Assembly (NCBI RefSeq): GCF_000730165.1
Contig: NZ_CP022112.1
Location: 1,218,001-1,282,000 of the forward strand
Length of the DNA stretch: 64,000 nt
Direction: 5' to 3'
From: Nitrospirillum viridazoti CBAmc
Lineage (GTDB): Bacteria > Pseudomonadota > Alphaproteobacteria > Azospirillales > Azospirillaceae
The notes below the pieces were generated by a model. It saw nothing but the letters and a program-made list of their open reading frames with translations. It made no database searches and was not told the DNA's origin. The position numbers were made by a program, and so were the translations under genes. Shown here piece by piece: positions 1 to 64,000 of this stretch. Every line of letters begins with the position of its first letter. The first letter of the stretch is position 1.

Positions 1-473
1 TCCTCGCGCAGGGCCGCCAGCGCCTGGGTCTGGTGCTCGGGCGTGGGGTTGGCGTCCAGGTCCAGCACCAGGTCCCGGTTGGCCATGCGGGCCAAGGGGC
101 TGTCCTTCTGGGTGACGAAGACGCCGGTGGTGACGGCGTACGGCAGGGAGAAGGCCAGCACCGCCTTGCGCGCCGGCGTGATCTGCAACGCGTCGGCGAT
201 GACGTCGATCTTGTGGGCCTGCAAGGCGCCGATCATGCCGTCCCAATCCTGGGCCACCAGCTGGCAGCGCAGGTTCGCCCGCTGGCAAAGGATTTGAAGC
301 AGATCGGGCTCGAAACCGATCAGGGTGCCGTCGGGCCGGGTGATGTTCCAGGGCGGGAAGGCTCCCTCCGTCCCGATCACGACGGTCCGAGGGGGTAGGT
401 CGGCCGCCCGCGCGCCGCCTAGAGACAGTAGGACGGCCAGCCCGAGAACGGCGCCGCGCAGGGTTTTGCTCAT
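1..473 (-). CDS. Amino-acid ABC transporter substrate-binding protein (family 3), 3' part off the left edge
   Basis: Reading the minus strand from an ATG at 473 gives a signal peptide of about 23 residues ending in GGARA, then a family-3 solute-binding start: VVIGTEGAFPPWN, then DGTLIGFEPDLLQ and later QDWDGMIGALQAHKIDVIADAL. This is the periplasmic ligand-binding fold of HisJ/ArtJ-type importers. The frame stays open to the window edge, so roughly 157 residues are visible. Its ATG overlaps the hutD stop (ATGA), so it is translationally coupled to the hut operon. That context makes histidine or urocanate the likely ligand, which is an inference. Permease and ATPase genes would be expected just beyond the left edge. 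Confidence 0.88.
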   Translation of the reverse strand, partial: MSKTLRGAVLGLAVLLSLGGARAADLPPRTVVIGTEGAFPPWNITRPDGTLIGFEPDLLQILCQRANLRCQLVAQDWDGMIGALQAHKIDVIADALQITPARKAVLAFSLPYAVTTGVFVTQKDSPLARMANRDLVLDLDANPTPEHQTQALAALRE

Positions 474-1057
474 GGCCGCTCCGCCAACGGGACGATCTCG
501 ATCCACCAGCACACCGCCGTCGCCCGGACGGTGATGGACGCTGCCGTCCCAGCATCGACGAGGAGGGCGTCAAGCGGCCCCAGGGTATGGGCTTCGTCGC
601 CGTGCATCACCTGCGCCGTCCCGGTCGCCACCAGCAGGTGGGTGGCGGCCGGGGTCAGCGGCAGGGTAACGGTGCCGGGGGGCAGCTGGCGCTGCGTGCC
701 GCGCATCCGGCCACGGCGCACCATCAGGTTCAGGTCGGTGACGGGCCCGCCGTCCGGCGTTCCCGATACCGGCACATCGCCGGGAAACGCGTGGGCTGCT
801 ATTTCCGGTGTCACCAGGACGGGGGCCGTGCCGCCGCCGAAGTCCAGCAGCAGGCGGCCTTCCAGCACCGCCAGCACGCGGTCGATGCCCGGGAAGTGGG
901 AAAAGGGCCCCGCCCCCCGCACGTCCGCGATGCTGACGCGCCAGAGGATGTCGCCCGCGCCATCGTCCTGGCGGGCGACCTCGCGCGTGACGCCGCCCCC
1001 GTTCTTCCAGGCCTGAGCGGGCCGTGAGGCCGAGGGAAGCAGGCGGACACCCCTCAT
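470..1057 (-). CDS. hutD: HutD family protein
   Basis: A 195-residue cupin-like protein of the HutD/Ves family. It starts with the family pattern [24 protein letters not shown] and continues with [29 protein letters not shown]. No catalytic activity is established for the family; in pseudomonads HutD has been proposed to limit hut expression. The ATG overlaps the hutU stop and its own TGA overlaps the start of the substrate-binding protein, so it sits inside a coupled hutI-G-U-D-transporter operon. The length is usual for the family. The assignment rests on the N-terminal signature and the location. Confidence 0.92.
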
Positions 1058-2721
1058 CCCAGGATACCGGGCAGGTCAAGGCCCATGGTGCGGGCGCAGT
1101 CGCGGGCGATGTCGTAGCCGGCGTCGGCATGGCGCATCACGCCGGTGGCCGGGTCATTCCACAGGACGCGCTCCAGCCGCTTGGCGGCTTCGGGGGTGCC
1201 ATCGGCGACGATGACCATGCCGCTATGCTGGGAATAGCCCATGCCCACGCCGCCACCATGGTGCAGCGATACCCAGGTGGCGCCCGACGCGGTGTTCAGC
1301 AACGCGTTCAGCAGCGGCCAGTCGGACACGGCGTCGCTGCCGTCCCGCATGGCTTCCGTCTCGCGGTTGGGGCTGGCGACGCTGCCGCTGTCCAGATGGT
1401 CGCGGCCGATCACCACGGGGGCCTTCAGCTCGCCCCTGGCCACCATCTCATTGAAGGCCAGTCCCAGGCGGTGGCGGTCCCCCAGCCCAACCCAGCAGAT
1501 GCGGGCCGGCAGGCCCTGGAACCGGATCCTCTCCCGCGCCATGTCCAGCCAATTGTGCAGGTGCCGGTTGTCCGGCAGCAGTTCCTTCACCTTGGCGTCG
1601 GTCTTGTAGATGTCCTCGGGATCGCCGGACAGGGCCGCCCAGCGGAAGGGGCCGATGCCACGGCAGAACAGCGGGCGGATGTAGGCGGGCACGAAGCCGG
1701 GGAAGTCGAAGGCGTTGGCAACCCCCTCGTCCTTCGCCACTTGGCGGATGTTGTTGCCATAGTCGACGGTGGGCACACCCGCCGCCTGGAAGTCCAGCAT
1801 GGCCTGGACGTGCACCGCCATGCTGGCGCGCGCGGCGGCGGCCACGGCCTGCGGCTCGCGTTCCCGCCGCTCGACCCACTCGGCCACCGTCCAACCCACC
1901 GGCAGATAGCCGTTGACGGGATCGTGGGCCGAGGTCTGGTCGGTCAGCAAATCCGGACGGATGCCGCGCCGGACCATCTCGGGCAGGAGTTCGGCGGCAT
2001 TGCCCAGCAGGCCGACCGACACCGCCTTCTTCTCGGCACAGCTGCGTTCGATGATGGCCATCGCCTCATCGATGGTTTCGGCGGCATGATCCAAATAGCC
2101 GGTCCTCAGGCGCATCTCGATGCGGCTGCGCTGGCATTCGATGGCCAGGCAGGAGGCGCCGGCCATGACGGCGGCCAGCGGCTGCGCCCCGCCCATCCCG
2201 CCCAGGCCGGCGGTCAGCAGCCAGCGGCCCGACAGGTCGCCACCATAATGCTGGCGGCCCATCTCGACAAAGGTCTCATAGGTGCCTTGGACGATGCCCT
2301 GGGACCCGATGTAGATCCAGGAACCGGCCGTCATCTGGCCGTACATAGCCAGGCCCTTGCGGTCCAGCTCGTGAAAATGCTCCCAATTGGCCCATTTCGG
2401 GACCAGATTGCTGTTGGCGATCAGGACGCGCGGGGCGTCGGGATGGGTGCGGAAGACACCCACCGGCTTGCCGGACTGGACCAGCAGGGTCTGGTCGGCC
2501 TCCAGCCGCGTCAACGCCTCCACGATCCGATCGTAGCTCTGCCAGTCGCGAGCGGCGCGGCCGATGCCGCCGTAGACCACCAGCTCCTCCGGGCGCTCCG
2601 CCACGTCGGGGTGCAGGTTGTTCATCAGCATGCGCAGCGCCGCCTCGGTCAGCCAGCTTTTGGCGGTGCGTTCCGTGCCGGTGGCGGGGCGGATGACGCG
2701 GGTGTTGTCGATGCGGCTCAT
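1054..2721 (-). CDS. hutU: Urocanate hydratase (urocanase)
   Basis: A 555-residue cytosolic enzyme that hydrates urocanate to 4-imidazolone-5-propionate, step 2 of histidine breakdown, using tightly bound NAD. Family landmarks are [14 protein letters not shown] near the N-terminus, the glycine-rich [42 protein letters not shown], the [11 protein letters not shown] segment and [15 protein letters not shown] near the C-terminus. The reading frame is open upstream of 2721, but the ATG beginning MSRIDNTRV is chosen because it overlaps the hutG stop (ATGA) and matches the family length. It is coupled to hutG upstream and hutD downstream. Confidence 0.97.
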
Positions 2722-3542
2722 AGGGTCCTTCCCAGGCTGGTGGCGAAGGCGAGGCAGTCGTCCAGGATACCGGTCAGGACCGTGACGAGAGGCCTCGCGT
2801 AAGCGGGGTCGAAAGGGGGCGGCCAAGTGTCGGGGCCAGGCTCGTCCGGCTCGGCGAGATAGCCCCGGATGGCCAGTTCCATCTGAATGGCGTGGATGCC
2901 CTCGGCGGGGCGGCCATAGTGGCGCGTCGTCCAACCGCCTTTGAACCGGCCGTTCAGCACGTGGCTGTGGCCGCTGGCGGCGCAGCGGTCGTGGACGGCG
3001 GTGGCCAGCGCCCCGTCGCAGGTGGCGCCACCGTTGGTACCGATGTTGAACTGCGGCAGGGGGCCGTCGAACAGGCGCGGGATGACGCTGCGGATGGAAT
3101 GGGCGTCATACAGGACGACGGCGCCATGGTTCCGCCGCAGCCGCGCCAGCTCCGCCCGGATGGCGTCGTGGTAGGGATCGAAATAAGCTGTCCGCCGCGC
3201 GGCGATGTCGGCGGCATCGGGCGTGGCCCCGGCGTAAAGCGGCTCACCGTCGAAGGTGGTGACGGGGCAGAGGTCGGTTGTCGCCTGGCCGGGATAGAGC
3301 GATGCGCCGGAGGGGTCGCGGTTGACGTCGATGACGCTGCGCGACAGCCGCGTCCGGATGGTGGTGGCGCCCATGTCCGCCGCGAAGGCGTACAGCCGAT
3401 CGATCCACCAGTCGGCGTCCTTGCGCGCCAGCCAGGGCGACGCGAAGCGGCCCAGCAGCCCATCCGGTATGTCGGTGCCGGTATGGGGAAAGGTCACGAC
3501 CAGGGGCGCGGCGCCGCGGTGGATTTCCAGCCAGTCTGTCAT
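2718..3542 (-). CDS. hutG: N-formylglutamate deformylase
   Basis: A 274-residue metal-dependent hydrolase that converts N-formylglutamate to glutamate and formate, the last step of the five-step hut route. Visible motifs are [11 protein letters not shown] near the N-terminus, [18 protein letters not shown], and [17 protein letters not shown] with metal-ligand-type histidines. The start [10 protein letters not shown] at 3542 is preferred over an ATG 21 bases upstream because only one base then separates it from the hutI stop (TGAGATG). The presence of both HutG and HutF shows that this strain uses the formimidoylglutamate deiminase route rather than direct formiminoglutamase. Confidence 0.95.
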
Positions 3543-3543
3543 C

Positions 3544-4749
3544 TCAGTTTCCCCGCCAGACACGCGCGTGCAGGGGGGTGAACCCCATGCGATAGACCAG
3601 ATCCGCCGGCCGCTCGATATCCCAGATCGCCAGGTCGCAGGACTTGCCCGCCTCCAGCGTGCCTATCTCATGGTGCAGCCCCAAGGCGCGGGCGGCGTTG
3701 CGGGTGACGCCGGCAATGCACTCATCGACCGTCATGCGGAACAGGGTGGCCCCCATGTTCATGACCAGCAGCAGCGAGGTCAGGGGCGACGTACCCGGGT
3801 TGCAATCCGTGGCCAGGGCCATGGGCACGCCGGCCGCGCGGAAGGCGTCCACGGGCGGCAGCTTGGTTTCCCGCACGAAATAGAAGGCGCCGGGCAGCAA
3901 CGTCGCCACGGTGCCGGCCGCAGCCATGGCCGCGACACCATCGGCGTCGGTATGTTCCAGATGATCGGCCGACAGGGCACCATGCCGGGCCGCCAGCGCG
4001 GCGCCGGACAGGTTGGACAACTGGTCGGCATGCAGTTTGATCGGCAGGCCATGGGCGGCGGCGGCGGCGAACATCCGCGCCGTCTGATCCGGCGTGAAGC
4101 CGATGCCCTCGCAGAACGCGTCGACGGCGTCGGCCAGCCCCTCCCCCGCCGCCGCCGGCAGCACGGTGTCGCACAGGAAGTCGATATAGCCGTCGGCGTC
4201 ACCGCTGAATTCAGGCGGCAGCGCGTGGGCGCCCAGGAAGGTGGTGGTGATCCGGACCGGCCGCGCCTGCCCCAGCCGGCGCGCGGCGCGCAGCATGTGC
4301 AGCTCAGCCTCCAGAGTCAGTCCGTATCCTGACTTGACCTCCACCGTCGTCGCCCCTTCCGCCATCAGGGCGTCCAGCCGAGGCAGCGCGCTGGCCGTCA
4401 GCGCCGCCACGTCGGCGTCGCGCGTGGCACGCATGGTGGAAAGGATGCCGCCGCCAGCCCGGGCGATCTCCTCATAAGAGGCGCCGGCCAGCCGCAGTTC
4501 GAACTCATGCGCCCGGCTTCCGCCATGGACCAGATGCGTGTGACAATCGATCAGGCCGGGGGTGATCCAACGGCCGGCGCAATCCACCACCACGCCGGCG
4601 TCGAAAGCGGGCGCGTCGGCAGCGGGGCCGGCATAGACGATCAGGCCGTCGCGCATGGCAACGACGCCATCGCGAACGATCCCCAGCCCAGGCTCAGCCC
4701 CGGCAAGCGTCGCCAAATGGGCGTTTTTCCACAGCTTGTCGCAACGCAT
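3544..4749 (-). CDS. hutI: Imidazolonepropionase
   Basis: A 401-residue amidohydrolase-superfamily enzyme that opens the imidazolone ring to give N-formimidoyl-L-glutamate. The metal site is visible as H70-T-H72 in [15 protein letters not shown]240 in KLHADQLSN, the ADHLEHTD segment and D315 in [12 protein letters not shown]. The substrate-contacting EVKSGYGL segment is at about 137-144. It is first in the minus-strand hut operon and diverges from hutF across 89 bp that hold one HutC operator-like site. The length matches the family. Confidence 0.97.
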
Positions 4750-4803
4750 GCCCGTTCTCCCGGCGGCTCAGGTCCGCCTCAATGGTTGCGTTCGCACCTT
4801 AGA

Positions 4804-4815
4804 ATGTATAGACAT
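4804..4815. promoter_or_regulatory. Putative HutC operator between hutI and hutF
   Basis: The sequence is ATGTATAGACAT, a near-palindrome of the TGTA-N2-TACA kind known for HutC in other proteobacteria. It lies about 25 bp upstream of the hutF ATG in the divergent hutI-hutF region. The same motif, inverted, occurs twice upstream of hutH. Assignment to HutC is inferred from the recurrence and from hutC being downstream of hutF. Urocanate release of HutC would induce both arms. Confidence 0.7.
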
Positions 4816-4838
4816 ATGGCGCAACAGGAGAATGCACC

Positions 4839-6215
4839 ATGGGCACTGACGGCGGTTCGGACGGGGCTTTCCACTTCCAGCAGGCCCTGCTTCCCGAGGG
4901 TTGGGCGGACAATGTGCGGCTGACGGTCCGGGATGGCGTCATCGCCACCCTGGAACGGAACGCGACCCCCCAGGCCGGTGATGAACGGCAGCCGGTGGCG
5001 GTGCCGGGCCTGCCCAACCTGCACAGCCATGCCTTCCAGCGCGGCATGGCCGGCCTGGCGGAGGTGCGGGGGCCGGCGGGCGACAGCTTCTGGACCTGGC
5101 GCGACGTCATGTACCGCTTCGTCGATCGCCTTTCACCCGATGACCTGCACGCCATCGCGGCCTTGGCCTACATGGAAATGCTGGAGGCCGGGTTCACCCG
5201 CGTCGGGGAATTCCATTACCTTCATCATGATCGGGACGGCGGCCGGTTCGCCGACCCGGCGGAGATGAGCGCCGCCATCGTCGCGGCGGCGGATGAGACC
5301 GGCATCGCCCTGACCCATCTGCCCGTGTTCTACGCGCATTCCGGTTTTGGCGGGGCGGCACCGGGACACGGACAGCGCCGCTTCCTGCACGACCTGGACG
5401 GCTTCGCCCGCCTGCTGGACGCGGCGCGGACCAAGGCGCGTGCCCTGCCCGATGCGGTCGTCGGCGTGGCGCCGCACAGCCTGCGCGCGGTGACGCCCGA
5501 GGAATTGACCGAGGTGGCCGGCCTGGCCGGCGCCGCCCCCGTGCACATCCACGTCGCCGAGCAGGTGAAAGAGGTCGAGGACTGCGTGGCCTGGGGCGGG
5601 GGCCGGCCGGTGGAATGGCTGCTGGCCAACGTGGCCGTGGACGCCCGATGGTGCCTGGTGCATGCCACCCACGTGACCCCGGCGGAGGTCGCGGACATGG
5701 CGGCGCGCGGCGCAGTGGTCGGCCTCTGCCCCATCACGGAGGCCAACCTGGGCGACGGCATCTTCCCAGCCCCCGCCTATCTGTCCGCCGGTGGCCGGTT
5801 CGGCGTCGGATCGGACTCGAACGTCCTGATCGACGCGACCGAGGAACTGCGCCTGTTGGAATACGGCCAGCGCCTGGCGGGCCGCAGCCGCAACGTGATG
5901 GCGCGGGCGCCGGGACGATCGACGGGCCAGGATCTGATGGAGGGCGCGCTGGCGGGTGGCGCCGCCGCCCTGGGCGCGCCATCCGCCATCGCGGTCGGCC
6001 ATGCGGCGGACCTGGTCAGCCTCGACACCCAACATCCGTCGCTGCACGGCCGTCGGGGCCCGGCGCTGCTGGACGCCCTGATCTTCGCCGCCGGCCGGAC
6101 GGCCATTGACGGGGTCTGGCGCCGGGGCAAGCAGGTGGTTAATACTGGCCGGCACCAGCGGCGGGACGCCATTGTCACCCGTTACCGCCAAGTCCTCGAA
6201 AGATTGACCCAGTGA
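4839..6215 (+). CDS. hutF: Formimidoylglutamate deiminase
   Basis: A 458-residue amidohydrolase-superfamily deiminase that converts N-formimidoyl-L-glutamate to N-formyl-L-glutamate and ammonia, feeding HutG. Metal-site motifs are H62/H64 in LPNLHSHAFQRGM, the VHIHVAEQVKEVEDC strand, LVHATHVTPAE and FGVGSDSNVLIDATEELRLLEYGQRL. The ATG at 4839 follows CAGGAGAATGCACC, a good ribosome-binding site. The stop overlaps the hutC GTG start, so enzyme and repressor are co-translated. It diverges from hutI across a HutC operator-like site. Confidence 0.96.
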   Translation: MGTDGGSDGAFHFQQALLPEGWADNVRLTVRDGVIATLERNATPQAGDERQPVAVPGLPNLHSHAFQRGMAGLAEVRGPAGDSFWTWRDVMYRFVDRLSPDDLHAIAALAYMEMLEAGFTRVGEFHYLHHDRDGGRFADPAEMSAAIVAAADETGIALTHLPVFYAHSGFGGAAPGHGQRRFLHDLDGFARLLDAARTKARALPDAVVGVAPHSLRAVTPEELTEVAGLAGAAPVHIHVAEQVKEVEDCVAWGGGRPVEWLLANVAVDARWCLVHATHVTPAEVADMAARGAVVGLCPITEANLGDGIFPAPAYLSAGGRFGVGSDSNVLIDATEELRLLEYGQRLAGRSRNVMARAPGRSTGQDLMEGALAGGAAALGAPSAIAVGHAADLVSLDTQHPSLHGRRGPALLDALIFAAGRTAIDGVWRRGKQVVNTGRHQRRDAIVTRYRQVLERLTQ

Positions 6216-6922
6216 CGCTTTCCCTGCATGAGCGCATTCGAACGGACATAGAATCGGCCATCCTGTCGGGAAAGCTGGCGCCGGAAGACCGGCTCCCCGT
6301 CGAGCATGAGCTGATGCAGACCTATCAATGCTCGCGCATGACGGTCAACAAGGCGCTGTCCGCCTTGGCCGCGGCGGGTCTCATCGAGCGGCGCAAGGGC
6401 GCCGGCTCCTTCGTGGGCCGCCCGCATGCCCATTCCATGATCCTGGACGTTCCGGACCTACCGGTCGAGGTGGCCAAACGCGGCCATGTCTACGGCTATC
6501 AGCTGCTGGTGCGGAAGCTGCGGGCGGCGGCTCGGGGAAACGCCGAGGAGGAGTTGCTGGCCGGCGGTCGCCGGCTGTTGCAGTTGGACGGCCTGCATTC
6601 CGCCGACGGCGCGCCCCTGGCGGTGGAACGCCGCCTGGTCAGCCTGGCCGCCGTGCCGGCGATCGCGGAGGCGGACCTTGAGAAGGAACCGCCAGGAACC
6701 TGGCTGCTGCGGCATGTGCCGTGGACGGAGGCGGAAACCCGCATTTCCGCCGTCCCCGCGGATGCGGAGATCGCGCGTCTTCTCAAGACGCCGGTCGGCA
6801 CGGCCTGCCTGTTGGTGGAACGGCAGACCTGGCGCAGTTCGGAACGGATCACGGCCGTGCGCCAATATTTCCTGGGCACGGCCTATCATCTGGTCGCCCG
6901 GTTCGGCAGCAGCCGTCCGTGA
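6212..6922 (+). CDS. hutC: Histidine utilisation repressor (GntR/HutC)
   Basis: A 236-residue GntR-family regulator. Residues 1-70 form the winged helix (LHERIRTDIESAILSGKL, SRMTVNKALSALAAAGLIERRKGAGSFV) and about 90-230 the UTRA effector domain, ending in ITAVRQYFLGTAYHLVARF. In the family it represses hut genes and is released by urocanate. The start is GTG inside GTGA, overlapping the hutF stop. Likely targets are the operator-like sites at 4804, 11618 and 11643, and HutC would autoregulate through hutF. The gene ends at a strong hairpin shared with the converging TonB receptor gene. Confidence 0.96.
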   Translation: MTLSLHERIRTDIESAILSGKLAPEDRLPVEHELMQTYQCSRMTVNKALSALAAAGLIERRKGAGSFVGRPHAHSMILDVPDLPVEVAKRGHVYGYQLLVRKLRAAARGNAEEELLAGGRRLLQLDGLHSADGAPLAVERRLVSLAAVPAIAEADLEKEPPGTWLLRHVPWTEAETRISAVPADAEIARLLKTPVGTACLLVERQTWRSSERITAVRQYFLGTAYHLVARFGSSRP

Positions 6923-6952
6923 CGGCCTGCGGCCCCGAAGGACCGCAGGCCG
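6923..6952. terminator. Terminator-like hairpin between hutC and the TonB receptor gene
   Basis: A perfect 10-bp inverted repeat (CGGCCTGCGG / CCGCAGGCCG) with a 10-nt loop lies right after the hutC stop and just before the stop of the converging TonB receptor gene. No T-tract follows on either strand, so intrinsic termination is uncertain, but the position suits a bidirectional terminator. Confidence 0.6.
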
Positions 6953-6961
6953 GACGGGACA

Positions 6962-9367
6962 TCAGAACTTCTGCCCGAACTTGACACCGAACAGTCGCGG
7001 CTTCGTCGGATAGATGCGCGCGTACTGGCCGGAGATTTCAGGGGCGGAGAAGGTGTTGCGGGTCAGCCCCCCACGGTCGTCGAACAGGTTCTGGACATAG
7101 AACTCGGCGCTGGTGTTGCCGATCTTGCCGCCCATCGAAATGTCCACGGTGGTGAAGCCCGGACTGTCGCCGACGAGCTCGTCCGCCGTGGTGCCCAGGA
7201 AGCTGCGCGTGCTGGTCTGGTGGTTCAGGGATCCCTGGACGAAGCTGTCCGCCTCCCCCAACAGGAATTCATAGCGGGCCGTGGTGTTGAACTTGATCCG
7301 GGGCTGCACCGGCAACCGCGTGCCCTTCGGCGCCGCGATGATGCCGGAGGCGCAATCCGGGTTGCTGTTGGCGCCGATGGCGCAGAAGTCGGTCGCCAAA
7401 CGGGCATCGTTGAACGCACCCGATGCCGACAGGGTCAGGCTGCGGGTGACGGCCCAGGTGATGTCCGTCTCGACGCCGTACACCCGGGCGTCGCCGGCAT
7501 TGTAGATGTTGGTCACGCTGCCGGAGTTGAGCGCCACCAGGGCGTACTGCAGGTTGTTCCATTCCTCGTAATAGACGGCGCCGTTGAAGCGTAGCTTCTG
7601 ATCGAACCACGACGTCTTCCATCCCAGCTCGTAATTGTCCAGCGTATCCGATCCGTAGGGTTCGACGCCCGCGCGGCGATTGTTACCGCCGGGGCGGTAG
7701 CCGGTGGAATATGTCGCATAGACCATGCGATCCGGATCGATCTGCCAGGTCACGTTCAGTTTGTGGGTCTCGCCCGAGTCATTGAATTTCTTGTTGAGGT
7801 AGGAACAGCTGTTGAGCGACGGGAAGGGGGTCACGCAGCCGGCCTTCGCCGCGTCGCTGGCGAAGCCTGAGAAGCCGGTTAGCGTGTTGTCGGCGATGAA
7901 TCCGCGCACGCCGCCGGTCAGGGTGACGCTGGGCAGGATATCGTAGGAGGCCTGGCTGAACACCGCGTAGTCGCGGTCGACGATATGCACGTTGGTGAGG
8001 AAGATGTCGTCTTCATACACGGGCGATCCCTGTTGGGACGACCCGTAACCCGGCGCGTAATAGTTCGCCTGGGACTGGTTGGTCTGCTCTTGATAGAACA
8101 GGCCGGCGGTAACCCGCCAGCGGTTGGTTGAGGGCGAGCTGAAGCGCAGTTCGTGACTTTGCTTGGTCAGATCCTGGTGCCCATAATAATATTGGGTGGG
8201 GTCGATCTGCTTCCCCATCGAATTCGTGAAATACCCATAGTTGGGATAGGCGTCGTAGGCGACGGTGTAGTAGCTGTAGTCGGCGTGGGTGTCGATCGAC
8301 CGCTGCATATAGCCGCCGGAATAGAGCACATCCCAATCCCAGACCTTGCCCTCGACCGTCAGGGCCGCCTGGTACCACTTGTCGATGTTGCGTTCCGGCG
8401 CATAGTCGTGGACCTGCAGGTCACCGGCCTTGGGGTCGTAAAGGAAGGAACCGTTGGACCGCTGATGCTGGGCGATGACCTGGGGGGTAACGGTCCAGTC
8501 GTCGTCCAGGTCGATGCCCAGGGCGACGCGGCCGCCATAGGTGTCGACGTCGTTGAAGTTCTTTTTGACGAACTTCGAGTTGTCCACGGTGATGGGGCTG
8601 TTGACCACCGTGCCGTCGTCCAGGGTATGGGGGCTCTGGTAGGTGCGCTGGTGGTAGGTGTTGTCGATATAGCCGCCGTCATGCTCGTCAAAGCCGACGA
8701 TGCGCACCGCCGCCCTGTTGCTGAGGGGGATGTTGACGAAACCCTCGATGGTGCCGCCCAGGCTGCCCTTGTCGAAGCGGGTGCCCTGCACGTCATAGCC
8801 CGCGGAGAATTTGGACGTGTCCGGCTTGTTGGTGATGATGCGCAGGGTGCCGGAGAGGGAACTGGCGCCGTAGAGCGTGCCTTGCGGCCCGGACAGCGCC
8901 TCGACCCGGGCAACGTCATAGATATGGACGTCCAGCAGGGAGCCGATGGTGGTGACCGGTATTTCGTCCAGGTAGAAGCCGCTGGTGGGCAGCGCGCCGA
9001 ACGGCAGGCCGTCGCCGCCGGACGAGATGCCGCGGAAGAACAGCTGGCTCTGGCCTGGCCCGAAAGACTGGAAAGACACGCTGGGCAGCTGCTTGGCGTA
9101 GTCGTCGAAGGACTGAACCTGGTGCTGCTCCAGCGTGGCCGTGCCCAGGGCCTGCAGGCTGATGGGCACGTTCTGGAGGTTCTCGCTGCGCTTCTGCGCC
9201 GTCACCACGATTTCCATCAGGCCTTCGTTCGCCGCAGAATCCGGGGTCGCCGGTGCGGCGGGCGTGGTGTCGGCGGCGATGGCGGACTGCATTCCCCATA
9301 TCGGCGCAAGCGCCGTGGAGGCCAGAAGCAGGACCAGCCTGCCGGCCCGCTTGGTCTTAACTCGCAT
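6962..9367 (-). CDS. TonB-dependent outer-membrane receptor within the hut region
   Basis: An 801-residue receptor: signal peptide of about 32 residues (ending SAIAA), TonB-box-like EIVVTAQKR near 52, plug domain with NVPISLQAL, FFRGISSGGDG, DVARVEALSGPQGTLYGASSLSGTLRIIT, and a C-terminal 22-strand-type barrel ending in aromatic F (VKFGQKF). It takes up an unknown ligand across the outer membrane using TonB energy. AAAGGG 8 nt before the ATG is the ribosome-binding site. It follows the TPR-sulfotransferase gene after 101 bp, in the same direction, and lies between hutC and hutH. A histidine-related ligand, such as a peptide, is inferred from position only. It is less similar to the two module A/B receptors than these are to each other. 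Confidence 0.93.
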   Translation of the reverse strand: MRVKTKRAGRLVLLLASTALAPIWGMQSAIAADTTPAAPATPDSAANEGLMEIVVTAQKRSENLQNVPISLQALGTATLEQHQVQSFDDYAKQLPSVSFQSFGPGQSQLFFRGISSGGDGLPFGALPTSGFYLDEIPVTTIGSLLDVHIYDVARVEALSGPQGTLYGASSLSGTLRIITNKPDTSKFSAGYDVQGTRFDKGSLGGTIEGFVNIPLSNRAAVRIVGFDEHDGGYIDNTYHQRTYQSPHTLDDGTVVNSPITVDNSKFVKKNFNDVDTYGGRVALGIDLDDDWTVTPQVIAQHQRSNGSFLYDPKAGDLQVHDYAPERNIDKWYQAALTVEGKVWDWDVLYSGGYMQRSIDTHADYSYYTVAYDAYPNYGYFTNSMGKQIDPTQYYYGHQDLTKQSHELRFSSPSTNRWRVTAGLFYQEQTNQSQANYYAPGYGSSQQGSPVYEDDIFLTNVHIVDRDYAVFSQASYDILPSVTLTGGVRGFIADNTLTGFSGFASDAAKAGCVTPFPSLNSCSYLNKKFNDSGETHKLNVTWQIDPDRMVYATYSTGYRPGGNNRRAGVEPYGSDTLDNYELGWKTSWFDQKLRFNGAVYYEEWNNLQYALVALNSGSVTNIYNAGDARVYGVETDITWAVTRSLTLSASGAFNDARLATDFCAIGANSNPDCASGIIAAPKGTRLPVQPRIKFNTTARYEFLLGEADSFVQGSLNHQTSTRSFLGTTADELVGDSPGFTTVDISMGGKIGNTSAEFYVQNLFDDRGGLTRNTFSAPEISGQYARIYPTKPRLFGVKFGQKF

Positions 9368-9468
9368 TATGATCGCCCTTTCCCATGAAGTTCCGCTTCT
9401 GTCCCTGTTCTTGTGGGTCTTCCGCCCTTAGGTATTTTTGTTGTTTTACTTTATATTGACTCACACAA

Positions 9469-11481
9469 CTACAACTCAACTTCCGGATAGGTGTGCAGCA
9501 CGGTCCCCAGCGCCGCTTTCAGCGGCGCCAGCCAGGGCTCGAAACGCCGCCAATGGTCCAGCCCCTCGGTGAAGATGGGCTGGCGGACCTGCTCCGAACT
9601 GGGGGTGCGCACGGTGCGCCGGTTGTCCCAAAAGGCCAGGCAGCCGTCCTCGAACGGCAGGCCCAGATGCTCCAACAGCGCGTGGACCTCGTTTTCGGTG
9701 TCTGCCACCAGCCGTTCATAGACGACACGGTGCACGCTGCCGGGGGCCGCCCGGTCCACATGGGCCATGAGCGTTGCGTAGTCCGCGTAGTAACGCCCCA
9801 GTTCCATCAGGTCGTACGTGAAGGCCTGGCCGCGCGCGAAATGCTGCTTGTAGGCGGACCACCCGACACCCAGGGGATGCCGGCGGACATCGACGATCCG
9901 CGCCTTGGGCAGGATGGCGCGGATCAGCGCCACATGCATCCAGTTGTTCGGCATCTTGTCGATGAAGAAGGGTTTCGCCTCGTGCCGGTGCACCCGCGTC
10001 CGCGCGATGTATTCGGCGCCCAACGCCTGCAAGGCGTCGGGGGGCAGGTCATCCAGGCATTCCGGATACCGCCCGGCGGCAGCCCCCTTGCCGGGTGCTG
10101 CCAGCCGTGCGGCGATCGCCATCATGTCGGGCAGTTCGCTGGTGCCCTCGACCATGCTGTGGCTCGCCAGGATCTGCTCCACCAGGGTGGAACCCGAACG
10201 GGGCAGGCCGACGACGAAGATGGGGTCGGGCGCCAGGCAGCCACCGCGCGCCCGGTCCAGGAAGCCCCTGTCGACCATGGCGGCGATGCGGGCGCATTGG
10301 TCGTGCGTCTCATCCGGGTCGTAGCCCAGCTGGGCCCGGCGCAGGCGGTTGCCCTCGGCATAGGCCTGGAAGGCGGCCGCGTCGTCACCTCCCGCATCCT
10401 CAAGCGCCTTGCCCAGCGCGAAATGCAGGTGCAACCGGTTCTCGTCATCCGCCGTGGCCCGCAAGCCGCGCTCCATGGCCGCCCTGTCGTCCACGGAAAA
10501 GCGGAAGGTCTTGAGGTTGGCCAGGCTCCACCACGCCTCGCCCAGCGTGGGCTGCTGCTCAAGGGCGGTGCGATAGGCGGCGATGGCGTCGTCCACCCGG
10601 CCGATCGCCTTCAGGACATGGCCGTAGCTCATCCAGCCCTTGGCCTGCTGCGGGTGGCGGGCCAGAACGTGGGCGTACACGGCGGCGGCGGCCTCCTGGT
10701 CGCCGATGCGGACCAGCAGCGAGGCCTTGAGCATCAGCACCGACGGATTGTCCGGCTCAGCCGCCAGCAGATGCTCCACCTCGGCAAGGGCGTCGGCCGG
10801 CCGGTTGTGCCGTTGCAGCGTGCGGGCCAGCAACTCGCGGGCCGCGGTGAAGGCGGGCGCCAGTTCCAACGCGCGCCGCAGCAGGGTGATGGCATCGTCG
10901 TACCGGCCCAGGCGCACGGCCAGCTCCGCCATCATGCGGATGGCCGCTACGTCGGTGGGCTGGGCGCGCAACCGGTCCCGCAGTGCCCGCTCCGCCACGT
11001 TCAACCGGCCCTCGATCATGGCCATGGCGGCCTGGGCCAGGACGGGATCGCGGGTGGACGCCTTCACGCCGGCCAGGTGGGCCCGTTCCGCCTCCTCATG
11101 CTCGCCGGCGAGAGCCAGCGTGTCGGCCAGCGCCCGCCAGGCGGCGGCCAGGTCGGGGCTGAGAGCGCCGGCGCGACGCATTTCAATCAGGGCATCCGGA
11201 AGCTGGCCCAGGTCGCGCAGCGTCAGGCCCAGTTCCAGGGCCGTGGCGGCCGATTTCGGCTCCGCCGCGGCCAAGTGGCGGAGAACCTCCGCCGCCGCCT
11301 GGATGTCCCCCGCCAGCCTGAGGGCGCGGCCTTGGATCAGCCGCGCGCGCGGGTGGCCGGGCGCCGCGTCGAGCACTTCCGCGACCTGCGCGATGGCCAG
11401 GGCCGGGGCGCGATCAACCAGCGCGGCCGCGCGGTCCAGGGCCGCATCGATGGAAACCAGGGGCGGCGCGGCGCCGTTCAT
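9469..11481 (-). CDS. TPR-repeat sulfotransferase family protein
   Basis: About 670 residues from the ATG at 11481 (MNGAAPPLV). Residues about 20-350 are tetratricopeptide repeats (for example YDDAITLLRRALELAPAFTAARELLARTL). The C-terminal 250 residues are a sulfotransferase domain with the PAPS 5'-phosphosulfate loop FVVGLPRSGSTLVEQILASH and the 3'-phosphate segment ARIVDVRRHPLGVGWSAYKQHF. The frame is open to an ATG at 11616, but that start would begin beside the operator pair and adds 45 low-complexity residues, so 11481 is preferred. Such proteins often neighbour TonB receptors in alphaproteobacteria; the acceptor is unknown. It diverges from hutH across two HutC-like sites. Confidence 0.88.
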   Translation of the reverse strand: MNGAAPPLVSIDAALDRAAALVDRAPALAIAQVAEVLDAAPGHPRARLIQGRALRLAGDIQAAAEVLRHLAAAEPKSAATALELGLTLRDLGQLPDALIEMRRAGALSPDLAAAWRALADTLALAGEHEEAERAHLAGVKASTRDPVLAQAAMAMIEGRLNVAERALRDRLRAQPTDVAAIRMMAELAVRLGRYDDAITLLRRALELAPAFTAARELLARTLQRHNRPADALAEVEHLLAAEPDNPSVLMLKASLLVRIGDQEAAAAVYAHVLARHPQQAKGWMSYGHVLKAIGRVDDAIAAYRTALEQQPTLGEAWWSLANLKTFRFSVDDRAAMERGLRATADDENRLHLHFALGKALEDAGGDDAAAFQAYAEGNRLRRAQLGYDPDETHDQCARIAAMVDRGFLDRARGGCLAPDPIFVVGLPRSGSTLVEQILASHSMVEGTSELPDMMAIAARLAAPGKGAAAGRYPECLDDLPPDALQALGAEYIARTRVHRHEAKPFFIDKMPNNWMHVALIRAILPKARIVDVRRHPLGVGWSAYKQHFARGQAFTYDLMELGRYYADYATLMAHVDRAAPGSVHRVVYERLVADTENEVHALLEHLGLPFEDGCLAFWDNRRTVRTPSSEQVRQPIFTEGLDHWRRFEPWLAPLKAALGTVLHTYPEVEL

Positions 11482-11617
11482 GCGGCCCTCGCCTGCGGAC
11501 CGGGATGGGAGGGATATGCAAGGTCCGACATGGGATGCCAACTCCTGCTTCGTCTGGGATGGCCCATTTGTCCCAGCTGGGCCCGGTTCCGTTGCCGATG
11601 TCGCCTGTTCACGCATA

Positions 11618-11629
11618 TTGTCTATACAT
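11618..11629. promoter_or_regulatory. Putative HutC operator, distal site upstream of hutH
   Basis: TTGTCTATACAT is the inverted form of the hutI-hutF site (core TGTCTATACA). It lies about 90 bp upstream of the hutH ATG and between the divergent hutH and sulfotransferase genes. With the second site 25 bp away, a pair of HutC dimers could cover both promoters. HutC as the ligand is an inference. Confidence 0.62.
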
Positions 11630-11642
11630 TCCCGCTTCGATT

Positions 11643-11654
11643 TAGTCTATACAT
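11643..11654. promoter_or_regulatory. Putative HutC operator, proximal site upstream of hutH
   Basis: TAGTCTATACAT repeats the core TCTATACAT of the site at 11618 exactly 25 bp further downstream and on the same face. It lies 62 bp before the hutH ATG. The spacing and the shared nine bases argue against chance, but binding has not been shown. Confidence 0.6.
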
Positions 11655-11716
11655 AATTGCCAGATCGCGCTGCCCGCCGCATGAATCTTGCGACTTATGG
11701 ACCTGAGGAGCAAACA

Positions 11717-13207
11717 ATGACGCCATCCGTCCTGCTGAATGGTCCCCTGACCTGGCGCGACCTCAGCGCCGTCGCCCGGGGCAGCGAGCTGGTGCTGTCC
11801 CCGGACGCCTGGGCCCGCATCGGGAACGCCCATGCCGTGGTCGAGGCCATTGTGGCGCAGGGCATCCGGGCTTATGGCGTGAACACGGGGGTCGGCGCGC
11901 TGGTGAGCACGGTGGTGGATCGCGCCAAACAGCGCGACCTGTCCCGCAACCTGGTCATGAGCCATGCCTGTGGCATGGGACAGCCCCTGGAGACGGCCGC
12001 CGTGCGGGGCATCATCGCCGCCCAGATCAACAATTTCGCGCATGGCCGCTCCGGTGTGCGGCCCGACCTGGTGCAAGGCCTACTGACACTGCTGGCCCGG
12101 GGCTGCATACCGGAAGTGCCGTCACGCGGGTCGGTGGGCTATCTGACCCACATGGCCCATATCGGCCTGGTCCTCATTGGCGCCGGCTCGGCCTATATGG
12201 GCGACCGCCGCCTGTCGGGGCGGGAGGCGCTGGACACCATCGGCATGTCCCCCTTGGTGCTCGATTCCAAGGAAGGGCTGAGCCTGGTGAATGGCTCGCC
12301 CTGCGCCACCGGCCTGGGCGGCTATGCGCTATCACGGATTGAGCGGCTGCTGGCCGCGGCGGACGCCGTGGCGGCGCTGACGCTGGAGGCGCTGGGCGCC
12401 CAGATGTCGGCGTATGAGGCCCAGGTGCTGCAGGTACGGATGTCGAATGGGCTGCACCGCACGGGCGCCGCCCTGCGGAATTACCTGGCGGGCAGCCGCC
12501 GCCTGGAGCGCGCCGCGGGGACCCGTTTGCAGGACGCGCTCAGCCTGCGGGCCGTGCCGCATGTGCATGGTGCCGCCCGGGACGCCTTCGACGGCGCCTG
12601 TGCCGTGATCGACCGGGAACTGCAATCCGTCACGGACAACCCCATCGTCTCCGGCACGCCGGCGGCACCGGTCGTCGAGTCCGAGGCGCACGCCGTGGCC
12701 CCCGCGCTGGCCATCGCCCTGGACTCGTTGGCCATCGCCATCGCGCATCTCGGCGCCATCTCCGAACGTCATACCGACCGGCTGGTCAATCCGCTGGTCA
12801 GCGGCCTTCCCCCTTTCCTGGCCAGCGATCCCGGCGCCACCACCGGCTTCATGATCGCGCAGTACACCGCGTCAGCGCTGGTGGCGGACAACCGCCGCCT
12901 GTGCGCGCCCGCCAGCCTCGACGGCGGCATCAACTCCGCGCTGCAGGAGGATTACCTGGCCCATCCCACGGCGGCGGCCACCAAACTGCTGGCCGTCATC
13001 GACAACACTGAATACATCCTGGGAATTGAACTGCTGGCGGCGACCGAGGCGCATGACCTGGCGGTTGATCCGGCGGACCGCGCGCCCGGCACCGCCGCCA
13101 TCCACGATCATGTGCGCGCCTGCGTCGGCCGTTATCGCGATGATCGGCCGTTGGCCGATCACCTCAATATCGGCGCCGACATCATCCGAAATGGCCTGCC
13201 GGCGTGA
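11717..13207 (+). CDS. hutH: HutH-like aromatic amino acid lyase without the MIO-forming ASG triad
   Basis: A 496-residue member of the histidase/phenylalanine ammonia-lyase family. The ATG at 11717 follows GAGGAGCAAACA. Family features are RAYGVNTGVG (52-60), the conserved His in VMSHACGMGQPL, EGLSLVNGSPCATG, LQDALSLRAVPHVHGA, SVTDNPIV, TTGFMIAQYTASAL and NSALQEDYLAHPT. Canonical members have GSVGASGDLAPLAHMA; here GSVG (138-141) runs directly into YLTHMAHIG, with the three cofactor-forming residues absent and the next residues changed. The codons are in frame with no sign of a local frameshift. Histidase activity is therefore doubtful even though the gene carries hut-type operators. A second, canonical hutH may lie outside the window. 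Some pseudomonads carry two hutH paralogues. Confidence 0.85.
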   Translation: MTPSVLLNGPLTWRDLSAVARGSELVLSPDAWARIGNAHAVVEAIVAQGIRAYGVNTGVGALVSTVVDRAKQRDLSRNLVMSHACGMGQPLETAAVRGIIAAQINNFAHGRSGVRPDLVQGLLTLLARGCIPEVPSRGSVGYLTHMAHIGLVLIGAGSAYMGDRRLSGREALDTIGMSPLVLDSKEGLSLVNGSPCATGLGGYALSRIERLLAAADAVAALTLEALGAQMSAYEAQVLQVRMSNGLHRTGAALRNYLAGSRRLERAAGTRLQDALSLRAVPHVHGAARDAFDGACAVIDRELQSVTDNPIVSGTPAAPVVESEAHAVAPALAIALDSLAIAIAHLGAISERHTDRLVNPLVSGLPPFLASDPGATTGFMIAQYTASALVADNRRLCAPASLDGGINSALQEDYLAHPTAAATKLLAVIDNTEYILGIELLAATEAHDLAVDPADRAPGTAAIHDHVRACVGRYRDDRPLADHLNIGADIIRNGLPA

Positions 13208-13215
13208 ATGGGCAC

Positions 13216-14130
13216 CTAGCGCGGCACCGCCATCACCCTGTCGCCGCCCATGCCGGCGTTGGCCAGTTCCCGTTCCGCCTGGGTGAAACCATAGGCCGGC
13301 ACGATCTCGTCGCTGCGGTCGGAGATGCCGTCCCAATTGGCCACCACCTTCTCGCCCGCGCCAGCGCCCGCCCCGATATAGCGGCCAGCCGTCAGGGTGA
13401 CGCTGGCCGTGGCGAAATGGCCGGCACCCGCGCAGAGGATGGCGCGGGTGGGCGCGTCCTCACCCGCCAGCGCCAGAAGGCCGGGGCTGACCAGGCTGGG
13501 CGCCAGCAGATCCAGGCTGTTCTCCGACAGCACGCCGTGGGTCATCTGCGTCGCCGCCGTCGGGGCCAGGCAATTGATCCGGATGCCGTATTTCTCACCC
13601 TCGATGGCCAGGGTCTGCATCAGCCCCACCAGCGCCATCTTGGCCGCACCGTAATTGGCCTGGCCGAAATTGCCATAGAGGCCGGATGACGACGTGGTCA
13701 TGACGATGCGGCCATAGCGCTGCTCCCGCATGATGTCCCACACCGCCTTGGCGCAGATGAACGCCCCGGTCAGGTGCACATCCACCACCAGGCGGAAATC
13801 ATCCAGGTTCATCTTGGCGAAGCTCTTGTCGCGCAGGATGCCGGCATTGTTCACCAGGACGTCGACGCGGCCCCAGGTATCCATGACCCGCGCCACCATG
13901 GCCGCCACCCCCGCCTCGTCCGTCACCGACGCGGCGATGGCGATGGCTTGGCCCCCCTGCGCGGCAATCTCCGCCGCCACCGCGTCGGCGGCAGCCTGTG
14001 CCAGGTCATTCACGACCACCCGCGCGCCCTGCCCCGCCAGGTACAGGGCATGGGCGCGCCCCAGGCCCCCACCGGCCCCGGTGATGATAGCGACCCGCCC
14101 CTCCAGCGACATGCGTTCCCCCTTCGCCAT
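13216..14130 (-). CDS. SDR family oxidoreductase, hydroxyacyl-CoA dehydrogenase type
   Basis: About 304 residues. The Rossmann NAD(P) motif is TGAGGGLGRAHALYLAGQGARVVVND, with NNAGILRDKSF and the catalytic SSSG...YGAAK (NYGAAKMALVGLMQ). This pattern resembles the dehydrogenase half of MFE-2 (3-hydroxyacyl-CoA dehydrogenase), which oxidises 3-hydroxyacyl-CoA during beta-oxidation. The start MAKGERMSLEGR at 14130 follows GGGAGAACGAA; MSLEGR at 14112, after GGGGGAACGC, is an alternative. It converges on hutH with 8 bp between stops and lies downstream of the module A TetR gene after an 85-bp gap that holds an operator-like half site. It probably acts with the ligase and esterase of module A. Confidence 0.9.
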   Translation of the reverse strand: MAKGERMSLEGRVAIITGAGGGLGRAHALYLAGQGARVVVNDLAQAAADAVAAEIAAQGGQAIAIAASVTDEAGVAAMVARVMDTWGRVDVLVNNAGILRDKSFAKMNLDDFRLVVDVHLTGAFICAKAVWDIMREQRYGRIVMTTSSSGLYGNFGQANYGAAKMALVGLMQTLAIEGEKYGIRINCLAPTAATQMTHGVLSENSLDLLAPSLVSPGLLALAGEDAPTRAILCAGAGHFATASVTLTAGRYIGAGAGAGEKVVANWDGISDRSDEIVPAYGFTQAERELANAGMGGDRVMAVPR

Positions 14131-14155
14131 TTCGTTCTCCCATATTTGCATTTTC

Positions 14156-14178
14156 ATCTAACTCTCTGGTGAGTGAAT
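14156..14178. promoter_or_regulatory. Imperfect operator-like inverted repeat upstream of the module A SDR gene
   Basis: Read on the minus strand it begins ATTCACTCACC, close to the left half ATTCACTCTCA of the palindrome upstream of the module A TonB receptor at 21902. The other half (ATCTAACTCTC) is weaker. It lies 25-50 bp upstream of the SDR start. It could be a second site for the module A TetR regulator. Confidence 0.4.
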
Positions 14179-14215
14179 AAAATGATGGCGGTCTGCTTCA
14201 ACGCGGCCCAGGCCC

Positions 14216-14905
14216 TCAGGACTCCTGTCGCCGCTGCCTGCAGACCTCCAGGAAGCCGGCGGCCATGAACGAGGCCATGCGCGCCTTGACCGCCGCGAAA
14301 TCGTCAGACTTGCACAAGCCCCCCGACAGCTTGTCGATGCGCCCCGTGCGCGCCAGCGTCAGCAACAGGGCGCCGGTGACGAAGTGATAGCCCCAGAAGA
14401 TGTCTTCCTCCGGACTGTCCGGCAGGGCCTTCTTCAACAGACCGATCAGGCGCAGCACAACAGGGTCGAAGTGCTGGTCCATCAGCTCCGCCCCCCATTC
14501 CGGGGTGTTGGCCACCTGCGCGCCCAGGGCGGCATAGTTCTTCCAGCCATCGCCCCCCTTGATGTACAGGTCCAGGTCGGTGTCGAGGAAAGCGTGCAGC
14601 GCGCCCTCCACCGTGGGCTTGCCGCCGGTGGCCGCATCATATTCGTCCAGCGCCTTCATGCGTCGGGTGCTGGTGACCTCCGCGCGACGGGCAAAGACCG
14701 CATCGAACAACTTCTTCTTGTCTTCGAAGTAATAGTTCAACAGCGTATGATGCACGCCGACGCGCTTGGCCACATCCTTCAACGTGACGCCGTAGAGCCC
14801 ATGCTTGGAGAAAAGATACTCGGCCTCATCGAGGATCTGCTCCATCATCTCGGCGCGCTGCTCGGCCTTGGTCGAGCGCCGACGCGGTTTCACCTGTTCA
14901 CTCAC
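14216..14905 (-). CDS. TetR family regulator of module A
   Basis: A 229-residue regulator from a GTG at 14905 (VSEQVKPRRR), preceded by GGAAG. This start is chosen because it aligns residue for residue with the module B paralogue (MSNTDQPTRAR), which is also 229 residues. The N-terminal helix-turn-helix is GVTLKDVAKRVGVHHTLLNYYFEDKKKLFDAVFARR. The ligand-binding part contains GGDGWKNYAALGAQVANTPEWGAELMDQHFDPVVLRLI and ends in SFMAAGFLEVCRQ, a pattern shared with the regulators at 32.7 kb and 61.7 kb. It is last in the operon TonB receptor-MFS-esterase-ligase-TetR. An acyl-CoA or aromatic acid effector is plausible but not shown. Confidence 0.92.
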   Translation of the reverse strand: MSEQVKPRRRSTKAEQRAEMMEQILDEAEYLFSKHGLYGVTLKDVAKRVGVHHTLLNYYFEDKKKLFDAVFARRAEVTSTRRMKALDEYDAATGGKPTVEGALHAFLDTDLDLYIKGGDGWKNYAALGAQVANTPEWGAELMDQHFDPVVLRLIGLLKKALPDSPEEDIFWGYHFVTGALLLTLARTGRIDKLSGGLCKSDDFAAVKARMASFMAAGFLEVCRQRRQES

Positions 14906-14965
14906 CACGCAATCTTCCGTCCTGACGTGTGCCCCGGATGGCACGCGCGCCACCCGTTCCTTCAA

Positions 14966-16545
<1,580 letters not shown>

Positions 16546-16546
<1 letters not shown>

Positions 16547-18195
16547 CACGGGCAACCCGCGGTCTTGGCCGGAAGGACCGGGGACATGATGCCGGTGTTC
16601 CAGTTCCACGGCAGGGTGCCGGCGGCGTGGCGGCGGCAGACCGTCGCCTCGTGCAGCGCGTACATGCCGGGCATCAGGTGGGTCTCCGGCTGCGGCGTGG
16701 CGGCGAAATGCATGTAGGCCGCGGCGCCGTCGTAGGGTTGCCATGCCGGCTGGCCGGCCGCGCTGGGCGTGCCGGTGCGGGCAAAGGAGGTCCAGTAATC
16801 CATCATCGCATCCGAAAAGCGGGCTTCGGCCGGGGCGTCCGCCACCTTGGGCCAGTACGGCGGCGTGCCGTGGGCGGTGCCGAAAACGTAGGGGATTTCC
16901 GAGGCGTGGAAGCCGTGCAGGCCCTTGGCGTCCGCCTCGGGATAACCGTGGTCGAACAGATAGAGGAACGCCGGCTGGCCCAGCGCCGTCTGCTTGATCG
17001 CCAGGCGCTCTGACGTCCAGGCGTAGAGCGCGTCGCGGGTGTTGGCCAGGATGCTCTCGCCCATGTCGCTGGCGGGATATAGCGCCAGGTAGGCGTCGGC
17101 CAGGTCGCCGTACTGGTGGCGGATGGCCGTTTCATAGGTCGCGGCGTCGGTCGGCGGTGGTGGCGCCAGGAACCGCAGAGACCGGATCTCTCCGCTGTTG
17201 AAGCCGACCAGCAGGGGTACGGGCGCCTGCCGCCCCTGGTCGAACACATCGACCAGCTGGCCGGTCAGGACGTGGCCGTCGATGTTGCCCCAGGGACCGT
17301 AGCCGGCCTTGACGGCCGCGACGGTCAAGGCTTCGGCGTCCATGCCGCGTAACGCCGCGACGTCGGCGGCGCCGACCGCCGCCGCCAGCCGCCTGCCATT
17401 CTCCTCCGCCGACTGTTCGCCGTAGCGGGCCTCCTTCAGCGTCGGGGTGGAGATCATATAGGCGCTCTGCGCGATGGCCTTGGCGAACAGGTCGCGGGCC
17501 GGTGGCGACGCCATCAAGTACATGACGCTGAGCGCGCCGGCGGATTCACCGGCGACGGTCACGTTGGCGGGGTCGCCACCAAAGGCGCCGATGTTGCGCT
17601 GGACCCAGCGCAGGGCCTCGATCTGGTCCAGCAGGCCGTAGTTACCGGAAACGCCGTCCGGAGATTCAGCGCTCAGATCCGGATGGGCCAGGTAGCCCAG
17701 GACGCCCAAGCGATAGTTGATGGAAACGACGATCACGCCGTGTTCCGCCAGGCGGGTGCCGTCGTACAGCCCCTCGCTGCTGGCGCCGCCCACCAGGGCG
17801 CCCCCGTGGATCCACACCAGCACCGGCGCCCTTTTCGCCGCCTTCGGCGCCCAGACTTTCAGCGACAGGCAGTCCTCGCCCATTTTCGCCGGCGGGTCGG
17901 CATAAAGGCTGCCGGGGCGGGGCGGCGGCTGTACGCAGGCGGCGCCGAAATCATGGGCCGGTCGCACGCCCGTCCAGGACGGGACCGGCACCGGCGGCTT
18001 CCACCGCAGCGGCCCGACCGGGGGCTGGGCGTAGGGTATGCCCTTGAACACGGCCAGGTCGCCCACGACCTGACCTTCGACCAAGCCCACCGGGGCGTTG
18101 ACGACGGGCCCACCCGGGGCGGCGCTGGCGGAAGTGGCGTGGGCGAGAAGCAGCACGGCGGCGCAGACGCCCATGCGCAGAAGCGGACGCATCAT
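16546..18195 (-). CDS. Secreted type-B carboxylesterase of module A
   Basis: A 549-residue alpha/beta hydrolase with an N-terminal signal peptide (LRMGVCAAVLLLAHATSASA). The oxyanion region is VLVWIHGGALVGG, the nucleophile elbow GESAG is at 216-220 (Ser218), the acidic residue is in LLVGFNSGEIRSL, and the histidine is in GFHASEIPYVFG. It would hydrolyse an ester in the periplasm, releasing an acid for the next gene, the acyl-CoA ligase. The start MMRPLL at 18195 overlaps the MFS stop (ATGA). Cysteines in ACVQPPP and EDCLSLKVW fit the conserved disulfide of the family. The substrate is unknown. Confidence 0.93.
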
Positions 18196-19568
18196 CGATC
18201 TCCAGTCCGGGCCCCTTCCTTCCGCAACACCCGCGCCAGGGCCAGGAACAGCAGGACGGCCAGGCCATAGAAGGGGACGAGCGTGTAGAAGGCGAGTTGC
18301 AGCGAGTGGTGGGGGTGTGTGGCGTGAAACAGGTCGCTGACCGCGCCCAGATAGGTGGGACCAAAGCCCAGGCCGATCAGGTTCATGACCAGCAGCAGCA
18401 AGGCGCCGGACAACACGCGCTGGTCGGGCCGCACCTCCTCCTGCACCAGGGCGACGGCCGGCGACAGGTAGAAGTAGTTGAAGAAGGTTGGGCCGGCCAG
18501 GAACAGCAGCGCCAGGGGCCAGGACGGCGCCCAGATGAAGCCGACGAAGAAGGGCACCGCCGCGCACAGGGCCACTGCCGGCACCAGCGCGTAGCTGTGC
18601 CTGGCCCGGGCGGCGAACCGGTCGATCAACCGGCCGGAGACGTACATGCCGGCGCTGACGCCGATGCCGATCAACAGGGCGTAGTAGATCGCCACCTGGC
18701 CCAGGGCCATGCCCTTTTCCCGCATCAGGAACAAGGTGGTGAAGTTCAGCAGGGCATAGGTGACGAACTGGGTGGCGCCGGTCGCCAGCGCCACCAGCAG
18801 CAGCGCCGGGCGGGTGAAGAACATTCGCACCGTTTCCCAGAACCCGGCCTTCGCCGATGGCGTGACCGGGCCGGCCGGCACCGACGCCACCGGGCCGACG
18901 ACGTCCAGCCCCCCTCGGCGTGGTTCGCGCACCAGCAGGTACACGGCCAGCGCCGTGACGACACCGACGGCGCCCAGCAGTTGGAAGGCGCTGCGCCAGT
19001 TATAGGCGGCGGCGATGGCGGCCCCGAAGGCCACCCCCAGGGCCTGGCCCAGCGGCGGGCCGAAGTTGTACAACCCCAGCGCCGTGCCGCGCCGGCCCGG
19101 GCCGAAATAGTCGGAGATGATGGCGTAGGAGGGCGGCACGCCGCCCGCCTCCCCCACCCCCACGGTCATGCGCGCCAGCACCAGCTGCGGATAGGTCGAG
19201 GCCATGCCGCAGGCCACCGTGGCCGCACTCCACAACGCGCAGGCGATGGACAGCACCCGCACCCGGTTAGTTCGGTCGGCCAGCCAGGCCACGGGGATGG
19301 AGATGAAGCAATAGAACAGAGCGAAGTAGAGCCCGCTGATCAGGCCCAACTGGCCGTCGGTGACCTTCAGGTCATCCTGGATGGGCTTGGCCAGGATGGA
19401 CAGCAACTGCCGATCCAGGAAATTCAGGACATAGACGAAGCAGAGCATGCCCAGCACGAACCAGGCGCGTGCCCCCGGCCGCGCGGACGGCGCGACCGGG
19501 GAGGTGGTGCCGGCGTCGGCCGCCGGCGGCGCAAGCGTCTCGGGCACCGCCATCACCTCAAATCCCAT
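18192..19568 (-). CDS. MFS transporter of module A
   Basis: A 458-residue major facilitator with 12 predicted hydrophobic segments and the spinster/hexuronate-type pattern MLCFVYVLNFLDRQLLSILAKPIQDDLKVTDGQLGLISGLYFALFY, then WLADRTNRVRVLSIACALWS and RMTVGVGEAGGVPPSYAIISDYFGPGRRGTALGLYNFG. It probably carries the acid released by the esterase, or the intact ester, across the inner membrane. The ATG at 19568 overlaps the receptor stop by 11 bp; MAVPETL at 19553 is an alternative. It is second in the module A operon. Confidence 0.92.
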   Translation of the reverse strand: MGFEVMAVPETLAPPAADAGTTSPVAPSARPGARAWFVLGMLCFVYVLNFLDRQLLSILAKPIQDDLKVTDGQLGLISGLYFALFYCFISIPVAWLADRTNRVRVLSIACALWSAATVACGMASTYPQLVLARMTVGVGEAGGVPPSYAIISDYFGPGRRGTALGLYNFGPPLGQALGVAFGAAIAAAYNWRSAFQLLGAVGVVTALAVYLLVREPRRGGLDVVGPVASVPAGPVTPSAKAGFWETVRMFFTRPALLLVALATGATQFVTYALLNFTTLFLMREKGMALGQVAIYYALLIGIGVSAGMYVSGRLIDRFAARARHSYALVPAVALCAAVPFFVGFIWAPSWPLALLFLAGPTFFNYFYLSPAVALVQEEVRPDQRVLSGALLLLVMNLIGLGFGPTYLGAVSDLFHATHPHHSLQLAFYTLVPFYGLAVLLFLALARVLRKEGARTGDR

Positions 19569-21819
19569 AGGTCAGCCGGATGCCGACGGTGCGCGGCCGC
19601 ATGGTGCCATAGCGGCTGGCCAGGAACGCCTCGGGATGGATGTAGGTGATGGAGGCGTCGTCGAAGAGGTTCTCGACATAAGCCGTGGCCGTCCATTTGT
19701 CGCGCGCCACGCTGAAGCTCATGTTCACATTGTTATAGCTGTCGGTGTAGCCGAAGGTGGGGTTGATGGTCTGCGGCTGTCCCGGCACCCGCGGGAACTC
19801 GCTGGGAAAGGACCCCACATGCTGGAAATTGATGGCGACGTTGCCCATCATGTCCGGCGTCACATCGAAGGCGTACTGGGCGTAGGCGGATCCCTGGAAA
19901 TGCGGTGACGACAGGCTGGCGCCCAGCACGGCGCCGGAAATCGCCGCCTCGGCCGCGCTGAGCTTCGTCACCCGGGCGTCATTGAACGAACCGTTCAGGC
20001 CGATGGTGAGGCCGGTGACGGGCACGGCGGCGATCTCGAACTCGATGCCCTTGCTTTGTGCCGCGCCGATGTTGGTGGCGAACTGCACCGAGTCCGACAC
20101 GCGGTTGGCCTGGACCTGGATGTTGCTCCAGTCGATCAGGTAGAGCGCCAGGTTCGCCGACAGCCGGCCGTCAAACCACCGACCCTTGGCGCCGATCTCA
20201 TAGTTGGTCAGGTCGTCGGAATCCGCGCCGTTGGGAATGATCAGGTCGTTGGCGTTGACCGTGCTGGGCCGCCCGGCATAGGCGTTGACCACGGGGGCGC
20301 GGAAGCCGGTGGCGATGGTCGCGTAGGTCGTCAGTTCCGGGATGGGCTTGAACGACGCGCTGACCTTGTAGGACGGCTGGCTGCCCTCCGCCTTCGTGCC
20401 GGTGGCCGGCGGCGTCGAGGTGATGGTCAAGGGTCCCGACCTGCCCAGCAAGGCGTTCGTCAGATAATTGGAGTTGTAGCCGCCCGTGGTGAACGCCTGG
20501 GCATCCAGGCCGCCATAGCGCAGGCCGCCGGTCAGCCAGAAGTCGTCCGTGACGTGGTAGGTCAGCTCACCAAAACCCGCCAGCTCATGCGAGTTCGTGT
20601 AGGTGTAAAGGCGTTGGTAATACTGATCCGGCACGCCGGTGATGTTGTGCGCCTTCAGGTAGGCGATGTCCGAGCGGTAGAGGTAGTTGATGTCCAGCCG
20701 GCGATCCAAATAGAAGGTGCCGATGGTCCAATCCCATTTGCCGCCGGGATCGGACGACAGCCGCGCCTCCTCCACGAAGGTGTTCTGGAAGGCGGACGCA
20801 TCCAGGCCGAAGGGAATGGCGCCGGCGAAGGTGCCGGCCAGGTCCACGAAGAACTGCTGGTCGAATTCCGACCAGGTCGTCGAACTGGTGAAGTGCGCGC
20901 CGTCGAACTGATAGTCGATGGTGCCGTTGACGGTGCCCAGCTTGCCGGTGAACAGGTCCGGCTCGTTGGAGTTGCGCTTGTACTTGCCCAGCCGGGGATC
21001 GACCAGGGCGCTGTCATGCGGGTTGCTGTCCTCATACGAGGCCAGCAGCTTGATCTGCAGGCGGTCCGACCCCTTGAGCAACAGGCTCATGCGGCCGCCG
21101 GTGTCGATCAGCGTGTTGGCGTTGTGCACGCCGGTGCCCAGGTTGTCGACCCAACCCTCCTCATGGCGGTAGAAGCCCACCATGCGCAGCGCCAGCTTGT
21201 CCTCCACCAGCGGCACGTTGACCATGGCGTCATAGCGCTGGCGCCAGGAGTCCGATCCGGTCAGGGCGACATCGGCCAGGGCGCTGCTGTCATATTGGGT
21301 CACGTCGGGGCTCTTGAGCAGGATGCGCAGGGCGCCCGACAGCGAGCCCGACCCGAACAGCGTCCCCTGCGGACCGCGCAAGAACTCCACGCGTTCCACG
21401 TCGAACAGGTTGGGATCCAGAACGGTGGTGTTGCCGGTGGTGGAGATGGGCAGTTCGTCGATGTAGACGGCGACGCTGCTTTGCAGGTTGGCGCCATAGC
21501 CATTGGTGGCGATGCCGCGGGCCGTGAAATTGTTGAAGTTGGCGGTGGGCTTGTTCAGCACCACGCCCGGCGTCTCGCGCGCCAGCCCCTCATAACCGAC
21601 GATGCCCTGCTTGGTCAGTTCCTCCTGCGAGAACGCGGTGACGCTCAGCGGCACGTCCTGCAGACGCTCGGGCCGGCGGGTGGCGGTGACGACAATTTCC
21701 TGCAGGGCGTCGGAGGCGGACGCCTTGGGCGCCGTTGACGCGGTATCCTGCGCCCGGGCCGAAACCGTGGACGTGAGTAACGTGGCCGCGCACGCGGACA
21801 CGAGCAGCTTGGCTCTCAT
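19558..21819 (-). CDS. TonB-dependent receptor of module A
   Basis: A 753-residue receptor: signal peptide to about residue 23 (STVSARA), TonB-box region LQEIVVTATRRPERLQDVPLSV, plug with DVERVEFLRGPQGTLFGSGSLSGALRIL, and a barrel with RVSDSVQFATNIGAAQSKG and the terminal strand RTVGIRLTYGI. It is a clear paralogue of the module B receptor, which shares these segments almost unchanged. It is first in a five-gene minus-strand operon and is preceded by GGGAGG and by a palindrome at 21902. The uptake substrate is unknown; the module suggests an ester. Confidence 0.94.
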   Translation of the reverse strand: MRAKLLVSACAATLLTSTVSARAQDTASTAPKASASDALQEIVVTATRRPERLQDVPLSVTAFSQEELTKQGIVGYEGLARETPGVVLNKPTANFNNFTARGIATNGYGANLQSSVAVYIDELPISTTGNTTVLDPNLFDVERVEFLRGPQGTLFGSGSLSGALRILLKSPDVTQYDSSALADVALTGSDSWRQRYDAMVNVPLVEDKLALRMVGFYRHEEGWVDNLGTGVHNANTLIDTGGRMSLLLKGSDRLQIKLLASYEDSNPHDSALVDPRLGKYKRNSNEPDLFTGKLGTVNGTIDYQFDGAHFTSSTTWSEFDQQFFVDLAGTFAGAIPFGLDASAFQNTFVEEARLSSDPGGKWDWTIGTFYLDRRLDINYLYRSDIAYLKAHNITGVPDQYYQRLYTYTNSHELAGFGELTYHVTDDFWLTGGLRYGGLDAQAFTTGGYNSNYLTNALLGRSGPLTITSTPPATGTKAEGSQPSYKVSASFKPIPELTTYATIATGFRAPVVNAYAGRPSTVNANDLIIPNGADSDDLTNYEIGAKGRWFDGRLSANLALYLIDWSNIQVQANRVSDSVQFATNIGAAQSKGIEFEIAAVPVTGLTIGLNGSFNDARVTKLSAAEAAISGAVLGASLSSPHFQGSAYAQYAFDVTPDMMGNVAINFQHVGSFPSEFPRVPGQPQTINPTFGYTDSYNNVNMSFSVARDKWTATAYVENLFDDASITYIHPEAFLASRYGTMRPRTVGIRLTYGI

Positions 21820-21901
21820 GACGTGTTAATCCTCCCGTGCGTCGCCGATCGAACGTCGGCGTATGGGCGTCACCATGAGGCAGGCGCACCTCCATGTCAA
21901 C

Positions 21902-21923
21902 ATTCACTCTCACGTGTGTGAAT
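21902..21923. promoter_or_regulatory. Palindromic operator-like site upstream of the module A operon
   Basis: Arms ATTCAC and GTGAAT surround a 10-nt centre that itself contains CACGTG. The site is about 83-104 bp upstream of the TonB receptor ATG. The half ATTCACTC recurs near the module A SDR gene. The module A TetR protein is the likely ligand; this is an inference. Confidence 0.55.
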
Positions 21924-22101
21924 ATTATGGTCATGGCAGCAGGCCGGGCTTGGGAATGTGCGTGAGGGGGTTGGCGGAGATCACCGCGCGGGCTGGGTCC
22001 AAACCCTGACGCCGCTATTCCCCGGCGCGCGCCACCCGGTTGCGCTAGAGGTAGGCGTGGTGTCTATAAAGCCCGCCTGACAGGCAAAGAAGGATCCCGC
22101 G

Positions 22102-24027
22102 TTGAAGACCTTAGGTTCTGCCGCCGTCGCCCTTCTCCTGGTGGCGGGTTCCGCCTCGGCGCAACCCGGTGCCGGCCCCCAGCCGGTGACGTCGGCGCCA
22201 TTCGTCCCGGCACCCCAGGACAGGCCCTTCAACGGCGCCATCCGGCTGGAGGTGGACGCGACGGATACCGTGCACAGGGTCTTCACCGTCCATGAAACCA
22301 TCCCGGTGCAGCAGGCCGGCCGCATGGTCCTGCTGTACCCGGAATATGAGACGGGCAGCCACGCCGCCACCGCCTCCATCGCGGCGCTGGCGGGCCTGAC
22401 GCTGCATGCGGGCGGCCAGCCCCTGGCCTGGCGTCGCGACCCGCTGAACCCCTACGCCTTCGAGGTGGAGGTGCCGGCGGGCGTCACCGCCGTCGAGGCC
22501 GACTTCCAGTTCCTGTCCCCCACCGGCCCGCGCCAGGGGCCCATGCGCATGACGCCCGGCATGGTCACCATCGCCTGGCAGACCCTGTTGCTGTACCCGG
22601 CCGGCTGGTTCACCCGCGACATACCCGTGGCGGCCAGCCTGCGCCTGCCCACCGGCATGACCCCGGCCACCACCCTGGCGCCCACTTCCGGCGCCGGGGG
22701 AATGCTGAGCTTCGCGACTGAGACGCTGGAGGATCTGGTCGATTCCCCGGTTTATGCCGGCCGCCATGTCCGCGAGGTTCCGCTGTCACAAGACAAGGCG
22801 GCGCCGGTGACCCTGGCGCTGCTGGCGGAAAAAGCCGAGGATCTGGAGACCACGCCGACGCAGATCGCGGGCCTTGCCCGCATGGTATCGCAGACCCACC
22901 GCCTGCTGGGGTCAGCGCACTACCGCCGCTACGCCCTGATCGTGGCGCTTAACGACCAACTGCCGGGCCCCGGCGGGTTCGAGCACATGGAGTCCAGCGA
23001 GAACGCGGTGCCGCCGGACTTCTTCCAGGCCGCCGACGGCTATGCCGTCTACCAGGACCTATTCGCGCACGAGTTCGTCCATTCCTGGAACGGCCGCTAC
23101 CGCCAGCCGGCCGGCCTGTGGGCCCCGACCTACAACCAGCCGGTCGATGGCAGCCTGCTTTGGGTCTATGAGGGGCAGACGGAGTTTTGGGGCCGTGTGC
23201 TGGCGGCACGCGCCGGCCTGAGGACGGCGGCGCAGACGCTGGATGCCCTGGCGATCGATGCCGCCGTCGCCCAATCCCGTGTCGGCCGGGCGTGGAAGTC
23301 GCTGCAGGACAGCGCCAACGACCCGTCCATCGCCATCGGCCGGCCCATGGTGTGGCGCGATTGGCAACGGCGGGAGGATTATTATGGCGAGGGCGTGCTG
23401 CTGTGGCTGGATGCCGACAGCCTCATCCGCGAGCGCACGGGCGGCAAGCGCGGCCTGGACGACGTGGCGCGCGCCCTGTTCGGCGGCCCGGCCGGGGACC
23501 GGGTGATCCGCACCTATGGCTTCGACGACGTCTGCGCCGCCCTCAACAGCGTATTGCCCTTCGACTGGGCCGCCTTCCTGCGCCGGCGGCTGGACGCGCA
23601 CGACGACACCGGACTGTTGGATGGCCTGACGCGGGGCGGCTATCGCCTGGTCTTCACCGACACACCCACCGACTATTTCCGGCAGACGGAGACGGACGGC
23701 GGTGGTATCGACCTCAGCTACTCCATCGGCTTGGTGGTGGACGCCAAGGGCCAGGCCCGCGCCGTCGCCTGGAACGGCCCGGCCTTCCGCGCCGGCCTGA
23801 CCGTCGGCAGCCGCCTCACCGCGGTCAACGGCCAACCCTTCAGCAGCGACAGGCTGATCGAGGCGGTACGGCAAGCGGCCACCCGTCCGGTCGAGCTGCG
23901 CTTCGACAGCGACGGGGCGGACCATACCGCCGCCGTCGACTATCATGGGACCTTGCGCTATCCCCGCCTGGAACGCGTCACCGGCACGCCCGACCGCCTG
24001 ACGGCGCTTTTACGGCCTCTGCCGTGA
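22102..24027 (+). CDS. M61 family peptidase with PDZ domain
   Basis: A 641-residue secreted metallopeptidase of the glycyl aminopeptidase (M61) family. It starts with TTG, preceded by GAAGGA, and a signal peptide ending GSASA at 20. An N-terminal beta-domain (about 40-230) is followed by the gluzincin catalytic region: GGFEHMESS at 291-299, the zinc motif HEFVH at 323-327 and the downstream Glu in YEGQTEFWG near 361. A PDZ-like domain (RAGLTVGSRLTAVNGQPFSSDRLIEAV) lies in the last 100 residues. It is monocistronic and divergent from the module A receptor. In the family it removes N-terminal Gly or Ala residues in the periplasm; the specificity here is unknown. Confidence 0.93.
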   Translation: MKTLGSAAVALLLVAGSASAQPGAGPQPVTSAPFVPAPQDRPFNGAIRLEVDATDTVHRVFTVHETIPVQQAGRMVLLYPEYETGSHAATASIAALAGLTLHAGGQPLAWRRDPLNPYAFEVEVPAGVTAVEADFQFLSPTGPRQGPMRMTPGMVTIAWQTLLLYPAGWFTRDIPVAASLRLPTGMTPATTLAPTSGAGGMLSFATETLEDLVDSPVYAGRHVREVPLSQDKAAPVTLALLAEKAEDLETTPTQIAGLARMVSQTHRLLGSAHYRRYALIVALNDQLPGPGGFEHMESSENAVPPDFFQAADGYAVYQDLFAHEFVHSWNGRYRQPAGLWAPTYNQPVDGSLLWVYEGQTEFWGRVLAARAGLRTAAQTLDALAIDAAVAQSRVGRAWKSLQDSANDPSIAIGRPMVWRDWQRREDYYGEGVLLWLDADSLIRERTGGKRGLDDVARALFGGPAGDRVIRTYGFDDVCAALNSVLPFDWAAFLRRRLDAHDDTGLLDGLTRGGYRLVFTDTPTDYFRQTETDGGGIDLSYSIGLVVDAKGQARAVAWNGPAFRAGLTVGSRLTAVNGQPFSSDRLIEAVRQAATRPVELRFDSDGADHTAAVDYHGTLRYPRLERVTGTPDRLTALLRPLP

Positions 24028-24063
24028 CGGCAGCCGGCGCGGGAATCACGCAAGCCCCGCCGC

Positions 24064-24825
24064 TCATTTACCGCCGGTCACATCGAGGAAGGTGCCGGTG
24101 ATGAAGGACGCCTCGGCGCTGGCCAACCACAGGATCGCGCGGGCGACCTCCTCCGGTTGGCCGCCCCTTCCCATGGGGATGGTGTCCTTGACACGATCAA
24201 CCCGGCCCGGCTCGCCACCGCTGGCATGCATGTCGGTATAGATGTGACCGGGGCGAATGCAATTGACGCGGATCCCCTCCCGCGCCACCTCTTTCGCGAA
24301 GCCGATGGTGAACGTCTCGACGGCGCCCTTGGACGCGGCGTAATCGACATATTCGTTGGGGCTGCCAAGCCGGGCCGACGCCGACGAGATGTTGATCACG
24401 GCGCCGCCCCGCCCGTTGTGGCGATAGGCCATGCGCTTCACCGCCTGTTGCGCGCACAGGATGGGGCCAATCGCGTTGACCAGGAAGATGCGCCGCATCC
24501 GCTCGAACGCCAAATCCTCCAGCCGGGATTGCCGCGCCAGCATGGCGGCGTTGTTGACCAAGACATCGATCCGCCCGAACACTTGGTCGATCGCGGCGAA
24601 CAGGTCGGCGACCTGCGCCGGATCGGCACTATCGGCGCGCACGGGCAGAGCCCGGCGCCCGGCCGCCTCCACATCCGCCGCCACCGCCTGGGCGGCGGCC
24701 TCGTCGGACAGGAAGCTGATCGCCACGTCATAGCCTTGCGTGGCCGCGAGCCGGGCCGTCGCCGCGCCGATGCCGCGACTTCCCCCCGTTATCAGCATCA
24801 GCGGCGCATCAGAGACAGTATTCAT
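24064..24825 (-). CDS. SDR family oxidoreductase
   Basis: A 253-residue classical short-chain dehydrogenase. It has TGGSRGIGAATARLAATQGYDV for the cofactor, NNAAMLARQS, the catalytic ISSAS...YVDYAASK, and the C-terminal GGQPEEVARAILWLAS...TGTFLDVTGGK typical of FabG/glucose-dehydrogenase-like enzymes. AAAGG is 8 nt before the ATG. It follows the MFS gene at 24874 in the same direction with a 48-bp gap containing a triplicated 15-bp repeat, so the two are probably co-transcribed. The substrate cannot be told from the sequence. Confidence 0.92.
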   Translation of the reverse strand: MNTVSDAPLMLITGGSRGIGAATARLAATQGYDVAISFLSDEAAAQAVAADVEAAGRRALPVRADSADPAQVADLFAAIDQVFGRIDVLVNNAAMLARQSRLEDLAFERMRRIFLVNAIGPILCAQQAVKRMAYRHNGRGGAVINISSASARLGSPNEYVDYAASKGAVETFTIGFAKEVAREGIRVNCIRPGHIYTDMHASGGEPGRVDRVKDTIPMGRGGQPEEVARAILWLASAEASFITGTFLDVTGGK

Positions 24826-24838
24826 TGGATCAACCTTT

Positions 24839-24883
24839 CTATTTCACCTGGCCCTATTTCACGCGGCCCTGTTTCACGCGGCG
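24839..24883. repeat. Three tandem 15-bp units spanning the MFS stop codon
   Basis: Three near-identical units of the form CTATTTCACGCGGCC run from 24839 to 24883. Because 15 is a multiple of three, each unit gives a TGA in the MFS reading frame, so the gene ends with three in-frame stops 15 bp apart. The first stop met by the ribosome is at 24874-24876. Confidence 0.85.
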
Positions 24884-26073
24884 GTGCCGCACAGGTGGGG
24901 GCGCAACGCCAGAACAAGCGGGACAATCAGGGCGGCGGTCGCGGCGGAGGCCAGCACGCCGACGGTCTGGCTGCTGTGGTCGGCGATCGCGCCGTAAAGG
25001 ATAGGTGCGACGCCGCCGGAGCCGATCACGCTGGTGTAAAAGACGGCGAAGGCGCGGCCCGTATCGGCGCCCGAAAGCTCAGGCACGGTGCCGTAAAGCA
25101 CCGAAGAGGTGCCGTTGAGAACGACGCCGAGCAGCGGAAGCAAGATCAGCGTCTGCGTCAGGGGTGTGAACAGCGTCGCCATGATCAGCACGGCGGTCGC
25201 GGCCTCGGTCACAATGACGGTTCCGACCACACCCAGCCGTTCCCCCAGCCAGCCGCACGTCGCCTTCCCGAACGCGCCGCCGATGAACAGCAGGCCAAGG
25301 GCCAACCCCACGGTGGGCGAACCCCCGCCCTGTCCGTGGATGAGGAAGGGCAGAAACAGTAAATAGCCCATGCGGGTGGCCGTATCGAGCCCGCCTATCG
25401 CCGTGAGAATCCCGAAGCCGCCGCGGCCACGACGGCCGGAATGGCCAACTGGCGCGGCCTTTCCCAGGGCGGTCGCCCCCCGCGCCAGCGATGTCAGGGC
25501 GATCGCGACGACGACGCCAAGCACCACCATCAGGCCCAGCACCGCCCGCCAGGCGAGGACGGGCAGCAGGACCGCGACGAGCGCCGGCAGCAAGGCCTTT
25601 CCGAGGTCGCCCGAAAAATTGTAGATGCCGAGCGGGCGGCGCGACGCCCTGCCGTAACTGTCGGCGACGAGCATCGAGCCGCGTGGATGCTGGATGCTGG
25701 ACCCGGCGCCGGCCACGATAAGACCGACGCAAAGGCCGGCGAAGCCGAACGGCAACGCCACGACCAGCAGTCCCGTTGATGCGATGAGGGTCGACAGGAT
25801 CAGCGCCGACCGCGCGGAGACCCCGCGCAGAAGCCGGTCGGCCGGCAGTTGCAGCCCACCCATCGTTCCCGAATAAAGCGCGCGGATGAGGGCGAGCGCC
25901 GCGTAGGAAAGACCGAATTGCGCCTGCCACACCGGTAGGAACGCATAGAGCCCGTCGGTATAGCCGTCATGGAGCGCATGGGCGAGGCACGCGGCCAACA
26001 GGCTGCGCAATTTCGTCGTCGCTGGGGGGCTGGGGTCGCCCACCGTCGCGGAAAGGCCGGTCGAGGATGCCAT
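24874..26073 (-). CDS. MFS transporter (fosmidomycin-resistance/Fsr-like)
   Basis: About 399 residues from MASSTGLSATV at 26073, with 11-12 hydrophobic segments. The pattern LLAACLAHALHDGYTDGLYAFLPVWQAQFGLSYAALALIRALYSG and the later GSSIQHPRGSMLVADSYGRASRRPLGIYNFSGDLGKALLPAL match the Fsr-type MFS family, which includes exporters of small drugs. A GTG at 26124 could extend it by 17 residues. It diverges from the LysR gene at 26155, the usual layout for a LysR-controlled transporter, and is followed by an SDR gene. The export substrate is unknown. Confidence 0.9.
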   Translation of the reverse strand: MASSTGLSATVGDPSPPATTKLRSLLAACLAHALHDGYTDGLYAFLPVWQAQFGLSYAALALIRALYSGTMGGLQLPADRLLRGVSARSALILSTLIASTGLLVVALPFGFAGLCVGLIVAGAGSSIQHPRGSMLVADSYGRASRRPLGIYNFSGDLGKALLPALVAVLLPVLAWRAVLGLMVVLGVVVAIALTSLARGATALGKAAPVGHSGRRGRGGFGILTAIGGLDTATRMGYLLFLPFLIHGQGGGSPTVGLALGLLFIGGAFGKATCGWLGERLGVVGTVIVTEAATAVLIMATLFTPLTQTLILLPLLGVVLNGTSSVLYGTVPELSGADTGRAFAVFYTSVIGSGGVAPILYGAIADHSSQTVGVLASAATAALIVPLVLALRPHLCGTAA

Positions 26074-26154
26074 GGCGGGATGGTAGATAGGCGATAAATT
26101 TTCAACTAGCCTGTCATTGATCACGATATGCGTCAGCTTTAATCACGGGATTCC
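26074..26154. promoter_or_regulatory. Divergent MFS/LysR promoter region
   Basis: An 81-bp AT-richer gap (ATAAATTTTCAACTAG and TGATCACGATATGCG are visible) between the divergent MFS and LysR genes. LysR regulators usually bind such gaps, but no clear T-N11-A palindrome could be fixed by eye. Confidence 0.4.
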
Positions 26155-27075
26155 ATGCGCCGCCTGCCCCCCCTGAACGCGCTGCGCGTCTTCGAGGTCG
26201 CCGCCCGCACGGGCAGTTACGCCGAGGCGGCGGCGGAGCTTGGCGTAACCCATGGCGCGGTGAGCCGGCACATCGCCGCCCTGGAAGGCTGGCTGGGCCA
26301 GAGGCTGTTCACCAAGGAAGGCCGCCGCATGGTGGCGACGCCCATGGCGGGCATATTCGCGGCGGAAGTCGGCCTTTCCCTCGACCGCCTGGCTGTCGCC
26401 GCGGAGGCCTGCGGCCGGCCGGGCGCGCGCCGCATCCTGCGTGTCAGCGCGCCAACCAGCTTCGCGATGCGATGGCTGATCCCGCGCCTCGGCCGCTATC
26501 ATGCGGACCATCCGCATGTGGAGGTCGTGGTCACCACCGTCTCAACGGTGCTTGAGGCGTTGCGCGGGGGTGTGGACGTGGCGATCCGGCGGAGCACCGC
26601 GCGGGAGCACGCGTGGCCGCAGCACCGCGTCGTTCCGGTGCTGGATGACATCGACACGCTGATCATGAGCCCGGCGTTGTTCGCCCGCCGGCCCATCCTG
26701 CGGCCCGCCGACATCGAGGGGCACACCCTGCTGGCGACCGAGACACGCGGCGGCGACTGGGCCGACTGGCTGGAAGCGGCGGACCTGCACCACCTCGCCG
26801 GGCTTCCGCGCCAGGTGTTCGATCACTTCTTCGTGACGCGCCAGGCAGTGGAAGACGGGCTGGGCATCGGGATCGGCCCGCTGCCCATGCTGGAGATCGA
26901 TATCGCCGGGGGACGGCTGATGACGCCACTGCCGCAGATCCAAGTTCCGCGCCTGGGCTATGTCGCCGTCGTCCCGCGCCAGGCCGACGCCGCCAACCTG
27001 CTGACCGGTTTCGTCGACTGGCTTGTCGAAGAGGGGGGCCGTCCCCCGCCGGGCCCTGGGCCTACCCAACCGTAG
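26155..27075 (+). CDS. LysR family transcriptional regulator (GcvA-like)
   Basis: A 306-residue regulator. The N-terminal winged helix is LPPLNALRVFEVAARTGSYAEAAAELGVTHGAVSRHIAALEGWLGQRLFTKEGRRM and the effector domain starts near 93 (ILRVSAPTSFAMRWLIPRLGRYHADHPHVEV). The opening LPPLNALRVFEVAAR is characteristic of GcvA/AmpR-like members. It probably controls the divergent MFS-SDR pair and itself. Its stop overlaps the stop of the converging MHS transporter gene by 14 bp. Confidence 0.94.
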   Translation: MRRLPPLNALRVFEVAARTGSYAEAAAELGVTHGAVSRHIAALEGWLGQRLFTKEGRRMVATPMAGIFAAEVGLSLDRLAVAAEACGRPGARRILRVSAPTSFAMRWLIPRLGRYHADHPHVEVVVTTVSTVLEALRGGVDVAIRRSTAREHAWPQHRVVPVLDDIDTLIMSPALFARRPILRPADIEGHTLLATETRGGDWADWLEAADLHHLAGLPRQVFDHFFVTRQAVEDGLGIGIGPLPMLEIDIAGGRLMTPLPQIQVPRLGYVAVVPRQADAANLLTGFVDWLVEEGGRPPPGPGPTQP

Positions 27076-28405
27076 CGCGCGCCCTCGCCCGGCGGCCCCT
27101 CGCCCGGCGACCGAGGGCAAGGACGCTGAGGAAGGAAACGGCGCACATCGCGCCCAGGTAGACCGATATGGGTACCGTTGACTGGAAGCGCGCGAACAGC
27201 GCCGTGGCGATGATGGGGGCGAAGCCGCCACCGACGACGGAACCGACCTGATAACCGAGCGACGCGCCGGAATAGCGCACCTCGACGGGAAACAGTTCCG
27301 CGAACAGGGCGGCCTGCGGCCCGTACATCAGGCTGAGGAACAGCATCTCCACCGTGATCGCCAAGGTGATAAGGACGGGCGATGCCGTTTCAATCAGGGG
27401 AAACAGGGCGAAGGCCCAGAGACCGGCCAGCACGGCGCCGACCATGAATATGCCCCGGCGGCCGAATTTGTCGGAAACAGCCCCGCAGATGATGAGGACC
27501 GGCAGCATGAGCGCGCTGGCCAGCATCACGGCGGCCAGCAATGTCTCCTTCGCGATGCCCAGGGTCGCGGTACCGTAGGCGACGACATAGGTGATCGCCA
27601 TGTAGAAGCAGGTGTTGTTGGCGACGAAGGCGCCCCCCGCCAGCAGCACATCCCCAAGGTGGTCACGCAGGACCCTGGCCAGGGGCGGTCCCTGGACGGC
27701 GCCCGCCACAGTGGCCCCAACGGTCTCGAACTCCCCGGGTTCCTCCAGGTGACGCCGGACATAACCGCCGATCAGAACCAGCACGACGCTGAGCAGGAAC
27801 GGCAGGCGCCACCCCCACGCCAGGAAGGCCTGGGGTGCCAAGCCCTGGCCGACCAGCAGGAAGACGACGTTCGCCAGCACCAGGCCCACAGGTACGCCGA
27901 TCTGGACGAAACTGCCATAGAACCCGCGCCGTCCGCTGGGTGCGCTCTCGATCGCCATGAGCGCGGCGCCGCCCCACTGCCCGCCCACCGCCAGGCCCTG
28001 TGCGAACCGCAGGGCCACCAGCGCCAGGGGGGCGGCCACGCCGACCTGGGCATAGCCCGGCAACAGGCCGATGCCGGTGGTCGCAAGCCCCATCAGCAGC
28101 AGGGCGCCCGAAAGCGCGCGTTTGCGGCCGAAAACGTCCCCCAGATGGCCGAACACGACGCCGCCCAGGGGCCGCACGATGAACCCCACGGCGAAGGTGC
28201 TGAACGCCGCGATCTGCGCCACGAGCGGGGGCAGGTCGATGGGAAAGAACTGCGCCGGAAACACCAGGGCCGCCGCCGTTCCGTAGATGAAGAAGTCGTA
28301 CCACTCGATGGCCGCGGCGGCCGCAGCGGTGACGGCGACCTTGACGATGGACGCGCCAGGCGCGGGGACGATGGACGCGCCAGGCGCGGGCACCTTGCCG
28401 GTCAT
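27062..28405 (-). CDS. MFS transporter, metabolite:H+ symporter (MHS) family
   Basis: About 447 residues from MTGKVPAPGAS at 28405, chosen for the GGGGGAGGGGACG just upstream. Twelve hydrophobic segments; AIEWYDFFIYGTAAALVFPAQFFP, FIVRPLGGVVFGHLGDVFGRKRALSGALLLMGLATTGIGLLP and RFAQGLAVGGQWGGAALMAIESAP are signatures of ShiA/ProP-type proton symporters for organic acids or osmolytes. The N-terminal tail contains two copies of an eight-residue segment produced by a 24-bp tandem duplication. It follows the DUF3089 hydrolase gene by 31 bp and may import that enzyme's product. Its 3' end overlaps the LysR gene. Confidence 0.92.
   Translation of the reverse strand: MTGKVPAPGASIVPAPGASIVKVAVTAAAAAAIEWYDFFIYGTAAALVFPAQFFPIDLPPLVAQIAAFSTFAVGFIVRPLGGVVFGHLGDVFGRKRALSGALLLMGLATTGIGLLPGYAQVGVAAPLALVALRFAQGLAVGGQWGGAALMAIESAPSGRRGFYGSFVQIGVPVGLVLANVVFLLVGQGLAPQAFLAWGWRLPFLLSVVLVLIGGYVRRHLEEPGEFETVGATVAGAVQGPPLARVLRDHLGDVLLAGGAFVANNTCFYMAITYVVAYGTATLGIAKETLLAAVMLASALMLPVLIICGAVSDKFGRRGIFMVGAVLAGLWAFALFPLIETASPVLITLAITVEMLFLSLMYGPQAALFAELFPVEVRYSGASLGYQVGSVVGGGFAPIIATALFARFQSTVPISVYLGAMCAVSFLSVLALGRRARGRRARARATVG
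28343..28390. repeat. Perfect 24-bp tandem duplication in the MHS transporter N-terminus
   Basis: Two identical 24-bp units, 28343-28366 and 28367-28390, encode the repeated PAPGASIV segment in the cytoplasmic tail. The duplication is in frame and outside the membrane segments. Confidence 0.92.
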
Positions 28406-28436
28406 CGTCCCCTCCCCCTCTATTTTCTTATCCATT

Positions 28437-29624
28437 CTAGCGGCGCCCGGCGGCATAGGCCGCGCCTTGGCGGCCTATGATGTCGACCAAGTCGCCGATC
28501 GCCTCGTGCATGTCGATGCGATGCAGCCCCCAGTCGGGAAACAAGCGCCCGTCCACGATCACATCGCCGGGGATATCCCGTGTCCGGGCATCGTCCGTGC
28601 CCGCGTTGACGTGGATGGCCAGGTAGGTGTGGTCCCCGTTGCTGACGCACCGGGCGGTCAACAGGCCGGGGGTGGTGACGAAGGGGGTATCGATCGTTCG
28701 GGGTGTCCTGGTCCAGGAAAAGCCGGCCGGCGCCCAGGCCCCGAAATCCGCCGCGAAATAGCTGTGCAGGGATCCTGCCCCTCCCGCCAGGTCAGCCGGA
28801 TTGGTGCAGAGCGCGTGGGAATTGGTGAAAATCTTCTGGGACAAAGGGTCCAGGGCGCGGCCGAACAGGCCGCCCGGCGGCGGCGGCGCCGAATCCCGGA
28901 AGGAAACGTAGGCGATGACACAGCCCGTCTGGTCGGCGGCGTGACAGGCCGGAATATGCTGGAAGGTGCCGCCGACGTCGGCCCCATCGGGGACCACGAC
29001 GTTGGTGCCCAGCAGGATGGCCGACACCAGGCGCGCCTGCGCCGGCTTGCCGTCGATCTCTTCCTGCATCAGCTGCGTCAACACGACGGAGCCCTGGCTA
29101 TGCCCGATAAGCACGACACCACGCCCCTGGTTATCGTGCGCCATGTAGTGGCGCCACGCCGCCAGGATGTCGGCATACGGCATCGCCCTGTCCGGCGGCT
29201 GGCCGGCCGTGCCGTTCATGCGCGCATGCAGTGAGGTCAGGGTCACCTGCCGGTACATCGGTGCGAAGGTTCGGCACCGGGCGGCATACCGGGCGAATTG
29301 CCCGGCCACGACGGTGAATTCCTCCGGCCCAGGCATCAGGTCACTGTTGCCGCCCGGATCCAGCGAAACGGTGGGATAGACGTAGAAGCAGTCGATCGGC
29401 GGATCGCTGGCCGGCCTGAAGGTCTCGCGCGTCATGTGGCCATCCGCCGTGATGACGGTCGCGGTCTGGTCCTGCGCGCAGGCGTCGGCCCGGCCGGGAC
29501 GGCAGAGCCAGTTGGCGTCCTGGCTATAGTCGGGCGCCGCTGGCCCGGCGGTTTGCGCCCGGCCCGGCACGGCCGCGACCCACAGGCCGGCGACCAGCGC
29601 CGCGCCTTTCCAAAACCCGTCCAT
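28437..29624 (-). CDS. DUF3089 family secreted alpha/beta hydrolase
   Basis: A 395-residue protein with signal peptide to about residue 23 (VAAVPGRA). The DUF3089 signature is DPPIDCFYVYPTVSLDPGGNSDLMPGPEE, and a lipase-like nucleophile elbow GHSQGS sits in GRGVVLIGHSQGSVVLTQLM. A C-terminal NAGTDDARTRDIPGDVIVDGRLFPDWGLHRIDMHEAIGDLVD segment holds candidate Asp/His partners. Several cysteines (WLCRPG, DACAQD, DCFY, PACHAADQTGC) fit a periplasmic disulfide-bonded enzyme. It probably hydrolyses an ester or lactone; it precedes the MHS transporter gene by 31 bp. The substrate is not known for the family. Confidence 0.9.
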   Translation of the reverse strand: MDGFWKGAALVAGLWVAAVPGRAQTAGPAAPDYSQDANWLCRPGRADACAQDQTATVITADGHMTRETFRPASDPPIDCFYVYPTVSLDPGGNSDLMPGPEEFTVVAGQFARYAARCRTFAPMYRQVTLTSLHARMNGTAGQPPDRAMPYADILAAWRHYMAHDNQGRGVVLIGHSQGSVVLTQLMQEEIDGKPAQARLVSAILLGTNVVVPDGADVGGTFQHIPACHAADQTGCVIAYVSFRDSAPPPPGGLFGRALDPLSQKIFTNSHALCTNPADLAGGAGSLHSYFAADFGAWAPAGFSWTRTPRTIDTPFVTTPGLLTARCVSNGDHTYLAIHVNAGTDDARTRDIPGDVIVDGRLFPDWGLHRIDMHEAIGDLVDIIGRQGAAYAAGRR

Positions 29625-29700
29625 GACGCCTCCCGTTTTATCGTTTTCCCGGTTTATCGTTCGCTGCCAACTCTCGGATCCTGTGGCGGGCTGGGCCGTC

Positions 29701-31002
29701 TCAGCCTCCGCGGATGATGTCCGCCAGGTGCTGGGAACTGGGCTTGGGTGTTCGCGCGAAGGTGTCGCGGTCGACGGCCACCAGGCCGAAATGCTGGCCG
29801 TACCCTTGCGTCCATTCGAAATTGTCCAGCAACGACCAGTAGATGTAGCTGCGCACGTCGATACCCGCGCGCAGGCTTGCCTCTACCTCCGCGACGCTGG
29901 CGTCCAGCCAGGCGACGCGGCGGGCGTCGTCATCCGTGGCGATGCCGCTTTCGGTGACGAATATGGGCTTGGCGGTCTTGCGCGCGGCCAGCCGGATCAC
30001 CTGTCCCAGGGCCTGCGGGTAATATTCATATCCCGCCGCCGTCATCTCCGCCCCCGGCGGCGCGGCGGTCAGGCCCTTGGCATCGACCCGCAGGCGCGTG
30101 TACGCCTGCACGCCCACGAAATCGCTGGCGTTCACCGCATCCCACCAGCCACCGTACAGCGTCGCCTCGACGGTGGGGGCGAGGCTGTCGTCGCCCACCG
30201 CTTCCACCGCCTGCGTGGTCAGCGTGACGCCCACGGGGAAATCGCCGGGTCCCGCCTTGATGGCCTGGTAGGCCTTGGCATGAGCCTCGAGCAGATGGGC
30301 GTCGATGCGGTCGGGGTCGGCGAACAGGATGGAAGAGAACCGTGGGGACTGGGTGGCACGGGCCGCGGCGGCGATCATCGCGGTGCGCGCGGCCCGGTAT
30401 TCGGGCGTGGCCGCCCCCCGCAGGACCTTCACCAGCAGGTGGATGTTGGCCTCGTTGAAGGGCGAGGCCATGCCGATTTGGCCGCCCAGCGCGCGCGTGG
30501 CCCGTTCGCAGAAGCGGGCGAACAGGTCGGGGCTGTCCGGTGCCTCCCATCCCCCGCGGGTCGCGAACCACAACGGCACGGTGAAGTGGTTGTACGTCAC
30601 GATGGGCAACAGCCCGTGCGCCCGGCAGGCGGCCAGTACCCGCGTGTAGTGGTCCAGCTCGACCTGGGAAAAATGGCCCGGCTCCGGCTCTATCCGGGCC
30701 CATTCGATGCCGAAGCGATAGCAGTTCAGCCCGATCGCCCGGGCGATGGCGAAGTCCTGCTCGTATCGATGATAGCTGTCGCAGGCGCCGCCCGACGGCT
30801 CCTTGTAGACCGTCTCCGGCAGGTGCTCCAGCAGCCAGCTGTCGGAATTGGTGTCGTTGCCTTCGCTCTGGTGGGCCGAGATCGCGGCCCCCCACAGGAA
30901 GCCCTTCGGCATGGCCGGGCGTCGGGCCGCGCGCGCGGGAAGCGCGTTCAAGGCGGTCGCCGCCGCCAGCCCCGCCAATACCGTCCGGCGTGTGGTCGCC
31001 AT
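29701..31002 (-). CDS. Tat-exported glycoside hydrolase family 1 enzyme of module B
   Basis: A 433-residue beta-glycosidase-like protein from the ATG at 31002, preceded by GGGAGGAAGGA. A twin-arginine signal (TTRRTVLAGLAAATALNALP) ends near residue 25. GH1 features: FLWGAAISAHQSEGND, NCYRFGIEWARIEPEPG, acid/base Glu184 in PFNEAN (usual NEP, here NEA), nucleophile Glu351 in VTESG (usual TENG), and IYWSLLDNFEWTQGYGQHFGLVAVD. Export of GH1 is uncommon, since most members are cytosolic. It is the last gene of the module B operon and may release an aglycone for the receptor/ligase system. Both catalytic Glu residues are kept, so activity is likely. Confidence 0.9.
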   Translation of the reverse strand: MATTRRTVLAGLAAATALNALPARAARRPAMPKGFLWGAAISAHQSEGNDTNSDSWLLEHLPETVYKEPSGGACDSYHRYEQDFAIARAIGLNCYRFGIEWARIEPEPGHFSQVELDHYTRVLAACRAHGLLPIVTYNHFTVPLWFATRGGWEAPDSPDLFARFCERATRALGGQIGMASPFNEANIHLLVKVLRGAATPEYRAARTAMIAAAARATQSPRFSSILFADPDRIDAHLLEAHAKAYQAIKAGPGDFPVGVTLTTQAVEAVGDDSLAPTVEATLYGGWWDAVNASDFVGVQAYTRLRVDAKGLTAAPPGAEMTAAGYEYYPQALGQVIRLAARKTAKPIFVTESGIATDDDARRVAWLDASVAEVEASLRAGIDVRSYIYWSLLDNFEWTQGYGQHFGLVAVDRDTFARTPKPSSQHLADIIRGG

Positions 31003-31059
31003 TCCTTCCTCCCTCAAATCCTTCGCCTCTGTTCCCCGTGTGCCGCATCCCCACCTTGC

Positions 31060-32721
31060 TCAGCCGTGGTCGGCACGCAGGCGCGCCTTGTCGATCTTGC
31101 CCGTCACCGCCTGCGGCATGGCACCGACGCGCACGATGGCGTCGGGCAACCACCAGGACGGTATGCGTGGCCGCAGCGCGGCCAGCAGCGCCTCGTCGCT
31201 GATGTATCCGCCCTGGCGCTGCTCGATCACCAGGACCGGACGCTCGCCCCACTTGGCATCGGCCCTGCCTACCACCGCCACTTGCGCCACCTCGGGCAAG
31301 GCGCCCACGATGGCCTCGATCTCGACAGGGTTGATCCATTCCCCGCCCGACTTGATCAGGTCCTTGGCCCGGCCCGTGATACTGACCTGGCCGTCGGCGT
31401 CGATGACGGCCAGGTCGCCGGTGTCGAACCAGCCGTCGGCGTCGATGGCCGGTTCGCCCTGCCCAAAATAGCGTTCGACCACGGCGGCCCCCCGCACCCG
31501 CAGCCGGCCCTCACGTCCCCGCTGCTCGGGCAGCGGCGCGCCGTCGGCATCGGTCAGCCGTAAATCGACACCGATGGGCGGGCGGCCGGAACGGGAGGCC
31601 AGCCGCACCGGCGCGCCCGGTGGCGTGGTGGTGCCCAGGGGCGACAGTTCCGTCATGCCCCAGCTGGTCTGCACGACCACGCCCAGGCGCCTTTCCAGCC
31701 GGTCCATAAGCGCCTGCGGCACCGACGCGCCGCCCAGCATGACCCTTTTCAGCGAAGGCGTGTCCTCGCCCGTCCGGTCCAGATGGTCCAGCAGCCCCAG
31801 CCAAACTGTCGCCACGCCAGCCGCGACGGTGACGCCCTCCGCGTTGATCATGGCCGCCAGGCTGGGGCCGTCCTGGTGACGGCCGGGAAGGATCAGCTTG
31901 GCCCCCACAGCCGGCCCGGAGAACGGGAAACCCCAGCCGTTGGCATGGAACATGGGCACCGCGACCAGAACGCTGTCGCGCGCGGTGAGGCCGCTGGCGT
32001 CCGCCTGCAGCTGGTGGACGGTGTGCAGGTAGTTGGACCGGTGCGTGTAGGTAACGCCCTTGGGCGCGCCCGTGGTGCCGGAGGTGAAGCACAGCCCCGC
32101 CGGGGTGTTCTCGTCGAAGCCGCCCCAGGCGGTATCCCGGCCCAGGCCCGCCAGCATGTCCTCGTACCCCCAGACGCGGACAGGGCCGTCGTCCAGCACG
32201 CCGGGAAGCGGGCCCCGCGCCTCGGCACCCGGCTCGTCCAGCACGACGACATGCTCCAGCGTCGGGCAGGCCGCCGCCAGCGCGCCGGCCAACGCCGTCA
32301 GATCCGGGCTGACGACCAGCACGCGGTTGGCTGCCTGCCGGATCATGCCGGCCAAGTGTGCGGGTGCCAGGCGGGGATTGAGGGTATGGCACACGATGCC
32401 GACCCCGACGGCGCCATACCAGCATTCCAGATGCGCCTGGCTGTTCCAGGCCAGGATGCCCAGATTATCCCCGAGGCCCAGGCCCAGCGCCTGGAACGCG
32501 CCTGACAGCCGCCGGCTGCGGTCCCGCAGCGCCGCATAGCCGATGCGGGTACCGGGCCCGCCCGCCGTCACTACCTCGGTGGCGCCGTGCCACTTGGCCG
32601 CATGGTCGATGAAGCGATCCAGGGTCAGGGCATACGGCTGCATCGCGCCGGCCGGCAAAGGCCCAAGGGGTGGAGGCCCAAGGGGCGAAGAGCTGGTCAT
32701 CGGGGTGGGCGGTTCAGGCAT
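31060..32721 (-). CDS. AMP-forming acyl-CoA ligase of module B (AlkK-like)
   Basis: A 553-residue ANL enzyme paralogous to the module A ligase. Motifs: LCFTSGTTGAPKGVTYTHRS, VPMFHANGWGFPF, TSWGMTELSPLG, WFDTGDLAVID, GRAKDLIKSGGEWINPVEIE and TGKIDKARL near the C-terminus. It differs from module A in a proline-rich N-terminal extension (MPEPPTPMTSSSPLGPPPLG); MQPYALTLDRF within it corresponds to the module A start and may be the true start. The ATG lies one base after the TetR stop. It probably activates the acid released by the module B esterase. Confidence 0.92.
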   Translation of the reverse strand: MPEPPTPMTSSSPLGPPPLGPLPAGAMQPYALTLDRFIDHAAKWHGATEVVTAGGPGTRIGYAALRDRSRRLSGAFQALGLGLGDNLGILAWNSQAHLECWYGAVGVGIVCHTLNPRLAPAHLAGMIRQAANRVLVVSPDLTALAGALAAACPTLEHVVVLDEPGAEARGPLPGVLDDGPVRVWGYEDMLAGLGRDTAWGGFDENTPAGLCFTSGTTGAPKGVTYTHRSNYLHTVHQLQADASGLTARDSVLVAVPMFHANGWGFPFSGPAVGAKLILPGRHQDGPSLAAMINAEGVTVAAGVATVWLGLLDHLDRTGEDTPSLKRVMLGGASVPQALMDRLERRLGVVVQTSWGMTELSPLGTTTPPGAPVRLASRSGRPPIGVDLRLTDADGAPLPEQRGREGRLRVRGAAVVERYFGQGEPAIDADGWFDTGDLAVIDADGQVSITGRAKDLIKSGGEWINPVEIEAIVGALPEVAQVAVVGRADAKWGERPVLVIEQRQGGYISDEALLAALRPRIPSWWLPDAIVRVGAMPQAVTGKIDKARLRADHG

Positions 32722-32722
32722 G

Positions 32723-33412
32723 CTAGGGTGTCTTGTTCTGTTGGCAGATGGCCAGGAAGCCGGCGGCCATGAACTTGGCCATGTGCTTCTTGATGGAGAC
32801 GAAGTCGTTGGAAGAACAAAGGCCGTGGGACAATTCGTCCAGACGGCCGGTACGGGCCATGTTGTGAGTCATGGCGCCCGACACGAAGTGATAGCCCCAG
32901 AAGATCGTCTCCTCGTCACAGTCCGGCATGGCCTTCTTCAGCAGGTCGATCAGCGCCAGGACGACGGGATTGAAGTATTTGGTCATTTTCTCGGCGCCCC
33001 AGCCGGCAGCGCTGTTGGCCTGCGCGGCGATCTTGCCGAAGGTGGCCCACTGTTCCACATCGTCGATCTGCACGTTCAGGTCGGCGTCGATCCAGGCGCT
33101 CAACGCCCCCTCGACCGTGACGGCGTCGCCCACCTCCTCGGCATAGCGCCGCATGGACTCCAGACGGTTACGGGCGGAAATGGGCGCCTTGCGCGCCCAG
33201 ACCGCCTCGCAGATGCTGTCCTTGCCGTTGAAGTGGTAGTGGATCAGCGTGGAACTGACGCCGACGCGGGCGGCCACGTCCTTCAGCGTGAAGCCGTGGT
33301 AGCCGAATTCGGCGAACAGCTGCTCCGCCGCGTCCAGGATGCGTTCGATCGACGCCTCGCGGGCGCGGGCTTTGTGGTTACGGGCGCGCGTGGGTTGATC
33401 AGTGTTGCTCAT
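32723..33412 (-). CDS. TetR family regulator of module B
   Basis: A 229-residue regulator from MSNTDQPTRAR at 33412, although the frame is open further upstream. The HTH is GFTLKDVAARVGVSSTLIHYHFNGKDSICEAVWARK. The C-terminal part (GWGAEKMTKYFNPVVLALIDLLKKAMPDCDEETIFWGYHFVSGA) is close to the module A regulator, and both are exactly 229 residues. It is fourth in the operon receptor-esterase-TetR-ligase-GH1. The likely operator is the palindrome at 37511. A hairpin at 33439 lies between the esterase gene and this gene. Confidence 0.93.
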   Translation of the reverse strand: MSNTDQPTRARNHKARAREASIERILDAAEQLFAEFGYHGFTLKDVAARVGVSSTLIHYHFNGKDSICEAVWARKAPISARNRLESMRRYAEEVGDAVTVEGALSAWIDADLNVQIDDVEQWATFGKIAAQANSAAGWGAEKMTKYFNPVVLALIDLLKKAMPDCDEETIFWGYHFVSGAMTHNMARTGRLDELSHGLCSSNDFVSIKKHMAKFMAAGFLAICQQNKTP

Positions 33413-33438
33413 TCGATTCCAAACTCCCGACCTGGATA

Positions 33439-33466
33439 CCAAGGCGGCCTTCCCGGGCCGCCTTGG
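33439..33466. terminator. Strong GC hairpin between esterase and TetR genes of module B
   Basis: An 11-bp perfect stem (CCAAGGCGGCC / GGCCGCCTTGG) with a 6-nt loop lies in the only sizeable gap inside the module B operon. No T-tract follows. It may stabilise the upstream mRNA or partly terminate, lowering TetR, ligase and GH1 expression. Confidence 0.5.
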
Positions 33467-33482
33467 TCTGTCCCAGGTACGG

Positions 33483-35153
33483 TTAAAAGGCCGAGAAGCC
33501 GATGTCGAGCCGCCAGCCGCGTCCCTGCTGGCGGCGGGTGGCGACCAGCGTATCGGCGTAGGTGAAGGCGGCCGGCTGCAGGCCGCGCCGGGCGGCTGGA
33601 CGGTCATCGATGTCGAGATAGCCGGCCTGGGCTGCCATATACCGGGGCCATGCCGCCTCCCCCGGGGCGGTGGGCGCGCCATCCCGGACGAAGCTGGCCC
33701 AGTAGTTCATCATGGCATCCGAGAGCCGGGCCTCCGTTTCGGTCAGCGGCGGCCGGGGCCAGTTGGGTCCCAGCGCCCCGGACGGACCGACCTGGCCGAA
33801 GATGTAGGGCAGCTCGCTGGCATGGAAGGCCGCTAGGTCGCGCGCCCGCTCCGCCGGGGTGCTGTGTCGGAAATAATAGAGATAGGCCGGCTGTCCCGCC
33901 GCCGCCTGTTGGCGCGCCAAATACTGGGCGGCCCACCCATACAGCCCGTCGCGGATGGAAGCCATCACATCGGCCCGTGGGTCGGCCCCGGGATAGACCG
34001 CCAGGTAGGCGGGCGCCTGGGGACCGAAGCGGCGGCGGACGTCGGCATCATACGCCGCCGGGGTGTCGGGCGCCTTGGGCATCAGGAAGGGCAGCGAGCG
34101 GATCTCCCCCTCGTTGAAGCCCGCCAGAACGGGCACCTTGGCCTGCTCTCCCCGGGCGAAGGTGTCCGCGAACTGCCGCGTCAGCGTGACGCCGTCGATC
34201 ACCGGCTCCGGCTGCCAGCCTTGGGCCATGCCGGCCTTGAACAAGGCGACAAGGTCGGCTTTGCGCAGCGCAGCAGCGTCGGTGGCGCCCACCGCGGTGG
34301 CCAACGCCGCACCCGCCGCCTCCGCCGATGGAAGGCCCAGGGTTTCCTCATGCAGAGCCCGGTAAGAGGGCATGTACCCGCTTTGCGAAATCGCGCCGGC
34401 GAACAGGCCGCGGGCCGGCGGGCTGGCCAGCAGCGCGATGACGCTGAGGCCGCCGGCCGACTCCCCGGCGATGGTGACCCGGCCGGGATCGCCGCCGAAC
34501 GCCGCGATGTTGTCGCGTACCCAGCGCAGCGCCGCGATCTGGTCCAACAGCCCGTAGTTGCCCGACAGGTGCTGCGGCGATTCCGCACTGAGCGCCGGAT
34601 GCGCCAGGAAGCCCAGCAAACCCAAGCGATAATTGATGGAAACGACGATGATGCCGCGTCGCGCCAGGTTGGCACCGTCATACAGCGGTTCGGAACTGCT
34701 GCCCCCCACCAGCGCGCCGCCGTGGATCCAGACCATGACCGGCAAATGTTCCGCCCCGGCGGGCGTCCAGACGTTCAGGGTAAGGCAGTCCTCGCTGACC
34801 GGGGCCATGCCGCCCGAATAGATGCCGGTGGATGACGGCGGCGGTTGCAGGCAGGCGTGGCCGAAATCGCGGGCGTCGCGCACCCCCGTCCAAGCTCGGG
34901 CCGGAACCGGCGGGCGCCAGCGCAGGTCGCCCACCGGCGGCTCGGCGTAGGGAATGCCTTTGAAGGCTGCCACCTTGGTTCCCGGCACCATGGCTCCCTG
35001 CAGGTCGCCACCGCTGACGTGTGCCCGGGGCGGGGTGTCCGCCGGCCCGACCGGCGCTGTTTTGGCGCAGGACATAAGGGCCAACCCCAGGCAGGCCGCC
35101 GCCAGCCAGCGGTGCCCTTGTCCCCTTCGCGCTTTCCGCATCGTCGTCCTCAT
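33483..35153 (-). CDS. Type-B carboxylesterase of module B, probable lipoprotein
   Basis: A 556-residue paralogue of the module A esterase. The N-terminus LAAACLGLALMSCAK looks like a lipoprotein signal with Cys at the lipobox, unlike the plain signal peptide in module A. Catalytic motifs: VMVWIHGGALVGGSSS, nucleophile GESAG in VTIAGESAGGLSV, VLAGFNEGEIRSL, and AFHASELPYIFG. The ATG overlaps the receptor stop (ATGA). It would hydrolyse an ester at the outer or inner membrane, with the acid passed to the downstream CoA ligase. Confidence 0.93.
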   Translation of the reverse strand: MRTTMRKARRGQGHRWLAAACLGLALMSCAKTAPVGPADTPPRAHVSGGDLQGAMVPGTKVAAFKGIPYAEPPVGDLRWRPPVPARAWTGVRDARDFGHACLQPPPSSTGIYSGGMAPVSEDCLTLNVWTPAGAEHLPVMVWIHGGALVGGSSSEPLYDGANLARRGIIVVSINYRLGLLGFLAHPALSAESPQHLSGNYGLLDQIAALRWVRDNIAAFGGDPGRVTIAGESAGGLSVIALLASPPARGLFAGAISQSGYMPSYRALHEETLGLPSAEAAGAALATAVGATDAAALRKADLVALFKAGMAQGWQPEPVIDGVTLTRQFADTFARGEQAKVPVLAGFNEGEIRSLPFLMPKAPDTPAAYDADVRRRFGPQAPAYLAVYPGADPRADVMASIRDGLYGWAAQYLARQQAAAGQPAYLYYFRHSTPAERARDLAAFHASELPYIFGQVGPSGALGPNWPRPPLTETEARLSDAMMNYWASFVRDGAPTAPGEAAWPRYMAAQAGYLDIDDRPAARRGLQPAAFTYADTLVATRRQQGRGWRLDIGFSAF

Positions 35154-37429
35154 AGGTCGGCCGCCAGCCGCAGGCCGAACGTCAGCGGCCGCACGATGGC
35201 GTAGCGGCTGTAGACGAAGGCCTCCGGATGCACGTAGGTGATGGCGCGGCTGTTGGTGAGATTTTCGCCGTACAGCGTGGCGGTGACCTTGCCGAACGTG
35301 GCACCCGTCTGCAGGTTCAGCAGCGTATAGCTATCGGTGTGGTCATAGAGCGCGCTGGGCTTGCCCAGCGTGCCGGGGGTATTGGGAAAGCCGACGGGGA
35401 ACGACCCGACGTGCTGCACCTGGAAACCGCTGAACCCGGGGATCGTGCCGAACAAGGTGTAGCCGTAGGTGCCGAAGAACGATCCCTGCAGGTGTGGCGA
35501 GGCCAGGCTGGCCCCGTTCACGGCGCCGGAAATCTGCGCCTCCTGCGCGGAAAGCCCCGTCACCTTGGCATCGTTCACCGCGGCGTTCAGGCCCAGGACC
35601 AGCCCGTGTACCGGTTCCAGCGTGACCTCCGCCTCCAGCCCCTTGCTTTCCGCGGCGCCGATGTTGGTGGCGAACTGCACGGAGTCAGAGACGCGGTTGG
35701 CCTGGACCTGCAGATTCTGCCAGTCGATGTAATAGGCCGCCAGGTTGGCGGTCAGCCGCCCATCCCACCAGCGCCCCTTCAACCCGATTTCATAGTTGGT
35801 GAGGTCGTCCGAACTCGCCCCCGTTGGGATGACCAGATCGGTGGGACTGACCGTGCTGACACTGCCCGCGCGCGCGTTGTAAACGGGCGTGCGGTAGCCG
35901 GTCGATACGGTGGCGTAGAGCGTCAGGTCATGCGACGGCTCATAAGTCAAGCTTGCTTTCCAGGACGCTTTTTCGGCGTCGGGATAGGCGGTGCTGGACG
36001 CCGGCGTCGGCGTCAGGGCCAGCGGCGCCCGGATGCCGCCCAAGGCGTAGGCGAAATAAAGCGAGTTGAACCCCGGGGCGACATCGACCGTTGTGGCGTA
36101 TTTGCCGTAGCGCAGGCCACCGATCGCCGAGAGCGTGTCGGTGATATGGTAGGTCAGCTCACCGAAGCCAGCCAGTTCATAGGAACTGGAGTTGCTGACA
36201 TTGGAATAGAAAGTGCCGTCGGCGGGCAGGCCGGTGATGCCGTGCGTGGCGAGATAGGCCGGGGTCGATGCCTCGCGCGCGGCCAGGTACTGGTCACGAT
36301 GCAGATAGTAGGTGCCCACCGTCCAATCGAACCGGCCGCCCTTTTCCGAAACCAGCCGCGTTTCCTGGACCACTGTTTTCCAGATGCCGTGGTCGAAAAG
36401 GTTGAAAGGCAAGGCCAAGGCGAACGTGCCGGCCAAGTCGACGTCGAACAGCCCATCCTGGTAGCCGTAGCTGGTGGAACTGGTCAGATGCGCCCAGTCA
36501 AACTGATAGTCGATGGTGGCGTTATAGAGCTGCGACTTCGACGTATAAAGGTCGGGCATGGTGGTGTATCGCTTGCGATCACCCAGGGAAGGAGTTACCA
36601 GCGACGCGTCCTGGGGATGGCTGTCCTCATAGAGGCCCATCAGCCGGATGCTGAGACGATCCGTCGGTTTCCATAGGATGATCCCCCGCCCGCCCCAGTC
36701 CTTCAGGGTGTTGGAGTTCTTGACGCCCGTGCCGACATTGTCGACGTAACCATCCTCGTGCCGGTAGAAGCCGACGACGCGCACCCCCAGCTTGTCATCC
36801 ACCAACGGTACGTTGACCATGCCGTTGTAGCGCTGGCGGACGGCACCGGCGTCCGGGGTGTAGCCCGTGTCGGTCAGGACGGAGGCGTCCACCCGGTTCA
36901 GGTCGGGGCTTTTGGTCAGGATGCGGAGCGCGCCGGACAGCGAGCCCGATCCGAACAGCGTGCCCTGCGGCCCGCGCAGGAATTCCACGCGTTCCACGTC
37001 GAACAGGCTGGGGTCCAGCGTCACGGAGTTGCCGATGGTCGTCAGCGGCAGATCGTCGAGATAGACGGTGGTGGTGCTTTGCAGCCCGGCCTCGTAACCG
37101 TTTACGGAAATGCCGCGGGTGGTGACGCTGAGATTATTGTCGCTGCGGTGGTCCAGCACGACGCCGGGTGTCTCCCGCGCGATGCCCTCCACCCCGACGA
37201 TGCCCTTCTGGGTCAGTTCATCCTGCGAGAAGGCCGTGATGCTGATCGGCACGTCCTGCAGACGCTCGGCCCGGCGGGTCGCCGTCACCAAGATTTCCTC
37301 AAGCCCGGTGGAATTGTCGCGCTTCTGGTCTGAATCCTGTGCGGCCGGCACCGGCGTGGTCTGCGCGACGGCTGCCGACGCGCCGGCAAGCAGCGCCACC
37401 AGCGACGCCGCGTAAGCTAAGCGGTTCAT
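35150..37429 (-). CDS. TonB-dependent receptor of module B
   Basis: A 759-residue receptor with signal peptide (ending ASAAVAQ), TonB-box region EEILVTATRRAERLQDVPISITAFS, plug segment DVERVEFLRGPQGTLFGSGSLSGALRILTKSP and a barrel with RVSDSVQFATNIGAAESKG, ending in LTFGLRLAADL. It is paralogous along its whole length to the module A receptor. It leads a five-gene operon; GGGAGG precedes the ATG and a palindrome lies 82-109 bp upstream. The ligand is unknown. Confidence 0.94.
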   Translation of the reverse strand: MNRLAYAASLVALLAGASAAVAQTTPVPAAQDSDQKRDNSTGLEEILVTATRRAERLQDVPISITAFSQDELTQKGIVGVEGIARETPGVVLDHRSDNNLSVTTRGISVNGYEAGLQSTTTVYLDDLPLTTIGNSVTLDPSLFDVERVEFLRGPQGTLFGSGSLSGALRILTKSPDLNRVDASVLTDTGYTPDAGAVRQRYNGMVNVPLVDDKLGVRVVGFYRHEDGYVDNVGTGVKNSNTLKDWGGRGIILWKPTDRLSIRLMGLYEDSHPQDASLVTPSLGDRKRYTTMPDLYTSKSQLYNATIDYQFDWAHLTSSTSYGYQDGLFDVDLAGTFALALPFNLFDHGIWKTVVQETRLVSEKGGRFDWTVGTYYLHRDQYLAAREASTPAYLATHGITGLPADGTFYSNVSNSSSYELAGFGELTYHITDTLSAIGGLRYGKYATTVDVAPGFNSLYFAYALGGIRAPLALTPTPASSTAYPDAEKASWKASLTYEPSHDLTLYATVSTGYRTPVYNARAGSVSTVSPTDLVIPTGASSDDLTNYEIGLKGRWWDGRLTANLAAYYIDWQNLQVQANRVSDSVQFATNIGAAESKGLEAEVTLEPVHGLVLGLNAAVNDAKVTGLSAQEAQISGAVNGASLASPHLQGSFFGTYGYTLFGTIPGFSGFQVQHVGSFPVGFPNTPGTLGKPSALYDHTDSYTLLNLQTGATFGKVTATLYGENLTNSRAITYVHPEAFVYSRYAIVRPLTFGLRLAADL

Positions 37430-37798
37430 GTGTGCCTCCCTGTTGCGGCCGCGTCTTAGTGACGCGTTGTCGCGAACGGAGGAACCTTCTCATATCCGCT
37501 GCGGTGAGGCAATACTGACTGACGAGTAAGTCAGTATTTATCGCTGCGGCATCCCACGGTCACGGCCAACGGTAGGCATGGCACCATCGCCGGGTTGGCA
37601 AAATGCGCCCGGTCCGTTTGATAACGCTTTAATGTCAAGCAACATTGTCATCTTTCGGACGGGTCAGCTCGACCAATCAAGCGAAACCTGTCTGGAGTGC
37701 CAGGGAACCCGTGAAGTACGAGGCCGGCACACGCCACCACCGCGCCAAGGCACCTGGCCATCACGTCCCGTTAAGGCGGATAAGAACAGGAAAATCCG
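37430..37798. other. Intergenic region between the glycosyltransferase and module B receptor genes
   Basis: The 369 bp hold the module B operator-like palindrome (37511-37538) and presumably the module B promoter on the minus strand. The rest, 37540-37798, shows no convincing gene, RNA or terminator; the TPS operon ends here without an obvious T-tract hairpin. Confidence 0.6.
37511..37538. promoter_or_regulatory. Palindromic operator-like site upstream of the module B operon
   Basis: Perfect 10-bp arms AATACTGACT and AGTCAGTATT with an 8-nt spacer. The site is 82-109 bp upstream of the receptor ATG, a similar position to the module A palindrome but with a different sequence. The module B TetR protein is the probable ligand. 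Confidence 0.65.
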
Positions 37799-39640
37799 TT
37801 AAGGCTTGGCCGTAGCGGTGACGGATGCCTTGCGGCCTGCTCTGGCCGGCTTCGGCCCAGGGCTAGCCTCGGGTGGAGGGGCGTCGGAGGCTGGCGCGGG
37901 GACGGTCATCCCGTATTGCGCATGTTCCTCCTTCAAGGCGGCGATGGCGCTCAACCAGTCGCCCAGGGCGGGCTGGCGATGCACGCGGTGGTTGGGATAC
38001 CAGGGCGATGTCGTGTCGCCGATGCCCCAGCGCCAGTCGACGGAGTGCGCGAGCAGCAGCGAGACCGGTTTGCCCATGGATCCGGCAAGATGCGCCACCC
38101 CGGTGTCCACCGCCACCACATGATCCAGGTTGGCGATGACGGCCGCCGTGTCGATGAAGTCCTGAAGCTTGGGGCTCAGATCGTGCAACCGACCCTTGAA
38201 GGCCAGGGACTCTCCCGCCCGCGGCCCGACCTGCAACGAGAACCAGTCGGCATCGGGAATGGCGTCGAGAACCGCCCCCAGATGCGCCAGCGGCAAAGAG
38301 CGGCGGGCGTCCTCGGAATGCTGGGGACGGCCAGCCCAGACGACGCCGACGCGGCGCCGGCCGTTGGGCGGCGGCAGCAAGGTCCGGCCGCGGGCCACCT
38401 GTTCCTCCGGCAGGGTCAGCCAGCCGGGCAACAGCGGCAGGTCCGCGACGCGGAGCGACAGCATGTGCGGCAGGCTTAACAGCGGCACGTGATAATCAAA
38501 CGATTCCTGGACGCTGAACATGTGCGGGTTGTCGGGGCGGGGAACCACACGGATGCCGTCTTTGGCCAGGGCGGTACTCAGGACCCCGGTCAGCGGAGAC
38601 GACACTTCCAACACCAGATCCGCGAGGCCATGGCGATCCCTCAGGATATGGGCCAGCGGGGTGAACTGGAGAATGTCGCCGAAGCCCTGTTCCCCCCAAA
38701 CGTAGATGCGTTTGCCCGCTAGGTTCTCGCCCCGCCATTGCGGTGCCGCCAGGATACGACGGGGTTCGGGAAACTGGTCCCATACCCAGCGCCATTCGTA
38801 GTCCGCCCAGCCCGTGGCGAAGTCGCCGCGCGCCAGGCATGCCAAGGAGTGGTTCCAGCGGGCCAGCGCGTTGCCGGGCGCCAGCTTCAGCGCCATATCC
38901 AACGCCATCACGGTGGCGTCGATGAAGCCGGCGGTGCGCAGGGCCTTGTCCAGGGTCTGAAGGACTTCCTCCAGCCGTTCCAGCCGTCCGTCGGGCATCC
39001 CTTCCGGCAGGGTGGCCAGCGCCGCCGTCAGTTCCGGCAGACGGTCGCTGATTTCGTCGACCAGCTGCCTGCCCAGATCGCGCGCCTCGGGCAGCACCCG
39101 GCCAAAGAGGATGACGCCCACGATCAGCGGCACGACCGCTTCACGCGATTGCCCCATCCAGGCCAATCCCGTACCCATGTTGACCCAGGCGGAATAGTTC
39201 AAGGGCGATAACGCCAGGATGCGACGGTAGAGAGGCATCGCATCCGCATGCTGGCCACGGGTCTGCAGCATGACCGCCAGGTTCAGCATGGCGGCAGCGG
39301 CGCGCGGCAGGTCGCCCATGCGCTCGAACACGGTGCCCAGCGAGCAGTAGTAAAGGGGCTCACCGGGTTCGATCTTCAAGGCGTGTTCGAACAGGCCGGC
39401 GGCTCTCAAATTGTCTCCCTCATAGGCGGCCATGACGCCCAGCTGGTGCAAACTGGGCGCCGTCACCTCCGGGCGCTCGGTCAACTGCAGGAAGACCTGG
39501 CGCGCCTCGGCCGTCCTTCCGGCGGCCTGCAGTTGCAACCCCTGCGCGAATACGGGAACGCGACGTCCCAATTCCATCAGCATGTCGCCGCTGCGTTCGA
39601 CCACCGGGATGGAAAAGTCGCCGCTATTGTTTCCGCTCAT
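37799..39640 (-). CDS. TPR-containing glycosyltransferase accompanying the giant adhesin
   Basis: A 613-residue soluble protein. About residues 30-180 are TPR-like repeats (ARQVFLQLTERPEVTAPSLHQLGVMAAYEGDNLRAAGLFEHALKIEPGEPLYYCSLG). From about 290 there is a GT-B type glycosyltransferase domain related to families 9/41: KRIYVWGEQGFGDILQFTPLA, RRVGVVWAGRPQHSEDARRSLPLAHL and ANLDHVVAVDTGVAHLAGSMGKPVSLLL. The C-terminus is Pro/Ala/Lys-rich. Its ATG lies inside the last codons of the adhesin gene (17-bp overlap), which couples their translation. By analogy with HMW1C acting on HMW1A, it may glycosylate the Ser/Thr-rich adhesin in the cytoplasm before secretion; this is an inference. Confidence 0.85.
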   Translation of the reverse strand: MSGNNSGDFSIPVVERSGDMLMELGRRVPVFAQGLQLQAAGRTAEARQVFLQLTERPEVTAPSLHQLGVMAAYEGDNLRAAGLFEHALKIEPGEPLYYCSLGTVFERMGDLPRAAAAMLNLAVMLQTRGQHADAMPLYRRILALSPLNYSAWVNMGTGLAWMGQSREAVVPLIVGVILFGRVLPEARDLGRQLVDEISDRLPELTAALATLPEGMPDGRLERLEEVLQTLDKALRTAGFIDATVMALDMALKLAPGNALARWNHSLACLARGDFATGWADYEWRWVWDQFPEPRRILAAPQWRGENLAGKRIYVWGEQGFGDILQFTPLAHILRDRHGLADLVLEVSSPLTGVLSTALAKDGIRVVPRPDNPHMFSVQESFDYHVPLLSLPHMLSLRVADLPLLPGWLTLPEEQVARGRTLLPPPNGRRRVGVVWAGRPQHSEDARRSLPLAHLGAVLDAIPDADWFSLQVGPRAGESLAFKGRLHDLSPKLQDFIDTAAVIANLDHVVAVDTGVAHLAGSMGKPVSLLLAHSVDWRWGIGDTTSPWYPNHRVHRQPALGDWLSAIAALKEEHAQYGMTVPAPASDAPPPEASPGPKPARAGRKASVTATAKP

Positions 39641-42600
39641 CCTGCTTCGTGCCTTGAATGGGGGCTGAGGTCATTTGTAGCTGATTATAGACGCCGCCTT
39701 CGCTACCGGCGGAAGAAACCGCGTATGTCTGCGCGGAGGATACTTGACCGCCACCGCTCTCGCCGCCACGGGAGGAACTGCCTTGCGAGGCGGTGCTGCT
39801 CGAAGATGCGCCACTGTCGCTGGACGACGTCCCGCCGGATGCGCCGGACGAGGTTCCGCCGGATGTGCCCGAGGATGCGGCCGCGCTCGGCGCCGTTGCA
39901 TCGCCGCCGGCCGCCGGCGTCGATGCCGCAGTGCCGGCGGTGGCGATGGCTGCTGTCGCCCCGGTCGAGCCCGTGCCGCTGGCGGTGACCGGCGCGCTGA
40001 CGCTTCCCACGCCCCCACCGAGACTGGCGGTGATGGCGGGGGCGGCCAGGCTTGCGGTCGGCAGCAAAGCCGCCACGACTTGGCGCTGCAAGGTGCTTGT
40101 GGTCAGTGCCGCAGACGCACCGATGCTCAGCGACCCAGTCTGGTACAGAATCGTGTAATTGCCGAGGCCAGTACCGATGGCGCCCGAGGCGGTGATGCCA
40201 TAGCTGCCGGGCGCCGCCGAAGCCACGGCGCCGGGACTGTTCAACGTCACCTGGGTGACGCTGTCACCGTTCATCAATCCCGTCACGCCGTAACCCGCCA
40301 GGATCAGCTCGAGACCAGCCGTCTTGGTTTCATCGCTGGCCGTAATGGTCAGGCTGGCGGGGTTCACCGTCAGCGTGCCGGCGGCGTAGCTCACCGAGTA
40401 GTTGCTCAGCCCCGTGCCCGTCGCACCGCTGGCGTTGATGCTGTAGCTGCCCACCGACGCCGCCGTGCCACTGCCGCTGCTGGCCAGGGTGACAGCGCTG
40501 ATGCTGTCGCCGTTGACCAGGCCAGAACTGCTGTACCCCGTCAGGCTGGCGCTGGCGCCGTAGGTCTTGGTCGCACCGCTGGCCGTGATCGTCAGCGCCG
40601 CAGGGTTCACCGTCAGCGTGCCGTCGGCGTAGCTCACCGAGTAATTGCTCAGACCCGTGCCCGTGGCACCGCTGGCCACGACGCTGTAGCTGCCCACCGA
40701 CGCCGCCGTGCCAGAACCACTGGACGCGAGCGTCACGGCGCTAATGCTGTCGCCGTTCACCAGCCCGCTGCTGCTGTACCCCGTCAGGCTGGCGCTGCTG
40801 CCATAGGTCTTGGTGGCCCCGCTGGCCGTGATCGTCAGCGCCGCAGGGTTCACCGTCAGCGTGCCGTCGGCGTAGCTCACCGAGTAATTGCTCAGACCCG
40901 TGCCCGTGGCACCGCTGGCCACGACGCTGTAGCTGCCCACCGACGCCGCCGTGCCAGAACCACTGGACGCGAGCGTCACGGCGCTAATGCTGTCGCCGTT
41001 CACCAGCCCGCTGCTGCTGTACCCCGTCAGGCTGGCGCTGCTGCCATAGGTCTTGGTGGCCCCGCTGGCCGTGATCGTCAGCGCCGCCGGGTTCACCGTC
41101 AGCGTGCCATCGGCGTAGCTCACCGAGTAATTGCTCAGGCCCGTGCCCATGGCGCCGGAAGCCACAACGCTGTAGCTGCCCACCGAGGCGGCCGTGCCGC
41201 TGCCGCTGCTGGCCAAGGTGACGGCGCTGATGCTGTCGCCGTTCACCAGGCCGCTGCTGCTGTACCCCGTCAGGCTGGCGCTGGCGCCGTAGGTCTTGCT
41301 CGCCCCGCTGGCCGTGATCGTCAGCGCTGCCGGATTCACCGTCAGCGTGCCATCGGCGTAGCTCACCGAGTAATTGCTGAGCCCCGTGCCCGTCGCACCG
41401 CTGGCCACAACGCTGTAGCTGCCCACCGACGCCGCCGTGCCGGAACCACTGGACGCCAAGGTCACCGCACTGATGCTGTCGCCATTGACCAGGCCGCTGC
41501 TGCTGTACCCCGTCAGGCTGGCGCTGATGCCGTAGGTCTTGGTCGCCCCGCTGGCCGTGATCGTCAGCGACGCTGGGGTCACCGTCAGCGTACCGTCGGC
41601 ATAGCTCACCGAGTAGTTGCTGAGCCCCATGCCTGTGGCGCCCGAGGCCACAACGCTATAGCTGCCCACCGAGGCGGCCGTGCCGCTGCCCGTGCTGGCC
41701 AGCGTCACCGCACTGATGCTGTCGCCATTGACCAGGCCGCTGCTGCTGTACCCCGTCAGGCTGGCGCTGGTGCCGTAGGTCTTGCTCGCCCCGCTGGCCG
41801 TGATCGTCAGCGCCGCCGGATTCACCGTCAGCGTGCCGTCAGCGTAGCTCACCGAGTAATTGCTGAGCCCTGTGCCCGTAGCACCGGAAGCCACAACGCT
41901 GTAGCTGCCCACCGACGCCGCCGTACCGCTGCCGCTGCTGGCCAGCGTCACGGCCGCAATGCTGTCGCCGTTCACCAGGCCGCTGCTGCTGTAGCCCGTC
42001 AGGCTGGCGCTGGCACCATAGGTCTTGGTCGCACCGCTGGCCGTGATCGTCAGCGCCGCCGGGGTCACCGTCAGCGTGCCGTCGGTGTAGCTCACCGAGT
42101 AATTGCTCAGCCCCGTACCCGTGGCACCGCTGGCGCTGATGCTATAGCTGCCCACCGACGCCGCCGTGCCGCTGCCCGTGCTGGCCAAGGTGACGGCGCT
42201 GATGCTGTCGCCGTTCACCAGGCCGCTGCTGCTGTAGCCCGTCAGGCTGGCGCTGGCGCCGTAGGTCTTGGTCGCCCCACTGGCCGTGATCGTCAGTGCC
42301 GCCGGGTTTACCGTCAGCGTGCCATCGGTGTAGCTCACCGAGTAATTGCTCAGCCCTGTGCCCGTAGCACCAGAGGCCACGACGCTGTAGCTGCCCACCG
42401 ACGCCGCCGTGCCGCTGCCGCTGCTGGCCAGCGTTACGGCGCTGATGCTGTCGCCGTTCACCAGGCCGCTGCTGCTGTACCCCGTCAGGCTGGCGCTGGC
42501 CCCGTAGGTCTTGCTCGCCCCGCTGGCCGTGATCGTCAGCGCCGCCGGGGTCACCGTCAGCGTACCGTCGGCGTAGCTCACCGAGTAGTTGCTCAGCCCC

Positions 42601-45600
42601 GTGCCTGTGGCACCGCTGGCGTTGATGCTGTAGCTGCCCACCGACGCCGCCGTGCCGCTGCCGCTGCTGGCCAGCGTTACGGCGCTGATGCTGTCGCCAT
42701 TCACCAGGCCGCTGCTGCTGTAGCCCGTCAGGCTGGCGCTGGTGCCGTAGGTCTTGCTCGCCCCGCTGGCCGTGATCGTCAGTGCTGCCGGATTCACCGT
42801 CAGCGTGCCGTCGGCGTAGCTCACCGAATAATTGCTCAGCCCCGTGCCCGTCGCACCACTGGCCACAACGCTGTAGCTGCCCACCGACGCCGCCGTACCG
42901 CTGCCGCTGCTGGCCAGCGTCACGGCCGCAATGCTGTCGCCGTTCACCAGGCCGCTGCTGCTGTAGCCCGTCAGGCTGGCGCTGGCCCCGTAGGTCTTGG
43001 TCGCCCCGCTGGCCGTGATCGTCAGCGCTGCCGGGTTCACCGTCAGCGTGCCATCGGCGTAGCTCACCGAGTAATTGCTCAGCCCCGTACCCGTCGCACC
43101 GCTGGCGGTGATGCTATAGCTGCCCACCGACGCCGCCGTACCGCTGCCGCTGCTGGCCAGCGTCACGGCCGCAATGCTGTCGCCGTTCACCAGGCCGCTG
43201 CTGCTGTAGCCCGTCAGGCTGGCGCTGGCACCATAGGTCTTGGTCGCACCGCTGGCCGTGATCGTCAGCGCCGCCGGGGTCACCGTCAGCGTGCCGTCGG
43301 CGTAGCTCACCGAGTAGTTGCTCAGCCCCGTGCCTGTGGCACCGCTGGCGTTGATGCTGTAGCTGCCCACCGACGCCGCCGTGCCGCTGCCCGTGCTGGC
43401 CAGGGTCACGGCGCTGATGCTGTCGCCGTTCACCAGGCCGCTGCTGCTGTACCCCGTCAGGCTGGCGCTGGCGCCGTAGGTCTTGGTCGCCCCGCTGGCC
43501 GTGATGGTCAGCGCCGCCTGGGTCACCGTCAGCGTACCGTCGGCATAGCTCACCGAGTAGTTGCTGAGCCCCGTGCCCGTGGCGCCCGAGGCCACAACGC
43601 TGTAGCTGCCCACCGACGCGGCCGTGCCGCTGCCGCTGCTGGCCAGCGTCACGGCGCTGATGCTGTCGCCGTTCACCAGCCCGCTGCTGCTGTAGCCCGT
43701 CAGGCTGGCGCTGCTGCCGTAGGTCTTGGTCGCCCCGCTGGCCGTGATGGTCAGCGCCGCCGGGTTCACCGTCAGCGTGCCGTCGGCGTAGCTCACCGAG
43801 TAGTTACTGAGGCCCGTGCCCGTCGCACCGCTGGCCACAACGCTGTAGCTGCCCACCGACGCGGCGGTGCTGCTGCCGCTGCTGGCCAGCGTCACGGCAC
43901 TAATGCTGTCGCCGTTGACCAGGCCGCTGCTGCTGTACCCCGTCAGGCTGGCGCTGGTGCCATAGGTCTTGGTCGCACCGCTGGCCGTGATGGTCAGCGC
44001 CGCCGGGTTCACCGTCAGCGTGCCGTCGGCATAGCTCACCGAGTAATTGCTGAGCCCCGTGCCCGTGGCGCCGCTGGCCACAACGCTGTAGCTGCCCACC
44101 GACGCCGCCGTGCCGCTGCCCGTGCTGGCCAGCGTCACGGCGCTGATGCTGTCGCCGTTCACCAGGCCGCTGCCGCTGTACCCTGTCAGGCTGGCGCTGG
44201 TCCCATAGGTCTTGGTCGCACCGCTGGCCGTGATGGTCAGCGCCGCGGGGTTCACCGTCAGCGTACCGTCGGTGTAGCTCACCGAGTAGTTGCTCAGCCC
44301 CGTGCCCGTGGCGCCCGAGGCCACAACGCTGTAGCTGCCCACCGACGCCGCCGTGCCGCTGCCCGTGCTGGCCAGGGTCACCGCGCTGATGGTATCGCCG
44401 TTCACCAGGCCGCTGCTGCTGTACCCCGTCAGGCTGGCGCTGGCGCCGTAGGTCTTAGTCGCCCCGCTGGCCGTGATGGTCAGCGCCGCCTGGGTCACCG
44501 TCAGCGTGCCGTCGGCGTAGCTCACCGAGTAATTGCTGAGCCCCGTGCCTGTGGCACTGGAAGCCACAACGCTATAGCTGCCCACCGACGCCGCCGTGCC
44601 GCTGCCCGTGCTGGCCAGGGTCACCGCACTGATGCTGTCGCCGTTCACCAGGCCGCTGCTGCTGTAGCCCGTCAGGCTGGCGCTGGCGCCGTAGGTCTTG
44701 CTCGCCCCACTGGCCGTGATGGTCAGCGCCGCCTGGGTCACCGTCAGCGTGCCGTCGGTGTAGCTCACCGAGTAATTGCTGAGCCCCGTGCCCGTGGCGC
44801 CGCTGGCCACAACGCTGTAGCTGCCCACCGACGCTGCCGTGCCAGAACCACTGGACGCAAGCGTCACGGCACTGATGGTATCGCCATTCACCAGGCCGCT
44901 GCTGCTGTACCCCGTCAGGCTGGCGCTGGTCCCGTAGGTCTTGGTGGCACCGCTGGCCGTGATCGTCAGCGACGCTGGGGTCACCGTCAGCGTGCCGTCG
45001 GCGTAGCTCACCGAGTAGTTGCTCAGACCCGTGCCCGTCGCACCGCTGGCCACAACGCTGTAGCTGCCCACCGACGCGGCGGTGCCACTGCCGCTGCTGG
45101 CCAGCGTCACCGCGCTGATGCTGTCGCCGTTCACCAGGCCGCTGCTGCTGTAGCCCGTCAGGCTGGCGCTGGTGCCATAGGTCTTGCTCGCCCCGCTGGC
45201 CGTGATCGTCAGCGACGCCTGGGTCACCGTCAGCGTGCCGTCGGCGTAGCTCACCGAGTAATTGCTGAGCCCCGTGCCTGTGGCACTGGAAGCCACAACG
45301 CTATAGCTGCCCACCGACGCCGCCGTGCCGCTGCCCGTGCTGGCCAGGGTCACGCCACTGATGCTATCGCCGTTCACCAGCCCGCTGCTGCTGTACCCTG
45401 TCAGGCTGGCGCTGGTGCCGTAGGTCTTGCTCGCCCCGCTGGCCGTGATCGTCAGCGCTGCCGGGTTCACCGTCAGCGTGCCGGCGGCATAGCTCACCGA
45501 GTAATTGCTGAGCCCCGTGCCCGTGGCGCCGCTGGCCACAACGCTGTAGCTGCCCACCGACGCCGCCGTGCCGCTGCCGCTGCTGGCCAGCGTCACGGCG

Positions 45601-48600
45601 CTGATGCTGTCACCATTCACCAGGCCGCTGCTGCTGTACCCCGTCAGGCTGGCGCTGGCGCCGTAGGTCTTGCTCGCCCCGCTGGCCGTGATCGTCAGCG
45701 CCGCTGGATTCACCGTCAGCGTACCGTCGGCATAGCTCACCGAGTAGTTGCTGAGCCCTGTGCCCGTCGCACCGCTGGCGGTGATGCTGTAGCTGCCCAC
45801 CGACGCCGCCGTGCCGGAACCACTGGACGCCAAGGTCACCGCACTGATGCTGTCGCCATTCACCAGGCCGCTGCTGCTGTACCCCGTCAGGCTGGCGCTG
45901 GCGCCGTAGGTCTTGGTCGCCCCGCTGGCCGTGATCGTCAGCGACGCTGGGGTCACCGTCAGCGTACCGTCGGCATAGCTCACCGAGTAGTTGCTGAGCC
46001 CCATGCCTGTGGCGCCCGAGGCCACAACGCTATAGCTGCCCACCGACGCCGCCGTGCCGCTGCCCGTGCTGGCCAAGGTCACCGCGCTGATGCTGTCGCC
46101 ATTCACCAGGCCAGAACTGCTGTAGCCCGTCAGGCTGGCGCTGGTCCCGTAGGTCTTGCTCGCCCCGCTGGCCGTGATCGTCAGCGCCGCCGGGGTCACC
46201 GTCAGCGTGCCGTCGGTGTAGCTCACCGAGTAATTGCTCAGCCCCGTACCCGTGGCACCGCTGGCGCTGATGCTGTAGCTGCCCACCGAGGCGGCCGTGC
46301 CGCTGCCGCTGCTGGCCAGCGTTACGGCGCTGATGCTGTCGCCGTTCACCAGGCCGCTGCTGCTGTAGCCCGTTAGGCTGGCGCTGGTCCCGTAGGTCTT
46401 GCTCGCCCCGCTGGCCGTGATCGTCAGCGCTGCCGGATTCACCGTCAGCGTGCCGTCGGCGTAGCTCACCGAGTAATTGCTGAGCCCCGTGCCCGTGGCG
46501 CCGCTGGCGGTGATGCTATAGCTGCCCACCGAGGCGGCGGTGCCGCTGCCGCTGCTGGCCAGCGTCACCGCACTGATGCTGTCGCCGTTCACCAGGCCGC
46601 TGCTGCTGTACCCCGTCAGGCTGGCGCTGGTGCCGTAGGTCTTGCTCGCCCCGCTGGCCGTGATGGTCAGCGCCGCCTGGGTCACCGTCAGCGTGCCGGC
46701 GGCGTAGCTCACCGAGTAATTGCTGAGCCCCGTGCCCGTGGCACCGCTGGCGCTGATGCTGTAGCTGCCCACCGACGCCGCCGTACCGCTGCCCGTGCTG
46801 GCCAGCGTCACCGCACTGATGCTGTCGCCATTGACCAGGCCGCTGCTGCTGTAGCCCGTCAGGCTGGCACTGGTGCCGTAGGTCTTGGTCGCCCCGCTGG
46901 CCGTGATCGTCAGCGCGGCCGGGTTCACCGTCAGCGTGCCGTCGGCGTAGCTCACCGAGTAATTGCTGAGCCCCGTGCCCGTGGCACCGGAAGCCACAAC
47001 GCTGTAGCTGCCCACCGACGCCGCCGTGCCGCTGCCGGTGCTGGCCAGCGTCACCGCACTGATGCTGTCGCCATTGACCAGGCCGCTGCTGCTGTAGCCC
47101 GTCAGGCTGGCGCTGGTGCCATAGGTCTTGCTCGCCCCGCTGGCCGTGATCGTCAGCGCTGCCGGATTCACCGTCAGCGTGCCGTCAGCGTAGCTCACCG
47201 AGTAATTGCTCAGCCCCGTGCCCGTGGCGCCGCTGGCGTTGATGCTATAGCTGCCCACCGACGCCGCCGTGCCGCTGCCCGTGCTGGCCAGGGTCACCGC
47301 ACTGATGCTGTCGCCATTGACCAGGCCGCTGCTGCTGTAGCCCGTCAGACTGGCACTGGTGCCGTAGGTCTTGGTCGCACCGCTGGCCGTGATCGTCAGC
47401 GCTGCCGGATTCACCGTCAGCGTGCCGTCGGCGTAGCTCACCGAGTAATTGCTGAGCCCCGTGCCCGTGGCACCGCTGGCGGTGATGCTGTAGCTGCCCA
47501 CCGAGGCGGCCGTGCCGCTGCCGCTGCTGGCCAAGGTCACGGCGCTGATGCTGTCGCCATTGACCAGGCCGCTGCTGCTGTAGCCCGTCAGACTGGCACT
47601 GGTGCCGTAGGTCTTGGTCGCACCGCTGGCCGTGATCGTCAGCGCTGCCGGATTCACCGTCAGCGTGCCGTCGGCGTAGCTCACCGAGTAATTGCTGAGC
47701 CCCGTGCCCGTGGCACCGCTGGCGGTGATGCTGTAGCTGCCCACCGAGGCGGCCGTGCCGCTGCCGCTGCTGGCCAAGGTCACGGCGCTGATGCTGTCGC
47801 CATTCACCAGCCCGCTGCTGCTGTAGCCCGTCAGACTGGCGCTGATGCCATAGGTCTTGGTGGCACCGCTGGCCGTGATCGTCAGCGCTGCCGGGGTCAC
47901 CGTCAGCGTGCCGTCGGCGTAGCTCACCGAGTAATTACTGAGCCCCGTGCCTGTGGCGCCCGAGGCCACAACGCTGTAGCTGCCCACCGACGCCGCCGTA
48001 CCGCTGCCCGTGCTGGCCAGCGTCACCGCACTGATGCTGTCGCCGTTCACCAGGCCGCTGCTGCTGTAGCCCGTCAGGCTGGCGCTGGCGCCGTAGGTCT
48101 TGCTCGCCCCGCTGGCCGTGATGGTCAGCGCCGCCGGGGTCACCGTCAGCGTGCCGTCGGCGTAGCTCACCGAGTAATTGCTCAGACCCGTGCCCGTGGC
48201 GCCCGAGGCCACGACGCTGTAGCTCCCGACCGACGCGGCGGTGCCACTGCCGCTGCTGGCCAGCGTCACCGCACTGATGCTGTCGCCATTGACCAGGCCG
48301 CTGCTGCTGTACCCCGTCAGGCTGGCGCTGGCGCCGTAGGTCTTGCTCGCCCCGCTGGCCGTGATCGTCAGCGACGCTGGGGTCACCGTCAGCGTGCCGT
48401 CGGCGTAGCTCACCGAGTAATTACTGAGCCCCGTGCCTGTGGCGCCCGAGGCCACAACGCTGTAGCTGCCCACCGACGCCGCCGTACCGCTGCCCGTGCT
48501 GGCCAGCGTCACCGCACTGATGCTGTCGCCGTTCACCAGGCCGCTGCTGCTGTAGCCCGTCAGGCTGGCGCTGGCGCCGTAGGTCTTGCTCGCCCCACTG

Positions 48601-51600
48601 GCCGTGATGGTCAGCGCCGCCTGGGTCACCGTCAGCGTGCCGTCGGTGTAGCTCACCGAGTAATTGCTGAGCCCCGTGCCCGTGGCGCCGCTGGCCACAA
48701 CGCTGTAGCTGCCCACCGACGCTGCCGTGCCAGAACCACTGGACGCAAGCGTCACGGCACTGATGGTATCGCCATTCACCAGGCCGCTGCTGCTGTACCC
48801 CGTCAGGCTGGCGCTGGTCCCGTAAGTCTTGGTCGCCCCGCTGGCCGTGATCGTCAGCGACGCTGGGGTCACCGTCAGCGTGCCGGAGGACGAGAACTGG
48901 TAGACACCGCCGGAATAGCTGGCGCCACCCAGGCCAAGCAGGCTGTAGGAGCCAACAGCGGAGCGCGCCTCGCTCGTGGTCCAGACCATGCCGGAGGTGG
49001 ATAGGCCGCTGCCGACGCTGCGGCCCAGCTGATCATAGGCACTGGTGGTGGTCGCCGTGACGGTGGCGGCGCCATAGACGCCGCTACCCGAACCGGTGAT
49101 CACGATGTAGGGCAGCGACTTCAACAGCGGATAGGGTGAGCCGTTGAACCAATCCGTCGTGCTGAACACGGACTGCGCTATGGGCCCGCTGGTCAGCCAG
49201 GCGGTGGTGGCCAAGCCGGTGGCGTCCGCGGCCGTGCCCGTGCCGCCACCGATGCCCACCGTCATGCCCGACGTGGTCGTGTCCCAATAGCTGGTGGTCA
49301 CCGCGTTCTGGTTGTCGCCCAAGAACGCCCCGACGGAAACCGCGGACGGGCCCGCCGTGACACTGCCGGTGGAATAGCTGCTGGCGATCAACCCCTGATT
49401 GACGCCCGCCAACCCACCAATGGCCGTGCCGCCGGCGGTGCCGCTGGCCACGGAAACATTGACCATGGCATAGCTGTTGCTGACGGTGCCCGCGACTTGG
49501 CCCACCAGGCCGCCGAGGTTCAGCACACCGCTGCCGGCGGAGATGGTGCCGGTGGCGAAGCTGCCGGACAGAAAGCCGGAATTGATGCCGACCAGGCCGC
49601 CCACCTGCTGCGCGGCGAATCCTACCTGCAGGGTGACGGCGGCACCGCTGTTCACCACGGTACCGCTCATGAATCCGAACAGGCCGCCAATGTAGGAGAC
49701 CGCGCCGGAGGCGATGAGGGTGCCGCTGGCATAAACGTTGCTGACCGTCGCGACGCTTTCACCCGCGACGATGCCGACGTCGTTGGGGCCATCGACGTTG
49801 ATGCGGGCACCCAGCACGCTCAAATTGCGGATGGTGCCGTTGTTGTAGCTGATCAGGCCGACATTGTTGGAAACGGTGTTGTTGATGGTGAGGCCGACGA
49901 TGCTGTGGCCAAAACCATCGAACGTGCCGTTGAACAAGGCCGGGCTGTTGTTCGAGTTGGCGGTATTGAGGCCCAGGGGCACGAAGCCGGCGGAACTCCA
50001 CAGGCCACCGGCCTGCGTCAGCTCGCTCATCGTGATGTTGGCGCCCAGGACATAGTTGGCCGTCATGGCCAGGTTGATCAGCTGCAACTCGTGGGCGTTG
50101 TTGATGACCGTGCCGTATTCCATGCGCAGCAGCGGGCGGGTGTAGCCGCTGACCATGTACCAGGTGTTGGTGAGGTCGAAGCTGCTATAGGTGGCTGAGG
50201 CGTAGGCCGCGGTGCCGCTGACGTTGGTGGCGCTGAACGTCCCCGTCCCGCCGCCATAGCCCACGGTCTGGCCGCTGCTGGAACCATCCCAATAGGCGCC
50301 CGCGATCACGCCGTCGTTACCACCGGCGAACGCCCCGACGGCGCCCACGCCCGTCCCCGCCGTCACCACGCCGCTGGCATAGGCCACGGTGACCCGGCCG
50401 GCATTGTAGCCCACCAGCCCGCCGACGTCCGCCGCGTTGGCGCCGGCGGTGACGTCGGCCGTCGCGTAGGCCACGCTGATCGTACCCGTATTGCCGCCGA
50501 CCAACCCGCCGACGTACTGGGCGCCGCTGCCGGCCGTGACGGTGCCGGTGGCATAGGCGCTGAGGATGGTGCCGGCGTTGCTGCCGGCCAGCAGCGCGAC
50601 GTTGCCGCCGCCGCCCACCACCGTGCCGTTGTAGACACCCACGCTTTGCACGACGCCGCCGGTGCCGATGGCGCTGAACAGTGCCATGTTGCTGGCCGCG
50701 GCATTGGCCATGACCAGGTTGTTGACGGCATGGCCCTGGCCGTTCAGCGTGCCCGTGAAGCTGCCTGGGCTGGCATTGTTACCACTGGTGCTGAAGCCGA
50801 TGGGCAGGAAGCCGGTGGCCGTCGCCCACAAGCCGGCCGTGCTGGTGGCTTCACTGACGTCAATATCGCGCCCCAGCGTGTAGGTCGCCGTCAGGTCCAG
50901 GTTCACGAGCTCCAACTGGTGGGCGTTCACGACAGTGGTGTTGTACTCGTCCCGCAGGAAGGGCCGGGTGTAGCCATCGACCATGTACCAGACGCTGGTG
51001 AAGTCGAAGGCCGCGTAGGTGGCGCTGAGATAAACCGATGAGCCGCTGATGCCCGTGACCGAGGCGCTGCCGGTATTGGCGCCATAGCCCACGGTCAGGC
51101 CGGTGGTGCCCGTGTCCCAATAGCCCGACACCGCGCCGTCGTTCTGGCCCACCAGGCCGCCTATCACGGTGGTGCCCTGGCCCGCGAGGACGCTGCCCGT
51201 GGCATAGGTCGCAGTGATGGTCCCGGTGTTGGCGCCCGCCAGGCCGCCCACGGCGGTGCCGGCGCTGCCGACCAGGATGCTGCCAATGGCGTAGGCGCCG
51301 GTCACCTGACCGGCGTTGGCGCCGACCAGGCCGCCGATATCCACCGCGCCGGCACCGGCGATAATGGTGGCGGTGCCGTAGCCGCCGTTGACGACGCCCG
51401 CGGTAGTGACGGTCCCGGCGAGGCCGCCCACATATTGCGCGGCGCTGCCCACCGTGACTGTGCCACCGCCATAACTGGCCGTGACCAGCCCCGCCTCATA
51501 CCCGACCAAGCCGCCGACGGCCTGCGCCCCGCTGCCCACCTGGACGATGCCGATACCGTCGCTGGCGCTGATGGTGCCGGCGTCATAGCCCACGGCGCCG

Positions 51601-54600
51601 CCCACGGACTGCGCGCCATCACCGACAATGACGGCGCTGATGGCGTGGCTGTTGGCGACGGTGGCGCTGTTGTAGCCGACGATGCCACCCACACTCTGGG
51701 CCGCCACGGCCGACACGGTGCCGCCCGTGTACGCCGCCGTGATGAGACCGGCATTCACGCCGGCCACCCCGCCGAGGCGCTGGGCGCCCGACGCCGCCAG
51801 AATCGTGCCGTTGGTCTGGACGCCGCTGATGGTGCCGCTGTTCTGCCCGGCGACGAGGCCGACGCCGCTGACGGCGCCGACGCTGATCCTGGCGTTCGTC
51901 AGCGTCAGGTTGGTGACCGTGCCGCCGGCGCCGATATCGCTGAACAGGCCGATATTATCGCTGGCGGCACTGACGATGGTCATGCCGCTGATGCTGTAGC
52001 CCCGGCCGTTCAGCGTGCCGGTGAAGGCGGTGGGGCTGGCGTTGCCGCCGGCGGAGGTGATGCCGATGGGGGCGAAGCCGGTGGCCGTGTTCCACAGGCC
52101 CGAGGTCAGCGCCAACTCCGCCATCGTGATGTTGGCGCCCAGGACGTAGCTTCCGCCCGGGTTGGCGCCCATCAGTTCAAGCTGATGGGCGTTGATGATG
52201 GTGGTCCGGGCTTCCGCCTTCAGGAAGGGCCGGGTATAGCCGTCCACCATGTACCAGGTGGAGGTGAAGTCGAAACCGCTGTAGGTCGCGGAGGCATAGG
52301 CGGCGGTGCCACTGACCCCCGTGGCGGAAAAGGAGCCGGCCGAACTGGTGCCATAGGCGTTCGTCTGGTTGGTGGAGACCGTGTCCCAGAAGCTGGTCAT
52401 CACCGTGCCGGAGGTCATCCTGCCGACCAGACCGCCCACGCTGACGCCCGCTGCCGCTGACACCGACCCGCTGGCCCAGCTCTGGGCGATCGTGGGGATG
52501 ACGGTGCCGCTGACGGCGTTCTCGCCCACCAGGCCACCAACGCCGTTGGATAGGGTACCGGCCCTGACGGCCCCCGTCGCGTAGGCGCCCCGGATCAGGC
52601 TGCCATAGTTGCGACCGGCGAGGCCGCCGATATCAGTGCCCGCCGTGCCGGCGATGACCGTGCCAGTGGCATAGCTGCCCAGCACGGATGACGAGGTGAG
52701 GTTGAATGCCTCCGACGCCCCGACCAAGCCACCGACGTAGAAGGCGGTCCGGCCAACCGACACCGTGCCGGTGGCATAGCTGCCGCTGATGATGCCGTTC
52801 TGCTCGTGGCCGAGCAGCCCGCCGATATACTGCGCCATGGTGCCGACACCCGTGGCCGCCCCGACCGACAGGTTGCCCGTGGCGTAGCTGTCGGCGATGA
52901 GCGCGGACGCCGAACCGGCCGTGGTTTGGGAGTTCACCCCGACCAAGCCACCGAAATACTGGTTGCCGGTGCCGGTGGCGGTGATTGTTCCGGTAGCATA
53001 ACTACCGCTGACAGTGCCTGAGTTGGAACCGACCAAGCCACCGATGCGCGCCGCGGCACTCGACAGCAGTATATTGCCGGTGGCGTAGCTGCCCAGGATT
53101 GAGCCGAAGGTGTTGACGCCGACCAGGCCGCCGACATATTGCGCGCCGCTGCTGCCGGTGCTGACGCCGCCGGTGGCGTAGGAATTGACCAGCGTCATGG
53201 TATTGGCGTCGCCCACCAACCCGCCGATACGCTGGTTGAAGGAGGAGAGGCTGAAGCCGCCAGTGGCATAGCTGCCGCTGATATAGGACTGGGCCGAGAC
53301 CTGCCCCGCCAAGCCGCCGACCGCCGTCACCGAAAGGCCGTTCAGGAAGCTGACACCGGAATAACTGTTCAGGATGGTGCCGCCCGACATATAGCCGACC
53401 AGCCCCCCCACGCCCGTGGTCTTGGAGACAAAGACCACGCCGGTGGCGTAGCTGTTGGTGACGGTGCCGGATAACTTGCCGGCCAGCATGCCCCAGCCGG
53501 TGACCTGGGTCCCCGCCGAGGAGTTGATCATCGTGCCGTTCACCAGCCCCAGGTTGGCGACCGAGCCGGCGGGACCGATGCTGGAGAACAGACCGACGCC
53601 GTGGGAGGTGGTCGCCCTCAGGGTCAGATTGCTGATGGTGTAGCCCTGGCCGTCCAGCGAACCGGTGAAGACGGTGGGGGAAGCATTGCCCCCCACCGTC
53701 GTGAACCCGATGGGGGTGAAGCCGCTGGTGGACCAAAGACCGCCCTGCACCGTGGTGCCGCTCATGTCCAGGTTTTTACCCAGGACATAGGATGCCGTCG
53801 GGTCCACGCCCATCAGTTGCAACTGATGGGTGTTGGTGATGGTGGTGGCGTATTCGCTGCGCAGGAACGGGCGGGTGCGGCCGTCGACCTCATACCAGTC
53901 GTTGCTGAAGTCAAAGCCGACATAGGTGGCGGTGGTCAGCGTGTTCGCGGCGATGGCCGTGGCAGACACCGTGCCGGTATTGCTGCCGTAGGCGACGGAC
54001 AGGCCGCTGGTCGCCGTGTCCCAGAAGCCAACCGTCACCAGGCCGGCATTGGAACCGACGAAGCCGCCGATGTTGGTGGTGCCGGCGCCAGCGGTGATGG
54101 ACCCGGTGGCATAGGCGGCGCTGATGGTGCCGGCGTTATAGCCGGCCAAGCCACCCACGCTGTCGGACGTGGTGCCAACCGAAATGGGGCCGATGGCATA
54201 GACGGCACTGACGGTGTTGGCGGTGTCGCCATATCCCAGCAATCCGCCGACATACTGAACCCCGCCACCGGCGGAGATGGTCTCACTGGCGTAGCTCTGG
54301 GTGATCAACGCGTCGCTGTAGCCGACCAGGCCGCCGACGCGGTTGCCACCGTCGCCAACGGTCAGGCTGCTGTCGGCGTAGCTGCCGGATACCGTACCGC
54401 CGCCGACCCAGCCGGCCAGGCCGCCAACCGCCGTGGCGGCCGAGCCGGCCGTGACGGCACCGGTGACAAAGCTGTTGGCGATGAGGCCCGCCGTTTGGGC
54501 GCCCACCAGCCCGCCCACCTTGGACACACCACTGCCGACCGAAACGGTCACGGCGGCGGAGGAAGCCGTGACCGTGCCGCTGTTGCCGCCGATCAGACCG

Positions 54601-56519
54601 CCCACGGTGCTGGCGCCATCGCCGGCGGTGACGGTGCCGGAGGCGGTGACGTTGCGCACCGTGCCCTGGTTCTGGCCGGCCAGCTGGCCAAGGTTGGCGC
54701 CGGTGCCGCCAAACAGCATTCCACCGGACAGCGTCAGGTTCTGAACCAGGCCACCGCCGCCGATGACGCTGAGCAGGCCCAGGTTGCCCGCCCCGCCCCC
54801 GGCGGCATTGACGGTCACGCCGGTGATCGTATGTCCCAGCCCCTCAAGCGTGCCGGTGAAGGCGGTGGGCGACGCGTTGTTGCCCGTGGCGCTGTAGCCG
54901 ATGGGCGTCCACGCGCCGGTCAGCGCCAAGTCGCTGGTCAGCGCGTAATTGCCGCTGCCGGTGATGGCGGCCAAGGCCGCCGCCGACGTGACCAGGGTAT
55001 AGGCCGTGCTGTTGACCGTCAGGCTGGTGGTCAGTGACACCGGGGCGGTCACCCGGAACACACCGCCGCTGCCGCCGTCATTGGTCAGGACCACCAGGCT
55101 GGTGCCCGACAGGGCGGCGTTGATGGACACGCCGTGATAGGCATCCAGCGTCAGGCTGTTGGCCGAGGACCAGGTGATGCCGGCATTGACGGCGATGTCG
55201 CCCAGGCCGCTGGCTTTGGTGACCCCGCCGGCGGTGACGCCGGTGTACCCCACGCTGGTATTGGTGGTCTGCAGCGTGACGCTGCCGCTGGCCAGCGCCG
55301 TCTGGATGGCGGCGGCATAGGCGGCGTTCACCGTCAGGTCGACGGGGTCCAGCAGCCAGGTGCCGCCCTTGCCATGGGCCGCCCCCACATCCACCGTCGC
55401 CCCGTCGAAGGCCAGCGCGTGGCCGGACGTCTCAATGGCGCCGCCGTCACCCCACAAGCTGCCGCCCCGGGCCAGCAGCACGCCGTGGGCGGCGGTGTCC
55501 TGGCTGTTGACCGTGACCGACCCGCCCTTGCCCGTCTCCGTGGCCGAAGCGTCGATGCGGCTGGCGGCATCCATGGTGACGGAGGCCGTCTCCGCCGTTC
55601 CCACCGTGACCGTGCCGCCACCGGTGGCGCCCTTGGCGCTCAGCGTGGCGCCCTGCAGGGTGATGGGGCCGTTGGCGTCCAGGACCAGCTTGCCGCCCTC
55701 GCGGGTGAGGGAGTCGGCCTCGATGACGCCGGTGGCCTTGATGACGCCGCCGGCCACGATGTTCAGCGCCTGGGCCGTAAGGTAGACGGTGCCGCCGGGT
55801 GCGCGGATGATGCCGCCCGCCTCGATCTGCGCCTCGACCGTGGCGGGATCCACCTTGAGAGGGGCGCCGCCGTCCGGCGTCAGCGTCACGGTCTCCCCCG
55901 CCGCCAGCACCACCGAGCCCAGCTGAGCCTGGATCAGGCCCTGATTGCGGATCTGCGCCGCCAGCAGGACCACCGAGCCGTTATGGGCGGTGATGGTGCC
56001 GCCGTTGACCACCGAGCCGGTGGCCGATCCCCGGTTGAAGACCAGCCGGCCCTTCTGGAAATCCTCATCCGCGATGTCCATGGTCGAAGCGACCAGGCCG
56101 CCCACGTCCACCGTGGCGCCGCCGCCGAAGACCACGCCGCCGGGATTGACCAGGATGACCGTGCCGGGCGCCTTGATCGCGCCCTCAATCAGGGAGGGAT
56201 CGCCGCCGCGTACGCGGTTCAGCGTCATGGCCGAGCTGTTGGGCTGCTGAAAATTCACGGTGGCGCCGGCGCCCACGTTGAACTGCTGCCAGCTGATGAT
56301 GGCCTTGTCCGTCGACTGGGTGACGGTCATCACCGGTCCGGTGGAACTGATGCCCGCTGTACCGGCCTGGACCTGTCCCCCTGTGGGCAGCGTGCCGGGT
56401 GCCGGCGTGCCTGCCACGGCCGGCAAGGTCAGCGCCTGCATCACCGACAGCACGGCGGTGCATCCCAGCAGCCTGGCGCGCAGGGGAAGGCGGAACGGAA
56501 GCGCGGAGCGGCTGGCCAT
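39624..56519 (-). CDS. Giant two-partner secretion adhesin (TpsA) with GLUG and MBG repeats
   Basis: A 5,631-residue exoprotein. The ATG at 56519 follows AGGAGGAATA; the frame is open further upstream, but that part overlaps the transporter gene. Residues 1-36 are the signal peptide. About 45-300 are the FHA-type TPS secretion domain with NPGGV at 125-129 and GGLVASTMDIADEDF. About 550-2460 carry GLUG motifs (VGGLVGYNSGTI, SYATGTV) in five blocks separated by WYMVDGYTRPFLR-type linkers. Residues 2554-5388 are 35 MBG-type repeats of 81 residues, flanked by one divergent copy on each side. The last 150 residues are Ser/Gly/Thr-rich. It would be exported by the adjacent TpsB and act in surface adhesion or biofilm. 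Confidence 0.93.
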   Translation of the reverse strand: MASRSALPFRLPLRARLLGCTAVLSVMQALTLPAVAGTPAPGTLPTGGQVQAGTAGISSTGPVMTVTQSTDKAIISWQQFNVGAGATVNFQQPNSSAMTLNRVRGGDPSLIEGAIKAPGTVILVNPGGVVFGGGATVDVGGLVASTMDIADEDFQKGRLVFNRGSATGSVVNGGTITAHNGSVVLLAAQIRNQGLIQAQLGSVVLAAGETVTLTPDGGAPLKVDPATVEAQIEAGGIIRAPGGTVYLTAQALNIVAGGVIKATGVIEADSLTREGGKLVLDANGPITLQGATLSAKGATGGGTVTVGTAETASVTMDAASRIDASATETGKGGSVTVNSQDTAAHGVLLARGGSLWGDGGAIETSGHALAFDGATVDVGAAHGKGGTWLLDPVDLTVNAAYAAAIQTALASGSVTLQTTNTSVGYTGVTAGGVTKASGLGDIAVNAGITWSSANSLTLDAYHGVSINAALSGTSLVVLTNDGGSGGVFRVTAPVSLTTSLTVNSTAYTLVTSAAALAAITGSGNYALTSDLALTGAWTPIGYSATGNNASPTAFTGTLEGLGHTITGVTVNAAGGGAGNLGLLSVIGGGGLVQNLTLSGGMLFGGTGANLGQLAGQNQGTVRNVTASGTVTAGDGASTVGGLIGGNSGTVTASSAAVTVSVGSGVSKVGGLVGAQTAGLIANSFVTGAVTAGSAATAVGGLAGWVGGGTVSGSYADSSLTVGDGGNRVGGLVGYSDALITQSYASETISAGGGVQYVGGLLGYGDTANTVSAVYAIGPISVGTTSDSVGGLAGYNAGTISAAYATGSITAGAGTTNIGGFVGSNAGLVTVGFWDTATSGLSVAYGSNTGTVSATAIAANTLTTATYVGFDFSNDWYEVDGRTRPFLRSEYATTITNTHQLQLMGVDPTASYVLGKNLDMSGTTVQGGLWSTSGFTPIGFTTVGGNASPTVFTGSLDGQGYTISNLTLRATTSHGVGLFSSIGPAGSVANLGLVNGTMINSSAGTQVTGWGMLAGKLSGTVTNSYATGVVFVSKTTGVGGLVGYMSGGTILNSYSGVSFLNGLSVTAVGGLAGQVSAQSYISGSYATGGFSLSSFNQRIGGLVGDANTMTLVNSYATGGVSTGSSGAQYVGGLVGVNTFGSILGSYATGNILLSSAAARIGGLVGSNSGTVSGSYATGTITATGTGNQYFGGLVGVNSQTTAGSASALIADSYATGNLSVGAATGVGTMAQYIGGLLGHEQNGIISGSYATGTVSVGRTAFYVGGLVGASEAFNLTSSSVLGSYATGTVIAGTAGTDIGGLAGRNYGSLIRGAYATGAVRAGTLSNGVGGLVGENAVSGTVIPTIAQSWASGSVSAAAGVSVGGLVGRMTSGTVMTSFWDTVSTNQTNAYGTSSAGSFSATGVSGTAAYASATYSGFDFTSTWYMVDGYTRPFLKAEARTTIINAHQLELMGANPGGSYVLGANITMAELALTSGLWNTATGFAPIGITSAGGNASPTAFTGTLNGRGYSISGMTIVSAASDNIGLFSDIGAGGTVTNLTLTNARISVGAVSGVGLVAGQNSGTISGVQTNGTILAASGAQRLGGVAGVNAGLITAAYTGGTVSAVAAQSVGGIVGYNSATVANSHAISAVIVGDGAQSVGGAVGYDAGTISASDGIGIVQVGSGAQAVGGLVGYEAGLVTASYGGGTVTVGSAAQYVGGLAGTVTTAGVVNGGYGTATIIAGAGAVDIGGLVGANAGQVTGAYAIGSILVGSAGTAVGGLAGANTGTITATYATGSVLAGQGTTVIGGLVGQNDGAVSGYWDTGTTGLTVGYGANTGSASVTGISGSSVYLSATYAAFDFTSVWYMVDGYTRPFLRDEYNTTVVNAHQLELVNLDLTATYTLGRDIDVSEATSTAGLWATATGFLPIGFSTSGNNASPGSFTGTLNGQGHAVNNLVMANAAASNMALFSAIGTGGVVQSVGVYNGTVVGGGGNVALLAGSNAGTILSAYATGTVTAGSGAQYVGGLVGGNTGTISVAYATADVTAGANAADVGGLVGYNAGRVTVAYASGVVTAGTGVGAVGAFAGGNDGVIAGAYWDGSSSGQTVGYGGGTGTFSATNVSGTAAYASATYSSFDLTNTWYMVSGYTRPLLRMEYGTVINNAHELQLINLAMTANYVLGANITMSELTQAGGLWSSAGFVPLGLNTANSNNSPALFNGTFDGFGHSIVGLTINNTVSNNVGLISYNNGTIRNLSVLGARINVDGPNDVGIVAGESVATVSNVYASGTLIASGAVSYIGGLFGFMSGTVVNSGAAVTLQVGFAAQQVGGLVGINSGFLSGSFATGTISAGSGVLNLGGLVGQVAGTVSNSYAMVNVSVASGTAGGTAIGGLAGVNQGLIASSYSTGSVTAGPSAVSVGAFLGDNQNAVTTSYWDTTTSGMTVGIGGGTGTAADATGLATTAWLTSGPIAQSVFSTTDWFNGSPYPLLKSLPYIVITGSGSGVYGAATVTATTTSAYDQLGRSVGSGLSTSGMVWTTSEARSAVGSYSLLGLGGASYSGGVYQFSSSGTLTVTPASLTITASGATKTYGTSASLTGYSSSGLVNGDTISAVTLASSGSGTAASVGSYSVVASGATGTGLSNYSVSYTDGTLTVTQAALTITASGASKTYGASASLTGYSSSGLVNGDSISAVTLASTGSGTAASVGSYSVVASGATGTGLSNYSVSYADGTLTVTPASLTITASGASKTYGASASLTGYSSSGLVNGDSISAVTLASSGSGTAASVGSYSVVASGATGTGLSNYSVSYADGTLTVTPAALTITASGASKTYGASASLTGYSSSGLVNGDSISAVTLASTGSGTAASVGSYSVVASGATGTGLSNYSVSYADGTLTVTPAALTITASGATKTYGISASLTGYSSSGLVNGDSISAVTLASSGSGTAASVGSYSITASGATGTGLSNYSVSYADGTLTVNPAALTITASGATKTYGTSASLTGYSSSGLVNGDSISAVTLASSGSGTAASVGSYSITASGATGTGLSNYSVSYADGTLTVNPAALTITASGATKTYGTSASLTGYSSSGLVNGDSISAVTLASTGSGTAASVGSYSINASGATGTGLSNYSVSYADGTLTVNPAALTITASGASKTYGTSASLTGYSSSGLVNGDSISAVTLASTGSGTAASVGSYSVVASGATGTGLSNYSVSYADGTLTVNPAALTITASGATKTYGTSASLTGYSSSGLVNGDSISAVTLASTGSGTAASVGSYSISASGATGTGLSNYSVSYAAGTLTVTQAALTITASGASKTYGTSASLTGYSSSGLVNGDSISAVTLASSGSGTAASVGSYSITASGATGTGLSNYSVSYADGTLTVNPAALTITASGASKTYGTSASLTGYSSSGLVNGDSISAVTLASSGSGTAASVGSYSISASGATGTGLSNYSVSYTDGTLTVTPAALTITASGASKTYGTSASLTGYSSSGLVNGDSISAVTLASTGSGTAASVGSYSVVASGATGMGLSNYSVSYADGTLTVTPASLTITASGATKTYGASASLTGYSSSGLVNGDSISAVTLASSGSGTAASVGSYSITASGATGTGLSNYSVSYADGTLTVNPAALTITASGASKTYGASASLTGYSSSGLVNGDSISAVTLASSGSGTAASVGSYSVVASGATGTGLSNYSVSYAAGTLTVNPAALTITASGASKTYGTSASLTGYSSSGLVNGDSISGVTLASTGSGTAASVGSYSVVASSATGTGLSNYSVSYADGTLTVTQASLTITASGASKTYGTSASLTGYSSSGLVNGDSISAVTLASSGSGTAASVGSYSVVASGATGTGLSNYSVSYADGTLTVTPASLTITASGATKTYGTSASLTGYSSSGLVNGDTISAVTLASSGSGTAASVGSYSVVASGATGTGLSNYSVSYTDGTLTVTQAALTITASGASKTYGASASLTGYSSSGLVNGDSISAVTLASTGSGTAASVGSYSVVASSATGTGLSNYSVSYADGTLTVTQAALTITASGATKTYGASASLTGYSSSGLVNGDTISAVTLASTGSGTAASVGSYSVVASGATGTGLSNYSVSYTDGTLTVNPAALTITASGATKTYGTSASLTGYSGSGLVNGDSISAVTLASTGSGTAASVGSYSVVASGATGTGLSNYSVSYADGTLTVNPAALTITASGATKTYGTSASLTGYSSSGLVNGDSISAVTLASSGSSTAASVGSYSVVASGATGTGLSNYSVSYADGTLTVNPAALTITASGATKTYGSSASLTGYSSSGLVNGDSISAVTLASSGSGTAASVGSYSVVASGATGTGLSNYSVSYADGTLTVTQAALTITASGATKTYGASASLTGYSSSGLVNGDSISAVTLASTGSGTAASVGSYSINASGATGTGLSNYSVSYADGTLTVTPAALTITASGATKTYGASASLTGYSSSGLVNGDSIAAVTLASSGSGTAASVGSYSITASGATGTGLSNYSVSYADGTLTVNPAALTITASGATKTYGASASLTGYSSSGLVNGDSIAAVTLASSGSGTAASVGSYSVVASGATGTGLSNYSVSYADGTLTVNPAALTITASGASKTYGTSASLTGYSSSGLVNGDSISAVTLASSGSGTAASVGSYSINASGATGTGLSNYSVSYADGTLTVTPAALTITASGASKTYGASASLTGYSSSGLVNGDSISAVTLASSGSGTAASVGSYSVVASGATGTGLSNYSVSYTDGTLTVNPAALTITASGATKTYGASASLTGYSSSGLVNGDSISAVTLASTGSGTAASVGSYSISASGATGTGLSNYSVSYTDGTLTVTPAALTITASGATKTYGASASLTGYSSSGLVNGDSIAAVTLASSGSGTAASVGSYSVVASGATGTGLSNYSVSYADGTLTVNPAALTITASGASKTYGTSASLTGYSSSGLVNGDSISAVTLASTGSGTAASVGSYSVVASGATGMGLSNYSVSYADGTLTVTPASLTITASGATKTYGISASLTGYSSSGLVNGDSISAVTLASSGSGTAASVGSYSVVASGATGTGLSNYSVSYADGTLTVNPAALTITASGASKTYGASASLTGYSSSGLVNGDSISAVTLASSGSGTAASVGSYSVVASGAMGTGLSNYSVSYADGTLTVNPAALTITASGATKTYGSSASLTGYSSSGLVNGDSISAVTLASSGSGTAASVGSYSVVASGATGTGLSNYSVSYADGTLTVNPAALTITASGATKTYGSSASLTGYSSSGLVNGDSISAVTLASSGSGTAASVGSYSVVASGATGTGLSNYSVSYADGTLTVNPAALTITASGATKTYGASASLTGYSSSGLVNGDSISAVTLASSGSGTAASVGSYSINASGATGTGLSNYSVSYAAGTLTVNPASLTITASDETKTAGLELILAGYGVTGLMNGDSVTQVTLNSPGAVASAAPGSYGITASGAIGTGLGNYTILYQTGSLSIGASAALTTSTLQRQVVAALLPTASLAAPAITASLGGGVGSVSAPVTASGTGSTGATAAIATAGTAASTPAAGGDATAPSAAASSGTSGGTSSGASGGTSSSDSGASSSSTASQGSSSRGGESGGGQVSSAQTYAVSSAGSEGGVYNQLQMTSAPIQGTKQDERKQ
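40356..48860 (-). repeat. Array of exactly 35 tandem 243-bp units (81-residue MBG domains)
   Basis: The first unit starts at 48860 (SLTITASGATKTYG) and the last ends at 40356; the span of 8,505 bp is exactly 35 x 243, and the marker tagctcaccgag occurs once per unit. No unit is longer or shorter. Units vary at a few fixed places: GATK/GASK, YGTS/YGAS/YGIS/YGSS, SVVA/SITA/SINA/SISA, YADG/YTDG/YAAG and NPAA/TPAA/TQAA/TPAS. Divergent copies flank the array (ITASDETKTAGLELILAGYG on the C-terminal side). Confidence 0.95.
49140..54870 (-). repeat. Five GLUG-rich superblocks in the adhesin
   Basis: Each block opens with a segment like GTLNGQGHAVNNLVMANA...NLALFSAIG, continues with runs of GLUG motifs about 25-45 residues apart, and closes with YWDT...G, an ATYxxFDFT linker, WYMVDGYTRPFLR and HQLELM. 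Linkers lie near 53.9, 52.25, 51.0 and 50.15 kb; the last block ends near 49.1 kb. Blocks differ in the number of GLUG motifs, from about 0.8 to 1.6 kb. These are beta-helix-type repeats. Confidence 0.85.
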
Positions 56520-56536
56520 TATTCCTCCTGGGCCCC

Positions 56537-58237
56537 CTAGACCGACAATACCACTTGCATCCAGGCCCGCAGTTCGCGCCGCCGGCCATCCAGGTCCAGG
56601 TTTTGGGCGGTGCGCCCGGCGTCGGAACCGATGCGGTGGGCGACGGTGGCCTTCATCTGCACGTTGCCGGCCGGCGTCCACTGAACGCTGGCGCCAACCC
56701 CCTGCAGGAAGTAGTGGTTGTGCGGCGAGCCCACACCCTCCCAGCCGCCCCAGGTTTCCTTGTGCTGCTCCACCCAGCCGCCGTCCCAGAAGGCGGAAAA
56801 GCGGATACTGGTGGACACCTGCTGCCCCACCTCCAGGTTCAGCATGGCACCCTGGTCGCCGCCGCCCTGGTTCAGGGGATAGGCCCGCACGCCGGTGGGC
56901 CCGCCCAGGGAAAACTGTTCGGAACTGTTGAGGTTCTTGGACGCGACCTGCGCCGCCAGGGTGGCCAGCATGTCCCCGCCCCGCCACAGGGCCTGGGCAC
57001 GGCTGACCGACGCGCTGGCCTTGACATAGTGGCCCTGGGTGCGGGCGGTGGCCTGATCGATGGCCTGGTTGGCAGCGTTGTGCGACAGGTCGACGTTGCC
57101 CGCCTTGACCTGCACATCGAAGGTGAAGGCGCCGCCACCCTGCCAATCATCGCGCATCAGCCGGTGGGCGGCCAAGGTCAACGCACCCAGCCTGTTGGAC
57201 GCCGTAACCACGTCGGCCAACTTGTCGCTGGTCCATTTATGCTCCAGACCGAACGCCAGGTTCACCGGTGCCGCGGAGCTGCGCAGCGCCAGCCAGCGCA
57301 GGGTCAGGGCGGCCGTCTGCGCGTCGCCCGCGGGTGTGCTGGCGTTGATGTCTTCCGGCACGTCGTATTGCAACACGGCGCCGCTGGCTTCCAGCCACAG
57401 GCCTTCGTGCCAGATGGGCGCCCCGACCAGCATCTGGCCGTATTTCGACGACTGGCTGGCCTGGCCGGTGACGGCGACCTGGTCGCCGATACCCGCCGCG
57501 TCCGTCATGGTGACGATGGCGAGGCCGCGCGTGCCGCCGATTTCGCGCGGCGCGTTGTTGTCGACCAGCGCGGTGGCCGTCAGCAGCGGCGGCTCACGCA
57601 TCTTGAGGTGGACGTCGGTCGTTCCCTCCTCCGCGCCGGCATCCAGCACGCCCAGCGCCTGCATGCCTGGGATCAGGCCCAGGTTGGACACGCCGGTGGC
57701 GACCGCGCTGGGCCGCAGCGGATCGCCCTGCGGGTTTTGGGCGAAGATGAAATCCGCCGCCTGGTCGGCATCCAGGCGCACGTCGCTGGAGGGGTCGACC
57801 AGCACCCGCCCCATGCGCGCTTCCAGCACCTGGATGGTGACGACCCCGCCTTCCAGGCTCTGGCGCGGCAGGACGGCACGGGCCAGCAGGTCGTGCTGCG
57901 CGTAATAGCGGCTGATGCGGGCTGCCGCCTCACGCAGATCGCCCAAGGTGCAGTCGCGCCCGACATAGGACGTCAACTGATCCCGCAATTCAGCTTCGGG
58001 AATGAGGGTGGCGATGATGTGAAAGCCGGTGACGTGCACCGTCTCACCCGCCTTCAGGAATTCACCCTCGGTGGTGGGGGGCGCCAGATCGGGCAGAGCG
58101 GGGGCCTGCGGTGCTGCGCGCGGAATGTTGCGCTCAACATCGCGCAATATCTGGCCGGCATCCTGAGCGTGAGACCGCTTGGCCATCGCCAAGGGAACCA
58201 GGGCCGTCGCGGCAAGCAACGTTCTCAGTATCCGCAA
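56537..58237 (-). CDS. Two-partner secretion outer-membrane transporter (TpsB, ShlB/FhaC/HecB family)
   Basis: A 566-residue protein of the Omp85/TpsB superfamily. The start is TTG at 58237, giving a signal peptide that ends near residue 25 (KRSHAQ). POTRA domains lie at about 65-225 (VHVTGFHIIATLIPEAELRDQL...GRDCTLGDLREAAARISRYYAQHDLLARAVLP). The barrel contains GGPTGVRAYP, equivalent to the loop-6 VRGY motif, and ends in WMQVVLSV. It recognises the TPS domain of the adhesin and threads it across the outer membrane. The adhesin ATG is 17 bp downstream, so both belong to one operon with the glycosyltransferase. Confidence 0.93.
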   Translation of the reverse strand: MRILRTLLAATALVPLAMAKRSHAQDAGQILRDVERNIPRAAPQAPALPDLAPPTTEGEFLKAGETVHVTGFHIIATLIPEAELRDQLTSYVGRDCTLGDLREAAARISRYYAQHDLLARAVLPRQSLEGGVVTIQVLEARMGRVLVDPSSDVRLDADQAADFIFAQNPQGDPLRPSAVATGVSNLGLIPGMQALGVLDAGAEEGTTDVHLKMREPPLLTATALVDNNAPREIGGTRGLAIVTMTDAAGIGDQVAVTGQASQSSKYGQMLVGAPIWHEGLWLEASGAVLQYDVPEDINASTPAGDAQTAALTLRWLALRSSAAPVNLAFGLEHKWTSDKLADVVTASNRLGALTLAAHRLMRDDWQGGGAFTFDVQVKAGNVDLSHNAANQAIDQATARTQGHYVKASASVSRAQALWRGGDMLATLAAQVASKNLNSSEQFSLGGPTGVRAYPLNQGGGDQGAMLNLEVGQQVSTSIRFSAFWDGGWVEQHKETWGGWEGVGSPHNHYFLQGVGASVQWTPAGNVQMKATVAHRIGSDAGRTAQNLDLDGRRRELRAWMQVVLSV

Positions 58238-58603
58238 CTTGGCACCAAAATATTAGGGCTATTATCGGCTGCTACCATAATCCGCGCATCTTAATTAAAC
58301 GTTTACAAGAATGATATTTCGCGAAAAATACGTGCAAAACTCACTATATGTAGACCACCTGACAGCGCAAGCACCGCCCCATCCGCTATCCTTAAGGTTA
58401 GGAGCACGGATTGGAACCGTGATGGCCCCATGACAAAAGCAAGTCGGGTTCCAGGATGGCGGAAAAATTATTGCCAGATGCCGGGATTCCTGCCGGCCCG
58501 ACGGTCGAGCGTGATCGAGTTTTTTCGGATATTGCCCAAGATCCTGGCGGCACAGGCGCACGTGATTGGGGAAATTTGAAGAGTGTCACACGCCTCTCTG
58601 GGG
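58238..58603. other. Leader region upstream of the TPS operon
   Basis: A 366-bp gap. The first 120 bp next to tpsB are markedly AT-rich for this window (for example TTAATTAAACG and CTATTATC) and probably hold the TPS operon promoter, though no confident -35/-10 pair was fixed. No gene or RNA was recognised in the remainder. Confidence 0.5.
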
Positions 58604-58924
58604 TCAAAACGCGGCCTCTGCCACGGCGAGCAAGACGGCAAACAGGCCGAGGGGCGCGAGGTGGGAGAAGTCACGGCGCCGCACGACCGTGAGAATCGCC
58701 GAGGCAATGATAATCGCCCCCAGGATGAGGCCCGCCTGACGGCTGGCCCGAAACGCGACCAGAACCGCGACCACAATCTCCAAGGCGCCGGTCACGCGAC
58801 ACCACCACCCGGGAAATCCCCAGCGGATGAAACTCGCACGCACGCCGAACGCGCCGATGGCGTTGAACATCCCTGCACCGAGGAAAGCCGCAGCGAGGAA
58901 CCAAGTCGGGAGCATGGACGGCAT
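58604..58924 (-). CDS. Small DoxX-like membrane protein
   Basis: A 106-residue protein with four hydrophobic segments: WFLAAAFLGAGMFNAIGAF, GALEIVVAVLVAF, AGLILGAIIIASAILTVV and LAPLGLFAVLLAVAEAAF. The spacing of GxGxFNAIGAF and the FPGWWCRVTGALEIVVAV segment fit DoxX-like (DoxX_2) proteins, whose role is unknown. It lies one base downstream of the DUF4267 gene stop and is probably co-transcribed with it under the divergent TetR regulator. Confidence 0.82.
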   Translation of the reverse strand: MPSMLPTWFLAAAFLGAGMFNAIGAFGVRASFIRWGFPGWWCRVTGALEIVVAVLVAFRASRQAGLILGAIIIASAILTVVRRRDFSHLAPLGLFAVLLAVAEAAF

Positions 58925-58925
58925 C

Positions 58926-59306
58926 TCAGGCCACCCCGGCCAGCAGCGGGACCGCGGCCAGGACCATCAGCGCCGCCGTGACGCCATGGATGCCGAATGC
59001 CCGCCCGGTTGAACCTTTCGCCGCAAGGATGAGCGACATGTCGCCCAGCGGAATCATCGCTTCGACCAGCAAGGCGATGCCGACCGTTTGCGGCCCGCCC
59101 CAAACCATCAGGGCGAGAACCACCAATCCAGAGGCGACGTCGCGCACACCCTTGAGCCGCAGCCACCAGGCGATGTTCGCGCCCTCCCCAGGGAGGGGCA
59201 GACCGAAACTCAAGGTCGCCGACCTTGGGCTGAAAAGATACAGGCCGCCGATGACGATGATTCCGAAAGCCGCCAGCAGCGCCACCGCGATTGAGAACCA
59301 GTGCAT
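58926..59306 (-). CDS. DUF4267-like small membrane protein
   Basis: A 126-residue protein from the ATG at 59306, preceded by GGAGGGTGAC. Four hydrophobic segments and the motifs GLYLFSPRSATLSFGLPLP, WWLRLKGVRDVASGLVVLALM, VEAMIPLGDMSLILAAKGSTGRAFGIHGVTAA match DUF4267. The function is unknown. It diverges from the TetR gene at 59402 and forms a pair with the DoxX-like gene; such pairs are usually repressed by the linked TetR protein. Confidence 0.85.
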   Translation of the reverse strand: MHWFSIAVALLAAFGIIVIGGLYLFSPRSATLSFGLPLPGEGANIAWWLRLKGVRDVASGLVVLALMVWGGPQTVGIALLVEAMIPLGDMSLILAAKGSTGRAFGIHGVTAALMVLAAVPLLAGVA

Positions 59307-59339
59307 GTCACCCTCCATGTTTCTGAACGATATATATTC

Positions 59340-59350
59340 TAGCATTGCTA
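59340..59350. promoter_or_regulatory. Inverted repeat in the DUF4267/TetR divergent promoter
   Basis: TAGCA-T-TGCTA is a perfect inverted repeat around one base, inside an AT-rich 35-bp stretch (ATATATATTC...TATATTTTC) between the divergent genes. It is a candidate operator for the adjacent TetR regulator. Confidence 0.5.
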
Positions 59351-59401
59351 TATTTTCAAGCTTCATTATAAATTTTGTGGCCATGGCACGGGAGGCGGCA
59401 A

Positions 59402-59971
59402 ATGGGTATCGCGGAGAGAAAGGGCAGAGAGCGCGCCGAGCGCGAGCAGCGCATCACGGCGGCGGCACGCCTGATCGCGGAAAGTGAAGGATGGAACGCC
59501 GTCACGATCCGGCGCCTGGCGGAGGAGATCGAGTACAGCCAGCCCGTCCTCTACTCGCACTTCGAGAACAGGGACGCCATCGTGGCGGCGATCGCCATCG
59601 AGGGGTTTGGCGAACTGGCGACAGCGCTCCGCCAGGCCGCACATGGATCGGCCGGTTGTCAAGGCGCGCTTGAGAGCGTCGCCATGGCCTATCTCGCCTT
59701 CGCGCGTGCGCACCCAGCCCTGTACGAGGCGATGTTCACCAAGGCAACCGGCCTGCGCTTCGCAGAAACCGATACACGCCCCGAGTTGAAGGACGCCTTC
59801 GCGGCGCTGGCCGAGGCTGTCGGGCCGGCGAGGGCAGATGTCGAGGTCGCGACCGAGACGTTCTGGGCCGCGCTCCATGGGTTGGCGGATCTGGAGCGTT
59901 CCGGCCGGATCAGACAAGGCGCGCGAGCAGCACGCGTCAGGCTTGTGGTCAGTTGCCTGGCTGAGCCGTGA
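59402..59971 (+). CDS. TetR/AcrR family regulator (WHG-type C-terminal domain)
   Basis: A 189-residue regulator from MGIAERKGRERAERE at 59402. The HTH is AVTIRRLAEEIEYSQPVLYSHFENRDAIVAAIA; the C-terminal domain contains AYLAFARAHPALYEAMF and ETFWAALHGLADLERSGRI, which matches the TetR_C WHG class. It is not related to the three module TetR proteins in its C-terminal half. It diverges from the DUF4267-DoxX pair, its likely target. Confidence 0.9.
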   Translation: MGIAERKGRERAEREQRITAAARLIAESEGWNAVTIRRLAEEIEYSQPVLYSHFENRDAIVAAIAIEGFGELATALRQAAHGSAGCQGALESVAMAYLAFARAHPALYEAMFTKATGLRFAETDTRPELKDAFAALAEAVGPARADVEVATETFWAALHGLADLERSGRIRQGARAARVRLVVSCLAEP

Positions 59972-60239
59972 GGTTCCCGCGAAGTGGCGCCACCACGCCC
60001 CCCCCCCCGCCCCGCCCTTTTGCCGCGTTGGACCACGACGGCTGGGCCCAAGGGGGTAGACCAGGGGCTGGATTAGAGGTGTCGGCACCCTTCCGATGCG
60101 CAATTTTCATTTAGTGGTAAATGAATGAACTTGACCGGCCGGCGCCCGCGCGGTAGGTGGTTCTCATTCCCAACCCCATTCGAGCGCACCAAAGACGAGA
60201 AGGGGTCGGGGAAAGGGCTTCCCAAGAGGCGTTGTCGCT
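59972..60239. other. Module C ligase promoter region
   Basis: The gap begins with a C-rich run around 59999-60017 and ends with the ligase ribosome-binding site (AAGAGG). It contains the palindrome at 60106 and a TTGACC/TAGGTG pair with 17-bp spacing at 60131-60159 as a candidate promoter. No gene was seen. Confidence 0.5.
60106..60125. promoter_or_regulatory. Module C operator, ligase side
   Basis: Perfect 8-bp arms TTCATTTA and TAAATGAA with spacer GTGG, followed by TGAACTTGAC. The same arms and the same downstream ten bases occur at 62517 before the module C receptor gene. TTGACC at 60131 with TAGGTG 17 bp later could be the promoter. The module C TetR protein is the likely ligand. Confidence 0.75.
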
Positions 60240-61715
60240 ATGTCAAACGATGGTATCGCGCTGAGTTCCATTCTGGCCCACCACGCGCGCCAGTCGCCCG
60301 GCAGGGCCGCGCTGGTCCTGGAAGGTGTCGCCGTTCCCTATGACGAACTGGACGCGCGCTCAAATGCGCGCGCGCGCCTGCTGGCGACGCAAGGCGTCGG
60401 CCCAGGCGACTTCGTCACGGTGGCGTTGCCCAATGGCCTCGACTTCTATGAGACCACCTTCGCGATCTGGAAACTGGGCGCCATCCCCAACATCGTGTCG
60501 GCCAAGCTTCCGCGGCTGGAAATGGACGCGATCCTTGACATCGTCCGCCCCCGGCTGGTCGTCGGCCATTTGCCCCAGGCTGGAATCCCGGTGCTGCCCC
60601 CTGGCCAGGGAGCGGCCCTGGACCAATATTCGGCTGATCCACTGCCGGAGGTGGTTTCACCCCACTGGAAGGCGATGACCAGCGGTGGGTCCACCGGGCG
60701 GCCCAAGGTGATCGTCGATGCCATGCCGGCGCGCTGGAATCCGGAAGAGGGCTTCCTGTGCCAGCGTCCCGGCGACATCATCCTGAACCCCGGACCGCTC
60801 TACCATAACGCCCCTTTCCACTGCATTTTCACCGGCTTGTTCGTCGGCGGCACCATTGTCGAGATGGGGCGGTTCGATGCGCTGCGCGCGCTGGAGCTCA
60901 TTGAGGCCCACGGTGTGACCTGGGTGACCATGGTGCCCACCATGATGCATCGCATTTGGCGCCTGGCCCCGGAAACCTTGTCGCGTTTCACCCTGCCCAG
61001 CCTGCGCATGATGCTGCACATGGCCGCCCCCTGCGCCACCTGGCTGAAAGAGGCGTGGATCGGCTGGCTGGGCAGCGAGCGGGTCTGGGAATTTTACGGC
61101 ACGACCGAGGGCATCGGGTCGACCATGATCTCCGGCACGGACTGGCTGGCGCATCGTGGCTCGGTCGGCCAGGTGCGCGAGGGATATGAGCTTGCCGTCC
61201 TGGACGCCGACGGGCACCGCCGCCGTCCGGGCGAGGTGGGTGAAATCTATTTCCGGCCACACGGCGGCCCAGGGTCGACCTACCATTATCTGGGCAGCCC
61301 GTCCCGGCGTATCGGTGACTGGGAGTCGACCGGCGATCTCGGGTCCGTGGACCAGGATGGCTATCTCTACCTGTCCGACCGCCGCAACGACCTGATCATC
61401 TCCGGCGGCGCCAATATCTATCCGGCGGAGGTCGAGGCGGCATTGGACGCGCATCCGGCGGTGCGAACCAGCGCCGTGGTCGGGCTGCCCGACGAGGACT
61501 GGGGCGCCCGCGTCCACGCCATCGTCCAGCCGGTCGAGGGCGCGGATCTCAACGACGCGGACCTCCTGGATTTCGTGGCCGAACGGCTGGCGCGCTTCAA
61601 GCTGCCAAAGAGCATCGAATTCACCAGCGAACCCTTGCGTGATGAGGCGGGAAAGGTGCGCCGGGCCGCCCTTCGCGACGCGCGGCTGGTCGGAACGCCC
61701 CCCCGTCCCGACTAG
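60240..61715 (+). CDS. AMP-forming acyl-CoA ligase of module C
   Basis: A 491-residue ANL enzyme, shorter than and distinct from the module A and B ligases. The P-loop-like motif is MTSGGSTGRPKVIVD, with PLYHNAPFHCIFTGLFVGGTIVEMGRFD, the A5-type YGTTEGIGSTMI, ESTGDLGSVDQDGYLYLSDRRNDLIISGGANIYPAEVE and C-terminal EAGKVRRAAL. The AAPCATWLKEAWIGWLG segment recalls bile-acid/aromatic-acid CoA ligases. It activates an unknown carboxylic acid. The gene converges on the TetR gene with a single base between stop codons. Confidence 0.9.
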   Translation: MSNDGIALSSILAHHARQSPGRAALVLEGVAVPYDELDARSNARARLLATQGVGPGDFVTVALPNGLDFYETTFAIWKLGAIPNIVSAKLPRLEMDAILDIVRPRLVVGHLPQAGIPVLPPGQGAALDQYSADPLPEVVSPHWKAMTSGGSTGRPKVIVDAMPARWNPEEGFLCQRPGDIILNPGPLYHNAPFHCIFTGLFVGGTIVEMGRFDALRALELIEAHGVTWVTMVPTMMHRIWRLAPETLSRFTLPSLRMMLHMAAPCATWLKEAWIGWLGSERVWEFYGTTEGIGSTMISGTDWLAHRGSVGQVREGYELAVLDADGHRRRPGEVGEIYFRPHGGPGSTYHYLGSPSRRIGDWESTGDLGSVDQDGYLYLSDRRNDLIISGGANIYPAEVEAALDAHPAVRTSAVVGLPDEDWGARVHAIVQPVEGADLNDADLLDFVAERLARFKLPKSIEFTSEPLRDEAGKVRRAALRDARLVGTPPRPD

Positions 61716-61716
61716 C

Positions 61717-62397
61717 CTACTTCGCGCGCTTGTACAGGGCCTCGAAGCCGCCTGCCATGAAGGTCACGAAGCGCTGGCGGGCGGCCTCGAAATCCTCGGA
61801 CGTGCACAAATTGTCCGACAGGCGGTCGATGCGGCCGGTGCGTGACAGGATCAGCGTGTAGGCGCCGGAGGTGAACTGGAAACTCCAGAAGAGATCTTCC
61901 GGCGTGGCGTCGGGCAGAGCCTTCTGCAGAAGGCTGATGAGCCGCAGCGCCAGGGGGTCGAAATAGGTGTCCATCAATTCCGCGCCATAGCCCGGCGCAT
62001 TGTTCACCTGCGCGAAAATACGTCCGAAGTGGCGCCAGCCGTCACCCCCGCCGATGTAGATGTCGAACGCCCCTTCATAATAGGCGCGCAGTATCCCCTC
62101 GACGGTGGGGTGGTCCCCTGCCGCCGCCTCATAAGCGTCCAGCGCCGCGGTGCGGGTAGTGACCGCATATTGCACGCGGCGTTCAAAGACGGCATCGAAC
62201 AATGCCTTCTTGCCATCGAAGTAATAGTGAATCAGTGCCGGATGGATGCCCATCCTGTCGGCGACATCCTTGATCGTCACCCCGAAGTACCCGAGTTGGG
62301 CGAACAGATCCTCGCTGGTATCGAGGATCAACTTCACAGTCGCGGCCCGCTGCTCCGCCCGCGTGCGGCGGCCCGTAGGCTTCGGCTCTGCTGCCAT
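61717..62397 (-). CDS. TetR family regulator of module C
   Basis: A 226-residue regulator from MAAEPKPTGRRTRAEQRAA at 62397. The HTH is GVTIKDVADRMGIHPALIHYYFDGKKALFDAVFERR. The C-terminal part (GGGDGWRHFGRIFAQVNNAPGYGAELMDTYFDPLALRLISLLQKALPDATPEDLFW) is clearly related to the module A and B regulators. Divergent from the receptor gene at 62607, with the operator-like palindrome between them; the ligase gene on its other side carries the same palindrome. Both neighbours and its own gene are therefore likely targets. Confidence 0.93.
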   Translation of the reverse strand: MAAEPKPTGRRTRAEQRAATVKLILDTSEDLFAQLGYFGVTIKDVADRMGIHPALIHYYFDGKKALFDAVFERRVQYAVTTRTAALDAYEAAAGDHPTVEGILRAYYEGAFDIYIGGGDGWRHFGRIFAQVNNAPGYGAELMDTYFDPLALRLISLLQKALPDATPEDLFWSFQFTSGAYTLILSRTGRIDRLSDNLCTSEDFEAARQRFVTFMAGGFEALYKRAK

Positions 62398-62516
62398 ATT
62401 CTCCGGCCTTCCTGATCGGACGCGTCGGGAAAAGACGCCATCCACCCCTTCATTCGACAGGGACGATGGGGCGCCCGCCCCGTCCGGTCAAGCAATGACA
62501 TTGCCCAATGAACTTT

Positions 62517-62536
62517 TTCATTTATCACTAAATGAA
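62517..62536. promoter_or_regulatory. Module C operator, receptor/TetR side
   Basis: Perfect 8-bp arms TTCATTTA and TAAATGAA with spacer TCAC, then TGAACTTGAC as at 60106. TTGACG (62542-62547) and TATCGC (62565-62570), 17 bp apart, form a candidate promoter for the receptor gene. The site lies between the divergent TetR and receptor genes. Confidence 0.78.
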
Positions 62537-62606
62537 TGAACTTGACGACCCATCGGCCATCGGATATCGCTTTGAGAAACCTATAAATAAACAGGGGAGG
62601 GAACGC

Positions 62607-64000
62607 ATGCCTGGGACCTCGAAAGCCGCGAGGCGCGTCGCGCTGTCCGGCACATCGCTCGTGACCGTCATGCTTTTCGCGTCGGGCCCATCATGGGCCC
62701 AAACGTCGGCCGCGCCGACGCAGACCACCGCCGCGACATCAGGTGGCGAGCTGGAAGAGATCATCGTCACCGGTTCCAGAATTCGCGGCGTCCCGCCGGT
62801 GGGCTCGAACCTGATCAGCGTCTCGAATGAGGATATCAAGACCGTCGGCGCCACCACGACGGCGGACCTGCTGGCCACCGTGCCGCAGCTGAACAGCTTC
62901 AACACCGCCCCGCGCGCCAGCAGCGCCGGGTTCGGCACCTTCGCGCCGGGCCTGCGCGGCCTACCCTCCAGCGCCACGCTGACGCTGATGAACGGCCACC
63001 GCCTGGCCAGCGCCGCGGCCAACGACACAGGGCCGGACTATCCCAACATCCCCAGCCTGGCGCTGGAGCGGGTGGAGGTCGTGCCCGATGGCGCGTCATC
63101 GGTTTACGGCTCGGACGCCATAGCCGGCGTGGTCAACTTCATCACCCGCCAGCACTTCTCAGGGGCGGAAGCCGACGTCCGCTACGGCATGTCCGACGGC
63201 TATCACTCAGTGTCGGCCAGCGGCGTGATTGGCCGGACCTGGGCCACCGGGTCCTTCCTGGCAGCTTATGAGTTCATGCGGAATACCAATATCACCGGCA
63301 GCGAACGGGACTATCGCGTCCAGGACTTCCGGCCTTCCGGCGGTGTCGATACCCGGTCGTACAATTGCCCGTCCGCTAACGTGGTGATCCCGCAGACCGG
63401 CGCGCTGACCTACGCCGCCCCCGGCTTCAGGCCCGGCACGATCAATTACTGCGACGGCAACGCCGCGGTCGACCTGCTTCCCCGGTCACGCCTGCACAGC
63501 GGCTTCCTGACCGGCCGGCAGGAACTGGGCGAGCGTGTCACCGTGTGGGCCGATCTGCTGTATTCGGACCGCATGGACATCATCCAGGCGGCTCCGCCCG
63601 TCGAAACGCTGACCATCACCAGGACCAACCCCTACTTCGTGGCACCGCCCGGCACCGGAGCCACGTCGGAGACCGTGCTGTTTCGCACCGACAACCTTTT
63701 CGGCGCCGACCATCTCAACAACACCGACAACACCCGGGTGGGCAATTCGTCGGTGGGCGTCGACGTGCAACTGCCCGCCGATTTGAACCTGAGCGTCTAC
63801 GGCACCTTCGACTGGGCGACCAACGACGCCTTCATCCCCGGCGTCAATCCCGTGGCCCTCGCCGTGGCGGCGGCGGGAACGACGACGGCCACGGCCCTGG
63901 ATCCCTTCGGCCAGCGCACCGCCCCCAGCGTCGCCGCTGCCATCACCACCTACCCCACCACTGTCACCGTCACCCAGCACACCAACCTGGGCGCCCTGAA
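62607..64000 (+). CDS. TonB-dependent receptor of module C, 3' part off the right edge
   Basis: The frame from the ATG at 62607 (after GGGGAGGGAACGC) is open to the window end, about 464 residues. Signal peptide to about residue 31 (FASGPSWAQ), TonB-box region LEEIIVTGSRIRG, and plug motifs TADLLATVPQLN, LMNGHRLASAA, LERVEVVPDGASSVYGSDAIAGVVNFITR. This IVTGSRI subclass differs from the module A and B receptors. Cysteines in YNCPSANV and NYCDGNAA may form a disulfide in an outer loop. It is divergent from the module C TetR gene and downstream of the operator-like site at 62517. Confidence 0.93.
   Translation, partial: MPGTSKAARRVALSGTSLVTVMLFASGPSWAQTSAAPTQTTAATSGGELEEIIVTGSRIRGVPPVGSNLISVSNEDIKTVGATTTADLLATVPQLNSFNTAPRASSAGFGTFAPGLRGLPSSATLTLMNGHRLASAAANDTGPDYPNIPSLALERVEVVPDGASSVYGSDAIAGVVNFITRQHFSGAEADVRYGMSDGYHSVSASGVIGRTWATGSFLAAYEFMRNTNITGSERDYRVQDFRPSGGVDTRSYNCPSANVVIPQTGALTYAAPGFRPGTINYCDGNAAVDLLPRSRLHSGFLTGRQELGERVTVWADLLYSDRMDIIQAAPPVETLTITRTNPYFVAPPGTGATSETVLFRTDNLFGADHLNNTDNTRVGNSSVGVDVQLPADLNLSVYGTFDWATNDAFIPGVNPVALAVAAAGTTTATALDPFGQRTAPSVAAAITTYPTTVTVTQHTNLGAL

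Follow-up and report, generated by a model that had tools for sequence, protein, structure and literature searches.

A histidase-like lyase without the MIO cofactor in Nitrospirillum viridazoti: a candidate hercynine trimethylamine-lyase

Histidase (HutH) needs the cofactor MIO, which is built from Ala-Ser-Gly. In histidase, Tyr53 is the base, His83 and Glu414 bind the imidazole, Asn195 and Arg283 bind the carboxylate, and Tyr280 is required. To our knowledge, ergothionase is the only MIO-free member of this superfamily whose chemistry is known. A report on ergothionase describes it as having no MIO and as releasing trimethylamine from ergothioneine (PMC13405746). Quaternary amines also have known transport proteins. 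EgtU is described as an ABC importer for ergothioneine that is specific for this compound over hercynine (PMC9732360), and TmoX is described as holding a quaternary amine in a box of four tryptophans (PMC8918994). The Trp box of a related protein (7yle) is reported to hold a quaternary amine as well (PMC10030565).

The lyase, the hut genes, and operator-like sites

We analyzed a window of 64,000 nucleotides from Nitrospirillum viridazoti CBAmc (contig NZ_CP022112.1, positions 1,218,001 to 1,282,000), and coordinates are within this window unless another record is named. The gene of interest and its unusual motif are:

11717..13207, + strand: MIO-free histidase-fold lyase (PF00221, 471.7 bits), 496 amino acids, proposed hercynine trimethylamine-lyase
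12128..12154, + strand: GSVGYLTHM, at the place of the missing Ala-Ser-Gly (read from the sequence and the histidase alignment)

The start codon (ATG at 11717) is preceded by AGGAG, and the codons at 12128-12154 (GGG TCG GTG GGC TAT CTG ACC CAC ATG) are part of an uninterrupted open reading frame. Where histidases have GSVG-ASG-DLAP, this protein has GSVG-YLTH, and aligning it to histidases requires a single gap of three residues, at the Ala-Ser-Gly. Its YGVNTG tyrosine, SHA histidine, LVNG asparagine, and QED are retained, and VPHV replaces the QPQV of histidases. The initial annotation had reported the location of the gene, the motif, the missing triad, the residues that are kept, and the altered downstream contacts, and the reading frame and the alignment confirm all of this.

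Membership in PF00221 is clear (the gathering cut-off is 27.3 bits), but the protein scores 450.5 bits against the HutH equivalog family TIGR01225, which is below the cut-off of 539.15. Its best match to a histidase scores 289 bits, versus 171 bits for ergothionase, whose structure 6s7j was found among its PF00221 relatives in our searches. For the three proteins of this type (YxxH proteins, see below) that we scanned, no NCBIfam model scored above its own cut-off. Plasmid records label members of the family as hutH or histidine ammonia-lyase.

The genome has two PF00221 genes. The second (G000:C3:849804-851183, L124:8200-9714) encodes an ordinary MIO histidase that reads GSVGASGDLAPLAH and scores 680.2 bits against TIGR01225 (cut-off 539.15). 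By eye, the reading frames beside it look like hutG, a regulator of the GntR type, and an amino acid permease. The initial annotation had suggested that either the MIO-less protein has another role and a canonical hutH lies elsewhere, or this strain deaminates histidine differently. The canonical hutH does exist and a different chemistry is probable, but we found no support for another way of deaminating histidine in this strain. With a normal HutH present, we ruled out the MIO-less lyase as a plain replacement for HutH.

The other hut genes of the window, and the two genes between them and the lyase, are:

470..1057, - strand: hutD (PF05962, 149.5 bits, cut-off 25)
1054..2934, - strand: hutU, urocanase (TIGR01228, 957.1 bits, cut-off 375; below the thiourocanate hydratase cut-offs)
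2718..3563, - strand: hutG, N-formylglutamate deformylase (TIGR02017, 397.8 bits, cut-off 278.75)
3544..4749, - strand: hutI, imidazolonepropionase (TIGR01224, 472.2 bits, cut-off 298.15)
4839..6215, + strand: hutF, formimidoylglutamate deiminase (TIGR02022, 645.5 bits, cut-off 413.05)
6212..6922, + strand: hutC, histidine utilization repressor (TIGR02018, 267.5 bits, cut-off 220)
6962-9367: TonB receptor
9469-11616, - strand: TPR-sulfotransferase protein

The true start of hutU probably lies downstream of the one given for this reading frame. Between the lyase and the end of the nearest hut gene there are 4.8 kb, and no importer adjoins the lyase in this window. The genome also encodes EgtD (hercynine synthase family; 365 bits, cut-off 290.9), so hercynine may be made inside the cell as well. 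Farther along the window, the reading frame at 39624-57146 (- strand, 5840 amino acids) is probably a giant two-partner-secretion exoprotein: a TPS secretion domain, MBG repeats, and GLUG repeats are present in the 3000-amino-acid part that we scanned.

Three operator-like sites accompany these genes:

4804..4815, no strand assigned: ATGTATAGACAT, matching near-palindrome between hutI and hutF
11618..11629, + strand: TTGTCTATACAT, HutC-type operator candidate, ending 88 bp before the ATG of the lyase and kept in four related assemblies
11643..11654, + strand: TAGTCTATACAT, second operator-like copy, ending 63 bp before the ATG of the lyase

The core decamer TGTCTATACA occurs exactly at two places in the 7.38 Mb genome, before hutF and before the lyase, and a reversed control pattern occurs at four. 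With up to one mismatch, the decamer is found at four places in the window, versus 0.43 expected, and none of 100 shuffles reached four; the fourth place (22061) lies before another open reading frame. The 12-mer with up to three mismatches is no more frequent than by chance (9 in the window, 7.4 expected). The sites before hutF and before the lyase are both kept in four related assemblies, and four of 14 other loci (L010, L016, L036, and L038) have TGTATATACA roughly 100 bp upstream of hutF. We did not find the operator-like palindrome in the other 10 of these 14 loci, or in the 4.4-kb locus of canonical hutH (L034). We infer that HutC binds at these sites. The shared decamer, together with the hutDUGIFC genes at 470-6922, bears out the original assignment of the lyase to the hut regulon.

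Conservation and phylogeny of the YxxH proteins

The motif G-Y-[LI]-x-H is present in 31 of 33 loci from named genomes, which include Nitrospirillum, Thalassospira, Phyllobacterium, Rhizobium, Agrobacterium, Aminobacter, Paracoccus, and others; L031 and L033 are canonical. A profile of the family found members in 12 of 387 alphaproteobacterial genomes (eight at 755 bits or more and four at 586-600 bits, with the next match at 420) and in 27 of 397 genomes from across the Pseudomonadota (12 at 760 bits or more and 15 at 576-634 bits, with the next match at 425). Four member-bearing genomes are common to both samples. Every genome above the score gap has the motif (12/12 and 27/27), as do four near-identical genes from other Nitrospirillum or Azospirillum assemblies, whose dN/dS relative to the window's gene is 0.036-0.067. 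Given the motif in relatives and the low dN/dS, the missing triad is due neither to a sequencing error, which the initial annotation had allowed for, nor to decay.

The loci yielded 154 PF00221 candidates, or 125 proteins after dropping rows that were identical or under 430 amino acids. These comprise 68 proteins with GY[LIV]xH ("YxxH"; 62 at 97% identity), 53 MIO proteins, and four others. Because the motif itself defined the YxxH set, its members necessarily have Tyr142 and His145, and we used profile searches and trees without the motif columns as further checks. We also masked the motif and two trait regions in 126 rows, references among them. Of these, 69 were nearest to YxxH references: the 68 with the motif and one MIO protein. 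In a tree without the motif and trait columns, the YxxH proteins form one group with support of 100 (38 of 73 rows), and they do so again in a smaller tree made in the same way (15 of 35 rows; support 100/99).

In both trees, the YxxH and ergothionase-type proteins are on separate branches, with YxxH outside the ergothionase clade, which suggests that MIO was lost independently in the two groups. The two may also form a single clade, as holding them together is not rejected by AU tests (p-AU of 0.805, with a likelihood 22 higher, and 0.231 for the 35-row set), and the deep joins are unsure because several rows have long branches.

Some of the loci hold other MIO-free lyases. L112 encodes an ergothionase-type protein (4510-6045, - strand; GSLG-AAD) that has the ergothionase Lys. 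Its gene follows a hut cluster with a YxxH lyase, and the adjoining reading frames resemble, by eye, an importer of the glycine-betaine type. L028 (2367-3869) and L040 (7929-9569) encode ergothionase-like proteins with GSVGQADMTLLSH and with Ala in place of the ergothionase Lys; these are possibly a third MIO-free group. Near the L040 gene (S. meliloti) are an ABC importer and a gene annotated as dimethylsulfoniopropionate lyase. In L037 (CP090555.1, Neorhizobium), the frame of the YxxH lyase is broken in the record (the match is at 12001-13440), and its relatives have intact copies; we omitted it from the alignments. Nine records of a phage collection also matched, all at under 60% identity among the matches listed (5 of 9). 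Phage-labelled records H61-H65, among them a 133-kb Acinetobacter phage record, have histidase-like genes, and these may be host DNA. The group of loci that includes L081 is probably Pseudomonas, as its canonical HutH and 1b8f, which we take to be HutH from P. putida, have the same residue at 379 of 439 sites.

We compared active-site residues across the YxxH and MIO proteins, with 6s7j and 1b8f added. (A row from L010, with 453 amino acids and no motif found, was omitted; the canonical HutH of L010 matches in two pieces.) In 1b8f numbering, Y53, H83, N195, Q277, R283, and E414 are invariant in all 68 YxxH proteins, including the window's. The required Tyr280 is replaced by Leu in 65 of them (including the window's), by Met in two, and by Ile in one; the four ergothionase-type rows all have Leu here, and the 53 MIO proteins all have Tyr. 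The YxxH proteins also lack the GGNFH segment that histidases have. Tyr383 is found in 68 of 68 YxxH proteins, while 50 of 53 MIO proteins have Val. Ergothionase has Lys at position 383 of 6s7j, which we take to be catalytic, and two of the three ergothionase-type proteins that we fetched have Ala there. At the level of sequence, this pattern fits a substrate with the ring and carboxylate of histidine but with another substituent on the alpha nitrogen.

Gene neighborhoods and importers

We examined 60 loci (including the window), or 49 distinct loci after dropping 11 near-duplicates. Some loci are cut by contig ends, so the following counts are lower bounds: core hut genes (hutU, hutG, hutI, or hutF) lie within 11 kb of the lyase at 31 loci; canonical HutH is within 11 kb at 21; the gene for the ATPase of the HutXWV importer ends within 200 bp upstream of the lyase at 15 (at 12 of these within a hut cluster, and at three with no hut genes in reach); and the gene for the ATPase of a HisJQMP-type importer ends within 200 bp upstream at 16. 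Altogether, 41 of the 49 loci have core hut genes and/or one of these types of importer. Among the remaining eight, five (L096-L099 and L117) have neither hut genes nor a HutXWV or HisJQMP-type importer; L029 has HutXWV downstream; L037 has HutXWV upstream of its broken lyase; and L009 weakly matches a different ABC importer. L096-L099 are from one alphaproteobacterial genus with its YxxH lyase apart from hut genes, and in the two that we examined (L096 and L098), a LysR-like regulator is visible by eye beside the lyase.

The gene order in L011 is hutI, hutH, hutX, hutW, hutV, lyase, hutG, hutU, and hutV and the lyase overlap by ATGA. In L021 and L023-L026, the lyase is between hutF and hutI-hutH-hutG-hutU-hutD. 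In L106 and L108, the order is hutU, a gap, hutXWV, YxxH lyase, hutH.

The HutU proteins of the window and of seven other loci were scanned (those of L030, L103, and L118 were left out), and all eight are urocanases (945-1020 bits, cut-off 375) and none are thiourocanate hydratases. The few HutX and HutW proteins that we scanned fall into the glycine-betaine/choline class. Across 24 HutX sequences, two of which (L107 and L114) are second copies encoded at a distance from the lyase, the TmoX-type box is kept: Trp55, Trp102, and Trp177 are present in 24 of 24 and Trp222 in 23 of 24. For the HisJQMP-type importers, we searched with one binding protein, from L016, and its nearest relatives are octopine- and nopaline-binding proteins, the closest being the octopine-binding 5ore. 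Finally, at nine loci the gene after the lyase is SolA-like (N-methyl-amino-acid-oxidase-like), and the protein from L016, the one that we scanned, matches NF008425 (412.8 bits, cut-off 257).

A proposed reaction and its alternatives

We propose that the window's lyase is an MIO-independent C-N lyase that frees trimethylamine from an N-quaternized histidine, most likely hercynine (histidine betaine), to give urocanate. From these comparisons of sequences and gene order, we consider this probable but well short of secure. The urocanate would then be degraded by HutU, HutI, HutF, and HutG. Arg278 and Asn192 would hold the carboxylate of the substrate and His83 and Glu411 its imidazole, as in histidase, and Tyr53 would take the beta-proton. 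The trimethylammonium would occupy the place of MIO, lined by Tyr142, His145, Leu275, and Tyr383. Trimethylammonium leaves readily (a chemical argument), so as an already good leaving group it could depart without the MIO electrophile. We infer the substrate, the product, and the binding role of each residue from several observations: the active-site residues are kept and Tyr280 is lost, as in ergothionase, an MIO-free relative that frees trimethylamine; the lyase is in hut operons or behind importers (41 of 49 loci); the partner HutU proteins that we scanned are urocanases; HutX keeps the Trp box for quaternary amines; a SolA-like gene follows the lyase at nine loci; TGTCTATACA is found only before hutF and the lyase in this genome; a normal histidase is present and egtD is encoded; and the gene order of the Pseudomonas hutXWV-hutH1 module recurs around a YxxH protein in L106 and L108. 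It is the transporters and the operons that point to a betaine of histidine.

Other observations count against hercynine. The window's lyase has no adjoining importer, unlike most of its relatives, and the operator-like palindromes are missing from 10 of the 14 other loci. At five of the 49 loci, both hut genes and an importer of either type are missing. The YxxH proteins have Tyr in place of Lys383 of ergothionase. At 16 loci the importer is of the HisJQMP type, and the similarity of the L016 binding protein says nothing about quaternary amines. Also, HutXWV is described as contributing to the uptake of histidine by P. fluorescens (PMC8871633).

The HisJQMP-type importers, the resemblance of the L016 binding protein to 5ore, and the SolA-like gene (a secondary-amine oxidase) would fit a different N-substituted histidine, such as an opine (e.g., histopine) or N-mono- or dimethyl histidine, with elimination of a secondary or tertiary amine to give urocanate. 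But 15 loci have a betaine-type importer bearing the Trp box, and without MIO these amines would be much poorer leaving groups (a general chemical argument), so we think it unlikely. Ergothioneine itself is a very unlikely substrate. A second ergothionase, forming thiourocanate and trimethylamine, would be in keeping with the common fold, the absence of MIO and the change of Tyr280 to Leu in both groups, and the joint clade that the AU tests do not reject. However, all eight HutU partners scanned are urocanases, N195, Q413, and Y383 are S, I, and K in 6s7j, and L028 encodes both types of protein.

The loss of the cofactor might instead mean that the YxxH protein is a non-catalytic paralog that binds histidine or urocanate and has a regulatory role. 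This seems highly improbable, as all 68 proteins keep Tyr53 (the catalytic base) and the residues of the substrate site, and Tyr383 has become invariant, as expected of an enzyme. A genuine histidase that works without MIO is barely credible: the imidazole- and carboxylate-site residues are kept, but both MIO and Tyr280 are lost, and a canonical histidase is encoded in this genome and within 11 kb of the lyase at 21 of 49 loci.

Extending the hercynine proposal, we lean, somewhat more cautiously, towards the view that the whole clade annotated as "histidine ammonia-lyase", including hutH1 of Pseudomonas, consists of MIO-free hercynine trimethylamine-lyases. It would be a second entry into histidine catabolism and an unrecognized bacterial route to trimethylamine, often with a dedicated betaine importer. 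No description of a hercynine lyase appeared among the papers listed in our searches of open-licence literature, but this is weak evidence of absence. Hercynine is a metabolite of fungi and bacteria, and if we are correct, it would be part of the diet of soil and plant bacteria. The orphan hutH1 and its importer would have a function, the conservation of a histidase copy that lost its cofactor would be explained, and automatic annotations would be corrected in many genomes. How elimination on this fold proceeds with MIO or without it, according to the leaving group, would become testable.

Compared to known systems, the YxxH proteins share with ergothionase (6s7j/6s7q) the PF00221 fold, the lack of MIO, the change of Tyr280 to Leu, and the retention of Tyr53 and Glu414. 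Ergothionase differs in retaining D after the gap, in having Ser for N195 and Lys383 instead of Tyr, and in its partner, which is thiourocanate hydratase rather than urocanase (from the eight HutU scanned). With HutH (1b8f, 7tqr; TIGR01225), the window's lyase shares the fold, the imidazole and carboxylate residues, and the hut operon, but it lacks Ala-Ser-Gly, Tyr280, and GGNFH and is below the family cut-off. The hutXWV-hutH1 genes of Pseudomonas are similar in order and position, with the YxxH gene and then hutH in L106 and L108, although the importer is absent from our window; because of this gene order, hutH1 is very probably a YxxH protein. Lastly, HutXWV resembles EgtU, as described in the report cited above, in being an importer of the quaternary-amine type, which in EgtU carries a derivative of histidine betaine; EgtU has a Tyr/Phe cage where HutX has a Trp box.
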